Positions 1 through 64,000 of a stretch of DNA of 64,000 bases are shown here, piece by piece. The DNA comes from Streptomyces pristinaespiralis. GTDB lineage: Bacteria; Actinomycetota; Actinomycetes; Streptomycetales; Streptomycetaceae. The DNA lies in assembly GCF_001278075.1 (NCBI RefSeq), contig NZ_CP011340.1:4030001-4094000 (forward strand), in the 5' to 3' direction. A model generated the notes under the pieces. That model did not search any database. It was given only the letters and a program-made list of their open reading frames with translations, and was not told where the DNA came from. Positions within the stretch are counted from its first letter, which is position 1. The number at the start of each line of letters is the position of its first letter. Position numbers and translations under genes: made by a program.

Positions 1-402
1 CACGCGATCGTCCCGAACGCGTCCGAACGGCAGCTGGCGTCCTACGCCGGCGGGCCGCTGTCCGTCCTCGTCAACACCGTCCGTGTCCAGGCGGTCAAGC
101 ACACCGGGCTGGGCCTGATCGCCGTCAACACCTTCGCCGCGGGCGTCCACCACGCCGAGCGCCTGTCCGTCGACGGTCCCGCCTCCGTGGTCCTCCGCCG
201 GTCCCCCGACGGCACCTGCTCGATCGCGGTGTCCGACCCGACGACCGGACGTCGCACGGTCCGGGTCACCCTCCACGGCCGTGCCCTGCGCGCCGTCTCG
301 GCGGACGACGGCGTCCGCACCACCCACGTCCCGGGCGGCACCCGCATCGACGTCACGACGCACCACGCCTACGGCCGCAGCTTCACGGCGACGCTGCGTT
401 AG
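1..402 (+). CDS. C-terminal end of a polysaccharide lyase family 8 type enzyme (partial, 5' end outside window)
   Basis: The reading frame is open from base 1 and ends at the TAG at 400-402, leaving 133 residues of a longer protein. The segment is beta-rich and matches what I know of the C-terminal all-beta domain of family 8 lyases (hyaluronate, chondroitin or xanthan lyase): a run of short strands such as AVKHTGLGLIAVNTF and the closing RTVRVTLHGRA. The catalytic alpha/alpha-toroid would lie upstream, outside the window, so substrate cannot be judged. Such enzymes are normally secreted and cleave uronic-acid-containing polysaccharides by beta-elimination. The gene is convergent with the LysR gene and is separated from it by a hairpin. 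It marks the probable left boundary of the biosynthetic locus. The family call is from pattern memory only; another beta-sandwich carbohydrate enzyme is possible. Confidence 0.6.
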   Translation, partial: HAIVPNASERQLASYAGGPLSVLVNTVRVQAVKHTGLGLIAVNTFAAGVHHAERLSVDGPASVVLRRSPDGTCSIAVSDPTTGRRTVRVTLHGRALRAVSADDGVRTTHVPGGTRIDVTTHHAYGRSFTATLR

Positions 403-411
403 GGGCTGCCG

Positions 412-447
412 CGCGCGCCGGTCCTGCCGCGTCAGGGCCGGCGCGCG
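412..447. terminator. Bidirectional hairpin between convergent genes
   Basis: A 15-bp inverted repeat (412-426 with 433-447, one G-U wobble) encloses a 6-base loop. It lies just after the lyase stop codon and overlaps the last codons of the LysR gene on the other strand. It has no U-tract, as is common for Streptomyces terminators. Placed between convergent genes, it most likely ends transcription from both sides. Confidence 0.6.
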
Positions 448-1334
448 TACTCCTCCGAGAGGAACTTGATCGTCTGGTCGATGAACACCCGCATCTCGCG
501 CGAGAGGGTCTTGCCGCGCCGCCAGGCGATCTGGGTGTGGACCTCGAACGGGATGGTCCAGGGCAGGGTCACGAGGGTGCCGCTCTCCAGGCTGTCGGCC
601 ACGGTGACGCTCGGCAGCAGGCTGATCCCGAGTCCGGCGGCGACACCGCGCTTGATGGACTCTATGGTGCCGAACTCCAGGAAGGGCAGGGATTCCCCGG
701 TGCCGTCGTTGAGTTCCGCCTCGAACAACTCGCGGTAGGCGCAGCCGGCTTCGGCGGAGATGACCTGGGTGGCGCGCAGGTCGTCCGTCGTCACCTTCTC
801 GGCGCGGGTGAGCGGATGGTCCGGGGCGGCGACGACCGTGAGCGGTTCGGAACCGAGCACTTCCGTCTGCACGCCCGGGTGCTGGGTCTCCGCCTCCATC
901 AGGAAGCCCATGTCGAACATGCCCTGCCGCAGGGCGTGGCAGGTCTCCGCGCACAGGCTGGGCCGCAGCACGATCTGCAGGGCGGGGTGGCGGTGGTGGA
1001 AGAACTCCAGCAGCGGCGGCATCCGGTAGGAGGTGATGCTCTCCATGGACCCGACGGTGAGCACTCCCGCCGGCTCCTCGGAGCCGAGCGCGGCGCCGCG
1101 CGCTTCTCCCGCCAGGGCGAGCATCTGCTCGGCGTAGGGGAGAAGCCGTCGCCCCGCGTCCGTGAGTTCGACCCGGCCGCCGAGACGGTCGAAGAGATTC
1201 ACCTCGAGCGATTCCTCGAGGGCTTTGACATGCGCGGTGACACTGGATTGCGCGTACTTCAGTTCCACCGCCGCGCGGGTGAAACTGAGCAGCGTCGCCA
1301 CCTTGTGAAATGTCGCCAACTGCCGAATGTCCAT
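432..1334 (-). CDS. LysR-family transcriptional regulator
   Basis: This 300-residue protein has the standard LysR layout. The N-terminal winged helix-turn-helix begins MDIRQLATFHKVAT and continues through SFTRAAVELKYAQSSVTAHV. A periplasmic-binding-protein-like effector domain follows from about residue 90, starting GVLTVGSMESITSYRMPPLL. I chose the ATG at 1334 because a strong GGAGGGGG Shine-Dalgarno sits a few bases upstream and the family profile starts there; an in-frame ATG 14 codons earlier has no such support. LysR proteins usually act on a neighbouring promoter in response to a small molecule, here unknown. It sits head-to-tail behind the TrmB/LuxR-like regulator with about 110 bases between. 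A role in controlling the adjacent biosynthetic operons is inference from position. Confidence 0.88.
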   Translation of the reverse strand: MDIRQLATFHKVATLLSFTRAAVELKYAQSSVTAHVKALEESLEVNLFDRLGGRVELTDAGRRLLPYAEQMLALAGEARGAALGSEEPAGVLTVGSMESITSYRMPPLLEFFHHRHPALQIVLRPSLCAETCHALRQGMFDMGFLMEAETQHPGVQTEVLGSEPLTVVAAPDHPLTRAEKVTTDDLRATQVISAEAGCAYRELFEAELNDGTGESLPFLEFGTIESIKRGVAAGLGISLLPSVTVADSLESGTLVTLPWTIPFEVHTQIAWRRGKTLSREMRVFIDQTIKFLSEEYARRP

Positions 1335-1444
1335 GTCCCCCTCCGTGGTCCGGTTGTCGCCGAACTCGTGGCGCATGAACCAGGAAATCAGCCGGACAAT
1401 GGGGGCACCAGAACAACGGCCTGTCCGATCGGGGACAATGACCG

Positions 1445-2488
1445 TCAGGAATCTGCCACTTCGCCGCTGTCCGGATTCGCGGGCACAGCGCTCGTATCGG
1501 GGATCAATCCCTGCTGCGCGAGGAGAAGTCCGGCCTGGAAACGGCTGGTGGCGCCGACCTCCTCCATGATGGCGGAGATGTGGCGGCGGCAGGTCCGGGT
1601 CGCCATGCCGAGCCGGCGCGCGATGCCCTCGTCCTTGAGGCCTTTCGCCATGAGCCGCGTGATCGACACCCGCAGATCTTCTGTGATCTGTTGGTATTCG
1701 GCGGTCCGGCCGATCTCGAACGGCTGGCTCGCCTGCCAGATGGACTCGAAGGACCGGCAGAGATAGGCGACCACCGTGGGGTCGGTGACGAGCGCGGCGC
1801 CGGGCGGCTTCTTGCCGGTGCGCTCCTTGGGAATGAACGCGAACTTGCGGTCGTAGATGATCAGCCGCTCGGACAGCTCCTCGGCGGTCCTGACCTCCGC
1901 GCCCTGTGCGCAGATCTGGCGCACATAGGTGCGGGTGGCGAGGCTCGCGCGGGCGGTGTTCTGATAGAGCGTGCGGATACGGATACCGCGCTTTCTCATC
2001 TCCAGCGTCTGCAGGAGATCCTGCTCCAGCAATTCGGCGCTGCGGCCGCCGCCGGGCTGGAGGCTGATGCGCTCCTCCGTGCAGCGCCGGCGGGCGAGGT
2101 CGATCTCCCGCCGGACGTCCTCGAAGTCGTCGAGGACCCGGATAGGCACATCGTCGTCCGTGGACCGGGCCCGGGAGCGGTACACCTCCGACAGGACCCG
2201 CAACTCCTGGTGTATGCCGGCGATCTCGCGGCGCCGCTGGGCGATGGACAGCTCGAGCGGCGTGACCAGTTCGGCCTCGGCGATGTCCGGATCGAGAGCG
2301 GCCACGACACGGCCGTTCGCCGATACCGCGAGCAGCCGGAGATCCTGCAGTGCCTCGCGGGCCTCACTGATCAGCTGGACATCGACGCCCAGGCGACCTG
2401 CGATCTCCTCGTCCTTGAACGTTCCGTTACGCAATGCGTATTCGTAGACCTCGGCCGCGACGCCACCCAGCAGTTGATGCTCCCCCAT
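1445..2488 (-). CDS. Pathway regulator with N-terminal TrmB-like helix-turn-helix and C-terminal LuxR-type helix-turn-helix
   Basis: The 347-residue protein starts with a winged-helix-like segment (residues 1-65, with FKDEEIAGRLGVDVQLISEA). A middle alpha/beta region of the type seen in TrmB/PLD-like sensors follows (about 110-250, including IRIRTLYQNTARASLATRTYV). It ends with a LuxR-type DNA-binding helix-turn-helix (about 280-330, LMAKGLKDEGIARRLGMATRTCRRHISAIM). Proteins of this build are frequent as pathway-specific regulators in actinomycete natural-product clusters. A second protein of the same architecture lies at 10458-11444, so the locus carries a paralogous pair. The gene is transcribed away from a small exported-peptide gene, with a 160-base divergent promoter region in between. 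What the middle domain senses is not readable from sequence. Confidence 0.82.
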   Translation of the reverse strand: MGEHQLLGGVAAEVYEYALRNGTFKDEEIAGRLGVDVQLISEAREALQDLRLLAVSANGRVVAALDPDIAEAELVTPLELSIAQRRREIAGIHQELRVLSEVYRSRARSTDDDVPIRVLDDFEDVRREIDLARRRCTEERISLQPGGGRSAELLEQDLLQTLEMRKRGIRIRTLYQNTARASLATRTYVRQICAQGAEVRTAEELSERLIIYDRKFAFIPKERTGKKPPGAALVTDPTVVAYLCRSFESIWQASQPFEIGRTAEYQQITEDLRVSITRLMAKGLKDEGIARRLGMATRTCRRHISAIMEEVGATSRFQAGLLLAQQGLIPDTSAVPANPDSGEVADS

Positions 2489-2650
2489 CGGTCACCAACC
2501 CCAGCCAATTGCCCGATTTGTCGCTATCCACTTGCTGCCGCTCCATCATAGGACACTTCATGCCACTCGAACTCGATCTTCACTAGTGCCACCTTGTTCT
2601 TGCGGCCGGAGAGGGCACGCGTCGGATGAACAACGAGAGGGAAATACACG

Positions 2651-2848
2651 ATGGCGAAGGCACACCGTTTCCTGGCTCATGGAATCTCGGTGACCGTGCT
2701 GGCGCTCGCGGTGATCCATTCCATGGCAGGGGTGACCGCGTCCGTTCCCGAAGGCAACTCGTTATCCGGAGTCATTCTCGCGGACGACAAGTGGGACTCC
2801 CCGATGCCGGGCGAAGGCTCCACCGCCGCCGAGCGTGATCAGTTCTGA
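2651..2848 (+). CDS. Small exported peptide, 65 residues, function unknown
   Basis: The ATG at 2651 is preceded at good spacing by GAGAGG. The peptide has a signal-peptide pattern: a short basic start (MAKAHRF), a hydrophobic core (ISVTVLALAVIHSMAG) and a likely Ala-x-x cleavage region near residue 30. This leaves a mature acidic peptide of about 35 residues that contains the stretch VILADDKWDSPMP and ends in AERDQF. There are no cysteines and no modification enzyme nearby, so a lanthipeptide or lasso precursor is unlikely. It is divergent from the TrmB/LuxR-like regulator. An extracellular signal or a small secreted accessory peptide are both possible; neither is shown. An overlapping frame starting at 2626 lacks these features. 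Confidence 0.6.
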   Translation: MAKAHRFLAHGISVTVLALAVIHSMAGVTASVPEGNSLSGVILADDKWDSPMPGEGSTAAERDQF

Positions 2849-2975
2849 CCCAGTGGTACAGGCCAAAGGAGTATTGATGTCGGGGAATATGCCAATGGCC
2901 GGTCGGCTCCGGGCAGTCGGAGCCAAATGCGGCACTCTCCACTGGCCGCGGCGGCACCGCTAGCCTCTGGGCCTC

Positions 2976-3006
2976 GTGACGGCCCGCCGTCCCGGCGGGC
3001 CGTCAC
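2976..3006. terminator. Strong hairpin in the 360-base gap between convergent genes
   Basis: A perfect 13-bp inverted repeat (2976-2988 with 2994-3006) with a 5-base loop lies between the small exported-peptide gene and the oxygenase gene, which converge here. It is very GC-rich and fits a bidirectional terminator. The rest of 2849-3209 is extremely GC-rich; I see no gene in it on either strand with a ribosome binding site and coding pattern. Confidence 0.7.
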
Positions 3007-3209
3007 GCCGTTCGAGGCCCCGGCACCCGGACTCGCCGGCCGGCAGGCCGACCGCCGCCGGGCCGAGGGCCGGTCGAACAACCCGCCGCGCCACGGCCGT
3101 GCGCCGTTCCGGTTCAGGCCATCGGCCGCCGGGCCGTGGCGGGACGAGACAGGGCCGCCCCCTGGACCGCCCCCCGAAGACCGGCGATCCGCCACACAGC
3201 CGGGTCCGG

Positions 3210-4268
3210 TCAGAAGTGGACGCGGCGGTCGGTCGGGGTCACGCGGTACCGGATGTCCCACAGGCTGCGCCGGACGTACGTGCGCTGGAGCCATCGGTCC
3301 CGCCCGTCATGGCGGGCGGTGAACGGCGACCTCGCGTGAACGCCCTTGCGGTTGTTGACCAGGAGGGCCTGGCCGGGCTCCAGCCTGACGGGGTGTGCCA
3401 CCTCGCGGCACGTCCGCTGGAGCCGCTCGAACGCGGCCGCCGCCTCCTCGCTCAGCGGGCGCACTCCGTTGGCCGACACGGCGATCTCCGGAAAGGCCTC
3501 CGGGCCGCTGATGACCGGGACCGGTTCGGACAGCACCTCCGCACCGCCCGCGGCACTGCGGGTGTAGCTGCCCGGCGCGTTGAGCCGGAACAGCGGACTG
3601 CGCAGCAGACTCAGCTCCTCCTCCGGCAGCCGGCCGCAGATGTCCCGGGCGTCGGCGTAGTAGGTGACCGCGGCCCCCGAGGGGTCGCCGCGCAGGCAGT
3701 TGAGCACCAGGAAGTCCGGATTGGCGACGTCGTACCGGCCCGTCGGGTCGTAGGTGATGTCGCTGTGGAAGTTCAGGAAGACCGCCGAGCTCTGGTTGGT
3801 CTGGGTCCGCTCCCCGCCGGCGACCGGCACGATGTCGTGGATCAGGCGGCCGTCCTTCTCGGTGAGCACTCCCAGGGGTTCGCCGAGCAGTCCGGTCAGC
3901 CCCAGCAGCACCCCCTCCGAGACGAAGCCGCGTTTGGCGCGGCTCGGCCCGCCGTCGTCGGGCGTCGGCGGCAGCATGTCGTCGACGGGAAGGTTGCGCA
4001 CCAGGGCGACGCCGGCCGTGTCGATGTGCCGGCCGAAGTCCATGACGGCCTGGAGCAGTTCGGTGGGCAGCGCCGCGAACACCTGATGGCACCGCGCGGT
4101 GGCCCTGTCGATGTTCCCCGTCGGATCGGGCAGTTCCGCGAGGCCGCCGTGGAGGGTGTCGCGTACCGCGTCGGGCACCACCAGGTCCAGACGGGTCGGG
4201 GCGCCGGGCCCCGCGGGCGTGCCGTCGCGGCCGAGGGGTTCCCCGTGGACCGGGAATGCCGTCACCAC
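3210..4268 (-). CDS. Fe(II)/2-oxoglutarate-dependent oxygenase of the clavaminate synthase-like / amino acid beta-hydroxylase type
   Basis: This protein of about 352 residues carries the iron-binding facial triad of the TauD/clavaminate-synthase superfamily: H168-S-D170 (in NFHSDITY) and the distal H311 (in KGVHARSPF). The Arg of RWLQRTYVRR is placed to hold 2-oxoglutarate. The spacing and the text around NQSSAVFLNFHSD resemble free-amino-acid hydroxylases such as AsnO and VioC, which add a beta-hydroxyl to asparagine or arginine. Start: two consecutive GTG codons at 4268 and 4265 lie just beyond the aspartokinase stop; the region further upstream is that gene's coding sequence in another frame. 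It is the last gene of the glutamate mutase/aspartokinase operon, so an acidic amino acid of the aspartate family is the likeliest substrate (inference). Confidence 0.82.
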   Translation of the reverse strand: MVTAFPVHGEPLGRDGTPAGPGAPTRLDLVVPDAVRDTLHGGLAELPDPTGNIDRATARCHQVFAALPTELLQAVMDFGRHIDTAGVALVRNLPVDDMLPPTPDDGGPSRAKRGFVSEGVLLGLTGLLGEPLGVLTEKDGRLIHDIVPVAGGERTQTNQSSAVFLNFHSDITYDPTGRYDVANPDFLVLNCLRGDPSGAAVTYYADARDICGRLPEEELSLLRSPLFRLNAPGSYTRSAAGGAEVLSEPVPVISGPEAFPEIAVSANGVRPLSEEAAAAFERLQRTCREVAHPVRLEPGQALLVNNRKGVHARSPFTARHDGRDRWLQRTYVRRSLWDIRYRVTPTDRRVHF

Positions 4269-4272
4269 GTCC

Positions 4273-5370
4273 TCACACCCCTGCCAGCGCGACCGCGTCC
4301 CTCGGCTGAGGGAAGTCCATCCCGTCGTGCAGCCGCTGCGCCAGGTGGAGCGCGTCCTCGCCGCTCTCCGCGAGGTGCATCGTGACCTTGCTGCCACGCA
4401 CCTCCGCGACGGGCACTCCCATCTCCCGTCCCGGCTCGACCCCGGCCCTGCGCTGGACGGCCTCCACGTCGACGTAGCCGCCGACCACCGCGACCCCCGG
4501 GCGGCCCGTGAGCCGCACCGTGTCGATGCCGGCGCCGTGGAAGGCGTTGTGCGCCGCGTCGGCCCGGGCGTCGTCGGGGTAACCGAGCACCACGGAGCGC
4601 TGGTTGAAGACCACGGCGGACATCTGGGTGCCCTCGGCGCTGATCGTCGTGCCGGCGGAGAACGGGGCGCGGTTGTAGCGGAGCACGATCTCGATCCGGT
4701 GCCGCAGCGCGAGCTGCACGGCGCGGCGGTGCAGGACCTTGGCCCCGTAGAGCGACATCAGGGCCGCCATGTTGTACGAGACCCGGGGCAGGATGCGGGC
4801 TCCGGCGATCAGGTGCGGATCAGAGGTGTAGATGCCGTCGACGTCCGAATGGATCTCGCAGACGCCGCTGCCGACGGCACGGGCGACCGCCAGCGCCGAC
4901 AGGTCGGAGCTGTTCTTGCCGAGCCAGGTCGGCCGTCCTTCCGCGTCGACGGCCTGTCCCCCGGGCACCACGACGACCTCGTGCTCGGCCAGCGCGCGGC
5001 GCAACGGCGCGGGATCGGTCCGCACCACGCGCGCCCACAGGTAGGAGTTGTCGGTGGTCAGGCCGAGCTGGTGGCCGGCGAGCACCGTGGCGGTGCGGCC
5101 CCTGCGGTGCAGTGCGGCGGCCAGCAGATGGGCGCTGAGGAGGTCGCCGGTGGCCAGCATCCCGGCGGACGTGGCGTCCTCGGGCCGCGGGTTGACCTCG
5201 TGCAGCCGGCCGCGCAGCCCTTCGGTCTCGCCCTGCATGGCGCTGACCACGACGGCCGTCGGACGTCCGCCTCGGCGGACGCGTTCCTCGAGCCCGGCCG
5301 CGAGCTCCTCGTAGGCGGCGTGGGTGCGGAAGGTGGAGCCGCCGAATTTCAGTACCTCCGGTCCGTTCAC
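4273..5370 (-). CDS. Aspartokinase-family enzyme (pathway copy)
   Basis: At 365 residues, this protein begins with the amino-acid-kinase signature KFGGS (residues 7-11). It has the nucleotide/aspartate-site elements [16 protein letters not shown] and [14 protein letters not shown], then a shortened C-terminal part with one recognisable ACT-like segment ([22 protein letters not shown]). Known enzymes of this family phosphorylate the beta-carboxylate of aspartate. The GTG start at 5370 overlaps the stop of the upstream aspartate-semialdehyde dehydrogenase gene by four bases (GTGA), so the two are translationally coupled. It lies in one operon with a glutamate mutase rather than with lysine or threonine genes. 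It may therefore phosphorylate 3-methylaspartate. An alternative reading is a feedback-insensitive or resistant duplicate of the housekeeping enzyme. Confidence 0.88.
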
Positions 5371-6425
5371 CGGGTGCCTCCCGCCATGAAGCCGTGCCGG
5401 AGGACGTGCTCGGCCACCTGGATGGCGTTGAGCGCGGCGCCGACGCGGAGGTTGTCGGAGACCAGCCAGAGCCAGAAGCCGCGCGGATTGTCCGGGGACA
5501 CCCGGATCCGGCCGACGTGCACGTGGTCGGGGTGCCCGGCCCTCAGCGGGGTCGGGAAGGCGGCCGGGTTCTCCGCGTCGTGCACGGTGACCTCGGGCAG
5601 CGCGGCCAGCAGGCCGACGAGTTCCTTGCGGTCGACCGGCGCGCCCGCCTCCACCCAGACCGCCTCCGAGTGGGAGTTGACCACGGGCACGCGGACGCAG
5701 GTGGCGGTGAGGTCCAGATGGGGCCTGTCGAGGATCTTCCGCGACTCCTGGAGCATCTTCTGCTCCTCCAGGGTGAACCCGGTGTCCAGGAGCCGGTCGA
5801 TGGAGGGGACCACGTTGAAGGCGAGCGGCGGCTTGAAGCGCTCGGCCGGCAGCTCGGCGTCCGGGTCGCGCAGCGCCAGTTCGGTGCCCTCCAGCAGCTC
5901 CTCGATGCCGTGGTGGCCCTGGCCGGAGGCGGCCTGGTAGGTGCTGGCCACCACCTGGCGGATGCCCCAGCGGTGCTCGACCGGTTGCAGCACGCGCACC
6001 AGCGGGATGGTGGAGCAGTTGGGGTTGGCGACGATGCCGCTCAGCGGACGCCGTTCCAGCACATGGGCGTTGACCTGCGGGACCACCAGGGGGGTGTCCG
6101 GGTCCATGCGGAAGGCGTTGGTGTTGTCGATCACGAGCGTGCCCTTGGCGGCCGCGACGGGCACCCACTCGGTGCTGACCGGGGTGCCGGCGGAGAAGAA
6201 GGCGATGTCGGCCCGGCCGAAGTCGAAGTCCTCCAGGTCCTGGACGGCGTACGGCCGGCCGTCCACCATCAGCTCCCGTCCGGCGCTGCGGGCCGAGGCC
6301 ACCAGATGCATCTCGCGGTAGTGCAGCCCCCTCTCCTCGATCAGCTCGATGAGGGTGTTGCCCACCACTCCCGTCGCACCGACGATGGCGATGCGTGGGG
6401 CTGCTGGGTCGGTGACGAGCGTCAT
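5367..6425 (-). CDS. Aspartate-semialdehyde dehydrogenase family enzyme (pathway copy)
   Basis: The protein (352 residues) starts with the NADP-binding motif IAIVGATGVVGNTL. It carries the catalytic cysteine in the family motif NPNCST (IVANPNCSTIPLV), the downstream AASGQGHHGIEEL segment and the conserved RVPVVNSHSEAVWVE. The family reduces aspartyl-4-phosphate to the 4-semialdehyde. I chose the ATG at 6425 because the profile starts there. With the coupled aspartokinase directly downstream and the glutamate mutase genes upstream in the same operon, the pair could convert 3-methylaspartate into its 4-semialdehyde. The window has no homoserine dehydrogenase or DapA to suggest ordinary threonine or lysine synthesis. 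Confidence 0.9.
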   Translation of the reverse strand: MTLVTDPAAPRIAIVGATGVVGNTLIELIEERGLHYREMHLVASARSAGRELMVDGRPYAVQDLEDFDFGRADIAFFSAGTPVSTEWVPVAAAKGTLVIDNTNAFRMDPDTPLVVPQVNAHVLERRPLSGIVANPNCSTIPLVRVLQPVEHRWGIRQVVASTYQAASGQGHHGIEELLEGTELALRDPDAELPAERFKPPLAFNVVPSIDRLLDTGFTLEEQKMLQESRKILDRPHLDLTATCVRVPVVNSHSEAVWVEAGAPVDRKELVGLLAALPEVTVHDAENPAAFPTPLRAGHPDHVHVGRIRVSPDNPRGFWLWLVSDNLRVGAALNAIQVAEHVLRHGFMAGGTR

Positions 6426-6525
6426 CAGACTTCTCCGATCTGTACGGGTCCGGCTGCGGGTGCCAGAGCTGCTGGTACGGCTTCCAGGACGGGGCCTGTG
6501 GGGCCGCACACCCGTGACGGCGGCG

Positions 6526-7494
6526 TCATCGACGCACCGCCTCTGCCTTCGGCGGGGCGGTGGGGCCGGCTTCCCCGGCCGTCCGGCGGCGCCCGCCGGG
6601 CGGCAGGGGCAGCCGGCCGAGGTTCACGGCGAGGGCCGCCGCGGCGATCAGCACGACGCCGAGGGCCTGGAGGGCGTCGATGCGGTGCCCGTAGACGGTG
6701 AGGTCCACGAGGATGGCCACCGCCGGATACACGAAGGACAGCACCGCGATCCGGTCGGTGGCCAGCTTCTGGTACGAGGAGTACAGAAGGATGTACATCA
6801 CGCAGGTGTGGATCACGCCGAGGCCGACGAGCCAGCCCCAGCGGGCGTCGAGACCCGCGGTGTCGCCGAGCCGTGTGAACGGCAGCAGCAGCGGGATGCC
6901 GACCAGCACCTGGACGAGAGCGGTGACTTCGGGGCGCAGCGTGGTCAGCCGTTTGGCGATGACCGTGGCGAAGGCGTAGAAGAGGGCCGCCACCAGAGCC
7001 TCGCCGACGCCCAGCAGATAGCCCTCGCTGCCGCCGAGGTCGGCGCCGGGCAGGTCCGCCACGAGCACCACGCCGGCGAAGGCGGCGGCGATCCAGCCGG
7101 CGCGGTACCGGTCGAGCCGTTCCTTGAAGAGGAGCGCTCCCAGCAGCACCACGTAGAACGGCTGGGTGTGGTAGACGACGGTGGCCACGGATATCGACGT
7201 ACGGCTGTACGCGTCGAACAGCAGCACCCAGTTGAAGACGATGAACACGCCGCCGAGCGCCGCGAGCGCGAGGGTGCCCCGGGTCAGCCGGGTGTTCTTC
7301 AGGTAGCCGCGGAAGAGGCAGTACGCGGCCAGGGCGAGGGCTCCGAAGAGGCAGCGGAAGAACACCACGTTGAAGGAGGAGGCGCCGGACTCCAGGACGA
7401 ACACACCCAGCGTCCCCGACAGCCCCATGGCCGCGATGAGCTGGACGGCGCCTCTGCGCTGCCGGGCTGCGGCCGTCACGGCCTCGTTGGTCAT
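6526..7494 (-). CDS. EamA-family (drug/metabolite transporter) membrane protein
   Basis: This is a 322-residue integral membrane protein with about ten hydrophobic segments arranged as two EamA repeats; the second half begins around GYLLGVGEALVAALFYAFATVIAKR. Members of this family commonly export amino acids or small metabolites. The ATG at 7494 follows a GAGGGAG Shine-Dalgarno. The gene lies between the amino-acid-binding protein and the aspartate-semialdehyde dehydrogenase gene in the same orientation. It probably exports an intermediate, product or by-product of the amino-acid module. The C-terminal tail (LPPGGRRRTAGEAGPTAPPK) is basic and Pro-rich and presumably cytosolic. The substrate cannot be deduced. 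Confidence 0.85.
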   Translation of the reverse strand: MTNEAVTAAARQRRGAVQLIAAMGLSGTLGVFVLESGASSFNVVFFRCLFGALALAAYCLFRGYLKNTRLTRGTLALAALGGVFIVFNWVLLFDAYSRTSISVATVVYHTQPFYVVLLGALLFKERLDRYRAGWIAAAFAGVVLVADLPGADLGGSEGYLLGVGEALVAALFYAFATVIAKRLTTLRPEVTALVQVLVGIPLLLPFTRLGDTAGLDARWGWLVGLGVIHTCVMYILLYSSYQKLATDRIAVLSFVYPAVAILVDLTVYGHRIDALQALGVVLIAAAALAVNLGRLPLPPGGRRRTAGEAGPTAPPKAEAVRR

Positions 7495-7590
7495 ACGCCT
7501 CGACTCCCTCTCGGTGACGTTCGGATCGGTGCGGGCGGGTCAGGGATCTCGGGGATCAGGGCGGGGGTCTGCGGGCGGGTCGGGACGGGA

Positions 7591-8511
7591 TCAGTGCAGC
7601 GGGACGGCGTAGTGCAGGCCGCCCGCCGTCCACAGCTCGTTCACCCCCCTGGGCACGTCGAGACCGGACGCGGCGCCCAGGTTCCTTTCGTAGACGTCGC
7701 CGTAGGTCCCGACCGCGGACAGGACCCTGTCGGCCCACTTCTCGTCCAGCCCGGCCGACGGCCCGTGGGGGCCCGCCAGACGGGCCGCGGCCTCCGGGCC
7801 CTCGTGCTCGGCGGCCACCAGCAGTTGGAGCACCCACCGGACCAGCCGGAACCAGTGCGGGTCGGCCTCGTGGACCGCCGCGGCCATGGGCTCCCGGGAG
7901 ATCGACACCGGGAGGATCCGGTGGTCCTGCGGCCGTGGCAGACAGGCCCGGGCACCGGCCAGCGCCGTACGGTCCAGCACATAGGCGGCGCAGTCCCCAC
8001 AGGCGTAGGCGGCCAGCGCGTCGGCCGGGTCGTCGAAGCCGACAGGCTCGACCTCGAGGCCCAGCGGGCCGTACCACGACTCGAGGTTGACCACGGTGGT
8101 ACAGCCGTTGTGGACGGCGAGACGCCGGCCGGCGAGGTCGGCCGGATCGGCCAGCCCGTCGGCGGCACGCACGAGGAAGCCCTCGCCGTCGTAGCAGGTG
8201 ATGCCGGCGAAGAGCACCGCGCCCGTGGCCTCACGGCCCATCGTCCAGGTCAGGTTGCACACCGTGAGATCGGCCCGGCCCGACTCCAGGGTGCGCAGCC
8301 GGTCGGTGGCGCGTACCGGGACCCAGTCGATCGCCTCGGCGTCCTCGAGGGCGGCCGCGGCGACGGCCCGGGCGATGTCCGTGTCGAGCCCCGTCCACCG
8401 CCCGGCGGGCGTGCGCAGCGACAGGCCGCGGACGCCCTGGGACACGGCGACGCGCACTGCCCCGCGGACCTTGGCGGACCGGAGGGTGGCGGTGGTGGCC
8501 GGGCGGTTCAT
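7591..8511 (-). CDS. AapJ-like type 3 solute-binding protein without a signal peptide
   Basis: The 306 residues match the amino-acid-binding proteins of ABC transporters of AapJ/BztA type from end to end. The fold starts at GAVRVAVSQGVRGLSL, with WTGLDTDIARAVAAA and the family-typical GDCAAYVLDRTALAGARA and SISREPMAAAVHEADPHWF. It ends with VGTYGDVYERNLG and GVNELWTAGGLHYA. Unlike those proteins it has no signal peptide or lipobox; the fold begins within 20 residues of the start. The start is firm because the ATG overlaps the stop of the glutamate mutase gene (ATGA). No permease or ATPase lies nearby. It should be cytosolic, so it may be an enzyme built on a binding-protein fold, as cyclohexadienyl dehydratase is, or an intracellular amino-acid binder. 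Confidence 0.85.
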   Translation of the reverse strand: MNRPATTATLRSAKVRGAVRVAVSQGVRGLSLRTPAGRWTGLDTDIARAVAAAALEDAEAIDWVPVRATDRLRTLESGRADLTVCNLTWTMGREATGAVLFAGITCYDGEGFLVRAADGLADPADLAGRRLAVHNGCTTVVNLESWYGPLGLEVEPVGFDDPADALAAYACGDCAAYVLDRTALAGARACLPRPQDHRILPVSISREPMAAAVHEADPHWFRLVRWVLQLLVAAEHEGPEAAARLAGPHGPSAGLDEKWADRVLSAVGTYGDVYERNLGAASGLDVPRGVNELWTAGGLHYAVPLH

Positions 8512-9764
8512 GCGGGGCTCCCGAGCGGTTCGCGTTCCGGACTGTCGAAGCGGCGCCGGTTGAAGGTGAGCAGCTCGGTGAGCCGCCGTGCGGTGAGGGG
8601 ACCGCTGTCCCGGACGGCCGTCACGGGCATACCGCCCGCGTCGCTCCAGCGGAGCATGGACCGTGCGTCGATGGTGGTCCGCGCGCGGTTGGCGTTGTCG
8701 GGGTGGAGGCAGAAGGGCACATCGAGCAGGCCCCGGGCGAAGGCCGCGACGAGGCATCGGCCGATGCTGCCGCCCAGTTCGAGGGTGGCGTCGACGAGTG
8801 CCCTCGCCTCTTCGTACAGGCCCGTGGACGTGGGCTCCGGCCCGCCGTTCGCGTCGGTGGCGTCCGCCACGGAGCGGGCGAACGCGATCGCCGCCGCGTT
8901 CTCCTCGATCGTGGGGATGCGGTGCGCCTCGGCCGGAGTCTTGACGATCAACCGGTCCGCGCCGCCCTGCACGGCGAGCGGCACGCTCTCCGCGAGCAGC
9001 CGGCGGCTGCCGTCGGCGGTGCGGGGGAAGACGCCCATGAACGTGTAGAGGACGATGTGGTGGCCGGTGCCGGCCAGCCGCTCGTCGGCGAGGCGCCGTA
9101 ACGCCGCCAGGGCCTCCCGGTCCTGCCCCGGGTGCACCTGCTGGGCGTAGCTGAGGGAGACGCCCATGAGACCGTGCTCCTGGAAGAACATCGCCTCCAG
9201 CACCCCGAGGGCGACCAGCAGGGACGGCGGGCACAACTGGCCCAGCATGCAGCCGCCGAACGTCTCCACGTGCATCGGAACCGGCTGCCTCGCGAGCAGT
9301 TCGCAGCCGGCGCTCCATTCGCGCACGGCCTGACCGAGCGGGACCCGGCTGTAGGGCAGGCAGTACGAGACGGGCCCGCCCTCCGTGGCGTCGACGCCGG
9401 CCCGGACCATGGCGTCGAGCACCCGCAGGGGCCGGGGGGTGCCGTGGCGGACCTGGACCGGGAACGCGGGCGAGGACGTCTCCTCCAGCAGGGAACGCAC
9501 CGCGGGCACTCCGTGGGCGATGAGCGGGAATCCGTTGAGGCTCTCGGGGTGTTCGCGAAGGGCGCGGCGCGCGGCCGTGAAGTCGTGACAGCGGGTGTAG
9601 CTGTCGAGCGTGACGGTGCCGGCCGTAAAGGGGCCGGCGTCCCGCACGGCGCGCAGTCCGGCGCGCATGCGGTCGAGTTCACCGAAGCCCATCCGGGACT
9701 GGATGACGAGGTGTCCCGCGCGTCGGGCGTGGCGCACCATGCCGGTGAACCGGTCGGTCTCCAT
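8508..9764 (-). CDS. glmE: Glutamate mutase (methylaspartate mutase) epsilon subunit
   Basis: This 418-residue protein has the TIM-barrel sequence of the catalytic E subunit of adenosylcobalamin-dependent glutamate mutase. Recognisable parts include VIQSRMGFGELDRMRAGL, LNGFPLIAHGV, QVRHGTPRPL, the acidic TEGGPVSYCLPYSR and the FMGVFPRT segment. The family interconverts L-glutamate and (2S,3S)-3-methylaspartate. It is shorter than the roughly 480 residues usual for clostridial MutE. The ATG at 9764 shares a TGATG junction with the stop of the B12-binding subunit gene, consistent with coupled production of the two subunits. In known clusters (vicenistatin, friulimicin) such pairs supply 3-methylaspartate, the most likely role here. 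Confidence 0.9.
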   Translation of the reverse strand: METDRFTGMVRHARRAGHLVIQSRMGFGELDRMRAGLRAVRDAGPFTAGTVTLDSYTRCHDFTAARRALREHPESLNGFPLIAHGVPAVRSLLEETSSPAFPVQVRHGTPRPLRVLDAMVRAGVDATEGGPVSYCLPYSRVPLGQAVREWSAGCELLARQPVPMHVETFGGCMLGQLCPPSLLVALGVLEAMFFQEHGLMGVSLSYAQQVHPGQDREALAALRRLADERLAGTGHHIVLYTFMGVFPRTADGSRRLLAESVPLAVQGGADRLIVKTPAEAHRIPTIEENAAAIAFARSVADATDANGGPEPTSTGLYEEARALVDATLELGGSIGRCLVAAFARGLLDVPFCLHPDNANRARTTIDARSMLRWSDAGGMPVTAVRDSGPLTARRLTELLTFNRRRFDSPEREPLGSPA

Positions 9765-10348
9765 CACGCCGCCCCCGCCGGAACGGCGAGCCGGGGCGCG
9801 GGGAACGCCGTCACGGGACCGGGCACGGGGAACGCCGTCACGGGGCCGACCGCCGCGGGAGCGGGCACGGGGCGGATCGGCGTGAGGCCGGAGCGGTGCC
9901 GGTGGGCGACGACGCCGCCGAGGAAGTCGTCGAAGCGCGCCAGGGCCGCGTCGGGTCCGCCCGCGGCCGCGTCGTCGAACACCGCGTCGTAACCGGCCGC
10001 CGTCAGCAGCGCGGTGGCCTCCGCGTGGTCGCGGTCGTCGACGGCGAGTTTCCCGCCGATGACGACGGGCAGGGCGGCGAGTTCGGGGGTGGCGCGCAGA
10101 GCGCGGACGAGGCGCAGTCCGTCCAGCCGGCCGTGTCCGTTGACGCTGCTGATGACGAGCAGGTCCGGCCGCCGGCTGCGGCATGCCGCGATGATCGTCG
10201 CGTCGGGCGTCACATTGCCCAGGTTCGAGACGTCGTGGCCGCGTTCCTCCAGCAGCAACTGAAGGAAGACAAGGTTCCACATATGGGCGTCGGAGGACAG
10301 GCCGGAAACAACGACTCTCAGTCCCGGAGCAGAAGCGGTGCCGTTCAT
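9764..10348 (-). CDS. glmS: Glutamate mutase B12-binding (sigma) subunit with a C-terminal extension
   Basis: The first 135 or so residues form a cobalamin-binding Rossmann domain. D20-A-H22 provides the lower axial histidine, followed by LLLEERGHDVSNLGNVTPD, then SSVNGHGRLDGL and the VIGGKLA loop. In the classical motif D-x-H-x-x-G the last position is Gly; here it reads Asn25. The protein is 194 residues long, about 55 more than usual. The extra C-terminal tail is Pro/Ala/Val-rich and contains a short internal repeat (GPVTAFP twice). The ATG at 10348 has a GGGGGA ribosome binding site. It is the first gene of the amino-acid operon, coupled to glmE downstream. Confidence 0.88.
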   Translation of the reverse strand: MNGTASAPGLRVVVSGLSSDAHMWNLVFLQLLLEERGHDVSNLGNVTPDATIIAACRSRRPDLLVISSVNGHGRLDGLRLVRALRATPELAALPVVIGGKLAVDDRDHAEATALLTAAGYDAVFDDAAAGGPDAALARFDDFLGGVVAHRHRSGLTPIRPVPAPAAVGPVTAFPVPGPVTAFPAPRLAVPAGAA

Positions 10349-10457
10349 TCGTTCCCCCGGAGAGAAAAGGAGTTACGTCATGGAAACTATCCATGGGCCG
10401 GCGCCGCCCGGTCCAGCGGCGCAGGTCGGCATTCCTGATAGGAAGGATCAGGAATTC

Positions 10458-11444
10458 CTATCCCTCGGTGTCCGGCTCCCGGCCGTCGCCCGTGAGGCCA
10501 AGTCTGGCCGCTGCCATGCCCAGTTGGAAACGGGTGTCCACCTGGAGCTTTTCGCACATTCCGGCGAGGTAACGGCTCAGCGTCCGGGTGGAGATACCCA
10601 GCCTGCGGGACATGAACTCGTCGGATCTTCCCCGCTCCAGGTGGCGCAGAATTTCCAGTTCCACGTCTTCGAAGACCGTGTCGTCGTGACTTCCGCCGCC
10701 GACCGTTCTGGCGTGTTCCCAGATGTGGTCGAAAATCACCGACAGAAAGCCGACCGCGACCGGATCGCGGAGCAGTGCGGCACCGCCCGAGCCCGTGGAC
10801 ACGAACGCGAAGGTGTCGTCGAGCAGGATCATCCTGCCGGGTATCACGGCGGCGGTGCGCACCTGGGCCCCCAGCCGGCCGAGGCGCCTGACGTGCTGCA
10901 GTGCCTCGCGCTGCCGGCGAGCGGTGTGCGGCACCACCGTCCGGTACCGCACACCGCGATCGAGGAGTCCGCGGTCGAGGTCCAGGGCGGCGCGCAGCGT
11001 CTCGGGGCTGCCCAGTGTGGGGTGGGCGGTGAGCACGCTGCGGCGCACCTGCGCGGACAGGTCGGCGAGCCGGTGCCGTACGGCGTCGCCGTCGGTGAAC
11101 AGCTCGGTCGTGGTGCCGTCGAGCTCCTGCCGCCGGTGCGCCTCGTACGCCGAGCCCAGCGGCCCCAGTTCACGGCGGGTGGTGTCGATCAGCCGCACCA
11201 GTTCGTGCACCCGCGTGTGGCAGGCGGCGGTGAGCGCGGCGGCGGCGACGGCCGGGGAGAGCGCCTCGTGTCGGCCGGGGCCGTCCGGGCGGAGCAGCCG
11301 GCGGGCCGTGAGCCGCTTCACGGACTCGGCGACCTGGTCGTGGGAGAGCCCGAGCCGCCGCGCGCTCTCCTCCGCGTCCGGGGACGTCTCCAGCAACTGC
11401 CGGTAGACGTCGATGTCCTGGGGCGTGAGTTCGTCCGACGGCAC
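10458..11444 (-). CDS. Second pathway regulator of the TrmB/LuxR-like architecture
   Basis: Roughly 328 residues: an N-terminal helix-turn-helix (SARRLGLSHDQVAESVKRL), a middle sensor-like region (RGVRYRTVVPHTARRQREAL through GRMILLDDTFAFVST) and a C-terminal LuxR-type helix-turn-helix (RGRSDEFMSRRLGISTRTLS). The same three-part layout is found in the regulator at 1445-2488, to which it looks paralogous. Two starts are possible. A GTG at 11495 overlaps the accC stop as GTGA but has no ribosome binding site. The GTG at 11444 has GGGGGA at ideal spacing, and I prefer it. It is the last gene of the acetyl-CoA carboxylase operon and precedes the glutamate mutase operon, so it probably links control of both. 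Confidence 0.82.
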   Translation of the reverse strand: MPSDELTPQDIDVYRQLLETSPDAEESARRLGLSHDQVAESVKRLTARRLLRPDGPGRHEALSPAVAAAALTAACHTRVHELVRLIDTTRRELGPLGSAYEAHRRQELDGTTTELFTDGDAVRHRLADLSAQVRRSVLTAHPTLGSPETLRAALDLDRGLLDRGVRYRTVVPHTARRQREALQHVRRLGRLGAQVRTAAVIPGRMILLDDTFAFVSTGSGGAALLRDPVAVGFLSVIFDHIWEHARTVGGGSHDDTVFEDVELEILRHLERGRSDEFMSRRLGISTRTLSRYLAGMCEKLQVDTRFQLGMAAARLGLTGDGREPDTEG

Positions 11445-11491
11445 GGCGGTCCCCCGTTCCGGTGTGTGTTTCCCTTCTTCCGGTGTGCTGC

Positions 11492-12844
11492 TCACAGCGA
11501 GAAGTGACGCCCGAGGAAGTCCGTCGCGATGTCGCCCCCGCGGAACTCGGGGTGCCGGAGGATCTCCTGGTGCATCGGTACGGTGGTGTGCACGCCGGGC
11601 CCGCGGACGTCGAACTCCGAGAGCGCGCGCAGGGCGCGGTCGATGCAGGTGTCGCGGTCCGGCCCCCACACGATGAGCTTCCCGATCATGGAGTCGTAGT
11701 AGGGACTCACCCGCGAACCGGCCACATAGTCGGTGTCGACGCGGACCCAGGGGCCGCCCGGGACCCGGTACTCCTCCAGCAGGCCGGGGGTGGGGACGAA
11801 TCCCCGTGCGGGGTCCTCGGCGTTGATACGGCACTCGATGGCGTGGCCGCGGATCTCGATGTCCTCCTGCTTGAAGGACAGGGGGCTGCCGGAGGCCACA
11901 CGCAGCTGTTCGGACACCAGGTCGACCCCGGTGACCAGTTCGGTGACCGGGTGCTCGACCTGGATACGGGCGTTCATCTCCATGAACCAGAAAGCCTCGT
12001 CGCCGGCCTCCAGCAGGAACTCCACGGTGCCGGCCCCCCGGTAGCCCACCGCACGGGCCCCCGCCACGGCGGCCTCCCCGAGCCGGTGCCGCAGCTCCGG
12101 GGAGACCATCGCGGAGGGCGACTCCTCGATGAGCTTCTGGTGCCTGCGCTGCACCGAGCAGTCGCGTTCGCCGAGATGGACCGCGCCGCCGAAGTCGTCG
12201 CAGACGACCTGGACCTCGATGTGCCGGGTCTTTCGCAGGTAGCGCTCCATGTAGACGGCGCTGTTCTTGAAGACGGCCTGGGCGCTCGCCCGGGTGGCGG
12301 TGTAGGCGTCGCGCAGGTCCTTCGGATCGTGCACGACGGTGATGCCGCGCCCTCCGCCGCCGGCCACCGCCTTGATGATGACCGGATAGCCGATCTCCGC
12401 CGCCACGGCCACGGCCGCGTCCACCGAGTCGACCGGCTCGACCGTGCCCGGCAGCAGCGGCAGGCCGGCCGCCGTCATCAGCCGTCGCGCGGTCGCCTTG
12501 TCGCCGACGTTCTCCATCACGTCCGCCGGGGGACCGATGAACGTGATGCCGTCGTCGGCGCAGATCTCGGCGAAGTACGGGTCCTCCGAGAGGAATCCGT
12601 ATCCGGGATGGATGGCCTCCGCTCCGGTACGGACGGCCGCTCCGATGATGTTGGGGATGTTGAGATAACTGCGGGCGGGGGCGCCCGGGCCGATGTGGAC
12701 GGCCTCGTCCGCGGCCTTGACGAACTGGGCGTCGGCGTCGGGCGTCGAGTAGACCGCCACCGTCCGTACGCCCAGATCGCGGCAGGAACGGATGATCCGC
12801 AGCGCGATCTCACCCCGGTTGGCGATGAGCACCTTGTCGAACAC
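11492..12844 (-). CDS. accC: Acetyl-CoA carboxylase, biotin carboxylase subunit
   Basis: At 450 residues this is a stand-alone biotin carboxylase. The N-terminal FDKVLIANRGEIALRI is diagnostic. The ATP-grasp loop is GGGGRG, EMNARIQVEHPVTE is the Mg/ATP and bicarbonate site, and RGHAIECRINAEDP follows. It carboxylates biotin on the BCCP subunit encoded just upstream. The GTG start at 12844 has a clear GGGAGG. Streptomyces primary metabolism usually relies on fused biotin carboxylase/BCCP acyl-CoA carboxylases. A separate AccC-AccB-AccDA set in one operon beside a polyketide-type fatty acid synthase therefore points to a dedicated malonyl-CoA supply. Confidence 0.94.
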   Translation of the reverse strand: MFDKVLIANRGEIALRIIRSCRDLGVRTVAVYSTPDADAQFVKAADEAVHIGPGAPARSYLNIPNIIGAAVRTGAEAIHPGYGFLSEDPYFAEICADDGITFIGPPADVMENVGDKATARRLMTAAGLPLLPGTVEPVDSVDAAVAVAAEIGYPVIIKAVAGGGGRGITVVHDPKDLRDAYTATRASAQAVFKNSAVYMERYLRKTRHIEVQVVCDDFGGAVHLGERDCSVQRRHQKLIEESPSAMVSPELRHRLGEAAVAGARAVGYRGAGTVEFLLEAGDEAFWFMEMNARIQVEHPVTELVTGVDLVSEQLRVASGSPLSFKQEDIEIRGHAIECRINAEDPARGFVPTPGLLEEYRVPGGPWVRVDTDYVAGSRVSPYYDSMIGKLIVWGPDRDTCIDRALRALSEFDVRGPGVHTTVPMHQEILRHPEFRGGDIATDFLGRHFSL

Positions 12845-12873
12845 GTCTCGGTCCTCCCGTGTGTGGCGGCGGC

Positions 12874-13389
12874 TCAGTCGACCGGGACGAGATCGATGAG
12901 CGGCTGGGCGTACTCGACCACCTCGCCGTCCCGGGCGTGGACGGCGTGCACCCGGCCCCGGACGTCGGCGGTGATGGAGTTGAGCAGCTTCATCGCCTCG
13001 ACGACGGCCAGTTGCGTGCCGGGTTCGACGATGTCCCCGACCTGGACGAACGGCTCCGCTCCGGGCGACGGCGCCTGGTAGTAGGTGCCGACCAGCGGCG
13101 CCGTGACCTGGACGAGTCCCGCGGGCGCCGCGTCCTCGGCGGGTGCGTCCGCGCTCTGCGGTGCGGCGGGAGCGGGCGCGGCGGCCGGCGCGGGCGCGGG
13201 GAGCACCGCGCCGGGGGCGGCGGCCGGGGCCGTCTCCCACTCGACGTCGACGCTGATCCCGCCGGCCCGCAGCGTGATCCGGCGCAGGGTGCCCGGCAGT
13301 TCACCGGCCAGCAGCCGGGTCTGCGCTCTGAGCTCTTCGACCGTCATCGTGCCGGCGGCGGTCGGCGCCTCGGACGCCTCAGTGGTCAT
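12874..13389 (-). CDS. accB: Acetyl-CoA carboxylase, biotin carboxyl carrier protein
   Basis: The 171-residue protein begins with a helix (MTVEELRAQTRLLAGEL), followed by a roughly 50-residue Ala/Pro-rich flexible linker. The biotinyl domain of about 75 residues carries the biotinylation site AVVEAMKLLN, with GTYYQAPSPGAEPFVQVGD ahead of it. It is the mobile carboxyl carrier between AccC and AccDA. An ATG at 13389 and a GTG one codon earlier are both possible; GGGAG is better spaced for the ATG. It overlaps the end of the carboxyltransferase gene, indicating translational coupling. Confidence 0.94.
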   Translation of the reverse strand: MTTEASEAPTAAGTMTVEELRAQTRLLAGELPGTLRRITLRAGGISVDVEWETAPAAAPGAVLPAPAPAAAPAPAAPQSADAPAEDAAPAGLVQVTAPLVGTYYQAPSPGAEPFVQVGDIVEPGTQLAVVEAMKLLNSITADVRGRVHAVHARDGEVVEYAQPLIDLVPVD

Positions 13390-15085
13390 CACGCTTCTCC
13401 CAGTCGACGATGGGCTGACGTTCGGGGTGCCCGAACCGGTCGAAACGCTCCCGGCGCAGCTCGACGAGCCGGTCCCCCGGGAGGTCGAGCAGCGGACCCA
13501 GGGTCCGCACCAGAGCGGTCTTCACATTGAGTGCCGTCGGATACGGCGCCGTGTGCGCCCCGTCCGGCGGCTCGGGCACGATCGCGTCGACCACGCCGAG
13601 GCGCAGCAGGTCCCCGGCGGTCAGCCGGAGCGCGTCGGCCGCCTGGCCGGCGCGGTCCGCGGTGCCGAACAGGATCGTGGAACAGCCCTCCGGGCTGATC
13701 ACCGAGTAGTACGCGTTCTCCAGCATCAGCACCGAGTTCGCGACACCCAGCGCCAGCGCACCGCCGCTGCCGCCCTCACCGGTGACCACCGAGACCACCG
13801 GGACGCGCAGCCGGGAGAGTTCCAGGATGCACTCGGCGATGGCGAGGCTCTGCCCCCTCTCCTCCGCCCCGATGCCGGGGAAGGCGCCCGGGGTGTCGAT
13901 GAACGCCACGACGGGCAGGCCGAAGCGGTCCGCCAGCCGCATCAGCCGCAGCGCCTTGCGGTAGCCCTCGGGGTTGGGCATGCCGAAGTTGCTGCGGACC
14001 AGCGCCTGGGTGTCATGGCCCTTCTGGTGACCGAGCACGACGACGTTCCGGCCGCCGAGCCGGGCGATGCCGCCGGTCAGCGCCTGGTCGTCCCCGAAGA
14101 CCCGGTCGCCGTGCAGGCTCACGAAGTCGTCGAAGACGTGGCCGATGTACTCCTCGGTGGTGGGCCGCCCGATGTTGCGGGCCAGGGCGACGGTGTCGCG
14201 GGTGCCGCGGACGGCCGGGGGCGGTTCGGTGAGCGGCTCCGCGCCGCCCACCTCCGGCAGTTCGGGCACCGAGGGGCCGAGCAGGGTCAGCAACCGGGCG
14301 AGGTGCTCCCGCTGGTTCTCCCGGGGGACGACCGCGTCGATCATGCCGTGCTCGAGCAGGAACTCGGCGCTCTGGAAGCCGGCGGGCAGTTCCTGGCGGA
14401 TCGTGTTGCGGATGACCTGGGGACCGGCGAAGCCGATCAGGCTGCCCGGTTCGGCGAGGATGACGTCGCCGAGCATGGCGAAGGAGGCGCTGACGCCGCC
14501 GAAGGTGGGGTCGGTGTTGAGGTTGATCACCGGCAGCCGGGCCTCGCGCAGCCGGGCGACCCACTGGGCCGTCTTGGCCATCTGCATCAGCGACAGCGCG
14601 CCTTCCTGCATGCGCGCGCCGCCCGACGCGGCGATCAGCAGCAGGGGCAGCCGCCGGGACAGTGCGTGACGTGCCGCCGCGGCGATGCCCTCGCCGACCA
14701 CGGCGCCCATGCTGCCGCCCATGAAGCCGAAGTCGACGGCGGCCACGACCAGTCGGCGGCCCTCGATCGTCATCTCTCCCGCGACCAGGGCGTCCTGCCG
14801 GCCGGTCCTGGCCTGCGCGTCCCGCAGCCGGTCGGGATAGGGCTTGCTGTCCGTGAACTTCAGCAGGTCACGCGGGCGGTGGTCGTCGGGGAACGACCGG
14901 AAGCTGTCGGCGTCCGCCAGCTGCTCGATCCGGGTGTGCGGGGGGATGCGGAAGTGGAACCGGCACTCCGGGCACACCTTCCTGTTGCGGTCCAGGCGCT
15001 TGACGTAGACGAAGGCGCCGCACGCCCCGCATCTGCGCCACTGCACCTCCTGGTCGGCCCTCACCGGGCCCTGTTGCCGGCTCAC
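13379..15085 (-). CDS. accDA: Acetyl-CoA carboxylase carboxyltransferase, beta-alpha fusion
   Basis: The 568-residue protein joins the AccD (beta) half and the AccA (alpha) half. The N-terminal zinc ribbon is visible as C-x2-C (CGAC) and C-x2-C (CPEC). The beta half contains the biotin/CoA-site text SGGARMQEGALSLMQM. The alpha half starts around TRDTVALARNIGRPTTEEYI and contains FIDTPGAFPGIGAEERGQ and GEGGSGGALALGVAN. The enzyme transfers the carboxyl from biotin to acetyl-CoA, giving malonyl-CoA. It starts with GTG at 15085. Together with the two genes downstream it makes a complete acetyl-CoA carboxylase. Confidence 0.94.
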   Translation of the reverse strand: MSRQQGPVRADQEVQWRRCGACGAFVYVKRLDRNRKVCPECRFHFRIPPHTRIEQLADADSFRSFPDDHRPRDLLKFTDSKPYPDRLRDAQARTGRQDALVAGEMTIEGRRLVVAAVDFGFMGGSMGAVVGEGIAAAARHALSRRLPLLLIAASGGARMQEGALSLMQMAKTAQWVARLREARLPVINLNTDPTFGGVSASFAMLGDVILAEPGSLIGFAGPQVIRNTIRQELPAGFQSAEFLLEHGMIDAVVPRENQREHLARLLTLLGPSVPELPEVGGAEPLTEPPPAVRGTRDTVALARNIGRPTTEEYIGHVFDDFVSLHGDRVFGDDQALTGGIARLGGRNVVVLGHQKGHDTQALVRSNFGMPNPEGYRKALRLMRLADRFGLPVVAFIDTPGAFPGIGAEERGQSLAIAECILELSRLRVPVVSVVTGEGGSGGALALGVANSVLMLENAYYSVISPEGCSTILFGTADRAGQAADALRLTAGDLLRLGVVDAIVPEPPDGAHTAPYPTALNVKTALVRTLGPLLDLPGDRLVELRRERFDRFGHPERQPIVDWEKRDDH

Positions 15086-15091
15086 GGCCGA

Positions 15092-15571
15092 TCACGCCCG
15101 CTCCGGCTCGGCGCTGCCCGGGACCGGCGGACGGACGCGCTGCGGTACGGACTCGGTGGCGGCGGCGATCCCGAAGACGGGGATGTTCCGGTAGACGGTG
15201 TGCATCCGCGCCGGGTCGACGATGTACGCCTCGTGGAAGATGCCGACGGCGCCGTCGTTGCGCACGGCCCGGTTGAACCAGGCCCACATGGAGCGGTGCT
15301 TGCCCTCCGTGTTGTGCGAGTAGCGCATCAGGTCGTCCATGCTGCGCCAGTACTGGAGCATGATCACGGTGCGGTTGAACCAGGCCCGCGAGTAGAGGAA
15401 GCCGTGGTCCTTGTTCTTCTTCAGCTCGATCAGCATGGGGATCATCGAGGCGATGACGGGCAGCCAGCGGTGCACCATCCAGAACTTGTTGATGCGGGTG
15501 CCGATCAGCAGCACCACGGTTCCCTCGGGCGGAGCGGCTATACGTGGCTCGGTGACGACCTTGAGGTCCAT
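15092..15571 (-). CDS. DUF4188 (monooxygenase-like) protein
   Basis: At 159 residues, this protein resembles the DUF4188 family often annotated as monooxygenase. The body TVVLLIGTRINKFWMVHRWLPV, LYSRAWFNRTVIMLQYWRSM and IFHEAYIVDPARMHTVYRNIP is characteristic as I remember it. These are ferredoxin-like small proteins related to aldoxime dehydratase/haem-binding dimeric barrels; their reaction is mostly unknown. A GAGGAG ribosome binding site precedes the ATG. It lies between the aldehyde dehydrogenase and the carboxylase genes of the same operon. A tailoring oxidation, or handling of a reactive intermediate, is possible but unproven. Confidence 0.75.
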   Translation of the reverse strand: MDLKVVTEPRIAAPPEGTVVLLIGTRINKFWMVHRWLPVIASMIPMLIELKKNKDHGFLYSRAWFNRTVIMLQYWRSMDDLMRYSHNTEGKHRSMWAWFNRAVRNDGAVGIFHEAYIVDPARMHTVYRNIPVFGIAAATESVPQRVRPPVPGSAEPERA

Positions 15572-15583
15572 CGGGAGCTCCTC

Positions 15584-16996
15584 TCAGAACGGGTAGGCGC
15601 GGGCGGGGCTGCTGGTGGTGAGGGTGTGCCAGCGGGTGAACGCGTCGAGTGCGGCCCGGCCGCCGAATCCGGAGGCGTTGCCGGAGGCCCCGATGCCGCC
15701 GAACGGCAGCGCCGGGTCGTGGTTGACGGTCTGGTCGCCGACATGGACGACGCCGCAGCGCAGCCGGGGCGCGAGCGCGCGTCCGCGGTCGGCGTCGGAC
15801 GTGTAGACGGCGGCGGTGAGCCCGTAGTCGGAGGTGTTGGCGAGCGCGATCGCCTCGTCGTCGTCGGCGAAGGCCGTGATCGTGGCGACCGGCCCGAAGA
15901 CCTCCTTGTGGAAGACGGCCATCTTCGGTGTCACGTCGGCGAGCACGGTGGGCGGGAAGAACGGGCCCTGCACCCGCCCGCCGGTGACCAGGCGGGCGCC
16001 CTGGGCGACGGCCTCCTCGACGGCGGCGGCGATCCGGGTGAGCGCCCCGTGCTCGATGACCGGACCGATCTGGGCGTCCGTGCGGTACGGGTCGCCGATG
16101 CGCAGCGCGGCGGCGCGGCGGGCGAGGGTCTCGGTGTAGGCCTCCACCACGTCCTGGTGCACCAGATGGCGGCGGGCCGCCATGCAGATCTGGCCCTGGT
16201 GCAGGAAGGAGCCCCAGGAGCCGGCGGACGCCGCCTGCTCGATGTCGGCGTCCGGCAGGACGATGTAGGCGTTCTGCCCGCCCAGTTCGAGGACGACCCG
16301 CTTGAGCAGCCGGCCGGCGGTGGCGCCGATCTCGCGGCCCACCTCGGTGGAACCGGTGAACGACACCATCGCCACGTCCGGCGCCTGGACCAGGGCCGCT
16401 CCGGCGTCCGCGTCACCGTGGACCACTTCCAGGACGCCCTCTGGCAGCCCCGCGTCGGCGAGGACCTCGGCGAAGAGACGTCCGCCGGACAGCGGCGTGT
16501 GCGGATCCGGCTTCAGCAGCACCGTGTTGCCCAGGGCGAGCGCGGGAGCGACCGAGCGCATACCGAGCAGCAGCGGGAAGTTCCACGGCACGATCACTCC
16601 GACGACGCCGAGCGGGACCCGGGTCACCTCGGTCTCCCGTCCGGGCTCGGAGCCGGGGCCGTGCGGGCTGTCGGGGCCGGTGGCGAGGGCGGCCGCGTGC
16701 CGCAGCTCCGCAGCACCCGCGTGCACCTCGTAGAACGCCTTCCCGGTGATGGAGCCGCCTTCGCGGACCAGGAGGTCCATGGCGTGCTGGTCACGCTCCA
16801 GCAGCAGATCGGCGGCGCGGGACAGGATCGCGGCGCGTTCCGCGGCGGGCCGCGCCGCCCAGGCGGGTGCCGCGGCGGCGGCCCGGCGGGCGGCCGAGGC
16901 CACGGCGCCCGGGGTGGCGAGCGGGACGCTGCCCAGCTCCTCGCCGGTGATGATCTCCCGGCTCGTCAGGAGCGCGGCTTCGGTGGCAGTGGTCAC
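15584..16996 (-). CDS. NAD(P)-dependent aldehyde dehydrogenase
   Basis: This enzyme of about 470 residues has all landmarks of the aldehyde dehydrogenase superfamily. GVVGVIVPWNFPLLLGMRSVAPALALGNTVLLKPDPHTP binds the cofactor in two stretches, FTGSTEVGREIG follows, LELGGQNAYIVL holds the general-base Glu, and QGQICMAARR contains the catalytic Cys. FKEVFGPVATITAF-like text (FHKEVFGPVATITAF) is also present. Close relatives oxidise aromatic or aliphatic aldehydes to acids. Start: GTG at 16996 overlaps the preceding stop (GTGA) with GAGG at seven bases; an ATG at 17002 is the alternative. In context it could oxidise a fatty aldehyde or an amino-acid semialdehyde such as that expected from the asd-like enzyme. 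Confidence 0.9.
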   Translation of the reverse strand: MTTATEAALLTSREIITGEELGSVPLATPGAVASAARRAAAAAPAWAARPAAERAAILSRAADLLLERDQHAMDLLVREGGSITGKAFYEVHAGAAELRHAAALATGPDSPHGPGSEPGRETEVTRVPLGVVGVIVPWNFPLLLGMRSVAPALALGNTVLLKPDPHTPLSGGRLFAEVLADAGLPEGVLEVVHGDADAGAALVQAPDVAMVSFTGSTEVGREIGATAGRLLKRVVLELGGQNAYIVLPDADIEQAASAGSWGSFLHQGQICMAARRHLVHQDVVEAYTETLARRAAALRIGDPYRTDAQIGPVIEHGALTRIAAAVEEAVAQGARLVTGGRVQGPFFPPTVLADVTPKMAVFHKEVFGPVATITAFADDDEAIALANTSDYGLTAAVYTSDADRGRALAPRLRCGVVHVGDQTVNHDPALPFGGIGASGNASGFGGRAALDAFTRWHTLTTSSPARAYPF

Positions 16997-17394
16997 CTGC
17001 ATACCTCTGTTTCTTCGTGGGAGGGACGTGCCGGGCCGCTGCCGCGCGTCATGACCGCGTGGGCGGTGACACGGCCGGCGCCGGTGGTGACGGAGAGGGA
17101 GATGTCGCCGCGCAGAACCGTCTCCGCGAAACGGGCGACCTCACCCCGGAAGATCAGGGTGTAAGGACCGCCGTCCGTGCCGAGGAGGTCGACGTCACGC
17201 CACCGGCCGGCCACCCGCGGCGGTGCGGCGAGGGCGCGCAGGGCGGCCTGGCGCAGTGCCCACCGGACGGCGGAGCCGCCACCGGCGGGCAGTTCCAGCG
17301 CCTTGGCGCCGTGCCGGGCGATCAGCCTGTCGAGAGCGTCGGCGTCGACGCCGTAGCTGCCGATCCGAAGGACGCTCGGCCCGTGCTCAGGCAT
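16993..17394 (-). CDS. AcpS-like protein lacking the catalytic residues (pseudo-phosphopantetheinyl transferase)
   Basis: This 133-residue protein follows the outline of holo-ACP synthase: an IG-x-x start (LRIGSYGVDADALDRLIARHG), the helix RWALRQAALRAL, a following DVDLLGTDGGPYTLIF strand pair and a C-terminal SLSVTTGAGRVTAHAVM. In true AcpS the first motif is IG-x-D with the metal-binding Asp; here that position is Tyr14. The second motif reads W-A-x-K-E-A with the catalytic Glu; here it is W45-A-L-R-Q49-A. Both metal ligands are therefore replaced. It overlaps the ACP gene upstream, so it may bind that ACP as a chaperone or dehydration/condensation partner rather than modify it. The homology is by eye and needs a profile search. 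Confidence 0.6.
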   Translation of the reverse strand: MPEHGPSVLRIGSYGVDADALDRLIARHGAKALELPAGGGSAVRWALRQAALRALAAPPRVAGRWRDVDLLGTDGGPYTLIFRGEVARFAETVLRGDISLSVTTGAGRVTAHAVMTRGSGPARPSHEETEVCR

Positions 17395-17797
17395 GGGCGG
17401 CCCGCCCCTCGGCGAGCAGGTCCTCGACCATGGAGATCAGGTTCTGGACGGTCATCCGGTCGAGCATCCGGTCGAGGGTGAGCCGGCCTTCCCATTCCGC
17501 GGGGTCGAGCTGCGGCATGACGGTGCGCAGTTGTGCCAGCCCGCGGCGGCTGATGATTCCTCCGGCGTCGCAGAATTCCGCGTCGGCCACATCGCCCTGG
17601 AGATAACGTCCGCAGCGTTCCACCGAGAGAACGACCGGCGCACTGCATTCGATGCGGAAGAAGATGTCCAGCAGGTCGAGCGATTCCAGTCCGAGATCGG
17701 CGCTGAGAACGAGATCGGTGCGGTATACGGCGGCGTCGATTCCGAGCGTGTCGATGACGATGGAACGGACCAGTTCCTTCACATCGTAGTGAGACAT
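17387..17797 (-). CDS. Acyl carrier protein (long form)
   Basis: This 136-residue protein starts with an ACP helix I (YDVKELVRSIVIDTLGID). The phosphopantetheine attachment segment is DLGLES39LDLLDIFFRIE, with Glu instead of the usual Asp before the Ser. The C-terminal part is longer than in a standard 80-residue ACP: an insert of about 50 residues precedes a last helix (TVQNLISMVEDLLAEG). Start: the second of two nearby ATGs (17797) has AGGAG at eight bases; the first has it too close. It overlaps the degenerate AcpS-like gene. It probably carries a starter or tailoring substrate separate from the four ACPs of the large synthase. Confidence 0.82.
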   Translation of the reverse strand: MSHYDVKELVRSIVIDTLGIDAAVYRTDLVLSADLGLESLDLLDIFFRIECSAPVVLSVERCGRYLQGDVADAEFCDAGGIISRRGLAQLRTVMPQLDPAEWEGRLTLDRMLDRMTVQNLISMVEDLLAEGRAAHA

Positions 17798-17802
17798 GTG
17801 CA

Positions 17803-18504
17803 TCACTCCTGTCCGGCCTGCCCGGCCTCGAAGACCCCTTCTTCGCGGCCTCTTCTCACCAGAGCCGCCGGACGGCGCGGACCGGACACGTCCGCGGGCT
17901 CCGGCGCGGCCGGGCAGCTGACGCAGCCGGCCGCCGCGGGCACGCGTTCGCCCGCCTCGACGGCGGCGAGCACCCGGCGGAGCCTTCGCAGGCAGCGCGT
18001 CCGTATGGGGCCGACGGAACCGACGGACATGGACAGGGCGGCGGAGATCTCCTCGTAGGAGGCGGGCGGGTCGTCCAGGGCGAGGAGCAGCACACCGCGG
18101 CACTGCTCGGAGAGGGTGCCGATGGCCCGCAGCACCTCTTCCCCGCTCTGGGCCCGTAAGGTGATCTGCTCCGGGCTTTCGCCGTGCCCGGAAAGGCCGT
18201 CGAGAGTTTCGCTGTCGCCGACCATGACAAGGCGCTTTCCCCGCGTGACGACTTTGAGGGATTCACGCCGGGCGACGGTGGCGAGCCAGTCGCCGACACG
18301 GTCCGGATCGCGAATCCGGTCCACGTTCTGCACGAGCCGGAACCAGGTGAGCTGTCGCACGTCCTCGGCGTCCACGTCGTTCATCCGGTGGCTGCGCACG
18401 ACGGAGGACACGAGCCTGCCGTACCGCTCCACCATCTCGTCCCAGGACTCCTGTTCGCCGCGTGCGCATCCGGCCAGAAGTTCCGCATTCCCTTTACGGG
18501 TCAT
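17803..18504 (-). CDS. RNA polymerase sigma factor, ECF/sigma-70 type
   Basis: A 233-residue protein with region 2 (SWDEMVERYGRLVSSVVRSH through VRQLTWFRLVQNVDRIRDPD) and a region 4 (LRAIGTLSEQCRGVLLLALD, ASYEEISAALSMSVGSVG, RTRCLRRLRRVL). A C-terminal tail of about 40 residues contains CVSCPAAPEP and a basic stretch, with no further domain that I recognise. The ATG at 18504 follows GAGGG. No anti-sigma factor is adjacent. It is the first gene of the carboxylase/ACP operon, so it may direct transcription of this locus. The 150 bases upstream (18505-18655) are the natural place for its promoter; I cannot identify -35/-10 boxes with confidence. Confidence 0.85.
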   Translation of the reverse strand: MTRKGNAELLAGCARGEQESWDEMVERYGRLVSSVVRSHRMNDVDAEDVRQLTWFRLVQNVDRIRDPDRVGDWLATVARRESLKVVTRGKRLVMVGDSETLDGLSGHGESPEQITLRAQSGEEVLRAIGTLSEQCRGVLLLALDDPPASYEEISAALSMSVGSVGPIRTRCLRRLRRVLAAVEAGERVPAAAGCVSCPAAPEPADVSGPRRPAALVRRGREEGVFEAGQAGQE

Positions 18505-18655
18505 TGGAATTCCCTCGTAGCAAAACAACAGTGCCGTCGGCGGGGGGTACCTCTCATGCAAGCCGTCGCCGGCACGGACGGGCAAGCACATCGGCTGGCA
18601 GCTAGCGGACCGGCCACAGGTGGACACCGGGGCGGCCCGGGCCGGCCGGGCGGCG

Positions 18656-19462
18656 TCACGGGCCCGCCTCGCGGGGCAGGAGCTCCGCCATGGCCGAGCG
18701 GAGCCGGACCGGCAGCGGCCCCGTGTCCTCGTCCCCGGCCCGGATGGCCACGCCGAGGGCGAACCGGTCCCACACCTGCAACACCTGCACCTGCCACAGT
18801 TCACGCTCCTGTTCGGGGATCTCGTCGTCCACGACGGCCAGGCCCCCGTCGCGCAGCCGGTGCACCGAGAAGGCGTCGAACCCGCGGCACATGCCCATGC
18901 CGGTGGCCTTGGTGTACGCCTCCTTCGCCACCCAGGAGTCGGCGAAGGCGTGGCCCCGCTGGTCCTCCCGGTTGCGCCGGAGCACCTCGGTCTCCAGCGG
19001 GGTGAAGACCTTCGGCGCGAACTGCATCGCCTCCGTGCGGGCGGGGGTGACCTCTGCGTCCACGCCGGCGGTCCGGCCGCGGACCACGATGGCCGCGATC
19101 AGCCCGTTGGTGTGGGTGATGTTGAAGTCCAGCCCCCAGGCCGCGCCCTCGACCTCCGGGCGGCCGTACTTGCCGGTGCGGAACCGCCATGAGCCGGGCG
19201 GGACGTCCGCGTAGCGCGACAGGACCTGGCGGGAGAGCAGCCTGGCGCCGAGGAAGCGGCGCCGGGCGGCGGGGAACAGCAGCCGGTCGTGCCGGGCCCG
19301 TTCGTCGTCGGTGAGCAGCGCGGCGCCACCGGTGGCCTCGGCGAACCGCTCGACGTCCTCCTCGGCGAGCAGCCAGACCTCGGCACTGTCGGCGAGCGGG
19401 TCGTCGAGCGGGGCCCCCGGCGGGTCGGCGTGCGGGTCGGCGAGCCGTGCCCCGATGTCCAT
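18656..19462 (-). CDS. 4'-Phosphopantetheinyl transferase, Sfp type
   Basis: A 268-residue Sfp-type transferase. ERARHDRLLFPAARRRFLGARLL and SWRFRTGKYGRPEV lie in the first half. The magnesium-binding GVDAEV is in the middle and the signature FADSWVAKEAYTKATG (W-x-x-K-E-A) follows. It moves phosphopantetheine from CoA to carrier-protein serines. The ATG at 19462 has GGGAGG. It closes the operon of the fatty-acid-type synthase, so its targets are probably the four ACPs of the large synthase and the two free ACPs. The degenerate AcpS-like gene nearby cannot do this, which makes this gene the likely sole activator in the locus. Confidence 0.93.
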   Translation of the reverse strand: MDIGARLADPHADPPGAPLDDPLADSAEVWLLAEEDVERFAEATGGAALLTDDERARHDRLLFPAARRRFLGARLLSRQVLSRYADVPPGSWRFRTGKYGRPEVEGAAWGLDFNITHTNGLIAAIVVRGRTAGVDAEVTPARTEAMQFAPKVFTPLETEVLRRNREDQRGHAFADSWVAKEAYTKATGMGMCRGFDAFSVHRLRDGGLAVVDDEIPEQERELWQVQVLQVWDRFALGVAIRAGDEDTGPLPVRLRSAMAELLPREAGP

Positions 19463-19484
19463 GGGTGTTCCTCCCTTCGTGAGT

Positions 19485-21242
19485 TCACCTGTTGACGGGA
19501 AAGGCCCTGAAGGAGAAGAGCCGGCCGTCGCTGTGCGCGGACGCCAGCGCCGCGGCGACCTCGGCGATCTCCTGCGGCCCCGTGATCCGCCGGTTCGGGT
19601 GGAACCGCTTGAGCAGCCGTTCCAGACACACCAGCAGCACCGCCGGGGAACGCAGCGCCGCATCCACGCAACGCCCGCCGTTGAGGTGGAGGTGGACGAC
19701 GGCGGCCGCGGCGGACACGGTGGTGTACTGCTTCGCCAGGTCGTACAGCTCCGCCGACGAGGCGGCGTCCTTGCCCTGGTCGGAGAGGAGTTTGCGGTGC
19801 TCCTCCGCGATCCGGTCCAGCTCGCCGGCGATCGCCCCGGCGGCGTCGGCCGCGGCGGCCAGCCGTGCCGCGTCGCCGCCGGTGGCCCGCCCGGCCGAGC
19901 GGCGCAGCTCGTCGACGGCGGCGCGCAGGGCGAGCACCGGGTCGTCGACGCCACGGCTGAACAGCTGCTGCTCCGCGGGACGGTACGGCTCCATGGGGTG
20001 GGCCGGGTCGAAGAGCGGACGGGTCCTCGCCACCGCGCCGGCCACGGCCCCGGGGTCCTGGGCGGTGGCGTTGGCGAGCAGCTTCTCCAGCTGGAGGGCG
20101 ATGTTCTTGAGGTTCACGACGGTGTTGCCGTCGGCGAAGTTGGAGATGGCGAAGTCCCGCAGCACCTTCTGGAAGATCCCGTGCCGGGGGTGGGAGCGCA
20201 GGTAGTAACGGGCGCCCAGCACGGTGCTGAGCCGCCCGAGCGTCTCCTCCAGGAAGGTGGGGACGAAGTACTTCACCACCGACGACCAGATGCTCGCCTG
20301 GTCCGGGCTCAGCTGGAGGCTGCGCACCGCCCCGGTGGTCAGCGCGTCGGTGACCAGCAGATCCGCGAAGCTCTCCACGAGCTGGCGCTGCGAGTAGGGG
20401 ACCTCGAAGACCGGTCCGCCGAAGATGGTGCGCCGGACGGCGAAGTCGAGTGTGGTGCGCAGCGCCGTGTCCACACAGCTCATCGCGATGCTGGCGATGG
20501 CCACCCGGGCCAGCTGACTGCTCTTGAGAGCCGTCTCGAGACCCTGCCCCGCCCGACCGAGCAGCGCCGAGTCCGGCACGAAGCAGTTCCGCAGCCGCAC
20601 CCCGCTCATGTCCAGACCGCGCAGACCGTGCAGCGGCTCGTCCGGCAGGTGCTCGAGCCCGCCGTCCGGTACGGCGGCCTTCTCCACGGCGAAGACGGAG
20701 TATCCGCCCGGGCCGCCCCGCTCCGAGGTACGGGCGAACACCATGACGACGTCGGCGACGGTGGCGTTGCCGATCGTCCACTTCTCGCCGTCGAGCAGCC
20801 AGCCGCCCTCGGTCCTGCGGGCGGTGGTGTCGTTGGCGAGGATGTCGCTGCCGTGCCGGCGTTCCGACAGACCCCACGCCAGCTTCCCGCCGCCTCTGAT
20901 CACATCGGCGAAGTGCTGGCGCTGCTCGGGGGTGCCGGCGATCCACACCGGCATGTAGCTGAGGCTGGTGAGGACCATGGCCGTCGCGGACGTGGGGTCC
21001 CGCCGAGCGACCAGCCGGTACAGGTTGAAGCCGTCCTGGACGTCGACGGCCTTGCCGCCGTTCTCCGCGGGGACGATCCAGTCGTACAGCCCCCAGGCGG
21101 CGAGGTGGTCGACGAACTCGTGCGGGTACCGCTCCTGTTCGTCCAGGCGGAGGATCCGGGAGAACGGCATGGGCCCGTCCGGGTCGTCCGGGTCGCCCAG
21201 GTGCCGTTCGAGGTCGGCCATCAGGGCCGGCAGATCGGTCAT
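19485..21242 (-). CDS. Acyl-CoA dehydrogenase-family flavoprotein 1
   Basis: At 585 residues this is an acyl-CoA dehydrogenase homologue with an additional C-terminal helical region of about 180 residues, as in longer fatty acyl enzymes. Landmarks are AWGLSERRHGSDILAN with WLLDGEKWTIGNATVADVV for flavin and substrate, then FAVRRTIFGGPVFEVPYSQ. At the place where many family members have the catalytic Glu in Y-E-G-T, this protein reads A-D-G-N. The ATG overlaps the stop of the second homologue upstream (ATGA), so the two are coupled. In context it could put double bonds into the chain made by the synthase, or act on an ACP-bound acyl group. Whether the Asp supports dehydrogenation is open. Confidence 0.87.
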   Translation of the reverse strand: MTDLPALMADLERHLGDPDDPDGPMPFSRILRLDEQERYPHEFVDHLAAWGLYDWIVPAENGGKAVDVQDGFNLYRLVARRDPTSATAMVLTSLSYMPVWIAGTPEQRQHFADVIRGGGKLAWGLSERRHGSDILANDTTARRTEGGWLLDGEKWTIGNATVADVVMVFARTSERGGPGGYSVFAVEKAAVPDGGLEHLPDEPLHGLRGLDMSGVRLRNCFVPDSALLGRAGQGLETALKSSQLARVAIASIAMSCVDTALRTTLDFAVRRTIFGGPVFEVPYSQRQLVESFADLLVTDALTTGAVRSLQLSPDQASIWSSVVKYFVPTFLEETLGRLSTVLGARYYLRSHPRHGIFQKVLRDFAISNFADGNTVVNLKNIALQLEKLLANATAQDPGAVAGAVARTRPLFDPAHPMEPYRPAEQQLFSRGVDDPVLALRAAVDELRRSAGRATGGDAARLAAAADAAGAIAGELDRIAEEHRKLLSDQGKDAASSAELYDLAKQYTTVSAAAAVVHLHLNGGRCVDAALRSPAVLLVCLERLLKRFHPNRRITGPQEIAEVAAALASAHSDGRLFSFRAFPVNR

Positions 21243-23095
21243 CGCTCGTCGTCCTCCACGTCGTCCGGGCCGGCCCGGTGTGCGGTGCCGTCACTGAGCC
21301 GTACCGGCAGGGCCGTGAACAGCCGGTGTGCGGCGTCGAGTTCGGTGATCAGACGCCCGGCCGGGGCCGCGTCGGGGCCCGCCGAGCGCGGCTCGCGGCC
21401 GTCCACGAGCGTGGTCAGCAGACCGAGGACGGCGGTGAGCCACCCGGCGCCGCCGGGCGCCCTGTCGCCGTACAGTCCGGCGCCGTCGCGGTGGAACCAC
21501 CACGTCAGGGCGGCGGTCGCCGCCGCGTACAGCAGGCACGCCCGGTCGGCGAGGTCCAGCAGCTCCGGGGACGCCTTCAGCGAGCGGGCCCGGTCGCGCT
21601 GGGCGGACGCCGCCTCCCGTACGGCGCCGCCCAGCGTCCGGTGGACCTCCCTCACCAGGGCGGCGGCGCGGGCCTCGCCCCTGTGGCCGAGTTCGGCGGC
21701 GATCGCGTCCGCGTGCCCGGCGAAACCCAGCAGGATGTCGTCCTTCGGACGAACGCCCAGGTCGAGCGCGGCCGGCTCGACGCCGGGCAGGGCGTCCGCG
21801 TCACCGAAGGCGAACACGGTGGTCAGCCGGCGCTCGCGGTCCGCCGCCGCCCCGTCCTCCTGGGCGGCCCCGCCCGGTTCCCCGCCGCAGACGGCCGAGT
21901 AGGCGGGCAGGTGCATGGCGATCGCCCGCAGGTTGCCGAGCACGCTGGTGTCGATGACGGCGACCATGGCGTTGTCACGGACCGCCTTGTCCAGCACCGC
22001 GCCGCGCCCCTCACGCAGCACGCCGCGGGCCCCGGTCAGGGCACGGGAGCGGGTGGCGCAGGCGGCGGTGAGCCGGGTGGCCACGTGCTTGACGACCGAG
22101 GAGCAGAGCCCGAACGACTCCGGCGCGACATGGACGAGCCGCGCGGCGGCGAGAACCGTCACGTCCGTGGCGATCAGCTCGGCTGCGGCCAGGGCCAGTT
22201 CACGCGAGCCGTAGGGCGTGTCCGCGACGCGCTCGCCCCCCGTCCGGTGCTCACGGGTGAAGCGCAGCGCCGTACGCAGCGCCGTGTCGGCGGTGGCCAG
22301 GCAGCCCGCGGTGCTCATCAGCCGGACGATCTGCTGGGCCCGCAGCGCTCCCGCCAGCCCGCTGCCGGTCTCCCCGACGACGGCGCCGGGCGGGACGGCC
22401 AGGCCGTCGAACTCCAGGTCGGCGAAGTCGATCCCGCGCATCCCGGTGGTCCGCCGCGCCGGCAGCCGCCGTACACGGTCGTCCGCCAGCTCCTCCGGTC
22501 CCAGCAGCAGCGCGGTGAACGCGGCCGGACCGCGCTGTGCGGTCCGGGCCACGACGACCGCCGCGTCCGCCGAGGCGCCCCGGCCGACCAGCCATTTGAC
22601 GCCGGTGAGCCCGCCGTCCTCGTCCAGCCGGCAGCTGTTGGCGAGGACGTCGCTGCCCGCCTGTTCCTCGGACAGTCCGAAGGCGACGGTGCGGCCGTCC
22701 CGCAGCCATCCGGCGACCCTACGGTGCTGTTCCGCCGTGCCGGCGGCGAGGACGGTCATCACGGCCGAGATGCTGAACATCGTGGCGGGCATGACGTTCA
22801 CGTCGCGGCGGGCGCAGACGCGCACCAGGACATGGGTGTCCTCGAAGGAGCGCAGCGTGCCGCCCAGGGACTCGGGGAGGTGGCAGAGGTGGAAGCCCTC
22901 GGCGCGCAGCCGCGCCTCCGCCGCCGCCGGGTACGTCTCCGCGGCGTCCCGGGCCGCGCCGGCCGCGAAGCCGTACGGGTTGTCCGGTTGCCAGGGGTCC
23001 CCCAGAGCGGCGTCCAGCGCCTCGGCGCGGGCGAACGGCGCGGCGGCCGGTACGGGCGCCGGGGGCGGCGCGGTCGCCGAGCGTGCCGCTGTCAC
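21239..23095 (-). CDS. Acyl-CoA dehydrogenase-family flavoprotein 2
   Basis: The 618-residue protein is built like its neighbour. It contains [53 protein letters not shown] and [19 protein letters not shown]. The position normally holding the catalytic Glu before Gly-Thr reads I-D-T-S. The C-terminal third is helical with no further domain I recognise. The GTG start at 23095 overlaps the stop of the PfaD-like gene (GTGA). The paired arrangement and the similar departure at the catalytic position suggest a heterodimer or two successive steps on the same acyl substrate; both points are inference. Confidence 0.85.
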
Positions 23096-24714
23096 CGCCC
23101 CACCCCCACCGCGGGATCGCACGAGGTGGCGTCCTCCGGCGACGGGCGGGTCGCGAAGCCCGCGGGGAAGGCGACGCCCGCGGCCCGCAGGACGGCCAGC
23201 CGCTGGTGGAACGCCGCCCCCGCCATGATCTGCCGCGCCACGTCGGCCACCCGGCGGTGCTCCGGCGCCGCCAGATAGGTGCCGCGCACCCAGGCGTTGA
23301 AGCTGCCCATCGCCGGCCCGCACCAGATCTGGAAGTCGACCGCGCGGTCGGCCTCCCCCGTCTTCGCCCAGCGCGAGGCCATGCCGAGGTACCAGCGGAA
23401 GATCAGTGCCGCGCGTCGCTTGGGGTTCCCTTCGGCGCGGGCGAGCTGACCGGGGTCACGGCGGCGGAAGTACTCGGCGGTCTCCTCCCACACGTCGTCC
23501 AGCGGCCGCCGGAAGATCTGCTCCTCGACCCGGGTGCGCACATCCGCGGGTATCGCATCGATGCCGTCGTACGTTCGGTACAGCTCGTACAGCTGCTTGG
23601 CCCGCATCGGGAAGAACGTGCCGCGCCGGAGCACCTGGAGCTCGACGCCCATCTCGAACATGTCGGCGGCGGGCGCCATGTCGCAGTCGGCGATGCCCGC
23701 CTGGCTGAGCATCTCCTTGACGCGGGCGGACGTCCCGGCCTCCAGACAGGACTGGTTGACCGAGCCGGTGACGATGTAGTCGGCTCCCATAGCGAAGGCG
23801 GCGGCCGCCGCCTCGGGGGTGCCGATTCCGCCGGCCGCCCCGATCCGGATGCGCGCGGGGCAGCCGGTCTCCTGCGCGACGGCGTCGCGCTGCCGCATGA
23901 TCACGGGCAGCAGGGCGGGCAGCGGCCGGCGGTCGGTGTGGCCGCCGGAGTCGGCCTCGACGGTGATGTCGTCGGCGAGCGGGATCAGCGCCGCGAGCCC
24001 GGCCTGCTCCTCGGTGACGAGGCCCTCCTCGACGAGCGCCCGCACCATCGCCTCCGGCGCGGGCCTCAAAAAGAGGTCCGCGATCTCCGGCCGGGACACC
24101 TTGGCGATGATCTTGTTGGCGGCGACGACACCGTGCGGCCCGCCCGCGGTGAGTCCGGCCACCCGGTAGCGGACCAGGTGGGGGGTGAGTTTGAGGAAGG
24201 CGGACGCCTCGACCCGGCGGACCCCGTACTTGAGGAAGAGGTCGACCGAAGTGCGCTCGAGCCGTTCCTCGCTGGGGCTGTGGATCAGGTTGCAGGCGTA
24301 GGCGAGCCCGGGGATCTCGTCGCGGAAACGCACCAGTGCCTTCTCGACCGCCTCCGGCAGCAGGCCGGCCGCCCCGTAGGAGCCGAGGAAACCGGCCCGC
24401 GCCATGGCGATGACCATGTCGGCGGACGCGATGCCGTTGGCCATGGCGCCGCTCATGTAGGCCTGACGCACGCCGTGGTCGGCGAGGAAGGCGGCGCTGC
24501 CGAGCCGTTCGGGTCCGAGCGGCGGGGCGGCGGCGACGATCTCGTGGTCGCCGCCGGCGGTCACCGTGCCGCCGCTCGCGGCCCCCAGGCCGTACGGCCC
24601 GCGCAGGATGTAGACGGGCTCGTCGAGCCGCGTCAGGGCCTGGTGGATCCCGGTGTCGCCGACCGCGGGCTGCCCGGGGCCGCTCCACCGCGGCCGGTAC
24701 AAGTCGGTGGTCAT
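23092..24714 (-). CDS. pfaD: PfaD-type trans-acting enoyl reductase of a polyunsaturated fatty acid synthase
   Basis: At 540 residues this matches the FMN-dependent enoyl reductases of PUFA synthases, related to 2-nitropropane dioxygenase. It has an early segment with LDEPVYILRGPYGLGAASGG, the barrel stretch ITVEADSGGHTDRRPL, the FMN phosphate loop RIRIGAAGGIGTPEAAAAAF and GADYIVTGSVNQSCLEAGTS. The C-terminal half then has MFEMGVELQVLRRGTFFPMRAKQLYELY, which is typical of PfaD. It reduces the enoyl groups left by the dehydratases, and so sets which double bonds survive. It lies 29 bases downstream of the KS-CLF-AT-DH-DH gene, the usual PfaC-PfaD companion arrangement. Confidence 0.9.
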   Translation of the reverse strand: MTTDLYRPRWSGPGQPAVGDTGIHQALTRLDEPVYILRGPYGLGAASGGTVTAGGDHEIVAAAPPLGPERLGSAAFLADHGVRQAYMSGAMANGIASADMVIAMARAGFLGSYGAAGLLPEAVEKALVRFRDEIPGLAYACNLIHSPSEERLERTSVDLFLKYGVRRVEASAFLKLTPHLVRYRVAGLTAGGPHGVVAANKIIAKVSRPEIADLFLRPAPEAMVRALVEEGLVTEEQAGLAALIPLADDITVEADSGGHTDRRPLPALLPVIMRQRDAVAQETGCPARIRIGAAGGIGTPEAAAAAFAMGADYIVTGSVNQSCLEAGTSARVKEMLSQAGIADCDMAPAADMFEMGVELQVLRRGTFFPMRAKQLYELYRTYDGIDAIPADVRTRVEEQIFRRPLDDVWEETAEYFRRRDPGQLARAEGNPKRRAALIFRWYLGMASRWAKTGEADRAVDFQIWCGPAMGSFNAWVRGTYLAAPEHRRVADVARQIMAGAAFHQRLAVLRAAGVAFPAGFATRPSPEDATSCDPAVGVGR

Positions 24715-24743
24715 GCTGAGTCTCCTGTAGGTCGCACGCCGGA

Positions 24744-27700
24744 TCAGGCCTGGTCGTGGTGGATCTCGATGCCGATGCCGCCCAGCTGGTAGATCCGCAG
24801 GGTGGACTTCCAGACGTTCGCGTCGCCGAGCAGCTGGATCCGGCCCGGTTGGCGGCGCACCTCCTTGATGTGCACGTCGAACTCCATGTCCGGGTCGGTG
24901 CGCAGGATCTGGCCGCGGTACGTCCAGGTCGTCTCGCTGCCGGACAGCAGCGCGAAGCGCGGATTGACCAGGCCGTCGGTGAGACCGGTCTCGACCGCGT
25001 ACACCTGGAGGCCCTGGAGCAGCGCCTCGACGCCGAGCGAGCCGGGCATCACCGGGTCGCGGTGGAAGTGGCAGGAGAAGTACCAGTCGTCCGGGCGGAT
25101 CGTGCGGTGGCCGCGCAGATAGCCGCGGCCGTGCTCACCGCCGCCCGGGAGCACGTCGACCCACTCGACCAGGTCGAGGTGGCCGCCGGCCAGCCTCGGG
25201 CCGCCGCGGGCCGGCTCCCCGGCGCGGTACGCGGGCAGCTCCACCCGGCGGACTCCCGCCGGACGGTCGGTCTGCCGGTCCAGCCAGGGCAGTACGTGCC
25301 TGCCCTTGTCGAGGCCGACCTGGTTCTCCAGCGCCTTGTCGTTGAAGTATCCGAAGAGGGATTCGCCGGTGTAGAACACCTCGCCGTCGGCGGAGAGTTC
25401 GTAGCGGTAGTTCTGCAGGACCGAGCCGGGCATCCGGTCGCTGGACAGCAGCGTGGAGCGGTGCTGGACGGTCCTGCCGCGCAGGTCGATGTCCTTCACC
25501 AGGGTGGCGCGCCCGTCGAGGTTGCGGATGCTGAACTGCTCGTCGGGTTCGTGGAGCGTGGCTCCCAGGTAGTAGCCGAGCAGGATGGCGGCCTGGAGGC
25601 TCGACTCCATGTAGACGCAGTTGGGCATGTGGGGATGCCCGTTGTGGCTGTAGTACCAGGCGTCGTCCGGCGAGTCGTACTCGGTGACCATGACGGCGCC
25701 GCGCTTGAGAACACCCCGTGTGCCGTCGAGCGACATCACCCGGTCGACGAAGAGGAAGTCCCCGTTGGGGATGTACGGGGCCCTGCTGTCGGCGTAGATC
25801 TCGAACTCCGGGCCCATGGCGATCGCCAGGTCGCCCTTGGCGGCGTGCGCCATGTGGAACTCGCTGAGCATCGCGGGCTCCCCGGTGGCGGGGCTCAGCC
25901 GGCCGAGGAAGTGCGGCACCTCGCCACCGGCCTCCGGCCGGAACGGGGCGCCGGGCTTCTCCACCAGGCGGATACCGAGACCGCTGACGCTGATCGACGG
26001 CTTGCCGTCCCGCAGCACGACCACATCGGCGGTGATCGCCGGCCGCGGCAGCAGGGTGAGTCCGGTGATGTCGATGCGGTATTCGATGCGCTCGGTGTCC
26101 GGGGTGATCTGTCCGCGGACCTTGACGTCGGTCCGAAGACCAGGGACGGGCTGGAAGCGGGCGTCGGGGAACGACAGGTGCAGACCGAGGGAGAGGGCGT
26201 ACACCTCCAGCAGCTGGACCGCGCCCTCCGCGACGAGCGAGCCCGCGAGCACCGGGTCGTCCGGGAAGTGGCTCGTGAAGTACCAGCCGTCCGGGACGAG
26301 CCGCTTCACCGCCTCGATGCGCCCGAGACCGGCCGGGCCGCCCTTGCGGTCGAGCAGAGTGACCTCGTCGGCCATGCGGAGGCGTTCCGTGGGCAGCCTG
26401 AGCGAGGTGTTGCAGCCGGCGGGCTGACGGTGCCCCGGCCCGAACACCTCGGCGATCCTGCCGTCGGCGAGCCGCGCCAGGTCCTTCGAGGTGAGCGAGG
26501 TGCGGTGGGTACGCGCCAGCGGCTTGAACGAGCTCGACCCCGTGAACGCCGAATCACCCTTGGGCGGGACGGCCTTGCCCTCGATGATGCCGAGGGAGCT
26601 GTCGAGCTCCTCGTCCGTGAAGAACCCGGCGCAGGCGTTGTCCAGCTTGAGGATCAGCTCGCCGTCGGCGTAGCAGTCGTAGTGGAAGAAGAACAGCAGC
26701 GTGTCGCCCTGGCGCACGAACTGGTCGATCCAGATGTCGTACCGCAGGGTCTGCCCGACGCGGGGCAGGTCGCCGACGAAGCTGAGGCTGCTGTCCAGGA
26801 GGCGGTAGACCCGGTCACCGCGGTTGGTGAAGTCGGCGCCCAGATAGCTGATCAGGAGCAGGTCGCACTGGCCGGCCTCGATGGTGACAGCCGGCGGGAC
26901 CTGCCCGTCGACGGCGTACCAGGCGTCCATCGGGATGTCGTACTCGGTACGGATGAACGAGGGCCTGAACTCGCCCGGTTCGGCGTCCAGCGCCGTTACG
27001 CGGGTGGCGAAGTGATAGGGCGGCGCGGGCAGCCGGACCCGGCGGCGGTAGTCGTCGATCTCCGCGAAGCGGGGGCCGAAGACGTTGCCGATCCTGCCGG
27101 TCGCGAACTCGAGGAGATCGTGCTCGTCCCAGATGACGCCCTCGGGCTTCGGTGGCCGGGGCGCGGCGGACGGCGCGGGTGCCGTAGCCGGCGCGGGTGT
27201 CGTAGTCGGCGCGGATGCGGCGGGCGGCGGGGGCGCCGGTGCCGTAGGCGCGGGTGCCGTGGGCGCGGGTGCCGTGGGCGCGGGTGCCGTGGGCGCAGGT
27301 GCCGTGGGCGCCGCGTGGCCGCCGTCGGGCGAGAGCAGGGCGACGAGTTCGTCCCGCAGTTCGTGCTGGGCCTTGAGCACCTCTCGGTGCGCCTCCAACA
27401 TGTCGCTGCGCAGGCCCCGGACGAGGACGGCCGTGGTCTCGTCGGCCGTGACCGCCCGCTTCCGCGCGGGCTGCGGGGACCGATCGGGCTGGTCGGGGCC
27501 GGGGGGCGGTACCGGCAACGGCGCTCCGAAGATCGCCGGGCCGGGCGGCTCGGCGGCCGCCGCCCGCGCCTCTGCGGGTCCGGACGGCAACACGACGGCT
27601 CCTGCCGGGATCATCGTGACGGGCTCCCGTTCCAGCACCAGGGCCGGCGCCTTCGGCTGCGCGGAGGGGCGGTTCGGCATTGCGGTGTCCCATTCCGTCG

Positions 27701-30700
27701 GGGTGTCTGAGCCCTTGGCGTGCGCCGGGGCGGGGTCGAGGGGGCCACCGGCCCCCGGTACGGGCGCCGGTGGGCGAGCACCGGAGGCGACGGCGTCGCC
27801 GGGGCGCGGCGCGGTGTGTACAGCGGCCGGTTCGGCAGACGCGGGAGCCGACACGGCCGCGAATGCGGCACCCCTTTCGGCAGCCGCGGGGACCGGCTCG
27901 GCCGCCACGTTCCGCCCGGACGCGACGGTCACGGGCACGGGTGCGACGGCACCTGCCACGGCGGGCACGAGCGACGCGGCGGCACCGGACCCGGTCGGCA
28001 CAGCCGCCTCCGGCCCCGTCGGCACGGACGCCGCGGCGGCACGTGCCCCTGCCGGGGCAGGCCGGGCAACGGGACCCGCCCCCGCCGGAACGGGCGCGGC
28101 AACCGCCCGCGGCAGGTTCGGTACCAGAGGCGCCGCCGCCTGTGTCACCAGGTGCGGGACCGGGGCGCCGCCCGTCGGGAAGCTGCGCACGCCCAGCGCC
28201 TTGCCGGGCGTGCCGACCGGGGCGAAGGCGCCCAGGTCGACGGGGATGCCGTGGCCCGCGAGGCGCGCCGCGAGACGCGCGACGTCGCTCGCCCCACGCG
28301 CCCCGCGGCGGTCGACGGAGACCGCGAGATGCGGTGTGCCGGACAGGGTCTCCTGGATCCAGCGCGCGCAGGTACTGCTGGGGCCGACCTCGATGAAGCA
28401 GCGGTAGCCGTCGTCGTACGCGCGCCGCACCAGCCGGGGGAAGTCCACCGTCTCGCGCAGCGTCACCGCGATGTTCCCCGCCACGGCGTCCGGGTCGAAG
28501 TCCGTCACGGGCGCGTAGTGGCGACTGCTGTAGAGGACCAGGTCCCCGACGTCGCCCGTCGGGTAGCGGTTCAGGTCCGCGAGGTCCGTGAGGACACCGT
28601 CGACCACGGGGCAGTGCATCACATGGTTGGCGGGGGAACGGGCGCTCCTGCAGTCGAGTTCGGCGATGAGCTCCCGGCACTGACCGGGGTCGCCGGCGAT
28701 CACCGACTCCTGGGGCGTGTTGACGTGCGTGATGTACACCCGGTCGTAGCGCGTGACGGCCGCCCGTACCTCCTCGGCCGGGGCGAGCACCACATGCGTG
28801 GCCCAGACGTCCGCGTCCGGCACCTCGTCGCCGAGGCCCCAGAGCGCGCGCACCGTTCGCTTGGGACCGCGCAGCATGTCGTCGAAGAGCGGCGAGGCGC
28901 TGATCTTCTCGTCCCCGCGCGCGCTCTTGATCCAGCCGCCCGTGGCGAAGAGCATGCTGCTCTCGCCGAGGCTGTAGCCGAAGGCCCCGTCGACGTCGAT
29001 CCCGAGCACTTCCCGCACGAGGTCCGTCGACAGCAGGGCGTAGCTGGTGCCGGCCGCCAGCATCAGCGGGATGTCCTCGACCAGTTCACCCTCGCGTCGC
29101 ATCAGCTCGCGGCGGTCCAGCGGGCCGCGGGCCCGTGGGTAGAGCGCGGCGCTGCGCAGCAGTTCGGCGGGGAGTTCCGCCTGGGCCTCGAAGCGGGGCA
29201 GCAGTCCGGGGAACGCCCGGAACAGCGACCGGCCCAGCCCGAGGTAGGAGTTGAACGCGCCCGGGAAGACCAGGGCGACCTTCGCACCGGGGCCCACCGG
29301 CCGCGCGGTGAAGAAGCTTCCCGAGGGCGACGACCACTCGCCTCGCGACCGCCACACGCCGGGCAGGTCCTTGAGCGCCTGGTCGATCTGCCGGACGAGG
29401 CCCGCGGTGTCGTCGGCGACGAGTACGGCCTTGAGCGTGGCCGGCCGGTCCTCGAACACCTCGGCGTGGTCGTCGCCGTCGAGCGCGGACCGTACCTCCG
29501 CCAGCCGCCGCAGCAGGCCGTCGAAGTCGTCGGCGCCGACCGGCACGACCAGTGCCCCGCCGGACCGCGACCAGTCGGTCGCGGCGAGTTCACCACGGAC
29601 GGTGGCGCCCGTGAGCACCAGGTGGGCGTGGCTGCCGGCCGTACCGGTGACGCTGACGGAAGCGGCACGCCGCCCGTCGCGCCGGGTCCGCAGCCAGGGG
29701 CGGGAGTCGGCGGGGAGGAAGAAGGCGGAGCCGTCGAGCCGTTCGGCGCCGATCCCGTCCGGGGCCACCGGGAAGTAGGCGTGGTGCAGGCAGAGCGCCG
29801 CACGGATGACGCCGGCGAGCCCGGAGGCGCAGCCGGTGTCGCCGACGGTGCCCCGTACCCCGGTCAGGGCGGTACGCAGCTCCCCGCCGGCCCGTGCGCC
29901 GGTCCACACCCGCGCCAGCCCCTCGACCTCGGCGGCGTCCGCGCGGCCGGCTTCCACCAGCTCGACGTCCCGCGGGGTCATCCCGGCGGCGGCGAGGGCG
30001 TCCTCCGCGGCACGTTCGACCAGCTCGGGCCGCACGGCGGGCGTGACGTCCGGCGAGTGGTGCACGGAGAGGGACTGCACCGTGGCGTACACGGTCCGTC
30101 CCTCGGCCACGGCGTCGGACCGGGTGACGACGACGGCGCCGGCGCCCTCCCCGAGGACGCGGATCCCGTCGCGGACGGAGCCGGGTTCGAGCAGCTCGCG
30201 GGCAAGGGTGTTCTCCGGGCCGGCGGCGAGGTCCACCGCCCCGACGAGCACCGCCTCCACGGTGGGGTCGAGCAGCAGCAGCCGGGCCACGTCGAGGGCT
30301 TCGACGCCGACCGCGCTGTCCGAGGAGAGCGTGAACGAAGGGCCGGTGAAGTTCCACAGGGAGGCGACCCGGCTGGCCATGATGTTGCCGATGTAGCTGA
30401 GGACCTCGTTGGGTTCGATGGAGTCGTGGATGCCGTCGCGTGCGGCCCGGGTGAGTTCCGCCAGCTGCTGCGGCGACGGCTCGACGCCCGCCGCCGCGCA
30501 CCATTCGGTCAGCCTGCGGCCCAGTTCGTAGCGCGCGCCGTGTCCGTGCGCGCTGGGCTCCATCTCCATGCCGATGACGACGCCCACGCGGCGCGCGCCG
30601 CCGGCGGCGTCGCTCCCCGGGCGGGGACGTTCGTATCCGGCGTCGCGGAGTGCCTCTTCCGCGACGCGCATCATCAGCAGCTGCTGCTGGTTGAAGTGGT

Positions 30701-32375
30701 CGAGGTCCTTGGGCGGTATCCGGTACGACGTGGTGTCGACCTCGAAGTCCTCGATGTACGCGCCGCGGGGGGCCGACGGGCCCGCCAGTCCGGCCCGCTC
30801 GAGGGGGCCGCCCGGCACTGTCTCGAAGCCGCGCCAGCGCTGCTCCGGCAGGTCGCGTACGGCGTCGTGCCCTTCGTAGCCCGCCCGTTCGAAGTCGTCG
30901 AGGGTGGTGAAGGAGCCGAAGTGGGCGCCCATGCCGATCACGGCCAGCCGCGGTACCTCGGCACCGGCACCTGGTCCGGCGCCGGCTTCCGCCTCCGCCC
31001 CGGCCGTCGGCCCGTCCGGCGCCGACAGCACCACATGCGCGTTGGTGCCGCCGAAGCCGAACGCCGAGACACCGGCCCGCCGGGGCGATCCGGGAGCCGG
31101 GTCGGGCCACGGAACGGCCTCGCGCACCACACGGTCGGCGACCGTCCCGGGAAGCGGGCGGTCCACGCCGACGGTCGGCGGGATCACTCCGTGCGACAGG
31201 GACAGGACGACCTTCAGCAGGCTGGACATGCCCGCGACGGTCAGCAGGTGACCGACGTTGGCCTTGACCGACCCGAGGAGCGGGCCGCGTCCGAAGAAGT
31301 CCTCGACGCCGCCGAGTTCGGTGCCGTCCCCGATCGGTGTGCCGGTGGCATGGCACTCCAGGTACTGGACGGCGGAAGGATCGACGCCGGCCTGCGCGTA
31401 GGCCAGTTCGTACGCCGCGAGCTGCCCGGTCACGTTCGGGACCAGCATGTGCCTGCCGGGCCCGTCGTTGGTGAGGGCGAGCGCGTCGATGACGGCGTGG
31501 ACGTGATCACCGTCGCGCCGGGCGTCGGCCAGCCGCTTCACGGCGATCATCGCCGCGCCCTGGCCGGTGACGATGCCGCGGGACCGTTCGTCGAAGGGCT
31601 GGCTGAAGCCGTCCGGCGGGTAGGCCCGCAGGTCGGAGAAGGACAGATGGATCACGGTCGGGTCGGGCGCGCACACCCCGCCCGCCAGCATGAGATCGGC
31701 GCGCCCGGTCTCCAGATGGGCGCAGGCCAGCTTCAGCGCGTACAGCGCGGACGAGCAGGCGGCGTCCAGGGTGAACCGGGGCCCTTCCAGGCCCAGGGCG
31801 GCGGCCACCACCTTGGCGGGCATGCCGCCCGCCCAGAGATTGTGCGCGGCGGCCATGGGGTGGGAGCCGTGGCCGGGACCGGTCACGGCGTCCGGCGGTA
31901 CGCGCAGGGCGGCGTCCGCGAGCCCGTGGGCCACCGCCGAGTTCCACAGGTCGCCGGTGAACCGGCCGGAGGCCGGGGTGGGGAACGGATAGTTCCCGAA
32001 CACCACCCCGGTCCTCCGCCGGTCCGGACCGTCCGCGGTCGGGGGATGTCCCGCGTCGGCCAGTGCGTCCCCGGCCACCCGGAGCGCCCAGTGGAACGAG
32101 CGGTCCAGGCCGGCCAGGTAGTCGGACGGGAGAAGGTATCCGTTCGGTTCGAAGGCCGTGCTCTCGTCGTACTCGCCGAGGAAGCCTCCCCGGGTGCAGT
32201 AGATGCGGTGCCTGTCCTCCGGGTCGGTCTCCCGGGCCTGCGGGGAGTGCCCGAAGATCCGGTCGTTCCCGTCGGTGCGCGAGTCCACGCCGCCGATCAG
32301 GTTGCGCCAGTAGTCGTCGGGTGTCCCCGCCCCCGGGAAAAGGCAGGCCAGGCCGACGATCGCGTACTTGCCCAT
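24744..32375 (-). CDS. pfaC: PUFA-type synthase subunit, KS-CLF-AT-DH-DH (PfaC-like with an inserted acyltransferase)
   Basis: At 2543 residues this subunit has recognisable domains in order. A ketosynthase spans about 1-450 (active Cys207 in TLDAACSSA, plus HATGTP and KANVGH). A chain-length-factor-like second ketosynthase follows (about 475-935), where Ser687 replaces the Cys (TLSSDSAVG). The acyltransferase (about 1028-1375) has Ser1135 in GYSLGES. A Pro/Ala/Val-rich linker (about 1390-1680) contains a T-A-P-A-P repeat. Four hotdog folds then form two FabA-like dehydratases, with His2036 in SHFPDDPVLAGS and His2436 in CHFHRDPVMPGS. The order equals that of myxobacterial Pfa3 but without its terminal acylglycerolphosphate acyltransferase. 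It partners the KS-AT-ACP-KR subunit and PfaD. The ATG at 32375 follows GGAGG at a slightly long distance. Confidence 0.9.
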   Translation of the reverse strand: MGKYAIVGLACLFPGAGTPDDYWRNLIGGVDSRTDGNDRIFGHSPQARETDPEDRHRIYCTRGGFLGEYDESTAFEPNGYLLPSDYLAGLDRSFHWALRVAGDALADAGHPPTADGPDRRRTGVVFGNYPFPTPASGRFTGDLWNSAVAHGLADAALRVPPDAVTGPGHGSHPMAAAHNLWAGGMPAKVVAAALGLEGPRFTLDAACSSALYALKLACAHLETGRADLMLAGGVCAPDPTVIHLSFSDLRAYPPDGFSQPFDERSRGIVTGQGAAMIAVKRLADARRDGDHVHAVIDALALTNDGPGRHMLVPNVTGQLAAYELAYAQAGVDPSAVQYLECHATGTPIGDGTELGGVEDFFGRGPLLGSVKANVGHLLTVAGMSSLLKVVLSLSHGVIPPTVGVDRPLPGTVADRVVREAVPWPDPAPGSPRRAGVSAFGFGGTNAHVVLSAPDGPTAGAEAEAGAGPGAGAEVPRLAVIGMGAHFGSFTTLDDFERAGYEGHDAVRDLPEQRWRGFETVPGGPLERAGLAGPSAPRGAYIEDFEVDTTSYRIPPKDLDHFNQQQLLMMRVAEEALRDAGYERPRPGSDAAGGARRVGVVIGMEMEPSAHGHGARYELGRRLTEWCAAAGVEPSPQQLAELTRAARDGIHDSIEPNEVLSYIGNIMASRVASLWNFTGPSFTLSSDSAVGVEALDVARLLLLDPTVEAVLVGAVDLAAGPENTLARELLEPGSVRDGIRVLGEGAGAVVVTRSDAVAEGRTVYATVQSLSVHHSPDVTPAVRPELVERAAEDALAAAGMTPRDVELVEAGRADAAEVEGLARVWTGARAGGELRTALTGVRGTVGDTGCASGLAGVIRAALCLHHAYFPVAPDGIGAERLDGSAFFLPADSRPWLRTRRDGRRAASVSVTGTAGSHAHLVLTGATVRGELAATDWSRSGGALVVPVGADDFDGLLRRLAEVRSALDGDDHAEVFEDRPATLKAVLVADDTAGLVRQIDQALKDLPGVWRSRGEWSSPSGSFFTARPVGPGAKVALVFPGAFNSYLGLGRSLFRAFPGLLPRFEAQAELPAELLRSAALYPRARGPLDRRELMRREGELVEDIPLMLAAGTSYALLSTDLVREVLGIDVDGAFGYSLGESSMLFATGGWIKSARGDEKISASPLFDDMLRGPKRTVRALWGLGDEVPDADVWATHVVLAPAEEVRAAVTRYDRVYITHVNTPQESVIAGDPGQCRELIAELDCRSARSPANHVMHCPVVDGVLTDLADLNRYPTGDVGDLVLYSSRHYAPVTDFDPDAVAGNIAVTLRETVDFPRLVRRAYDDGYRCFIEVGPSSTCARWIQETLSGTPHLAVSVDRRGARGASDVARLAARLAGHGIPVDLGAFAPVGTPGKALGVRSFPTGGAPVPHLVTQAAAPLVPNLPRAVAAPVPAGAGPVARPAPAGARAAAASVPTGPEAAVPTGSGAAASLVPAVAGAVAPVPVTVASGRNVAAEPVPAAAERGAAFAAVSAPASAEPAAVHTAPRPGDAVASGARPPAPVPGAGGPLDPAPAHAKGSDTPTEWDTAMPNRPSAQPKAPALVLEREPVTMIPAGAVVLPSGPAEARAAAAEPPGPAIFGAPLPVPPPGPDQPDRSPQPARKRAVTADETTAVLVRGLRSDMLEAHREVLKAQHELRDELVALLSPDGGHAAPTAPAPTAPAPTAPAPTAPAPTAPAPPPPAASAPTTTPAPATAPAPSAAPRPPKPEGVIWDEHDLLEFATGRIGNVFGPRFAEIDDYRRRVRLPAPPYHFATRVTALDAEPGEFRPSFIRTEYDIPMDAWYAVDGQVPPAVTIEAGQCDLLLISYLGADFTNRGDRVYRLLDSSLSFVGDLPRVGQTLRYDIWIDQFVRQGDTLLFFFHYDCYADGELILKLDNACAGFFTDEELDSSLGIIEGKAVPPKGDSAFTGSSSFKPLARTHRTSLTSKDLARLADGRIAEVFGPGHRQPAGCNTSLRLPTERLRMADEVTLLDRKGGPAGLGRIEAVKRLVPDGWYFTSHFPDDPVLAGSLVAEGAVQLLEVYALSLGLHLSFPDARFQPVPGLRTDVKVRGQITPDTERIEYRIDITGLTLLPRPAITADVVVLRDGKPSISVSGLGIRLVEKPGAPFRPEAGGEVPHFLGRLSPATGEPAMLSEFHMAHAAKGDLAIAMGPEFEIYADSRAPYIPNGDFLFVDRVMSLDGTRGVLKRGAVMVTEYDSPDDAWYYSHNGHPHMPNCVYMESSLQAAILLGYYLGATLHEPDEQFSIRNLDGRATLVKDIDLRGRTVQHRSTLLSSDRMPGSVLQNYRYELSADGEVFYTGESLFGYFNDKALENQVGLDKGRHVLPWLDRQTDRPAGVRRVELPAYRAGEPARGGPRLAGGHLDLVEWVDVLPGGGEHGRGYLRGHRTIRPDDWYFSCHFHRDPVMPGSLGVEALLQGLQVYAVETGLTDGLVNPRFALLSGSETTWTYRGQILRTDPDMEFDVHIKEVRRQPGRIQLLGDANVWKSTLRIYQLGGIGIEIHHDQA
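27236..27310 (-). repeat. 15-base tandem repeat coding a T-A-P-A-P linker
   Basis: Five near-identical 15-base units lie in tandem inside the synthase gene and encode repeats of Thr-Ala-Pro-Ala-Pro. They fall in the long flexible linker between the acyltransferase and the first dehydratase. Such Ala/Pro linkers let domains swing. Repeat number is likely to vary between strains by slippage, without frameshift. Confidence 0.8.
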
Positions 32376-32438
32376 GGTTGGGTCAGCCTCCGAGTTGTCG
32401 AGATGTCCGCTCGGGAAAGGTGGTCGGTGACCGGTCCG

Positions 32439-35400
32439 TCAGACCGTCACGGTCGCCGCGCCGGTCCGTGCGGCCGGCCCGAACTTGCCTTCCAGCTGCG
32501 GGTCCTCGACGACCGACACCCCCTCCATGACCTGGAGGACACGGCCCTCGCGATCGAGCGCGGTGACGGAGCAGGTGACGCCGGCCGGTCCCGCCACGAC
32601 GTTCTCCACCGCGATCAGGAACTCCTGGTCAGCGGGGAGCGGGGCGAAGTAGCGGGCGCGGGCGATCTCCATCGGCAGGCACGCCCGGTTGCGGAAGCGC
32701 CGGACCCACACCAGTGCGGACTGGAGCATCAGGTCGGCGAGCACGGGGCTGTGGAACCGCCCGTGGTACGCGCCCCGTGCGGGGCGGGTGTCGCCGAGCC
32801 GTGCGACGAGCAGCAGCAGCCGCTCGTCGGCCGCGAGGACGCCGCGGATGCCCCGCAGCGTGGGCCCGTGGAAGAGCGTTCCGTCGCGGTACAGATGGGC
32901 GGCGTCGGTCCGGTCCGCCGCGCCGGCGGCGCGGACGAGGTCGGGCCGGTCCGCGGGACCGCCGTCGGCCGGGTCGGTGCCGAGGACGCCGCCGTACGCG
33001 GGCCTGCTGCGCCCGGCGTCGTCCACCGCGGAGGCGAGCACGTCGACCGAGCCGGGGCCGGCGCCCTGGCCGGGCTCCATGAACAGCCGCAGCCTGCCGG
33101 CGCCCTGGGCGCGGCCGCTGGTGCCGGTTCCGTTGCCGCTGCCGTTGGCGTCGGCGTTGCTGCTGCCGCTGCCGTCGCCGTCCAGGACGACGCCCTTGAA
33201 GACCTTGAACCGGCTCACCTCCGTGACCGGCTTCCCCGTCGCCGTCTCCGCGGTGTTGATCAGCGCCCCCAGCGCGGCGGTCGCGGGCAGCACCCGCTTG
33301 CCGTCGATGGCGTGGTCCGCGAGGACCGTCTCCGCCGCGATGTCCGCCAGGGTGCGGTCCACGAGGAGGGAGGCGGGCCGAGGAGCGGTGCCGTCGGCCG
33401 GCGGCGCGGACAGCGGCTTGAGCGGACCGGCGACGATGACGGTGTCGTGACCGCGGGCCGCGGTGAACTGCTCGGCGAAGATGCCGGCGCCGGTCTCCAC
33501 CGGGACGAGCTCCACACCGCGCGAGGCGAACATCCGGCGCAGATCGTCGGTGACCATGCCGCCGTCCCACGCACCCCAGTTGACGGAGGTGACGCGCGCA
33601 GAGGGCAGTTCGTGCTTGAGCCGCACCGCGAGCCGGTTGAGCGCCTCGTTGGCGACGGCGTAGTCGGACTGGCCGCGGTTGCCGAAGAACCCGGCGACCG
33701 AGGAGAAGAAGATCAGGTGACGCAGGGCCGCCGTGCCGCGCAGCGCGTCCAGCACATTGCCCAGACCCACGATCTTCGTCCCGAGGACCTTGGCGATCTC
33801 CTCCTGCGTCTTGTCCGCGATCAGCCGGTCCGCGAGCACTCCCGCACCGTGCACGACACCGGTGACGCGTGCGGCGTACGGCGCGAGCGAGCGGTTCACG
33901 GCCTCGGCGTCGGTGATGTCGACGGCGACGTACTCGACGGTGGCGCCGGTCGCGCGGAGCCGGGTCAGGTTGGCCTGGATCTCCCGGCTGCCGGTGATCT
34001 CCCGGTAGACCGCCTCGACCCCACGAGGTGTCGGCTTCTCCCCCGTGGCGGCGATGCGCTTGGCGATGGTGCCCTTGAGAGCCGCGCCCTCGAGGCCCAG
34101 CGCCCACCCGGGATCGGCAGACACCTCACTGCGGCCCAGGAGCAGCAGCCCCGCGGGGCGTGCCGTGACCAGCGCCTGCAGACAGTCGGCGGTGATGCCT
34201 CGGGCCCCGCCCGTCACGACGAGCAGGTCCCGTGTGCTGATCTCGGGCACGGCCGTCACATGCGTGGCCGGCGCCTCGGCCGACGGGACGACGGTGCGCC
34301 GTCCGTCCGCGTCGTGCGCGACGTCCGCGATGCCGGTCGCCAGATCCTTGATCTCGCCCAGGAAGCGGGCGGCGACGGTGGGGGCGTCCATGCCCGGCGC
34401 GAAGTCGACCGTGCGGGCGAAGACTTCCGGCGTCTCGATCGCCAGCGTCTTCACCAGGCCGCTCACCCCGCCGAGCAGGGCCGAACCGGTGCCGCCGCCG
34501 CGGTAGCCGCTGGCGCCGTCCAACTGGGTCACCGCGACGAAGGCCGCCCTGCCGCCGGCCGCGGCAGCGGCCTTCAGCGCGGGCTGCGTCTGCTTCGCCA
34601 CGAGAACGGTGTGCGCGAGCCGCCGGGCCGCGTCGGCCCAGTCCTGCCCGGCTGCAGCCGCCATCTGCACCACGAGGTCGAGACGCCCGGCCGTGACGAC
34701 ACGGGCCAGCTCATCGGCCTCCCAGGTACGCAGCGACCGCACCGAGTCCGCTTCGACGGAGGTCGCGATACCGTCCGGCAGCGCGACGACCTCCACCCGC
34801 CAGCCGTCGGCACGCAGTGCGGCCACGAGGGGCTGCGTCAGCGTCGACCCGTCGTCGATGACGAGCGCCGTCCGCTGGTCGGCATAGGCGCCGACGACGG
34901 TGGAGGCGACGGGTAGTTCACGTATGGCGGCGAAGGTCCTGCCGACCCCGTCGGCAGCCGGGTACGTCACGACGAGAGGCACGTCGGCGGTCGGGCCGGA
35001 GGTCACGGGAGCGGGTGCGGCCGGCGACGCGGGAGCGGTCGGCGACGCGGCGGACGCCAGGAAACCAGCAACGTCACCCAGCGTGCGCAACTCACCCAGA
35101 CGCTCAGGATCCACATCACCCGACACCGGGAACCGATCCTGCAACGCACCCATGATCTGAACCCGCTTGATCGAATCGATCCCCAGATCCGCCTCAAGAT
35201 CCATACCCGGCTCCAACATCTCCGCCGGATAACCCGTCTTCTCCGCCACCACCTCCACCAACGCACCCAACACCGCACCACCAGGCACAGAAACCGGAAC
35301 AGAGACGGGCTCAGGAGCCGGAACGGGAGCAACGGCCTCGGAAACGGCCACGGTCACGGGAGCGGGTGCGGCCGGCGACGCGGGAGCGGTCGGCGACGCG

Positions 35401-38400
35401 GCGGACGCCAGGAAACCAGCGACATCACCGAGCGTGCGCAACTCACCCAGACGCTCAGGATCCACATCACCCGACACCGGGAACCGATCCTGCAACGCAC
35501 CCATGATCTGAACCCGCTTGATCGAATCGATCCCCAGATCCGCCTCAAGATCCATACCCGGCTCCAACATCTCCGCCGGATAACCCGTCTTCTCCGCCAC
35601 CACCTCCACCAACGCACCCAACACCGCACCACCAGGCACAGAAACCGGAACAGAGACGGGCTCAGGAGCCGGAACGGGAGCAACGGCCTCGGAAACGGCC
35701 ACGGTCACGGGAGCGGGTGCGGCCGGCGACGCGGGAGCGGTCGGCGACGCGGCGGACGCCAGGAAACCAGCGACATCACCGAGCGTGCGCAACTCACCCA
35801 GACGCTCAGGATCCACATCACCCGACACCGGGAACCGATCCTGCAACGCACCCATGATCTGAACCCGCTTGATCGAATCGATCCCCAGATCCGCCTCAAG
35901 ATCCATACCCGGCTCCAACATCTCCGCCGGATAACCCGTCTTCTCCGCCACCACCTCCACCAACGCACCCAACACCGCACCACCCGGCACAGACACCGGA
36001 ACGGAGACGGGAGCCGGAACGGGAGCAACGGCCTCGGAAACGGCCTCGGTCACGGGAGCGGAAGCGGACGCGGGTGCGGTCGGCGACGCGGCGGACGCCA
36101 GGAAACCAGCAACGTCACCCAGCGTGCGCAACTCACCCAGACGCTCAGGATCCACATCACCCGACACCGGGAACCGATCCTGCAACGCACCCATGATCTG
36201 AACCCGCTTGATCGAATCGATCCCCAGATCCGCCTCAAGATCCATACCCGGCTCCAACATCTCCGCCGGATAACCCGTCTTCTCCGCCACCACCTCCACC
36301 AACGCACCCAACACCGCACCACCCGGCACAGACACCGGAACAGAAGGCTCAGGAACAGAAACCGGAACGGGCTCCGGAGCAGGAGCCGCCGGCGCCACAG
36401 GGACCACCGGTGACGGCACGGCCGTCGCCGCCTCCGGCGCCGGCGTTCCCTCCCGAAGCGCCTCGATCAGCAGGCGCGTCGCCCGCTCGTGGCCGGCCGT
36501 GATCGACGTGCTGTGCCGCTCGATCAGGCGCAGCGCGGCGTCCGCGTCGGCGTGTGTGCCCGAGCGGACGGACTCCTCCAGCGAGCGGACCGTCCGGCGG
36601 ACGGTCTCCAGGTGGCTGTCGAGGATCTCGGCCTGGAGGCCGAGCCCTTCGCGCACGACCTCGTCCAGGCCCGTCGGGACGTCCGTGTCCGTACCCTCCG
36701 CGGCCAGGGGCACCTCGGCCACCCGCACCTCGGCCACCGGCTCGCTCACCGGCTCGGCCAGCGCCTTCGCGTACGCCGAACGCCGCGCCTCGCTCACGTA
36801 GTTGACGCCGCGCAGCGGGATCGCCATGCCCTTGCGCGCCGGTTCTTCCGGCACCGGTGCCGTGTGGTCGTCGATGCCGGTGACCGGCAGGCCGAGGACG
36901 GCCAGCTCCAGCGCGGCGCGCTTCGCGGCGATCTCGCCGTCCTTGGCGGGGCCTCCGTCGACGGCGACGGTCACGACGCCTTCGCGGCCCTCGAGGATGC
37001 GGTCCACGAGATCCGACAGCACCCGCTTGGGGCCGAACTCGACGAAGACGCGGTAGCCGTCGGCGTACATCTCCTCGATGCGGGTGGCGAAGTCCACCGG
37101 CTGGAGCAGCTGGTCCACGAGGGTGCGGCGGTTGGCGGCGGTGTCGTTCCCGTAGGACGCGCCCGGCGCGTCGGCGTACACGGGGATGCGCGGCGCGGCC
37201 ACGTCGACGCGCTCGACGGCCGCGCGGAACGCGTCGGCGGCGTGGGCGACGAAGCGGGTGTGGAACGCCGCGGAGACCGGGAGCCGCTTCGCGGGGAGGC
37301 TGCCGCCGGCCTGATCGGCCACGAGCCGGTCGATCTCGGCGGTGGGGCCGCCCACGACGATCTGGCCGGGTGCGTTGATGTTGCAGACGGCCACGTCGCG
37401 GTACTGCGTGAGCGCAGCGGTCACCGCGTCGAGCTCGCCTCGCACGGCGGCCATCGCGCCGGGGTCGTTACCGGTGCCGGTGAGGTCCGCGGGCGGGGCC
37501 ATGGCCAGGCCACGGGCGCGGGCGAGTTCCGCGAAGGCGGCGTCGTCCAGTGCGCCGGCCGCCCACAGGGCGGTCAGTTCGCCGAAGGAGTGGCCGATGG
37601 TGCCGTCCGGGCTGAAGCCGAGCTCACGGAACCAGGCGAACTGGCCGGCGGAGAGCGCCCCGATCGCGGGCTGGGCGAACTGCGTCCGCCGCAGCGCCTC
37701 CTCCTGGGCCTTACGGGTACCGTCGTCGAAGGCGGGCGGGGGGAACACGACCCGCCCGAGGGTCTCGGAGCCGTCGCTGAGCCGGTTGGCCCTGTCGTAC
37801 GCGGCGAGGACGGGCGGCAGCGCGAGCGCCGCGCGGCGGCCCATGCCGACGTACTGGCTGCCCTGGCCCGCGAAGACGGCCGCGGTCTTCGTCCCGGCGG
37901 GCAGCGCGGAGCGGCGGTAGGTGATCCCCTTGGGGTGCTGCCACGAGGGGGCGTCGGGCTTGGCGCGCAGCAACTGTGCCGCTGTGGCCCGCAGTTCCTC
38001 GAACTCGGCGTCCGAGCGGGCGACGATGCCCAGTCGGGCGTCGCCGGACGGCATCCAGCCGCCGCTGTCCGGGGCGGCGCCCTCCTCCAGGCGGCGGGCG
38101 AGGGACCCGGGGTCGGCGGCGTGCCAGATCCCGGTACGGGCGACGGGTCCGAGGACCGCGGACACGTCGGTCCCGTGCTCCTCGAGGACCATGTGGAAGT
38201 TGGTGCCGCCGAAGCCGAAGGAGGAGACCGCGGCCCGCCGCTTGTCCCGGCCGGGATCGGCGACCCAGGGGCGTGCCTCGCCGCTGACGTAGAAGGGGGT
38301 GCGCGCCGGGTCGACGGCCTCGCTGGGCTTCTCGACGTTGATGGTGGGCGGCAGGACCTTCTGGTGCAGGGCGAGCGACAGCTTGATGAGGCCGGCCGCG

Positions 38401-39572
38401 CCGGCGGCGGCCTTGGTGTGCCCGATCTGGGACTTGACGCTTCCGATGGCGGCGTAGCCGCGTGCGTCCTGCCCCTCCATGACGAAGGAGCCGAGCGCGG
38501 ACAGTTCGGTGTGGTCGCCGACGGCGGTGCCGGTGCCGTGCGCCTCGAAGAGCTCCACGGAGCCGGGCGCGACGGCGGCGTCCTCGTAGGCCCGGCGCAG
38601 GGCGAGCTGCTGTCCCTCGGCGCGCGGGGCGTAGATGCTCTTGAATCGGCCGTCGCTGGAGGTGCCGATGCCGCGCAGCACCGAGTAGATCCGGTCCCCG
38701 TCGCGTTCGGCGTCGGCCAGCCGCTTGAGGGCCAGCATGCCGATGCCCTCGCCGATCAGCGTCCCGTCGGCGGACCGGTCGAAGGGCCGGATGACCTGGC
38801 TCTTGGAGAACGCCGGGGTCTTGCTGAAGCACATGTACATGAGGATCGTGTTCTCGGCGTCGCAGCCGCCGGTGATCATCATGTCGGCGCGGCCCTCGAT
38901 GAGCTCGCTGACGGCGAGCTTCACGGCGGCCAGGGAGCTGGCGCAGGCGGCGTCCACCGTGCAGTTGGTGCCGCCGAGGTCGAAGCGGTTGGCTATGCGT
39001 CCGGCGACGACGTTGCCCAGCATGCCGGGGAAGCTGTTCTCCTCCCAGGGGATGTACGCCTTCTTGAAGCGCGCGGCGACCTCCTCGGCCTGGGCCTCAC
39101 TCAGCCCGACGCTGCGCACGACCTCCTTGAGGACGGGGGTCTGCAGGCGCGCGGAGAGCGGCTGGGTGAGCGAGTTGGCGCCGGTGACACCGAGGATGAC
39201 GCCGGTGCGCGTGGGGTCGTACCAGGTGGAGCCCTCGGTGCCGGCGTCGCGCAGCACGTCGCGGGCGACGGTCAGCGACAGCAGCTGGAGGATGTCGGTG
39301 ACCTCGAGGGTGTTCGGCGGCAGGCCGAACTCCATGGGGTTGAACGCGATCTCCGGGAGGAACCCGCCGCGCCGGGCGTAGGTCCTGTCCTCCGCGGTGG
39401 GGTCGGGGTCGTAGTAGTCGTCGGTGTTCCAGTGGCTGGACGGGACGTCCTCTATGCAGTCCTTGGCGTCCATGATGTTGCGCCAGAATTCGCGCAGGTC
39501 GCGCGACTGGGGGAACAGGCCGGCCAACCCGACGATGGCGATGGGTGTGTCGGCCAGACGTGAGTGATGCAC
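32439..39572 (-). CDS. pfaA: PUFA-type synthase subunit, KS-AT-ACPx4-KR-DH (PfaA-like)
   Basis: The 2377 residues contain a ketosynthase (about 1-460; Cys210 in VDAACASS, HGTGTAVGD, KSQIGHTKAAAG) and a malonyl-type acyltransferase (about 560-900; Ser662 in GHSFGE). Four tandem ACPs follow, with attachment serines at 1120, 1233, 1350 and 1467 in identical LGIDSIKRVQIM motifs. A ketoreductase has the nucleotide loop VVTGGARGI near 1783 and FFSSVAGFFGNRGQSDYAVAN. A C-terminal polyketide-type dehydratase domain (about 2060-2370) includes LFHGPTLRGIRGV. This is the PfaA layout. Start GTG at 39572 with GAGAGGACC just upstream. It would elongate with malonyl-CoA from the linked carboxylase. The tandem ACPs are known to raise output in PUFA synthases. 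Confidence 0.93.
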   Translation of the reverse strand: MHHSRLADTPIAIVGLAGLFPQSRDLREFWRNIMDAKDCIEDVPSSHWNTDDYYDPDPTAEDRTYARRGGFLPEIAFNPMEFGLPPNTLEVTDILQLLSLTVARDVLRDAGTEGSTWYDPTRTGVILGVTGANSLTQPLSARLQTPVLKEVVRSVGLSEAQAEEVAARFKKAYIPWEENSFPGMLGNVVAGRIANRFDLGGTNCTVDAACASSLAAVKLAVSELIEGRADMMITGGCDAENTILMYMCFSKTPAFSKSQVIRPFDRSADGTLIGEGIGMLALKRLADAERDGDRIYSVLRGIGTSSDGRFKSIYAPRAEGQQLALRRAYEDAAVAPGSVELFEAHGTGTAVGDHTELSALGSFVMEGQDARGYAAIGSVKSQIGHTKAAAGAAGLIKLSLALHQKVLPPTINVEKPSEAVDPARTPFYVSGEARPWVADPGRDKRRAAVSSFGFGGTNFHMVLEEHGTDVSAVLGPVARTGIWHAADPGSLARRLEEGAAPDSGGWMPSGDARLGIVARSDAEFEELRATAAQLLRAKPDAPSWQHPKGITYRRSALPAGTKTAAVFAGQGSQYVGMGRRAALALPPVLAAYDRANRLSDGSETLGRVVFPPPAFDDGTRKAQEEALRRTQFAQPAIGALSAGQFAWFRELGFSPDGTIGHSFGELTALWAAGALDDAAFAELARARGLAMAPPADLTGTGNDPGAMAAVRGELDAVTAALTQYRDVAVCNINAPGQIVVGGPTAEIDRLVADQAGGSLPAKRLPVSAAFHTRFVAHAADAFRAAVERVDVAAPRIPVYADAPGASYGNDTAANRRTLVDQLLQPVDFATRIEEMYADGYRVFVEFGPKRVLSDLVDRILEGREGVVTVAVDGGPAKDGEIAAKRAALELAVLGLPVTGIDDHTAPVPEEPARKGMAIPLRGVNYVSEARRSAYAKALAEPVSEPVAEVRVAEVPLAAEGTDTDVPTGLDEVVREGLGLQAEILDSHLETVRRTVRSLEESVRSGTHADADAALRLIERHSTSITAGHERATRLLIEALREGTPAPEAATAVPSPVVPVAPAAPAPEPVPVSVPEPSVPVSVPGGAVLGALVEVVAEKTGYPAEMLEPGMDLEADLGIDSIKRVQIMGALQDRFPVSGDVDPERLGELRTLGDVAGFLASAASPTAPASASAPVTEAVSEAVAPVPAPVSVPVSVPGGAVLGALVEVVAEKTGYPAEMLEPGMDLEADLGIDSIKRVQIMGALQDRFPVSGDVDPERLGELRTLGDVAGFLASAASPTAPASPAAPAPVTVAVSEAVAPVPAPEPVSVPVSVPGGAVLGALVEVVAEKTGYPAEMLEPGMDLEADLGIDSIKRVQIMGALQDRFPVSGDVDPERLGELRTLGDVAGFLASAASPTAPASPAAPAPVTVAVSEAVAPVPAPEPVSVPVSVPGGAVLGALVEVVAEKTGYPAEMLEPGMDLEADLGIDSIKRVQIMGALQDRFPVSGDVDPERLGELRTLGDVAGFLASAASPTAPASPAAPAPVTSGPTADVPLVVTYPAADGVGRTFAAIRELPVASTVVGAYADQRTALVIDDGSTLTQPLVAALRADGWRVEVVALPDGIATSVEADSVRSLRTWEADELARVVTAGRLDLVVQMAAAAGQDWADAARRLAHTVLVAKQTQPALKAAAAAGGRAAFVAVTQLDGASGYRGGGTGSALLGGVSGLVKTLAIETPEVFARTVDFAPGMDAPTVAARFLGEIKDLATGIADVAHDADGRRTVVPSAEAPATHVTAVPEISTRDLLVVTGGARGITADCLQALVTARPAGLLLLGRSEVSADPGWALGLEGAALKGTIAKRIAATGEKPTPRGVEAVYREITGSREIQANLTRLRATGATVEYVAVDITDAEAVNRSLAPYAARVTGVVHGAGVLADRLIADKTQEEIAKVLGTKIVGLGNVLDALRGTAALRHLIFFSSVAGFFGNRGQSDYAVANEALNRLAVRLKHELPSARVTSVNWGAWDGGMVTDDLRRMFASRGVELVPVETGAGIFAEQFTAARGHDTVIVAGPLKPLSAPPADGTAPRPASLLVDRTLADIAAETVLADHAIDGKRVLPATAALGALINTAETATGKPVTEVSRFKVFKGVVLDGDGSGSSNADANGSGNGTGTSGRAQGAGRLRLFMEPGQGAGPGSVDVLASAVDDAGRSRPAYGGVLGTDPADGGPADRPDLVRAAGAADRTDAAHLYRDGTLFHGPTLRGIRGVLAADERLLLLVARLGDTRPARGAYHGRFHSPVLADLMLQSALVWVRRFRNRACLPMEIARARYFAPLPADQEFLIAVENVVAGPAGVTCSVTALDREGRVLQVMEGVSVVEDPQLEGKFGPAARTGAATVTV
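35041..36331 (-). repeat. Four near-identical ACP-coding direct repeats
   Basis: Four units of about 250 bases begin at 35041, 35392, 35743 and 36082 (spacing 351, 351 and 339 bases). They encode the four ACPs, are almost identical even at silent positions, and are separated by Ala/Pro/Val-rich linkers that are nearly as similar. Inside the units codon use shifts: GGT, GAT, GTT, TTG and CCT appear, whereas the flanking parts of the same gene use almost only G/C-ending codons. This indicates recent duplication or ongoing gene conversion. Confidence 0.92.
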
Positions 39573-39626
39573 GACGGTCCTCTCGGTCTTGTGCGCCGGG
39601 TGTGCTGGGCACGGATCACGGTGTGT

Positions 39627-40529
39627 TCAAGCGACGGCCGAGCCGGCCAGCAGGCCGGAGAGCACGCCGACGGCCTCGGGATCCCGAAGCATCGTGTAGT
39701 GGTCGCCGGGGACGTCCACCTGTCGTACGGGCCGGCCGCTGAGGCCGCTCCAGCCGAGGTCACCGCTGTCGGGCAGCAGGGAGCCGGCCGGTTTGACGAG
39801 GGTCAGGGCCCGGTCGAGGGGGGCGGGTTCGTACGGGGCGGTGCTGCGGTTGTTGCGGGACAGGCCGCCCTGGTACGCGGCGTACAGCTTGCGCAGTCCG
39901 GCGAGTTCGGTGCCGGCCGGCAGAACGTGCTGGGCGACGGCCGCCTCGAGCACCCGGGCCAGGCCGTCCTCCGGTGCGGCGAGGTGCCGGCGCTCGGCGG
40001 CGCTGAGGCCGAGCGTGAGGGGGCGGCCGCGTTTGGCGGCGAGGTACATGGCGAACCAGTCGAGCAGCATCGCCGGCTCCATGAGCTCGTCGGTCCGCTT
40101 GAAGGCGGGGACGGGCGCGATGCTGTCGAGCAGGACGAGGTCCCGCACGGCCCCGCCCTCCCCGGCGGCGTGGAGCCGGGCCGCCATCTCGTAGGCGACG
40201 ACGCCACCGAACGACCAGCCGACCAGGGTGAACGGCTCAGCCACCGCGCCGGCGGCGGCGAGTTCGTCCAGGCAGCGGGCCGCCAGGGCGGTGACCGGGA
40301 CGACCGGTGCCCTGGCGTCGAGGGCCGCGGCGAGGAATTCGGGCACGTTGCCGAGGTCCAGGAGGTGGAAGGCGGTGTCCTTCGGGAGCCGCCCGGCGAC
40401 GGCCGACCACTCGCCGGACGCGAGCGCGCCCGGGTGCACGGCGCAGACCCGGTGGGCCGCCGGGCCGTCGGATGCGCGCAGGGTGCGCAGGACCGGCCGC
40501 GGCGCGCCCGGGTCAGGCCGCGGTGGCAT
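39627..40529 (-). CDS. Thioesterase (alpha/beta hydrolase of the PKS/NRPS thioesterase family)
   Basis: At 300 residues, this enzyme has the nucleophile elbow GWSFGG (VGWSFGGVVAYEMA), an acidic residue near LVLLDSIAPVP and the late histidine in VPGDHYTML. It resembles chain-releasing or editing thioesterases of PKS/NRPS systems, including those acting on carrier-bound amino-acyl or acyl chains. The ATG at 40529 lies inside the end of the small ACP gene, so the two are coupled; it is followed by the large synthase gene. PUFA synthases usually lack such a thioesterase, so release by hydrolysis or transfer to an amine is a distinguishing feature here. Confidence 0.88.
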   Translation of the reverse strand: MPPRPDPGAPRPVLRTLRASDGPAAHRVCAVHPGALASGEWSAVAGRLPKDTAFHLLDLGNVPEFLAAALDARAPVVPVTALAARCLDELAAAGAVAEPFTLVGWSFGGVVAYEMAARLHAAGEGGAVRDLVLLDSIAPVPAFKRTDELMEPAMLLDWFAMYLAAKRGRPLTLGLSAAERRHLAAPEDGLARVLEAAVAQHVLPAGTELAGLRKLYAAYQGGLSRNNRSTAPYEPAPLDRALTLVKPAGSLLPDSGDLGWSGLSGRPVRQVDVPGDHYTMLRDPEAVGVLSGLLAGSAVA

Positions 40530-40779
40530 GGCGGGCGTTCTCCTCGGCGATGTGCTCCGACAGCGCGGCGATCGTCGGGTGGTACCAGAGCGCGGTCGCC
40601 TCGAGTTCGAAGCCGAGCCACTTCTCCAGCTCGCCGGCGAGGATCAGCGCCTCGGTGGAATCGAGGTCGAACTCGTCGAAGTAGCGGTCGACGTCTATCT
40701 CGGACGGCTCGACCTCGAGCCGGATCGCGAGCTTCTCGACCAGCCAGGACTGTGCCTCTTCAGCGGTGACACGCTGCAT
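40513..40779 (-). CDS. Free-standing acyl carrier protein
   Basis: An 88-residue carrier protein: helix I (EEAQSWLVEKLAIRLEVE), then the attachment site FDLDS41TEALILAGELEKWLG and a last helix after YHPTIAALSEHIAEE. The motif D-S-T-E-A-L is of the type seen in ACPs linked to polyketide/fatty-acid loading or PAS-type systems. ATG at 40779. It is coupled to the thioesterase gene downstream and follows the flavin oxidoreductase gene by 14 bases. Possible jobs are carrying the starter unit, or carrying the finished chain for oxidation by the neighbouring flavoprotein. Confidence 0.9.
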   Translation of the reverse strand: MQRVTAEEAQSWLVEKLAIRLEVEPSEIDVDRYFDEFDLDSTEALILAGELEKWLGFELEATALWYHPTIAALSEHIAEENARHATAA

Positions 40780-40793
40780 GGGAGTACCTCTTC

Positions 40794-42077
40794 TCACTTC
40801 TTGATGTCGCGGGCGATGGACTCGGCGGCCTTGAGCCCGGAGACATATCCGGCCTCGTGGGAGCCGATCAGGTCGTGGCCGATCTTCGGGGAGTGGAAGT
40901 AGGAGCCGGCGAGCTTGACGCGGCCGCCGTCGTTGACCGCGTAGATGCCGCGCTGCATGGCGCGTACGTCCAGGTCGATGACGGGGTGGGTGAAGGGCAG
41001 CTCGCGGATGACGAGTTCGTCGCGCGGGACGATCGGGGAGTCGAGCGTGACGAAGTAGTCGTTGCGCGCGGTGAAGCCCTGGAGGGAGTTCATGTAGTAC
41101 GCCACCCAGGTCCGGGTGCGGCCGTCGACCGTCTTGAGCCCGTAGTTCCAGCTCTGCCAGCGGGAGCGGTCCGGCGGCATGCTGGAGGGGTCGGTGTGCA
41201 GTACGGCGCTGGTGGAGCTGTAGCGGACCTTGCCCAGGATGTCGGCCTGGAGGGGGGTGGGCGCTTCGAGCACGGAGAGCGTCTGGTCGGCGTGCGAGGC
41301 GAGGACCGCGTAGTCGTAGCGCTCCTCGCCGTCCGCGGTACCGATGACGACCCCGTCCGCCTCCTCGCGGACCCGGGTGACGGGGCTGGAGGTGCGCACC
41401 TTGCCGTTGACGGCGGCCACGAGGCGGCGTACGTACTCGATGCTGCCGCCGGCGACGGTCTTCCAGGCGACGGAGCGTCCGCCGAGGCCGCCCGGGTCGT
41501 GCGACATGAAGAAGGCGATGACCGTGGTGGCGGGCATCTCCCAGATGAGCTCGGCGGGAACCGACCAGACGGCGGTGGCCAGGAGCACCACGTAGCCGTA
41601 CTTGAAGGCGTCGGAGTAACCGCCGCGCTCCAGGTACTCGCCGAGCGCCATGTCGGTGCGTTTGCGCAGGAAGTCGCGCGGGGCCTCCCGGTGGAAGCGC
41701 TCGGCGTCCCGCCACAGCGTCAGGAAGTCGGCCGGGTAGGACCGGGCTATCTCGTCCTCGGTGAGTTCGAACTCGGCCGTTCCGTAGTCGAGGCCCCGGT
41801 CGAGGTCGAAGAAGTCGAAGCCGCCCGTGTGGTCGAGGGCGGTGACGCCCAGCTCCTGGAAGAAGGCGGTCAGCTGGGGATAGGTACGGCTGTTGAAGAC
41901 CACGAAGGCGGTGTCGATGCCCAGTGTGCGGCCGTCCTCTTCGACCTCGACGGTCAGCGCGTGGCCGCCGGGCCGGTCCTCCTTCTCGTACACGGTGACT
42001 TCGGCATCGTCGGGCAGGTGGTAGGCGGCGGAGAGTCCGGAGATGCCGGCGCCGACGACAGCGACTCGGGTGGTCAT
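40794..42077 (-). CDS. FAD-dependent oxidoreductase of the amine-oxidase/desaturase fold (COG2907-like)
   Basis: At 427 residues, the protein starts with the FAD-binding motif VAVVGAGISGLSAAYHL and the following VYEKEDRPGGHALTVE. It continues with the COG2907-type text FFMSHDPGGLGGRSVAWKTVAGGS and YDYAVLASHADQTLSVL. The C-terminal flavin contact is GIYAVNDGGRVKLAGSYFH...GYVSGLKAAE. Related proteins sit in cyclopropane/furan fatty acid operons, and the fatty-acid double-bond isomerase PAI of Propionibacterium has a similar size and fold. In this operon, first before an ACP, it may isomerise or desaturate the polyene chain. The substrate is inferred from context only. Confidence 0.85.
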   Translation of the reverse strand: MTTRVAVVGAGISGLSAAYHLPDDAEVTVYEKEDRPGGHALTVEVEEDGRTLGIDTAFVVFNSRTYPQLTAFFQELGVTALDHTGGFDFFDLDRGLDYGTAEFELTEDEIARSYPADFLTLWRDAERFHREAPRDFLRKRTDMALGEYLERGGYSDAFKYGYVVLLATAVWSVPAELIWEMPATTVIAFFMSHDPGGLGGRSVAWKTVAGGSIEYVRRLVAAVNGKVRTSSPVTRVREEADGVVIGTADGEERYDYAVLASHADQTLSVLEAPTPLQADILGKVRYSSTSAVLHTDPSSMPPDRSRWQSWNYGLKTVDGRTRTWVAYYMNSLQGFTARNDYFVTLDSPIVPRDELVIRELPFTHPVIDLDVRAMQRGIYAVNDGGRVKLAGSYFHSPKIGHDLIGSHEAGYVSGLKAAESIARDIKK

Positions 42078-42276
42078 GGCGGGAAGCCCTTCGGCTCGAG
42101 CGGTACGCGAAGAACCGGTCGCGTTGCGCGACAGCGGCTGGAACGCAGAGGGCTGACACCTCTGAAGGCGTGAATTCGCTCACCGACCCGTGCGAACGGC
42201 GGTGTCGGGTCGGGCGTGGAAGGAACGTAGGGCGGTGGTCGGACGAGGGTCAATCACCGCATCACGGATGCTCCCC

Positions 42277-42301
42277 GCCCCATCGGCAGGGCCGATGGGG
42301 C
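42277..42301. promoter_or_regulatory. Hairpin/palindrome in the 406-base divergent intergenic region
   Basis: An 11-bp perfect inverted repeat (42277-42287 with 42291-42301, 3-base loop) lies between the leftward flavoprotein operon (start 42077) and the rightward monooxygenase-like/exporter pair (start 42484). The region must hold both promoters. The palindrome could be an operator or a leader hairpin. Apart from it I see no gene in 42078-42483. Confidence 0.4.
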
Positions 42302-42483
42302 CGGTCGCCGGTGTCCGGATTCCTACGGTCGGCGGCTCGCAGGCGCGATCAGGCCAACCCTGCCCGTTCCCGGAAGTTCACGCGGGAAGGTTGTCCGGAA
42401 GGGCTCCCCGGGGGACTCATGTGGAGGAGACGGGCTCCGCCTGCCGTCCCCGCCCGTTCCATGTCGAAGAGGAGACAGCTTCC

Positions 42484-42894
42484 ATGCCCACCATTCCCTG
42501 GATGCCCGGGGCCGCCGCCGCCGACAGGACCGCCGATTCGGGCGAGGCAGTGGTTATGGCCTCCAAGCTCCAAGTGAAGTCCCTGCTCAGCGTCCCCCGT
42601 TTCTTCCTGCTGTCGCTGGTGATCTGGAAGCAGGTGCGGTCGGCACCGGGTGTGGTCGGCGCCTCGCTGCGCGCCCAGCCGCTGAAGAAGACCTTCTGGA
42701 CACTGTCGGCGTGGGACAGCCAGGAGTCACTGGACACCTTCTCGCGCTCCGACCCGCACGCCCGGATCGTCGCGGGGCTGCGCAAGGTGATGGACCACTC
42801 GGTGTTCGTCTTCTACCCGGCCGGCCAGGACAGCCTGCCGGCCGACTGGGACGACGCCGTCGCGCGTCTCACCCGCAAAGAGGCCGCCAAGTGA
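42484..42894 (+). CDS. Small protein of the ABM/DUF3291 (dimeric alpha-beta barrel) type
   Basis: The 136-residue protein contains a core like that of small antibiotic-biosynthesis-monooxygenase and DUF3291 proteins: LSVPRFFLLSLVIWKQVRSAP, LKKTFWTLSAWDSQESL and the terminal LPADWDDAVARL. These proteins act either as cofactor-free oxygenases on activated ring carbons or in unknown roles. A GAGGAG ribosome binding site precedes the ATG at 42484, and the first 25 residues are low-complexity and probably disordered. The stop overlaps the start of the exporter gene by four bases (GTGA). A tailoring or quality-control role beside the exporter is a guess. Confidence 0.75.
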   Translation: MPTIPWMPGAAAADRTADSGEAVVMASKLQVKSLLSVPRFFLLSLVIWKQVRSAPGVVGASLRAQPLKKTFWTLSAWDSQESLDTFSRSDPHARIVAGLRKVMDHSVFVFYPAGQDSLPADWDDAVARLTRKEAAK

Positions 42895-44432
42895 GCTCTT
42901 CGACCGACGAGTTGTCCGCCGCCGCGCCCGAGAAGCCGGTCATCGCGCACGGCAGGCTGGTGCTGGCGGCCGCCTGCCTCGGCCTGTTCATGTCCTTCAT
43001 CGAGGTGACGGCCGCGATCTCGACCCTGCGCGCCCTCCAGGTCGACATGCACGTCGCCCCGGCCGACCTCAGCTGGGTCTCCAGCATGTACACCCTGGTC
43101 GTGGCCGCCTGCGTGCTGTCCGGTGGTGCGCTGGGTGAGCGTTTCGGCAGGCGTCGCGTGTTCCTCGTCGGGGTGGTCGCCCTCGCGGCGGGTTCCCTGG
43201 TGGTGGCCGGCGCGAGCGGCTATCCGCAGGTCCTCGTCGGGCGCGCGATCAGCGGCGTCGGCGGCGCCCTGGTGCTGCCGACGTCGCTGGCCATCATCAC
43301 GACGACGTTCTTCGTCGACCTCCCCCGCATGCTGCGCTACATCACCATCTGGGTGTCGGTGTCCGGGATCGGACTGGCCGTCGGTCCGCTGCTGGGCGGG
43401 GCGCTGCTGAACCTCTACGACTGGCCGGCGGTCTATCTGGTGAACACGCCGGTCGCCGTGGTCACCGTGGCCGTCACGCTCTACGCGGTGAAGGAGACCT
43501 CCGTCCCGAACCGGCCGCTGGACCTCTGGGGCCAGTTCCTGTCCGTGGTGGGCCTCGGCACACTCGTGTACGGGATCGCGGTCGGCGGCCGGACGGGATA
43601 CGACGACCCCGTGGTGGTGGCCTCCCTGGTGGTCGCCGTGGTGGCGCTGACCGCGCTGGTACTGGTCGAACGGCGCGCGCCCATGCCGATGCTGGACGTG
43701 CGGATGATGGGCTCCTTGCGGGTGTCGGCGACGCTGGTGGTGGCGGCGAGCGCGCTGTTCACCTTCGTCGGCGTCGTCTTCCTCGAAGTGCTGTTCCTCC
43801 AGCGGGTCCAGGGGGCGGAGCCGCTGGACACCGGTGTGCAGCTGCTGCCCGCGATGGTCTCGTTCGTGCTGGCGACTCTGGTGGCTCAGCGCATCGCGGC
43901 GAAGGTGGGCCCGGGACGGCTGCTGGCCGCCGGTTCGCTGGTGGCCGGGGTGGCCGCGGTCGTCCTCGTCGCCCAGCAGCCGGACAGCGCCTACGGGGTC
44001 ACGGCTCTCGGCCTGACGCTGCTGGGGCTGGGCAGCGGTCTGGTGGTCGCGCCTTCGACGGCCGCCGCGTTCGCCGTCGTCGAGCCGGCGCAGATGGGTT
44101 CGGCGTCCAACGCGGTGACCGCGTTCCGGCAGGTCGGCTCGGTGCTCGCGACGTCCGTGCTCGGCGCCGTGCTGGCCATGCGCTTCGTCGGAGCGCTGCC
44201 GGACAAGCTGGCGGCGGCGCAGGTGCCGCCCGGGACGGCCGCCGCGGTCGTCGACGTCGCCCGGAGCGGCGGCAACGGCGACGGCCGTTCCACGGCCGAG
44301 GTCACCGAGGCCGTCAACGCGTCGTTCACCGCGGGCATCCACACCGGGCTGTGGGTCGTGGCAGGGGTGTCGTTCCTGGCTCTGCTGCTGTCCCTCGTGT
44401 TCCTCACCCGTACGCCCCAGGGAAGCAAGTAA
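42891..44432 (+). CDS. MFS drug exporter, DHA2 (14-TM) type
   Basis: A 513-residue membrane protein with about 14 hydrophobic segments. It has the MFS motif A region GALGERFGRRRVFLVG and the antiporter motif C-like GIGLAVGPLLGGALL, typical of actinomycete drug exporters of the EmrB/QacA class. GTG start at 42891, coupled to the preceding gene. It probably exports the product of the fatty-acid-type cluster and gives self-protection. It is followed by a strong hairpin and then by convergent genes of the halogenase operon, so it likely marks the right limit of the lipid-type cluster. Confidence 0.92.
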   Translation: MSSSTDELSAAAPEKPVIAHGRLVLAAACLGLFMSFIEVTAAISTLRALQVDMHVAPADLSWVSSMYTLVVAACVLSGGALGERFGRRRVFLVGVVALAAGSLVVAGASGYPQVLVGRAISGVGGALVLPTSLAIITTTFFVDLPRMLRYITIWVSVSGIGLAVGPLLGGALLNLYDWPAVYLVNTPVAVVTVAVTLYAVKETSVPNRPLDLWGQFLSVVGLGTLVYGIAVGGRTGYDDPVVVASLVVAVVALTALVLVERRAPMPMLDVRMMGSLRVSATLVVAASALFTFVGVVFLEVLFLQRVQGAEPLDTGVQLLPAMVSFVLATLVAQRIAAKVGPGRLLAAGSLVAGVAAVVLVAQQPDSAYGVTALGLTLLGLGSGLVVAPSTAAAFAVVEPAQMGSASNAVTAFRQVGSVLATSVLGAVLAMRFVGALPDKLAAAQVPPGTAAAVVDVARSGGNGDGRSTAEVTEAVNASFTAGIHTGLWVVAGVSFLALLLSLVFLTRTPQGSK

Positions 44433-44483
44433 CGCTTTGTCAGGTGGGACGCCCGTCAGGGAACGGGCCGTTCACGAGCAGCC

Positions 44484-44510
44484 GCGCCCGGTGCCGATCG
44501 CACCGGGCGC
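44484..44510. terminator. Hairpin between convergent exporter and acetyltransferase genes
   Basis: A perfect 11-bp inverted repeat (44484-44494 with 44500-44510) with a 5-base loop, GC-rich, between the exporter gene (+) and the acetyltransferase gene (-). It fits a bidirectional terminator that separates the two biosynthetic loci. Confidence 0.75.
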
Positions 44511-44545
44511 GCCGCTTGTTCGAAGTGCTGTGCGGGCCCGCCTGA

Positions 44546-45337
44546 TCAGGCGGCGAGCAGTTCCGTGAGCCGACGGCGGGCGAACTCGACGAACGGGACG
44601 CTCGGCAGCAGCCGGCACTCCGCCGCACCGATCGTCCGCCTGCGCACCCCGTCACCCGGCCGCCCCTCGTGCAGGTCCTCGTACGCGGCGCCGACGGCCG
44701 GGAAGAAGCGGCCGTTGTCGTCCCCGACGTCCTCGGTCTCCACCCACACCCGCTCCCCGTCCACGAGGTAGGGGAAGCGGCGTCGCTTGCGGCGGTGTCC
44801 GGGGACCAGGCCCTCCGCGTGGTGGAGGAAGGAGTTGCGGTTGTGCCCCACTCCCAGCAGCAGGATCCGGGCGTCGAGCGCCAGGAGCGCGGCGAACGGG
44901 GAGGCTCCGCCCACCGCGTGGCTCAGCGTCTGCACCGCTGTGACGCGCTCGGCGTCCGGCCCGATCGCTGCGACGGACACCTGCGGGTGCGCGCTGCGCA
45001 GTCGCCCGGGGAGAGCCAGGACCGCGTTCGGGATCGCGCCCATCTCCGTCGGCATGCCGGGACGGAACAGCGGGACCTGTTCCCGGGCCCGTACGACCGC
45101 CTCCGCGCCGGCATCCGCGGCATCGGGGCACGGGTCGGCGACCGACGGCGTGAACGCCGGTACGGCGAGGGTCCCCGCGGGGCCCAGCGCCGATCTCAGC
45201 GCCGCGACCACGGCCGGCGCCCCGCCCTCGACGTGCCCGAGCCGGGACAGCGAGGCATGGACGACGAGCACCATGCCGCGCCGCACGCCGAGCGCCCTGA
45301 ACTCTTCCGCGAGCAGGTGTTCATCGAGGTTCCGCAT
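44546..45337 (-). CDS. AAC(3)-family N-acetyltransferase
   Basis: The protein has 263 residues from the ATG at 45337; a GTG one codon earlier is possible. It shows the antibiotic 3-N-acetyltransferase pattern: LVVHASLSRLGHVEGGAPAVV, GTLAVPAFTPSVADP, PTEMGAIPNAVLALPGRLRSAHPQVSVAAIG in two stretches, and LLLGVGHNRNSFLHHAEG. Members acetylate amino groups of aminoglycosides but also other small amines, using acetyl-CoA. It is the last gene of the leftward halogenase/ATP-grasp operon, 13 bases after the antiporter gene. It more likely acetylates the pathway product or an intermediate (self-protection or tailoring) than acts as aminoglycoside resistance. Confidence 0.88.
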   Translation of the reverse strand: MRNLDEHLLAEEFRALGVRRGMVLVVHASLSRLGHVEGGAPAVVAALRSALGPAGTLAVPAFTPSVADPCPDAADAGAEAVVRAREQVPLFRPGMPTEMGAIPNAVLALPGRLRSAHPQVSVAAIGPDAERVTAVQTLSHAVGGASPFAALLALDARILLLGVGHNRNSFLHHAEGLVPGHRRKRRRFPYLVDGERVWVETEDVGDDNGRFFPAVGAAYEDLHEGRPGDGVRRRTIGAAECRLLPSVPFVEFARRRLTELLAA

Positions 45338-45350
45338 CACGCGGGCTCCT

Positions 45351-46691
45351 TCACTGGGCGGTGGCCACCGGGTCCGCGTCCTGGCGTGCGGCGGTGGCGC
45401 CGCCCGGTACCGGCGCTTCCGGTGCGCCGTCGGCCACCAGGGCGGGCGACGCCGGCCGGCGCTTCGTCTGCCGGGGCAGCACCAAGCCGGCCATCCCGGT
45501 GGTCACGACGGCCATGCAGACCATCATGGTGAACATCCGGGTGTCGAGTATGCCCATGCTGAGCCCCGCGTTGAGGATGATCAGCTCCGTCAGCCCGCGG
45601 GTGTTCATGAGGAACCCGAGAAGCGTGCTGTCACGCCAGCCCAGGCCCCGGGCACGCGCGACCGCCATGGTGCCGGCGAGTTTGCCCGCGCACGCCACCG
45701 CCAGGATGGCCAGGAACTCCGTCAGCCCCGCTCCGCCCAGACCCGCGACGTCGACCGTCAGGCCCGTGGCGATGAAGAAGACGGGCAGCAGCAGGCCGCT
45801 GACGTGCTGGAACGGCACCTCGAGTGCTTCCTTCACCGCCGGGCGCACGGTGCGCGGCACGGCCAGACCGAACGCGAAGGCCCCGAAGATGGTCTCGAGC
45901 CCGATCCACTGCGCCGTCCACGCGGCGGCGAACACCCCGGCGGCGACCACGGGAAGCCCCACCGTGGTCAGCCTCCCCGCCCGCGCCGCCCGTTCCAGCA
46001 CGCGGCGCAGGAGGGGCCTGACGACCAGTGCGAGGACGAGGACGGCGAGGACGGACCACCCCGCGACGGACAGCAGGTGCGAATAGCCGCCGGAGACGGC
46101 CATGACGGACACGGCGACGAGCATGCACCAGGCGATGATGTCGCCGACCGCCGCCGCGGCCACGGCCAGGAACCCGACCGTCGTCCCGCCGAGCCGGTTG
46201 TCGGCGACGATCCGTGCCAGTACGGGGAAGGCGGTGATCGCCATGGCCGTCCCCACGAACAGCATGAACGTGGTCCGGTCCACCGGCTGCCCGCCCGCGG
46301 AGGAATGGGATCCGTGCAGCCAGAGCGCGAGCAGGCATCCGGTGGCGAAGGGGACCGCGATGCTCGCCACGGACAGGGCCGCGACGGTCCCCCCGCTGCG
46401 CCGTAACCTGCCGAGATCGATGTCCCAGCCGATCAGGAACATGAACAGCAGGATCCCCACCTGCGCGATGGCGGTGAGGGCCGCTCGTGTCTCGTCGGGG
46501 AAGAGAAGACCCGGCAGGTCGCCGGGGAGAAGTCCCAGCAGGCTGGGTCCGAGTGCGATGCCGACCAGGATCTCGGCCGTGACCGCGGGTTGGCGCAGTC
46601 GCTGCATGACGGGTCGCAGCAGCGCACCGAGCACAAGGATGATCGACAAGGCCGCGATGGTCTGGGCCATCGCGGGCGGGGAGTGGGTCAT
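45351..46691 (-). CDS. CPA2-type cation/proton antiporter membrane protein
   Basis: At 446 residues it has about 12 hydrophobic segments and the CPA2 family text ILVGIALGPSLLGLLPGDLP, QVGILLFMFLIGWDID, TAMAITAFPVLARI and AAVGDIIAWCML. The residues TAFPV and the Asp in GDI form the family's ion site. No regulatory TrkA-type domain follows. Homologues occur in several antibiotic clusters as exporters or pH-balancing partners. It lies between the OppA-like gene and the acetyltransferase gene in one operon. It could serve self-protection; the transported ion or metabolite is unknown. Confidence 0.88.
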   Translation of the reverse strand: MTHSPPAMAQTIAALSIILVLGALLRPVMQRLRQPAVTAEILVGIALGPSLLGLLPGDLPGLLFPDETRAALTAIAQVGILLFMFLIGWDIDLGRLRRSGGTVAALSVASIAVPFATGCLLALWLHGSHSSAGGQPVDRTTFMLFVGTAMAITAFPVLARIVADNRLGGTTVGFLAVAAAAVGDIIAWCMLVAVSVMAVSGGYSHLLSVAGWSVLAVLVLALVVRPLLRRVLERAARAGRLTTVGLPVVAAGVFAAAWTAQWIGLETIFGAFAFGLAVPRTVRPAVKEALEVPFQHVSGLLLPVFFIATGLTVDVAGLGGAGLTEFLAILAVACAGKLAGTMAVARARGLGWRDSTLLGFLMNTRGLTELIILNAGLSMGILDTRMFTMMVCMAVVTTGMAGLVLPRQTKRRPASPALVADGAPEAPVPGGATAARQDADPVATAQ

Positions 46692-46730
46692 GGTCTTCCT
46701 TCTCGGACGGTGAGGCGGGCGGCAGCCGGT

Positions 46731-48275
46731 TCAGGGCTCCGAGGCGGCAGCAGGATCCGGCCGTGCGAAGGTGGCGTCCGTGTAGTCCGGAAGCCCGTTC
46801 CAGCTGAAGCGCGCGTCGACCCCGGCACCGAGCCCCGCGGCGTTGACGCAGTCCCAGAGGGGGATCACCGGCAGGTCCGCGAACAGCACGGCCTGCGCCT
46901 CGGCCGCCCGGCGCTGTGCCTCCGCGTCGTCCGCCGCGCGCCGGGCCGCGGCCAGGGCGTCCTCGAACCGCCGGCTCCGGTAGCCCGTCTCGTTGGCGGC
47001 CGACCCGATCGCGAACTGGGCCTGGAGGAAGGACAGCAGCGACGGGTAGTCGCCACGCCAGCCGGTGCGGAAAGCGGTGCGCAGCGTGCCGGACGACACG
47101 GCGTCCCGGACGTCCTTGAAGGTCGGCAGCGTGATCAGCTCGACCTCGATACCGAGGGCGGTACGCCACTGTTCCGCCACCTCGCGCAGCCAGTCCTCGT
47201 GGCCGCCGTCCGCGTTGAAGGTGATCCGGAAGGGGCCCTCCCAGGGCGTCAGGGCGTCGGCCCGTGCCCAGAGTGCGCGTGCCGCGGCCGGATCGTGGGT
47301 CAGCACCTCGGAGCCGGGAAGACCGGCCCTGAAACCGGGGAGGGTGTGGGCCGTGAAGTCGGCGGCGGCACGTTTGGTGCCGCGGAAGACACGCCGCACG
47401 ACGCGTTCCCGGTCGAGCGCGCGGGACAGGGCCGCCCGGCGCAGGGCGCCTTCGGCCCCGCTGAACCCCGGCAGCGTGTACGGGACGGCCAGTGCCTTGT
47501 TCAGGGCGACCGGGCGGTCGACGGCACGGTTCCCGAGATCCGCCCGGTAGTCGGCGATCCGGCTGTCGGGGATGCTGTCGAGGATGTCGAGGCGCCCGGC
47601 GAGCAGGTCCTCGTAGGCGCGCTCCAGATCGTCGTAGAAGACGAACGACAACCCGTCGTTGCGTGCCCGGCGCGGTCCTTGATGGCCCTCCCTGGGGACC
47701 AGGTCGTAATGGTCACCGTCCACCGTGCTGCCCGGGGCGGGACGGTACGGCCCGTTGCCCACCGGGTTCCTCCCGAACTCCTTTGGCCCCCGGTCGAAGA
47801 AGACCGGGGGCAGCGGGGCGAACGGGGTGAAGCCGAGGGAGAGCAGGAAGTCCCGGTCGGGTTCGCGGAGCCGGACGGTGAACGTCAGGTCGTCCAGCAC
47901 GGTGAGCCCGCGCAGCCGGGGGCAGGGGCCCTCCCCGTCGGGGACGTAGCCGTCGATGGGCGCGAAGACGGACCGCTGGGCCTGCCGGTTGGCCGGGTCG
48001 GCGCCGTGGTTCCAGGTCCGGACGTAGTCGTGGGCGGTCACCGCGCTGCCGTCCGAGAACGTCCAGCCCGGCCGCAGGGCGACGGTCCATGTGCGCGCGT
48101 CATGGGGCGTGAGGGACTTCAGCATCGCGGGCACCGGCGCGCCGTCCACCGTGTACACGTACAGACCGGTGAACAGCAGGTCCAGGATGCGGTTTCCGTA
48201 CCCCTCGATGGTGTCCGTGGGCACCAGCGGACGCTGGGGACGGCCACCGTTGACCCTGATCGGCCGGGGACTCAT
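46731..48275 (-). CDS. OppA-like type 5 solute-binding protein without a signal peptide
   Basis: Its 514 residues match oligopeptide-binding proteins of ABC importers: LLFTGLYVYTVDGAPVPAM, WTVALRPGWTFSDGSAVTAHDYV, LDRERVVRRVF and FRTGWRGDYPSLLSFLQAQF. The N-terminus is MSPRPIRVNGGRPQRPL, with no hydrophobic stretch and no lipobox Cys, and the ATG is fixed by overlap with the upstream MFS stop (ATGA). No permease or ATPase genes are present. The protein should stay in the cytosol, or be exported only by an unusual route. OppA-like proteins are needed in clavulanate biosynthesis, but those have signal peptides. A peptide-binding, immunity or enzymatic role is possible. Confidence 0.87.
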   Translation of the reverse strand: MSPRPIRVNGGRPQRPLVPTDTIEGYGNRILDLLFTGLYVYTVDGAPVPAMLKSLTPHDARTWTVALRPGWTFSDGSAVTAHDYVRTWNHGADPANRQAQRSVFAPIDGYVPDGEGPCPRLRGLTVLDDLTFTVRLREPDRDFLLSLGFTPFAPLPPVFFDRGPKEFGRNPVGNGPYRPAPGSTVDGDHYDLVPREGHQGPRRARNDGLSFVFYDDLERAYEDLLAGRLDILDSIPDSRIADYRADLGNRAVDRPVALNKALAVPYTLPGFSGAEGALRRAALSRALDRERVVRRVFRGTKRAAADFTAHTLPGFRAGLPGSEVLTHDPAAARALWARADALTPWEGPFRITFNADGGHEDWLREVAEQWRTALGIEVELITLPTFKDVRDAVSSGTLRTAFRTGWRGDYPSLLSFLQAQFAIGSAANETGYRSRRFEDALAAARRAADDAEAQRRAAEAQAVLFADLPVIPLWDCVNAAGLGAGVDARFSWNGLPDYTDATFARPDPAAASEP

Positions 48276-49504
48276 CGGGTCGTCGCCTTCTGTGTGTGCG
48301 GCGCCGCACCGGGGGCGCGGTGTTCCGCCCGCAGGCGGGGGGCCATGCCGGCCACCAGGCTGGCGAGGCCGGCGACCACGAATGCGAGGTGCACCCCTTC
48401 CACGGGGACCAGACCGGCCAGGCCCAGACCCAGCGCGGACACCGCGATCTTCACTCCGGCCATCGTCACGAAGACGGAGGCCCGCAGGTGCTCGGGAGAG
48501 GCGTCCCTGCGGACCGCGAACGACACGGTGTTCAGGACGGACTGGCAGGCGCCGACGGCCAGGAACGCCACCACCGCGCCCCACACCCCGGCGAAGGGCG
48601 CGGCGGCGATGAAGACACCGCTGACGACCGCGCAGAAGCGCGCGGTGTACATGACGTCCCACGCCAGCGGGCGGGCCACGAAGTACAGCGCCGTCAGCAG
48701 CGCGCCCACGCCCGTCGCCGCGATCAGCAGGGGCCCCACCGACCCCGGCAGCCCCTCGCTGCGGGCGAACGTGGTCGCGAGGACGAGGAGGCTTCCCAGC
48801 CCGAACGCGTTGCCGTAGGTGATGATCGTGATGTCGCGCAGGTCCTTGGTACGCGCGATGGTCCGCAGCACGTTGGGGATCGACGCGCCGGCGCGGTCCG
48901 CGGCCGGCACGGGTTGCAGCGGAAGCCGCAGGACGAGCAGCGCTGCCCCGGCGGCCAGCGCGCAGAGCACTCCGACGGTGGCCTGCGCCGACACGGCGGT
49001 GGCCACGGCTCCCACCACGGAGTTCCCCACGCTGCTGCTGACGGCGTAGGTGAGCGAGTCCCCGGACTGGGCACGCCGCTGCGCCGCAACCGTCTCCGGT
49101 ACGAGGCTGCCGAGCCAGCTGCTCAGGCCGCCCGTGAAGATCGGCCCCAGGAAGCCCGCGACGGCCAGGGCACAGGCGGCCGGGACGATGTCGCCCCGCT
49201 GGACGAGCAGCCCCGCGCCGCCGAACAGTACGGCGAAGAGGGCGAAGGAACCGGCGAGCGCGACGCGCGGCGACCTCACCGACGACATCACCCGGGCCGA
49301 CAGCGGACCGAACATGTGGGGCACGGTGATGCACGCCGCCAGCAGCGCCGACGCCGCCACTCCGTCGGTCTTCTGGGCGAGCAGCACGACGGCCGCGGCC
49401 GAGCCGGCGTCCGCCGTGCGGATCGCGAGGGCGGAGCTGTAGTAGGCGGCGACGGCCCCGCGGGGTGACGGTGCGCGCGCGGCGGTGTCCGCGGCCTGGG
49501 TCAT
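48272..49504 (-). CDS. MFS transporter (MDR, 12-TM type)
   Basis: A 410-residue membrane protein with about 12 hydrophobic segments, beginning VAAYYSSALAIRTADAGSAAAVVLLAQ, in the style of small-molecule MFS exporters or amino-acid/peptide importers of actinomycetes. An AAAGG ribosome binding site precedes the ATG at 49504. It is coupled to the OppA-like gene by a four-base overlap, so the two products may work together on the same peptide. It sits in the middle of the halogenase operon, 106 bases after the first ATP-grasp gene. Confidence 0.86.
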   Translation of the reverse strand: MTQAADTAARAPSPRGAVAAYYSSALAIRTADAGSAAAVVLLAQKTDGVAASALLAACITVPHMFGPLSARVMSSVRSPRVALAGSFALFAVLFGGAGLLVQRGDIVPAACALAVAGFLGPIFTGGLSSWLGSLVPETVAAQRRAQSGDSLTYAVSSSVGNSVVGAVATAVSAQATVGVLCALAAGAALLVLRLPLQPVPAADRAGASIPNVLRTIARTKDLRDITIITYGNAFGLGSLLVLATTFARSEGLPGSVGPLLIAATGVGALLTALYFVARPLAWDVMYTARFCAVVSGVFIAAAPFAGVWGAVVAFLAVGACQSVLNTVSFAVRRDASPEHLRASVFVTMAGVKIAVSALGLGLAGLVPVEGVHLAFVVAGLASLVAGMAPRLRAEHRAPGAAPHTQKATTR

Positions 49505-49610
49505 GTCAGAGCCTTTCTGCGCGGGTACGGCCGGACATGGCGGACCGGACGGACGTGGCGGGCGTCGGGGACCCGGCGGGCCTCGCGGGCACCGTCGGGG
49601 CGGCGGGACG

Positions 49611-50864
49611 TCAGGCGGCGGAGACGGGGACGAGCAGCCGGTGCTGGGCACACCAGCGGGACAGTTCGTCGAAGGTCTTGCGCTCGTCCTCGTCGCCCTG
49701 GAACCCGACGACGAACTGCTGGATCGCGTCGATGCTCGAGGTCGCGCCGCCGTGCGGCTGCCCCATCCGGCCGGTGACGTTGTACTCGAGCACGCCGGGC
49801 AGGTCGCACCGGTCCGGGAGACCGAGGAGCCGGCCCTCGGGCGAGGACTCCAGGTACCAGCCGTAACGGCCCGCGGGCTGTGCGGGGAGCTCCGGCAGGA
49901 CCTCACCGGCGAGACCGCACTGCATCAGGGCGTGGGCGCGGAACATGTCGGCCCCGTGGGCGAGCTTCCAGCACGGGCCGACACCGGCGCCGCCGCCGCG
50001 AGCGGCGATCTCGCAGAAGCGGACGTGCCCGTTCTCCTCGAGGAAGAACTCGGCGTGGAACGGGCTGCCCCCGGTGTCCGGGAGCGTCGCCAGCACGGTC
50101 CGCACGGCCTCGGTGAGCAATCCGTGGGCCGGCGCGGAAAGGGGCACCATCGCCGAGGTCAGCGGACGTGCCTCCTGATAGCCGAGGGTGCTGCCTCCGT
50201 ACCGGGAGACGGTGACGCCGTACGCCTCGTTCCCCGTGGTCAGGCCGTCCACGTGGTACATGTCGCCGGCCGCGAACTCCTGGACCAGCACCGGGGCGTC
50301 CAGCGTCACGGGGTGTGTGCCCAGCCAGTCGTCCAGCGCCGCCTCGTCCCGGAGCACCACGGTGTCCTTGGAGCCGGCGCCGTCGACGGGCTTCACCACC
50401 ACCGGTGTGCCGAGCCTGCGCGCGGCCTCCCGGACGTCGAAGCCGTCGGCCGCCACGGCGAAGGACGGCACGTCCACGGCGCCCTCGAGCAGCTCGTACA
50501 TGCGGTTCTTCAGCCGGAACGCCTCTGCCGATGGCAGGTCCTGACCGGTCGTCACCCCGAGCAGCCCGCGCAGCCGCGCGGCGACGATCAGGCCGCGCTC
50601 GTCCAGGCAGACCACGTGCCGTACGCCGTACCGCTCGTGCCACAGCTCTGCCTGGCGCACCGTGGTCCAGTCGCCGAACAGGTCGTCGACCCAGATCCAC
50701 TCCTCCGCGAGAGCGGCGCTCTCGACGAAGGCCGGGTAGTTCTTCTGGTTCGTGGCGTTCCGCGAGGCGATCAGGACCACGCGGAACCTGTCCGCGAGCC
50801 AGCGCACCACGGGCAGCGCCCCCAGGTCGAAGCCGGTCAGGACGAGGACGGTGTCGCGGCTCAT
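49611..50864 (-). CDS. ATP-grasp carboxylate-amine ligase 1
   Basis: A 417-residue ATP-grasp enzyme. An N-terminal Rossmann-like domain (VLVLTGFDLGALPVVRWLAD) precedes the ATP-binding core with TPVVVKPVDGAGSKDTVVLRD and APVLVQEFAAGDMYHVDG. The metal-binding strand is HVRFCEIAARGGG. It has the size and order of free-amino-acid ligases such as BacD, carnosine synthase and BesA, which activate a carboxylate as acyl phosphate and join it to an amine. It overlaps the second ATP-grasp gene by four bases. Together they could make a di- or tripeptide around the halogenated residue. Confidence 0.9.
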   Translation of the reverse strand: MSRDTVLVLTGFDLGALPVVRWLADRFRVVLIASRNATNQKNYPAFVESAALAEEWIWVDDLFGDWTTVRQAELWHERYGVRHVVCLDERGLIVAARLRGLLGVTTGQDLPSAEAFRLKNRMYELLEGAVDVPSFAVAADGFDVREAARRLGTPVVVKPVDGAGSKDTVVLRDEAALDDWLGTHPVTLDAPVLVQEFAAGDMYHVDGLTTGNEAYGVTVSRYGGSTLGYQEARPLTSAMVPLSAPAHGLLTEAVRTVLATLPDTGGSPFHAEFFLEENGHVRFCEIAARGGGAGVGPCWKLAHGADMFRAHALMQCGLAGEVLPELPAQPAGRYGWYLESSPEGRLLGLPDRCDLPGVLEYNVTGRMGQPHGGATSSIDAIQQFVVGFQGDEDERKTFDELSRWCAQHRLLVPVSAA

Positions 50865-52066
50865 CGAGCCACCTCCAAGGCGATTCGGGACACGGCCTCG
50901 CTCAGCAGCGACTCGAGCTCGTCCGCGGTACCGCCGCGGACGACGAGGAAGCCGTCGAGGTCGACCGAGGAGATCTGGCGGGCGCCGGCGGACCGCCGGT
51001 GCACCCGCTCGAGCGCCCGGTGCGGTTCGGGGACACAGGAACGAACCAGCGCCGGGTCGAAGGACTTGGGAATGCCGACCCAGCCCGTCACACCGCTGCC
51101 TTCGGGGGCCGGACCATCAGGAGCCGTGCCGAAGGTCGCGTCCAGGAGCAGGTCGAACGTGCTGACGCCGAAGTAGGCGTCCACCTGGTCGACGATGCCG
51201 AGGCCGCCCGGCCGGGCGGCGACCTCGCAGAGGACCGGACCCCGCGAGGTCACGAACACCTCGCAGTGGAAGTAGGAGTGCGCGCCGCCGCCCAGCAGGC
51301 CGAGCACGTCGAGCACCCGCCCGGTGAAGCCGCGGAGCTCCACGGCACGCCCGGAGTCCGGATCGATCATCGCGGTGGACAGCGGTGCGCCGAACTCCAG
51401 GATGTCGCTGCGGTAGCGGCTGACCGTCTGGAGGAAGACCTTGCCGTCCAGGACCAGGCCGTCCACATGGAACAGCTCCCCGTCCACGAACTCCTCCGCC
51501 TCCATGTGCGCGGGCGTGTAGAAGGACGGCTGCAGTCCCCCGGCCAGAAGCGCGCGCAGCTCGGTCTCGTCCCGGACCACCCGGGTGCCCACCGAGCCCC
51601 CGCCGAGGCGGGGCTTGACCACGAAGGGGAAGCCGAAGTCCCGCGCGGCGGACAGCAGGTCGAGACCCGTCTCCACCGTGCGGTACCGCGGCACGCTCAC
51701 TCCCGCGTCCGCGAGACGGTCCTTCATCGCGGCCTTGTCGCGGAACAGCCGGGCCGTCGCCGGCCGCAGACCGGGGACGCCGTAGCGCTCCCGGAGCGAG
51801 GCGGCACGCATGATGTCCACCTCGGACAGGGCGATCACACCCGCACAGCCCTCGTCCTCGACGAGACGCGCCGCGTCGTACTCCACCAGGCTGTTGACGT
51901 CGTAGTCCTCGTACACGGTCACCCGCTCCGGGGCAACGCCTCCCGTGGTGACGGAGGCGAGGCTCTTCTCCGGGTGGCACAACAGCCTCATGTTCACCCG
52001 GCCGGCGAGCCGCTCGTACCCGAACTGTGTGAGCGGGTGCCGGCAGAGCGCGATCCCGGTCGCCAT
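50861..52066 (-). CDS. ATP-grasp carboxylate-amine ligase 2
   Basis: At 401 residues it has the same fold as its neighbour but is clearly distinct in sequence. It shows FPFVVKPRLGGGSVGTRVVRD as ATP loop, MEAEEFVDGELFHVDGLVL, and the metal site GPVLCEVAARPGGLG. The N-terminal domain starts IALCRHPLTQFGYERLAG. A TGATG junction couples it to the dehydrogenase gene upstream. Two ATP-grasp ligases in one operon suggest two amide bonds, or one ligase for the substrate and one for a protecting group. Which amino acids are used cannot be read from the sequence. Confidence 0.9.
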   Translation of the reverse strand: MATGIALCRHPLTQFGYERLAGRVNMRLLCHPEKSLASVTTGGVAPERVTVYEDYDVNSLVEYDAARLVEDEGCAGVIALSEVDIMRAASLRERYGVPGLRPATARLFRDKAAMKDRLADAGVSVPRYRTVETGLDLLSAARDFGFPFVVKPRLGGGSVGTRVVRDETELRALLAGGLQPSFYTPAHMEAEEFVDGELFHVDGLVLDGKVFLQTVSRYRSDILEFGAPLSTAMIDPDSGRAVELRGFTGRVLDVLGLLGGGAHSYFHCEVFVTSRGPVLCEVAARPGGLGIVDQVDAYFGVSTFDLLLDATFGTAPDGPAPEGSGVTGWVGIPKSFDPALVRSCVPEPHRALERVHRRSAGARQISSVDLDGFLVVRGGTADELESLLSEAVSRIALEVAR

Positions 52067-53388
52067 CAGCCCTCCAGCTGCAGCGCGTACGCGTAGTCGG
52101 AGACGAAGTCGTCGAGCGACTTGGCGTAGCGGTCACCGCTGGTGAGGACCTTGGCGATGCGCCGGCTGTACTCCAGGGCCGTGTCGTGCATCGAGTAGTA
52201 CATGTCCCAGCCCCACAGGCCCGCGAAGAAGCGGCCGTGCTCCTCGAAGTGGATGTCCGGCAGGAAGGTCGTCCACACGAAGGACTCCACCGGCGAGCGC
52301 AGTGCCGGAGAGCCGCCGATGAGGTCGATGACGACGGCCCCGACGGGGACGTCCCGCTCCGCGTTCCGCCGGGTGATGATGTATTCCGACTGACCGGGCG
52401 TCTCCGCCCCGTTGACGATCAGCTGCGCCGACGCCAGCCGGCCCGGCAGCTCCTCGGGGCTCGTCTGGGGCCGGCCCAGCACGGTGAACTCGACGCGCCG
52501 GTCCCGCAGATGCTCGAAGGCGCCCATGGAGCAGTTGCCGTAGCCGAGGACCAGGACCTCGGGGGTGCGCCCGGCGTTCCGCGAACGGAACAGGTCCAGG
52601 CCGTACTTGGTGCCCCCGATGCCGACCTCCCGGATCTGGCCGATGGCGCGCACGGGCTTGCCGCGCTCCTCAGCCAGCAGACCGTCGCGGCCGGCGGGAA
52701 GATCCTCTTCGCCAAGTCGGTACGGGGCGCCCACCGCCGGAGCGAGGTCGGTGACCCCGTCACCGGCGGTCAGCACGGCCGATCCGGAGACGGCTGCCCG
52801 GGACTGCTCCGGGCCGTCCGTGTCGGTGTAGCGGACCCGGAGCGGCTTGCGCCCGTAGCGCATCAGCGACCGCAGCAGGCCGTTGACGTACTCCTGCGGC
52901 GCCGAGGAGTCGATCAGGACCTCCGGTTCGGGCCCCAGCGCGTCCACGTCCACGCCGGACCCCGCGGCGATGCCGGCCAGGTACCCGTCCGACGGCTCCT
53001 GCGGGTCGGTCACCGTCTCCATGCCGACGAGCCGGACTCCCTTGTCCCGCAGCAGCCGCTCCCGCTCGGGGAAGCAGTACAGGTGCCCCATGGAGAACAG
53101 CGTGGTCCCGTAGGACAGCTGCGCCACCTCGGCCGCCGACGGCCCCTTGAGCTTGACCACGAGGTCCTTGCCGCCGTAGCAGGAGGGGTAGGGCTCGACC
53201 CGTGCCCCCTCCAGTTCGTACTGGCGGTCCAGGTAGCCGATGCCCTCGCCCAGGCCCTGCTGGATGACGACGTCGAACCCGCGGTCGACGTAACGGCGTA
53301 CGTCCTGGGGAACCAGGGTGGCGCGCAGGTCGTGCCCGCCCGGGTTCTCCTCGCAGTCGCTCTCCTTGGCGAAGAGGATCGTTGTCAT
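52066..53388 (-). CDS. Alanine dehydrogenase / saccharopine dehydrogenase / N5-carboxyethylornithine synthase-type enzyme
   Basis: A 440-residue protein of the AlaDH/PNT superfamily. The N-terminal half has the family text ATLVPQDVRRYVDRGFDVVIQQ in two stretches and GIGYLDRQYELEGARV. It contains the catalytic-type Lys81 (VVKLKGP) and His102 (FSMGHLY). The NAD-binding motif VLGYGNCSMGAFEHL follows in the C-terminal half. Relatives either deaminate alanine or couple an amino acid's side-chain amine to a keto acid by reduction, as in saccharopine or N5-(1-carboxyethyl)ornithine. It lies 14 bases after the halogenase gene, so it may act on a chlorinated basic amino acid. Direction and partner acid are unknown. 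Confidence 0.82.
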   Translation of the reverse strand: MTTILFAKESDCEENPGGHDLRATLVPQDVRRYVDRGFDVVIQQGLGEGIGYLDRQYELEGARVEPYPSCYGGKDLVVKLKGPSAAEVAQLSYGTTLFSMGHLYCFPERERLLRDKGVRLVGMETVTDPQEPSDGYLAGIAAGSGVDVDALGPEPEVLIDSSAPQEYVNGLLRSLMRYGRKPLRVRYTDTDGPEQSRAAVSGSAVLTAGDGVTDLAPAVGAPYRLGEEDLPAGRDGLLAEERGKPVRAIGQIREVGIGGTKYGLDLFRSRNAGRTPEVLVLGYGNCSMGAFEHLRDRRVEFTVLGRPQTSPEELPGRLASAQLIVNGAETPGQSEYIITRRNAERDVPVGAVVIDLIGGSPALRSPVESFVWTTFLPDIHFEEHGRFFAGLWGWDMYYSMHDTALEYSRRIAKVLTSGDRYAKSLDDFVSDYAYALQLEG

Positions 53389-53402
53389 GCCCGATCCCCT
53401 CC

Positions 53403-54236
53403 TCAGTCCGTGTAGACGGCGTTGGTCGTCTCGTAGGACTTCTCCTCCAGCCAGTCCTTGAGGCTGGCGAGGGTCAGGTTCACGATGATCCGCTCCACGC
53501 CCTCGGTCTGGATCGGGACGGTGCGGTGCAGGGTGGTGTCCGTCTTGAAGACGTACGACTCGCCGGCCTCGTGGTGGTAGGTGCGGATGGTGCCGCCGGC
53601 GAGGTTCTCGTGCACGGCCGGGTTCTTCTTGTCCCAGACCGTGTGCGGCACGGCCTGGAGCATGCCGCCGTGCTCGATCGACGGAGCCTCGGCGATGAAG
53701 ATGAAGGCGAACTCGTGGTCGCCCCAGTGCCAGCCGTGCGTGTCGCCCGCGCGGCTCTGGTGGGTGCCGGTGATCTTCTCGTCCTCGAAGGAGGCGTCGA
53801 GGACCGGCGTACCGACCACGGTGGAGAGCACGGAGCGGAACTCCACGGAGTTGTAGAGCGCCGTGAACAGCTTGCTCTGCTCCTGGAACAGCGAGTTGGG
53901 CAGGCTGCCCAGCCTGCGGGGCGTGTCACCGGTGACGGGGACGGTGATGTCGATCCGCCGGGTGTTGAGGTCCGCGAGCCGGCGCGCCTCCGCCCGCAGT
54001 TCGGAGATCAGCTCGGCCGGCAGCAGCGCCGTGGTGCGGGCGTAGTGCTCGGCCGAGTACTGCCGCTTGGCGGCCGTCAGCTTCTCGTCGAGGGTGAGCC
54101 GGTGCCGGGCGATCATCCGGTCGATACGGGCGACCTGTTCGGCGTCGACGTGCGGGCCGGGGACGTTCCCGTGGGCGAGGAGCGCGACAGCGGCCTCACG
54201 CATGGTCATGGCGGGGGATACGGCTTCGATCGTCAT
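53403..54236 (-). CDS. BesD-family Fe(II)/2-oxoglutarate radical halogenase of free amino acids
   Basis: The 277 residues contain H170-W171-G172-D173, where Gly replaces the Asp/Glu iron ligand of hydroxylases; this open site is where chloride binds in halogenases. The distal ligand is His237 (TTLHRTVPI), exactly 67 residues on, the same spacing as I recall for BesD (H137, G139, H204). Counterparts of BesD's lysine-binding residues are at the expected places: Glu153, His167, Asp173, and N-x-T near 253-255. Further family text is FIAEAPSIEHGGMLQAVPHTVWDK. A lysine-like or shorter diamino acid is the likely substrate. I chose the second ATG (54236), with AAGGAG at eight bases; the one at 54242 has it too close. 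Confidence 0.87.
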   Translation of the reverse strand: MTIEAVSPAMTMREAAVALLAHGNVPGPHVDAEQVARIDRMIARHRLTLDEKLTAAKRQYSAEHYARTTALLPAELISELRAEARRLADLNTRRIDITVPVTGDTPRRLGSLPNSLFQEQSKLFTALYNSVEFRSVLSTVVGTPVLDASFEDEKITGTHQSRAGDTHGWHWGDHEFAFIFIAEAPSIEHGGMLQAVPHTVWDKKNPAVHENLAGGTIRTYHHEAGESYVFKTDTTLHRTVPIQTEGVERIIVNLTLASLKDWLEEKSYETTNAVYTD

Positions 54237-54326
54237 GAGCATTCTCCTTGTGCCAGGTGTGGTGTTGGTGCAGGGAAGAATTGCTGAAAAGGAAACCGGT
54301 ACGGGGGCATTCGCAGCTGACGCTGG

Positions 54327-54491
54327 TCAAAGCCCCCGCATCGCTGGATCTTCGACGCCACGGGCATCACTGCCCGAATACACGTGGTCGGGGTCGTGCG
54401 CGTAAATCCTCGATACGTCGATCTCGTACTGCTCGAGCGCGGACGACCGTGCCGGGCCCGGATCAGGAGGAGTAATGCGCTCGTCGCTCAT
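54327..54491 (-). CDS. Small protein of 54 residues, coupled to the gene before it
   Basis: The ATG at 54489-54491 overlaps the TGA of the upstream 63-residue gene as ATGA, and the frame runs 54 codons to TGA at 54327. The product starts MSDERITPPDPGPARSS, has a central Tyr/Asp/His-rich part (EQYEIDVSRIYAHDPDHVY) and ends GVEDPAMRGL. It is acidic, without Cys and without a membrane segment. Codon use is less extreme than in neighbouring genes (several A/T-ending codons), as often seen in precursor peptides. It lies about 90 bases upstream of the halogenase gene. A scaffold or precursor peptide for the ATP-grasp enzymes, or a small regulatory protein, are both possible. I do not recognise a family. 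Confidence 0.5.
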   Translation of the reverse strand: MSDERITPPDPGPARSSALEQYEIDVSRIYAHDPDHVYSGSDARGVEDPAMRGL

Positions 54492-54679
54492 ACCATTTCC
54501 TTCGAGGCTCGGCCGGCCCAGCGGGCCAGCACTTCCTGGACGTCGCCCCGGCTCAGCTCACTGCAGAGCCGGCTGACCTCGGCAGGCACGCTCACGGACA
54601 GAACAGGGCGGCATCCCCACGTCACGAGGACCGTGCCGTCCTGACGCTCCTGGAATCCATAGAACGAAGGACCGCTCAT
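54488..54679 (-). CDS. Small conserved actinobacterial protein of 63 residues
   Basis: An optimal GGGAGGTGCC ribosome binding site precedes the ATG at 54679. The product has a short beta region (FYGFQERQDGTVLVTWG) followed by helices (PAEVSRLCSELSRGD and VQEVLARWAG). The layout D-G-x-V-x-V-x-x-x-G-R, then E-x-x-R-G-D-x-Q-E-x-x-A-R, recalls a common small Streptomyces protein of unknown function that I have seen in many genomes. Its stop overlaps the next small gene. It is probably the first gene of the halogenase operon. I cannot assign a function. Confidence 0.65.
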   Translation of the reverse strand: MSGPSFYGFQERQDGTVLVTWGCRPVLSVSVPAEVSRLCSELSRGDVQEVLARWAGRASKEMV

Positions 54680-55187
54680 GGCACCTCCCGTGCCATCGGT
54701 TTTCGTCACTCGACGGGTCTTCACGCACCGGTGGACGAAGCCCGGGAATCAAGACACCCGAAATCGCTTCCGAACCCCACCTGGTGCACGGCGCCGGCAT
54801 CCCACGCCATTCGTTCACAACTTCCGCACGGCGCCCGCTTTTTCTTTTCTCTCACCCCTTCGCTCTGGCGCGACGGGTAAATCATGCGGGCCGGCGACCA
54901 CCGGCAAAAGGGGGAGGCGGGGACCACAATCGGCCTGGCATCAACAGGACAGCACCCGGTTCCGGTGAAACGCACGTGAAATCGGTCGCAGCGGATTTCC
55001 TCCCACCCGGGCCCCGCCGGGGCCGCGCGCGCCGCCGGGCCCCGGCCGGTGAGGCAGGTGCGGCGGCCACGGGCGCCCGGTGGATCGGCCCGGACCGCCC
55101 GGGCCCCGACCCGGGCCGCCGTGGGATCGCGGATCCTCCGCCGGTGATCGCGCAGCGTCACCGTGGGCGCCGTGCCATCGTGGTGCC
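54680..55187. other. Divergent intergenic region, about 500 bases, no gene seen
   Basis: This stretch separates the leftward halogenase operon from the rightward GNAT gene and must hold both promoters. A less GC-rich part with pyrimidine runs lies around 54835-54885. The remainder is very GC-rich. Open frames here lack ribosome binding sites and the usual third-position bias, and I reject them as genes. I cannot place -35/-10 boxes with confidence. Confidence 0.5.
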
Positions 55188-55760
55188 ATGACCATCGAAG
55201 TTCGCCCGGCTTCGGTCTTCGAGGACGTCCGGACCCTGCTCGGCCCGAAGTCACCCGACGCCAATGTCTGCTGGTGCCTGAGCTACCGGATCCCGTCCAG
55301 GCTCAACAACGAGCTCCGGGGCCCCGCCCGCGGCGCATACGTCGCCGAGCTGTGCCGCACCGGTCCGCCTCCGGGCGTGCTCGCGTACGACGGCGACGAG
55401 CCGGTCGGCTGGGCCGCCGTGGCGCCGCGCTCGGACACGTCCTTCGCCCGCAACCGCAAGATTCCGCACGTCGACGACCTCCCGGTGTGGTCCCTGTGGT
55501 GCATCCGGGTGCGCCCCGGCCACCGCAAGCAGGGGATCTCGCACGCCCTGATCGCGGGCGCGGTCGAGTTCGCCCGCGCCCACGGCGCCCCGGCGGTCGA
55601 GGCCTACCCCCTCGACAACGGCGGGGCCAAGGTCGACCTGACGATGGCGTACGCGGGGATCCGGAAGAACTTCGAGCGCGCCGGGTTCACGAAGGCCGCC
55701 GACACCACGTCCGTGCTGGCGGGCCACCCCCGGATCCTGATGCGCCTCGACCTGCGCTGA
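55188..55760 (+). CDS. GNAT-family N-acetyltransferase
   Basis: The 190-residue protein has the acetyl-CoA binding motif of GNAT enzymes in LWCIRVRPGHRKQGISHALI, preceded by GWAAVAPRSDTSFARN. The C-terminus has NFERAGFTKAADTTSVL. An early CWCLSYR motif is typical of a sub-group common in Streptomyces whose substrate is unknown. I used the ATG at 55188 because similarity starts there and a longer frame is Pro/Gly-rich noise. It is transcribed away from the halogenase operon. It may be unrelated, or may confer resistance. Confidence 0.85.
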   Translation: MTIEVRPASVFEDVRTLLGPKSPDANVCWCLSYRIPSRLNNELRGPARGAYVAELCRTGPPPGVLAYDGDEPVGWAAVAPRSDTSFARNRKIPHVDDLPVWSLWCIRVRPGHRKQGISHALIAGAVEFARAHGAPAVEAYPLDNGGAKVDLTMAYAGIRKNFERAGFTKAADTTSVLAGHPRILMRLDLR

Positions 55761-55897
55761 CCCCTGCCGCCGTCATCGGCACGACAGGATCCGCGAGACC
55801 CGAGGACCCAGCGCGGGCGGCCCGGGCGGCCGGGCGCCCACGCTCACCGCTCCGACGCACGGCACGGCGTACAACCTTCCTCCGCGATCAGCAGTCC

Positions 55898-55927
55898 GAC
55901 CAGGCGCAACGCGTGTTGCGCCTGGTC
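55898..55927. promoter_or_regulatory. Perfect 13-bp inverted repeat immediately before a ribosome binding site
   Basis: Bases 55898-55910 pair perfectly with 55915-55927 around a 4-base loop. The ribosome binding site GGAGG of the next gene follows only three bases later, and that gene starts with the rare codon TTG. A hairpin so close to the start could block ribosome entry, stabilise the 5' end, or be a protein-binding operator. It is too near the start codon to serve as the terminator of the GNAT gene alone. Confidence 0.55.
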
Positions 55928-55943
55928 TCTGGAGGAACACACC

Positions 55944-58202
55944 TTGATCCACGCACGCCCCGCACGCCGACGGCTCGCCGCCGCCGTCGTCACCGTGCTC
56001 GCCGTCACCGCCGTCGGCGCGAGCGCTCTGACCGTTCCGGCGATCGCCGTCCCGGCCGCCGAGGGAACAACCGGGGCAGCGGCAGCGTCCACGGCGGGAG
56101 TCGTCCCGTTCCCGGCCAAGAGCACCATCTTCGGCGCGACCGCCAACGGTTACCTGACCTCCACCGAGGTCCCGCCCATGGACGAAGGCGGCCCCACGTA
56201 CACCGCGCACTGGGTACGGGCGGACGGCTCCCCCGCCACGGACATCGCCTGGGCGGCCAGGGTCGAGAGCACCGGCTCGGGGGACATCGTGGCCTTCGGC
56301 TGGGCTTCCGGAGGCAGGCTCACCGACATGGCGACCGGAACGAACCTGCGCTCGATCACCTTCGGCGAGGACACCGCGTATGCGGGAGCCGCCGGCAAGG
56401 CCCTGTTCACCACCACGCTCAACGTGGACGGGAACCGGCTCCTCCACATGCACACCACGACGAGCGGGGCGGTCAGGATGACGGCCGGTCTCCCGGGGGA
56501 CGCCACCGGCGTCGTCGTCAAGGCCGGCACGGCGGAGCACGCCCTGCTGACCTACTCCACCGGCACGGGTACGACGGCCAAGAAGTACGTGGCCATGCTC
56601 GACCTCGCCACCAACGCCGTGACGGAGACGTACGAGCTTCCCGCGGCCGCCGCCAGGGGCGACCTCGCCGTCTCGGCGACGCACCTCGCCTGGGTCGAGT
56701 ACGACGCGAACCACAACGTCACCGTGGTGGCCGTCGACCGCGCCACCAAGAATCCCCAGCGCTTCACCGTCGGCAACGCGTGGCGGAGCGACGTCGAGGT
56801 CGGTCTGGTCGGCGACTGGGTGACGTACGGCACCCGCAGCGGCCTCACCGACCTCGAGGTGGATCCGCTGTACGCCCTCACCGCGCGCAGCCTCAAGGAC
56901 GGGACCACCACCCGCAAGCTCCTGGACCACACCCTCACGGCCGCCTCCGCCCCCGACGGCACCCAGGTCGTGCGCGGCGGCACCGTCGCGGACGGCGAAG
57001 GCCTCTACCGGATCGCCCCCGGCGCCGACGGCGCCGCCCCGACCGCCTCGCTCGTCGCGAGCAGCGGGGAGTCCACCAAGGTCGCCCTGCTGAGCACCAA
57101 GATCCCCGCCGTGATCGACCTCGACCAGAACCGCGGCCGGGTGCCGCTCGAGTGGACACTGTCCCGCTACACCGCGACGGCCACCGTCACGCTGCGGCAC
57201 GTACGGACCGGCAGGACCTCGGTCGCGGGCTTCATCCAGCCGGAGAACGCGGTCGTGCGCTACGACTGGCTGGGCGATCTCAACAACGACAGTGCGCTTT
57301 CCGAGAGCGCCTACAACGGTGACTACACCTGGGAGATCAGCGCCAAGCCCCTCAACGGCATCGGACCGGAGCTGAAGCAGACCGGCACGTTCAAGGTCAC
57401 GCGCAAGGCCGCCCCGCACGACTACAACGACAACGGCTCCCCGGACCTGCTCCTGCGTGACAGCGCCGGTCAGTTGACGCGTGCCGACAGCTACTACAAC
57501 CCCTGGATCAACACAGGCCAGTTGTCGGCAGCCGAGCAGAAGGTCATCGGCAGCGGCTGGAACATGCACAACCGGATCGAGGCCGCTGGCAACCTGGCCG
57601 GCGACGCCACCGGGGACATCGTCGCCCGCGACACCACCGGCGTCCTGTGGCACTACCTCGGCAAGGGCGACGGCACCTTCGCCACCCGCACGAAGATCGG
57701 CGGCGGCTGGCAGATCTACAACAGGATCGCCGCGGGATCCGACCTCACCGGTGACGGCAGGCCCGACCTCGTGGCCACCGACGCCGCCGGCGCGCTGTGG
57801 CTCTACAAGGCGACCGGCAGCACGAGCGCGCCTTTCGCCGCCCGGCAGAAGATCGGCCTCAGCGGCTGGCAGCAGTTCGACATCATCGAGGCCACCGGCA
57901 ACATCGCCGGGGGCTCCGCCGGAGACCTCGTCGCCCGCGACAAGGACGGCGTCCTCTGGCTCTACCAGGGCAGGGGCGACGGCACCTTCGCCGGCCGCGT
58001 GAAGATCGGCGGCGGCTGGAACACGTACAAGCACCTCGTCGGCATCGGGGACGCGAACCGCGACGGGCGCCCCGACCTGTTCGCGTACGGCTCCACCGGC
58101 ACGTACCTGTACAAGGGCACGGGAAGCTCGACCGCCCCGTTCGGCGCCCGGGAGGCGACCAGCCTGCCCGACGCCGCGCTGACGCACACGTCCGTGGTCT
58201 GA
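55944..58202 (+). CDS. Secreted FG-GAP/VCBS-repeat protein
   Basis: This 752-residue protein starts at TTG (GGAGG at ideal distance). It has a signal peptide: basic MIHARPARRRLAAA, a hydrophobic core VVTVLAVTAVGASALTV and a likely cleavage near AIAVPAAEG. The first part, up to about residue 490, is beta-rich and propeller-like. The C-terminal 250 residues hold FG-GAP/VCBS-type calcium-loop repeats with D-x-D/N-x-D-G-x-x-D-L patterns (NDNGSPDLLL, TGDGRPDLVA, NRDGRPDLFA) alternating with GDGTF segments. It is probably an extracellular protein of unknown ligand. It ends at a strong terminator. Confidence 0.9.
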   Translation: MIHARPARRRLAAAVVTVLAVTAVGASALTVPAIAVPAAEGTTGAAAASTAGVVPFPAKSTIFGATANGYLTSTEVPPMDEGGPTYTAHWVRADGSPATDIAWAARVESTGSGDIVAFGWASGGRLTDMATGTNLRSITFGEDTAYAGAAGKALFTTTLNVDGNRLLHMHTTTSGAVRMTAGLPGDATGVVVKAGTAEHALLTYSTGTGTTAKKYVAMLDLATNAVTETYELPAAAARGDLAVSATHLAWVEYDANHNVTVVAVDRATKNPQRFTVGNAWRSDVEVGLVGDWVTYGTRSGLTDLEVDPLYALTARSLKDGTTTRKLLDHTLTAASAPDGTQVVRGGTVADGEGLYRIAPGADGAAPTASLVASSGESTKVALLSTKIPAVIDLDQNRGRVPLEWTLSRYTATATVTLRHVRTGRTSVAGFIQPENAVVRYDWLGDLNNDSALSESAYNGDYTWEISAKPLNGIGPELKQTGTFKVTRKAAPHDYNDNGSPDLLLRDSAGQLTRADSYYNPWINTGQLSAAEQKVIGSGWNMHNRIEAAGNLAGDATGDIVARDTTGVLWHYLGKGDGTFATRTKIGGGWQIYNRIAAGSDLTGDGRPDLVATDAAGALWLYKATGSTSAPFAARQKIGLSGWQQFDIIEATGNIAGGSAGDLVARDKDGVLWLYQGRGDGTFAGRVKIGGGWNTYKHLVGIGDANRDGRPDLFAYGSTGTYLYKGTGSSTAPFGAREATSLPDAALTHTSVV

Positions 58203-58234
58203 CGGGGCAGCCGATCGCCTGGCGAACCGCTGCA

Positions 58235-58271
58235 CAACCCCGACGGCCTTGCGGCACGGCCGTCGGGGTTG
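58235..58271 (+). terminator. Terminator after the VCBS-repeat gene
   Basis: A perfect 14-bp inverted repeat (58235-58248 with 58258-58271) with a 9-base loop starts 32 bases after the stop codon at 58202. It is GC-rich without a marked U-tract. Confidence 0.75.
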
Positions 58272-58296
58272 CCCCGCCCGGTACGCCGGACGCGGA

Positions 58297-58503
58297 TCAG
58301 CCGGACACGGCGGTCCGCACCCTCGCCGAGCCGTCGGCGGGCCTGTTCACGCGGATCAGGGTCTGCCGGCCGTTGGCGACGAGCTTGCCGCGTGACTGAA
58401 CGGCGTACACCTCCAGTTGGCAGACGGTCAGGGTGCGTCCGGGCTTCAGCACGGTGCCGATCGCTGCGAGGTGGTCGCCGGCGGCCGGCGCGAGGAGACA
58501 TCG
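58297..58503 (-). pseudogene. Remnant of a PaaI-type hotdog thioesterase (C-terminal half only)
   Basis: On the minus strand a frame reads LLAPAAGDHLAAIGTVLKPG, then RTLTVCQLEVYA, GKLVANGRQTLIRV. This closely follows the second half of PaaI-family thioesterases (the part after the catalytic helix). The matching N-terminal half with the catalytic residues is missing: upstream the frame runs into GC-rich noise, a terminator and the tRNA. No start with a ribosome binding site is present. I take it as a decayed gene fragment beside a tRNA. Confidence 0.6.
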
Positions 58504-58597
58504 ACGCCCCCTGCCCGAGGGCTGGCACCGGAACCGCCCGGGACCGCCGCTGCTCTCGCGGACCGCTCCCGCCGCCGTCGCCGTATCCGCAGAACGA

Positions 58598-58636
58598 CGA
58601 AACCCCAGCTCAGCGAATCGCTGGGCTGGGGTTTCG
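58598..58636 (-). terminator. Terminator behind the tRNA-Thr gene
   Basis: A 19-bp inverted repeat (58598-58616 with 58618-58636, one wobble pair) lies six bases beyond the 3' end of the leftward tRNA gene. It would end the tRNA transcript. The single-base formal loop means the top of the stem must open to about four bases. Confidence 0.8.
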
Positions 58637-58641
58637 AGATG

Positions 58642-58715
58642 AGCCGCCTTCGGGATTCGAACCCGAGACCTACGCATTACGAGTGCGTTGCTCTGGCCAA
58701 CTGAGCTAAGGCGGC
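58642..58715 (-). tRNA. tRNA-Thr, anticodon CGT
   Basis: The minus strand folds as a complete cloverleaf. The acceptor stem GCCGCCT pairs with AGGCGGC. The D-arm is GCTC/GAGC, the anticodon stem ACGCA/TGCGT encloses the loop CTCGTAA with CGT as anticodon, and the T-arm TCGGG/CCCGA encloses TTCGAAT. The discriminator base is T (U). The 3' CCA is not encoded, as is common in Streptomyces. I see no clear attachment-site duplication next to it within the window. Confidence 0.96.
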
Positions 58716-58833
58716 AAGCTGCCGGGGAGAAACATATCCTCGCCGAGGACACGCTCTCATCAGCAGCGGCGCCAAGTCTACAGGGTTCTCAGGGGTGCCC
58801 CGAACCACCTCCCGCGGGCCCCTGACGAGCACC

Positions 58834-60375
58834 TCAGCAGCGCGTGCCGTCCTTGGGGGCCTCGCCCTCCAGGAGGTAGGTGTTGATCGCCGTGTCGACG
58901 CAGTCGCTGCCCCGGCCGTACGCGGTGTGGCCGTCGCCGTCGTACGTCAGGAGCCGGCCGGACGACAGCTGGCCGGCGAGGCTCTCGGCCCACTTGTACG
59001 GGGTCGCCGGGTCGCGGGTCGTGCCGACGACCACGATCGGGGCCGCGCCCTTCGCCTCGATGGGGTGGGGCTTGCCGGTCGGGGGGACCGGCCAGTGGCC
59101 GCAGTTCAGGGCGGCCCAGGCGAAGCCGCGGCCGAAGACCGGGGAGGCCTTCTCGAACTCGGGGGCGGCGGCACGGACCGCGTCGGAGGTCTTGAAGGCG
59201 GCCGGCAGGTCGAGGCAGTTCACGGCCGCGTTGGCGAACATCAGGTTCGCGTAGGAGCCGTCGGCCTCGCGCTCGTAGTAGCTGTCGGCCATCGCCAGGA
59301 GCGGAGCGCCGTCGCCGTCCTGCGCGGCGGCGAGCGCGGTGCGCAGCTGGGGCCAGGCGCCGTCGTCGTACATCGCGGCGATCACGCCCGTGGTGGCCAG
59401 GGACTCGCCGAGCTCGCGGTCCTGGCCGGTGGGCACGGGAGAGGCGTCGAGCTTCGCGAAGAAGTCCTTGAGGCGGGTGGTCGCGTCGGCGACGGACTTC
59501 TTCCCGAGGGGGCAGTCCGCCTGCTTGACGCAGTCGGCGGCGAACGACTTGAACGCCGTCTCGAAGCCGGCCGTCTGGTCGCGGTTCAGCTCGCGGGCGG
59601 GCAGGGCCGGGTCCATCGCCCCGTCGAGGACCAGCCTGCCGGTCCGGTCGGGGAACAGCTCGGCGTAGGTCGCGCCGAGGAAGGTGCCGTACGACGCCCC
59701 GACGTAGTTCAGCTTCTCGTCGCCCAGCACCGCACGCGCGATGTCCATGTCCCGGGCCGCCTCCGTGGTGGAGACATGGGGCAGGACCTTGCCGGAGCGC
59801 TTCTCGCAGCCGGTGGCGAACTTCTCGTACGCCTGCTCCAGCGTGTCCGCCTCCGCGGCGTCGTCGGGCGTCTGGTCGACCTGGGTGTACCGGTCCATCT
59901 CGGGGCCGGACAGGCATTGGACGGGCTCGCTGCGCGCGACGCCGCGCGGGTCGACGGCCACCATGTCGTAGCGGGCGCGGACCGGGGCCGGGTAGCCGAT
60001 GCCCGCGTACGCCTGGAGGTAGCCGACGGCCGAGCCGCCGGGGCCGCCCGGGTTCACCAGGAGTGAGCCGAGCCGCTTGCCGGGGCCGGTGGCCTTGGCG
60101 CGGGAGACGGCGAGCTTGATCGTCTCGCCCTCCGGCTTCGCGTAGTCCAGCGGGGCCTTCATCGTGGCGCACTCGAAATTCGGCACGCCGCACTCGCGCC
60201 AGTCGAGCTTCTGCCCGTAATACGGCGCGAGGGCCGCGGACGGCGCCGACCTGCCGGCCGTCCCTGGCGCCTCCGACTCACTCACGGAGGGGCCGCCGGT
60301 GGTGCATCCGGAGACGAGCAGGCCGACCGTGGCCAGCGGGAGGGCGTACGTGCGGAGCAGGCGCCTGGTGTCCAT
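58834..60375 (-). CDS. Secreted alpha/beta-hydrolase peptidase, tripeptidyl aminopeptidase (Tap/Slp) type lipoprotein
   Basis: At 513 residues it has a lipoprotein signal (hydrophobic PLATVGLLVSGC with the lipobox Cys at about 24). The oxyanion text is SLLVNPGGPGGSAVGYLQA, the nucleophile elbow YVGASYGTFLGATYAELF, and FPDRTGRLVLDGAMDP follows. The TAP-like C-terminal domain has APIVVVGTTRDPATPYKWAE and the catalytic His in YDGDGHTAYGRG. Such enzymes remove tripeptides from exported proteins or peptides. This is an ordinary Streptomyces gene in its usual place near holB. Confidence 0.93.
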   Translation of the reverse strand: MDTRRLLRTYALPLATVGLLVSGCTTGGPSVSESEAPGTAGRSAPSAALAPYYGQKLDWRECGVPNFECATMKAPLDYAKPEGETIKLAVSRAKATGPGKRLGSLLVNPGGPGGSAVGYLQAYAGIGYPAPVRARYDMVAVDPRGVARSEPVQCLSGPEMDRYTQVDQTPDDAAEADTLEQAYEKFATGCEKRSGKVLPHVSTTEAARDMDIARAVLGDEKLNYVGASYGTFLGATYAELFPDRTGRLVLDGAMDPALPARELNRDQTAGFETAFKSFAADCVKQADCPLGKKSVADATTRLKDFFAKLDASPVPTGQDRELGESLATTGVIAAMYDDGAWPQLRTALAAAQDGDGAPLLAMADSYYEREADGSYANLMFANAAVNCLDLPAAFKTSDAVRAAAPEFEKASPVFGRGFAWAALNCGHWPVPPTGKPHPIEAKGAAPIVVVGTTRDPATPYKWAESLAGQLSSGRLLTYDGDGHTAYGRGSDCVDTAINTYLLEGEAPKDGTRC

Positions 60376-60479
60376 CCAACGGAGCGTAACGGCAGCGGGC
60401 GGCCGTTGCCCGTCCCGGCTCGCAGGGGTGAACCGGTCAACCGAACGGTGATCCGCGTCGCAGCCGTCGGCGGGCGGCT

Positions 60480-61685
60480 TCAGCCCGCCCGCAGCGCGAC
60501 GGTCATCGCCTCGACCGCCAGCAGCGGCGCGACGTTGCGCTCCAGCGCCTCACGGCAGGCGACGATCGCCTCTATCCGGCGCAGCGTGCTCTCAGGGGTG
60601 GAACTGCGGGCGATGCGGTCGAGCGAGTCGCGCACGTCCTCGTTGGCGAGGGCGACCCGCGAACCCATCTGGAGCGCGAGCACGTCCCGGTAGAAGCCGG
60701 TCAGGTCCGTCAGGGCCAGGTCGAGGCTGTCACGCTGGGTACGGGTCTTGCGGCGCTTCTGGAGGTCCTCGAGCTCCTTCATCAGGCCGGCCGTCCCGCG
60801 CGGCATCCGGCCGCCCTCCGACGCGCCCAGCGCCGCCCTGAGCTCCTCGGTCTCCTTGACGTCGGTGTCCTCCGCGACCTGCTTGGCGTCGTCGGCGGCC
60901 GCGTCGACCAGTTCCTGGGCAGCCCTGAGACAGCCTCCGATGTCCTCCACGCGCAGGGGCATCTTCAGAACCGCGCTGCGACGGGCCCGGGCCCGCTCGT
61001 CCGTGGCCAGGCGACGGGCCCGGCCGATGTGCCCCTGCGTGGCGCGGGCCGCCGTCGCGGCGAGGTCCGGCTCGACGCCGTCCCTCCTGATCAGTACGTC
61101 GGCGACGGCGGCCACCGGCGGCGTGCGCAGGGTCAGGTGGCGGCACCGGGAGCGGATGGTGGGCAGCACGTCCTCGACGGAGGGCGCGCACAGCAGCCAC
61201 ACGGTCCGGGGGGCCGGTTCCTCCACGGCCTTCAGCACGGCGTTGGCCGACCGCTCGTTCAGCCGCTCGGCGTCCTCGACGAGGATCACCTGCCAGCGGC
61301 CGTTCGCCGGCGCGGTGAACGACTTGCGGACGGTGTCCCGCATGTCGCTGACGAGGATCTGCGTGCCCGTGGCGGCGATCCAGCTCACATCCGCGTGCGT
61401 GCCGATCAGGGCGGTGTGGCAGCCGTCGCAGAACCCGCACCCGGGCGTGCCGCCCAGTGCCCGGTCCGGGCCGGTGCACTGCAGGGCAGCCGCGAAGGCA
61501 CGTGCCGCGGTGACGCGCCCCGAGCCGGGAGGCCCGGTGAACAGCCAGGCGTGCGTCATCTTCGACGCGGGCGGCACCGGCTCCCCCGCGGCGTGGGCGG
61601 TGACGTGTGCGTCGGCGTCGCGCGCGGCGGCGGAGAGCTGCTCCTGGACGCGCTCCTGGCCGACCACGTCGTCCCATACGGCCAT
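60480..61685 (-). CDS. holB: DNA polymerase III subunit delta'
   Basis: At 401 residues it starts AVWDDVVGQERVQEQL. The nucleotide-loop relic is FTGPPGSGRVTAARAF, where Arg stands in place of the Walker A Lys, as expected for the non-ATPase delta' clamp-loader subunit. It has the zinc-binding cysteines in C-x2-C-x2-C (GCGFCDGCH) preceded by an upstream Cys, and LVEDAERLNERSANAVLKAVEEP. The C-terminal helical collar follows. It belongs to the clamp-loader complex at the replication fork and lies downstream of the thymidylate kinase gene, the standard Streptomyces order. Confidence 0.95.
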   Translation of the reverse strand: MAVWDDVVGQERVQEQLSAAARDADAHVTAHAAGEPVPPASKMTHAWLFTGPPGSGRVTAARAFAAALQCTGPDRALGGTPGCGFCDGCHTALIGTHADVSWIAATGTQILVSDMRDTVRKSFTAPANGRWQVILVEDAERLNERSANAVLKAVEEPAPRTVWLLCAPSVEDVLPTIRSRCRHLTLRTPPVAAVADVLIRRDGVEPDLAATAARATQGHIGRARRLATDERARARRSAVLKMPLRVEDIGGCLRAAQELVDAAADDAKQVAEDTDVKETEELRAALGASEGGRMPRGTAGLMKELEDLQKRRKTRTQRDSLDLALTDLTGFYRDVLALQMGSRVALANEDVRDSLDRIARSSTPESTLRRIEAIVACREALERNVAPLLAVEAMTVALRAG

Positions 61686-61871
61686 GTGCCGTCACCGCCC
61701 TTTCCTGCTGCGGTCTCCCATTGTGGCGGAGGGCGCCGACAGTGCCGTCCACCGGCGTCCCGCCGCCCGGTCCCACAAGACTCGCGCGTCCCCTGCGTCC
61801 CGTGAGCCACGCCTCCCGGAACACGAAGAGGACCGGGCACCTGGCCCGGTCCTCTTCGATGGCGTCCGCCG

Positions 61872-64000
61872 TCACCCGCGGCGGCCCCGGCGTCCGCGGC
61901 CGCCGTCGTTCTCGTCGTCCTCGTGCGGGCCGAGGAGTTCGTCCGCGAGCGTCGGCAGGTCGTCGAGCGGTGTCTCCTCCGCCCAGTCCGAGCGGCGGCG
62001 CGGGCGCTCCGCCGAGGGATCCACCTGAGGCAGTTCGGTGGTGCGCTCGTTCCCGCCGCCGACGCCCCGCTCCTCGTGCTCGTCACGGAAGATGCCCGGC
62101 GGCACACGGTCGGCCGGGCCGGCGTCCCGTACCGGAGGCAGTACCGCTGTCTCGTCCGCCGCACGGGCGTCGCGGACCGGCGGCAGCATGGTGGTCTCCG
62201 CCTCGTCGGGGACCTTGGGCAGCATGGTGGTCTCGGTCTCGTCCGGGACCTTCGGCAGCACGCTCGTGGCGTCGTGCGAACCGCCCGGCACCGGGACCTC
62301 CTGCGTGACCTCGTCCGGCTTCACGACCGGCGTGGTCACCGTGGTCTCCACGGCCGACGCGGCGGCGGCCGCGGCAGCGGCGGCCTCCGCCGCCCGGCGA
62401 GCCTGCTCCGCCTTCAGCAACGCCTCCTCGGCCTTGCGCTGCTTCTCGAGGCGGCGCTCCTCCGCCTCCTTGCGCAGCCGGGCCTCTTCCTCGGCCTGCT
62501 TGCGCAGTCGTTCCTGCTCCGCCTGGCGTGCCCGCTCCTCGGCCTCGCGGCGCTGCCGCTCCTCCTCGGCCCGGCGGCGTGCCTCCTCGGCGCGCTGCCT
62601 GGCCTCCTCGGCCTGACGCTCCGCCTCGCGCTGCCGCGCCTCTTCCAGCTCGCGGCGCTTGCGCTCCTCCTCCTCGGCCCGGAGCTTGGCGAGCTGTTCC
62701 TGCCGCTCCCGCTCGAGGCGCTCCTCCTCGGCCTTGCGCGCGGCCTCTTCCTCCGCCTTGCGGCGGGCTGCCTCCTCGGCCGCCTTGCGGGCTTCCTCCC
62801 GCGCCTTGATCTCGGCGTCCGACAACGGCAGCAGCTGGTCGAGCCGGTGCCGCACGACCGTGGTGACCGACCCGGGCTCCTGTCCCGCGTCGACGACCAG
62901 GTAGCGGCCGGGGTCGGCCGCGGCCAGGGTCAGGAAGCCGGAGCGGACCCGCTGGTGGAACTCCGCCGGCTCGGACTCGAGCCGGTCCGGCGCCTCGGTG
63001 AAGCGTTCCCTCGCGGCCTCGGGCGAGACGTCGAGGAGCACGGTCAGGTTGGGCACGAGACCGTCCGTCGCCCAGCGCGAGATCCGGGCGATCTCGGTCG
63101 GGGACAGGTCGCGGCCGGCGCCCTGGTAGGCCACGGACGAGTCGATGTACCGGTCGGAGATGACGATCGCGCCCCGGTCGAGGGCCGGGCGGATCACCGA
63201 GTCGACGTGCTCCGCGCGGTCGGCCGCGTAGAGCAGCGCCTCCGCGCGGTTGGACAGACCGGCGCTCGAGACGTCCAGCAGGATGGAACGCAGCCGCTTG
63301 CCGACCGGGGTGGCACCGGGCTCGCGGGTGACGACCACCTCGTGGCCCTTGGCGCGGATCCACTCGGCGAGCGCCTCGACCTGGGTGGACTTTCCGGCTC
63401 CGTCGCCGCCTTCGACGGCGATGAAGAATCCGCTCGTCGCGGGGGCCTGCCCCGGGTCGGCGCCGCGGCGCAGCGCGTCGCGCAGGTCGCGGCGCAGCGG
63501 CACGCCGGAACGGTCGTCCGTCTTGGCGAGCACGATCGCGGCCACGGGCAGCAGCAGTGCTCCGACGAGCATGAGCGTGAACGCGGCCCCGCCGTGCGCG
63601 AAGACGAAGTCGCCACCGGCCAGCCGGTGCGGTCCGATCGCGGCGGCGAGCAGCGGGGCGGCGACCGCGGCCAGCCCGATGACGACGCGGACGACCGCCT
63701 GGAGGTGGGTGGCGAGCCGGGCCCGCCGGAAGTCCTCGGTCTCCTGGTCGGCGAGCGCGTGTCCGGTGTTCGCGGCGATGCCCGCAAAGACGCCGGCCAC
63801 CGCGGCGAGGAACAGTCCGGTCGCCGTGTCGGGCACGAGACCCAGCGCGAGCAGGGCGACTCCGGTCACGGCGAGCGCGAGGGCGAGGAGCCTGCGGCGG
63901 GACAGCGAGGGCAGTACGGCGCCCGCCCCGCGGATGCCGGCGCCGGTGCCGCCGACCAGCGCGAGGATCAGCAACGAGAAGGTCACCGGGCCGCCACCGA
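61872..64000 (-). CDS. tmk: Thymidylate kinase with N-terminal membrane domain and C-terminal coiled coil (partial, start beyond window)
   Basis: The frame stays open to the window edge. The visible 709 codons begin in a membrane part with at least four or five hydrophobic helices (an MFS-like half). A thymidylate kinase domain follows: P-loop VEGGDGAGKSTQ, TREPGATPVGKRLR, and SDRYIDSSVAYQGAGR. After the kinase comes a coiled coil of about 150 residues made of Glu/Arg/Lys/Ala heptads (coding roughly 62370-62815). A low-complexity acidic tail ends in an Arg/Gly-rich stretch. dTMP kinase makes dTDP for DNA synthesis. The membrane-kinase fusion is usual in Streptomyces; the long charged tail is a genus feature of unknown use. 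Confidence 0.93.
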   Translation of the reverse strand, partial: GGGPVTFSLLILALVGGTGAGIRGAGAVLPSLSRRRLLALALAVTGVALLALGLVPDTATGLFLAAVAGVFAGIAANTGHALADQETEDFRRARLATHLQAVVRVVIGLAAVAAPLLAAAIGPHRLAGGDFVFAHGGAAFTLMLVGALLLPVAAIVLAKTDDRSGVPLRRDLRDALRRGADPGQAPATSGFFIAVEGGDGAGKSTQVEALAEWIRAKGHEVVVTREPGATPVGKRLRSILLDVSSAGLSNRAEALLYAADRAEHVDSVIRPALDRGAIVISDRYIDSSVAYQGAGRDLSPTEIARISRWATDGLVPNLTVLLDVSPEAARERFTEAPDRLESEPAEFHQRVRSGFLTLAAADPGRYLVVDAGQEPGSVTTVVRHRLDQLLPLSDAEIKAREEARKAAEEAARRKAEEEAARKAEEERLERERQEQLAKLRAEEEERKRRELEEARQREAERQAEEARQRAEEARRRAEEERQRREAEERARQAEQERLRKQAEEEARLRKEAEERRLEKQRKAEEALLKAEQARRAAEAAAAAAAAASAVETTVTTPVVKPDEVTQEVPVPGGSHDATSVLPKVPDETETTMLPKVPDEAETTMLPPVRDARAADETAVLPPVRDAGPADRVPPGIFRDEHEERGVGGGNERTTELPQVDPSAERPRRRSDWAEETPLDDLPTLADELLGPHEDDENDGGRGRRGRRG

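Follow-up and report, generated by a model that had tools for sequence, protein, structure and literature searches.

A gene run led by a predicted halogenase in Streptomyces pristinaespiralis

The window, meaning the whole stretch of DNA analysed here (64,000 nucleotides of Streptomyces pristinaespiralis, contig NZ_CP011340.1), carries on its minus strand a run of eight genes in the order halogenase, oxidoreductase, ATP-grasp 1, ATP-grasp 2, MFS, SBP_bac_5, Na/H exchanger, and Antibiotic_NAT. Neighbouring genes of the run overlap by four bases at the closest and lie about 110 bases apart at the widest. The features of the locus are the following.

54491..54679, minus strand: ORF-A, 63 codons, overlapping ORF-B; a 47% identical relative lies upstream of the halogenase in locus L002
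54330..54491, minus strand: ORF-B, 54 codons, upstream of the halogenase; L002 alone has a weakly similar ORF in the corresponding position
53403..54236, minus strand: halogenase, predicted Fe/2OG radical amino-acid type, HalD/BesD family, in a clade of its own, 277 aa
53718..53729, minus strand: H172-W173-G174-D175, comprising the iron His, the Gly that replaces the Asp ligand in halogenases, and the amine-contact Asp (alignment with BesD and HxD relatives)
53712..53714, minus strand: Glu177, almost confined to the clade, two positions past Asp175
53526..53528, minus strand: H239, distal iron His, counterpart of BesD H204
52066..53388, minus strand: oxidoreductase of alanine-dehydrogenase/lysine-oxoglutarate-reductase fold, from a clade that accompanies the halogenase
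50861..52066, minus strand: ATP-grasp ligase 1, L-amino-acid-ligase-like (CPSase_L_D2 above cut-off; best solved relative 4wd3, E 1.1e-19)
49611..50864, minus strand: ATP-grasp ligase 2, L-amino-acid-ligase-like (ATP-grasp_3 above cut-off; 4wd3, E 3.7e-10)
48272..49504, minus strand: MFS transporter, predicted exporter (PF07690, 37.3 bits versus 33.4, run on 48272-49495)
46731..48275, minus strand: SBP_bac_5 oligopeptide-binding protein, no evident signal peptide (PF00496, 158.7 bits)
45351..46691, minus strand: Na/H exchanger, CPA2-like (PF00999, 173.5 bits)
44546..45340, minus strand: AAC(3)/FrbF-like N-acetyltransferase (PF02522, 195.3 bits; best solved relative FrbF, 132 bits)

The halogenase start is placed at the ATG at 54236, which has AAGGAG seven bases upstream; a second in-frame ATG lies at 54242. 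Residues are numbered here from 54242 (279 aa), and two must be subtracted for the start at 54236.

No carrier domain was detected by Pfam in any of the eight genes. The second-gene oxidoreductase matches PF05222 and the whole-length fold of the AlaDH/PNT/LKR family, and scores 52.9 bits against the TIGR00518 alanine dehydrogenase equivalog, where the cut-off is 391.85. Unlike alanine dehydrogenase, saccharopine dehydrogenase, and other members of the LKR family, it belongs to its own clade, is about 70 residues longer, and shares 15-22% identity with them. The best solved relatives of both ATP-grasp enzymes are L-amino acid ligases (4wd3, BL00235, BacD), although the similarity is low in each case. 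The exchanger is TIGR00932-like, at 131.5 bits below the cut-off of 238.3. The acetyltransferase belongs to the PF02522 superfamily but reaches 161.3 of the 270 bits of the AAC(3) equivalog; it is possible that it provides a product-modifying or self-protection step. The SBP_bac_5 proteins of the window and of two related loci (L002, 14915-16486; L004, 16023-17555) all start at the mature domain, the absence of a signal peptide being judged by eye. This suggests that they are probably cytosolic.

Conservation and occurrence

Three further loci of the halogenase clade were fetched with 10 kb flanks, and their genes were called by a simple script rather than a trained caller. In Kitasatospora sp. 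GP82 (L004) the run is complete, with its eight genes in the same order, and Streptomyces sp. ASQP_92 (L002) has seven, the MFS gene being absent. In Nonomuraea guangzhouensis (L003), the halogenase is the sole gene of the run, and an ornithine cyclodeaminase-family gene is located about 3.6 kb downstream of it. The close members of the oxidoreductase clade number 15, at 53-94% identity. For eight of them the longest contig is as long as that of a clade halogenase, which hints indirectly at linkage. In three same-genus genomes (L039-L041), distant oxidoreductase homologues adjoin CoA-transferase and methyltransferase genes, and no gene of the halogenase run was found in these neighbourhoods.

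The possibility that the run is part of an upstream PKS cluster was rejected, since the PKS, thioesterase, and oxidase genes of that cluster are absent near the halogenase in L002 and L004 (10 kb, E <= 1e-8). At 32439-39572 on the minus strand, the window also encodes a large PKS-like protein whose four tandem carrier-like repeats are nearly identical, an arrangement that we take to be reminiscent of PUFA-type synthases.

The first-pass annotation described carrier-independent halogenases of this kind as rare, and this is true in a relative sense. At E <= 1e-20, 29 of 392 same-genus genomes hold 30 places of the family (11 HWGD, 8 HWDD, and 11 HTDD); the HWGD places include the own genome and one 138-residue fragment. 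An HWGD member is present in 11 of the 392 genomes, whereas the window's clade is present in its own genome only. At E <= 1e-60, a clade halogenase was found in two of 297 family genomes, the own genome and G424 (in coordinates that agree with L004), and in one of 394 class genomes, again the own, in a draw that overlaps the family-genome draw. A plasmid collection contained BesD of S. cattleyicolor and no member of the window's clade (35 records, all below 60% identity).

Family and iron site of the halogenase

In a Pfam profile search, the protein falls within PF23169 (HalD) with 263.5 bits, the cut-off being 26, so that a chance resemblance is set aside. A protein search likewise gave 617 matches at E <= 0.001, of which 120 were listed. 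The predicted H-W-G-D site, with a distal His 67 residues further on, was found in the expected frame on the minus strand. The spacing of H172 and H239 equals that of H137 and H204 in BesD, which we take to be the iron histidines of that enzyme in crystal numbering, consistent with an offset of three in the chain numbering used in an MD paper. The 2OG Arg (R251) and second-sphere Asn (N255) are also present, as counterparts of BesD R215 and N219 in the alignment. The HWGD motif is invariant in all 22 aligned clade rows (the window and 21 of 28 clade matches).

By sequence, the best PDB relatives are HalB (177 bits), BesD (156), 9oer (155, a lysine halogenase structure titled HalA), and HalD (152), with the lysine hydroxylase 7jsd lower (146). 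The comparison with known halogenases covered BesD, HalA, HalB, and HalD. The clade of the window is separate in the tree (support 100/100, branch 1.76), in which the branches of HalD, L011, and HalA are long and their placement is unsure. Taken together, the iron site, profile, structure model, and tree support the assignment to BesD-type, carrier-independent-looking Fe/2OG halogenases.

Substrate contacts and the lid

The five residues cited in the first-pass annotation as binding lysine in BesD (E120, H134, D140, N219, and T221) all have counterparts (E155, H169, D175, N255, and T257) in an alignment with the cattleyicolor frame of locus L051, and BesD R74 corresponds to R109. However, seven of seven HxD relatives from same-genus genomes likewise keep the equivalents of E120, H134, D140, and N219, and three of the seven keep that of T221. 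Because the five residues are family-wide and mostly shared with HxD relatives, they mark the family and not lysine. The same applies to the cationic-substrate contacts E155, D175, R109, and H169, which are all present both here and in the seven HxD relatives. The MD paper on BesD gives R77, E123, H137, D143, D239, and W241 as lysine contacts, in a chain numbering equal to crystal numbering plus three, and assigns N222 and R218 to succinate (PMC13244439). The clade member of Nonomuraea (L003, 10001-10801) reads D-T-R-G-W-H-W-G-D, with Arg replacing the carboxylate-contact His of the other rows.

The lid distinguishes the enzyme from BesD, whose D236 and W238/W239 are missing: the Asp column holds Thr, and the Trp columns a gap. 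The enzyme is predicted with good confidence to act on a basic amino acid, likely lysine or ornithine. Whether it is then an ordinary extra lysine chlorinase, giving 4- or 5-chlorolysine like HalB, HalA, and BesD and leaving the novelty to the downstream genes only, is a proposition to which we would give slightly less than an even chance. It accords with the conserved E155, D175, R109, and H169, with a C-terminal lid that aligns gap-free with that of HalB, and with the structure model suggested as a check by the first-pass annotation, whose closest match is HalB with lysine. The long separate branch argues the other way, as do the clade-specific residues Glu177, Tyr270, and Thr273 and some 30 N-terminal residues that do not align to solved relatives. 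Glu177 occurs in 22 of 22 clade rows and in one of 40 other family rows and, judging by its spacing after D175, would sit in the pocket. The solved lysine/ornithine halogenases HalB, HalD, and HalA are the best sequence and model matches of the enzyme, but they share at most 36% identity with it by structural alignment, have Ser/Pro where it has Glu177, lack its N-terminal extension, and stand in another gene neighbourhood.

Comparison with the bes pathway

The enzyme shares with BesD of Streptantibioticus cattleyicolor its Pfam family, iron site, distal His, and, except in the lid, its amine and carboxylate contacts. It nevertheless differs in identity (about 43% over 182 residues), clade, and lid. 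With the BesD equivalog NF042920, it scores 178 bits where the cut-off is 450, while the BesD frame of S. cattleyicolor, as a positive control, reaches 475.1. The description "BesD-type" is therefore apt for the family and the iron site and does not extend to BesD proper; orthology with BesD was rejected on the equivalog cut-off, the different neighbours, and the lid.

The bes reference was the unannotated S. cattleyicolor locus L051, where further frames pass their equivalogs (BesA, 770.8 of 750 bits; BesB, 971.2 of 800; BesC, 554.3 of 500) and BesE is presumed from its position. Searches with these frames (tblastn, E <= 1e-3) yielded no match to BesA, BesB, BesC, or BesE in the window, L002, L003, or L004, where BesD alone was found. 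The earlier statement that the neighbouring genes differ from those of beta-ethynylserine synthesis is hence confirmed. An ATP-grasp ligase is a feature of both kinds of locus. The earlier proposal of a new, chlorinated product is plausible.

In the bes pathway, chlorine serves as a leaving group, according to PMC8407142 and PMC10187165. With this precedent, and with an oxidoreductase of imine-forming type directly after the halogenase, the chlorine might likewise be added and then lost by elimination or ring closure, which would leave the final product chlorine-free. Such cryptic halogenation seems rather unlikely here, given that a BesB- or BesC-like enzyme is absent from the window and that BesB has one match in the own genome, at 31% identity and far outside the window.

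Halogenase or hydroxylase

HxD relatives have Asp at the column of Gly174, which sets the halogenase apart from these hydroxylase-like proteins. The contrast extends to Hydrox (7jsd, a lysine hydroxylase homologue of BesD), where the iron ligand is Asp. A hydroxylase or an inactive relative could in principle be concealed behind the Gly site, since hydroxylase relatives share the fold and most substrate residues, and PMC13244439 reports that D-to-G alone gave no efficient halogenation in an engineered relative. In the same source, Gly together with the Ile and Asn states (I181 and N255 in the window) turned a hydroxylase relative into a chlorinase. Both states are present in the halogenase, and some HxD relatives carry both too. 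We regard this alternative as very improbable: all 62 family rows of the alignment (drawn from the 120 matches listed plus the window, none picked by motif) have Gly in the third-ligand column, as do all 22 clade rows, and seven HxD rows fall outside 75 HxG rows in the tree (98/91). This third ligand, which the first-pass annotation read as the halogenase mark, is the position that is diagnostic. Hydroxylase identity was rejected on the Gly site and the tree, and halogenase activity is predicted with high confidence.

Small reading frames upstream

In both the window and L002, the halogenase is preceded by small ORFs that overlap each other, and an S-x-L-E-x-Y-E stretch is common to the two loci. 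ORF-B has no Pfam or NCBIfam matches. ORF-A has weaker relatives in L044/L045, near HalB-like halogenases, but G424 and G988 gave no relative at E <= 0.1; a protein search with it returned itself as the sole match. A ribosomal-peptide route, with ORF-B as a precursor or scaffold peptide worked on by the ligases and the halogenase, is considered very unlikely and was set aside, since no counterpart was found near the complete L004 run or in its genome, the similarity of ORF-B comes down to a few residues (tblastn at E <= 1 missed the ORF of L002), and the ligases resemble free-amino-acid ligases.

Na/H exchangers at halogenase loci

A Na/H exchanger gene is present in three of four clade loci and in five of ten non-clade halogenase loci (L043-L046 and L050), in four of them on the strand of the halogenase. 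The ten comprise L051 and nine same-genus HWGD loci with flanks (nine of ten found, the fragmentary L022 being excluded). The own genome has seven PF00999 genes. The biffamycin paper proposes that such an exchanger may provide a tryptophan halogenase with chloride, but found it non-essential for one step in the host used (PMC13285481). The pattern is suggestive, with the exchanger as a possible chloride or pH partner of halogenases.

L044 and L045 have a common order of HalB-like halogenase, glycosyltransferase, ATP-grasp enzyme, AMP-binding-like protein, and Na/H exchanger, and differ from the window in their glycosyltransferase and AMP-binding genes. This appears to be a further, undescribed-looking halogenase operon. 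L043 and L046 have another conserved order: HalD-family halogenase, iron-containing redox enzyme (Haem_oxygenas_2, as BesC), FMN-dependent dehydrogenase, flavin (tryptophan-halogenase-like) protein, and kinase.

A proposed route

We moderately favour the view that the halogenase heads a conserved run for the NRPS-free construction and export of a small peptide, chlorinated from a free basic amino acid (likely Lys/Orn). In the first step, Fe(II), 2OG, chloride, and O2 would form a chloro-ferryl at H172/H239, which would take a hydrogen from the side chain and return chlorine, with the side-chain amine held by E155 and D175 and the carboxylate by R109 and H169. The AlaDH/LKR-fold oxidoreductase may then act by imine redox on the chlorinated amino acid or ready its partner. 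The two ATP-grasp ligases would extend the chlorinated amino acid by two more amino acids, or by a single one plus a capping acid. Finally, the MFS transporter would export the product, which the signal-less oligopeptide-binding protein might hold in the cytosol; the acetyltransferase may mask or finish it, and the Na/H exchanger may support pH or chloride supply. On the best reading of these genes, the peptide would be chlorinated or cryptically chlorinated; in the second case the chlorine could leave at a later step, as it does in bes.

It is tempting to speculate about a new substrate branch, although we consider it improbable. The acid-rich pocket (E155, D175, and E177) would accept some basic amino acid other than those tested so far. 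From the chlorinated residue, the LKR-like reductase and the pair of ligases would make a halogenated tripeptide of opine or imine type, representing a class of chlorinated peptide antibiotics assembled without an NRPS.

Significance

Radical halogenases that act on free amino acids are of interest as biocatalysts, since they can place chlorine on unactivated C-H bonds and need no carrier protein to do so. A search of the CC-licensed PubMed Central literature found no description of the pathway of this conserved operon. With a distinct clade in which a pocket residue is altered, the determinants of substrate choice can be probed directly. If the favoured reading of the run as a route to a chlorinated peptide is true, the run would offer a way to chlorinated small peptides that is compact and can be cloned.
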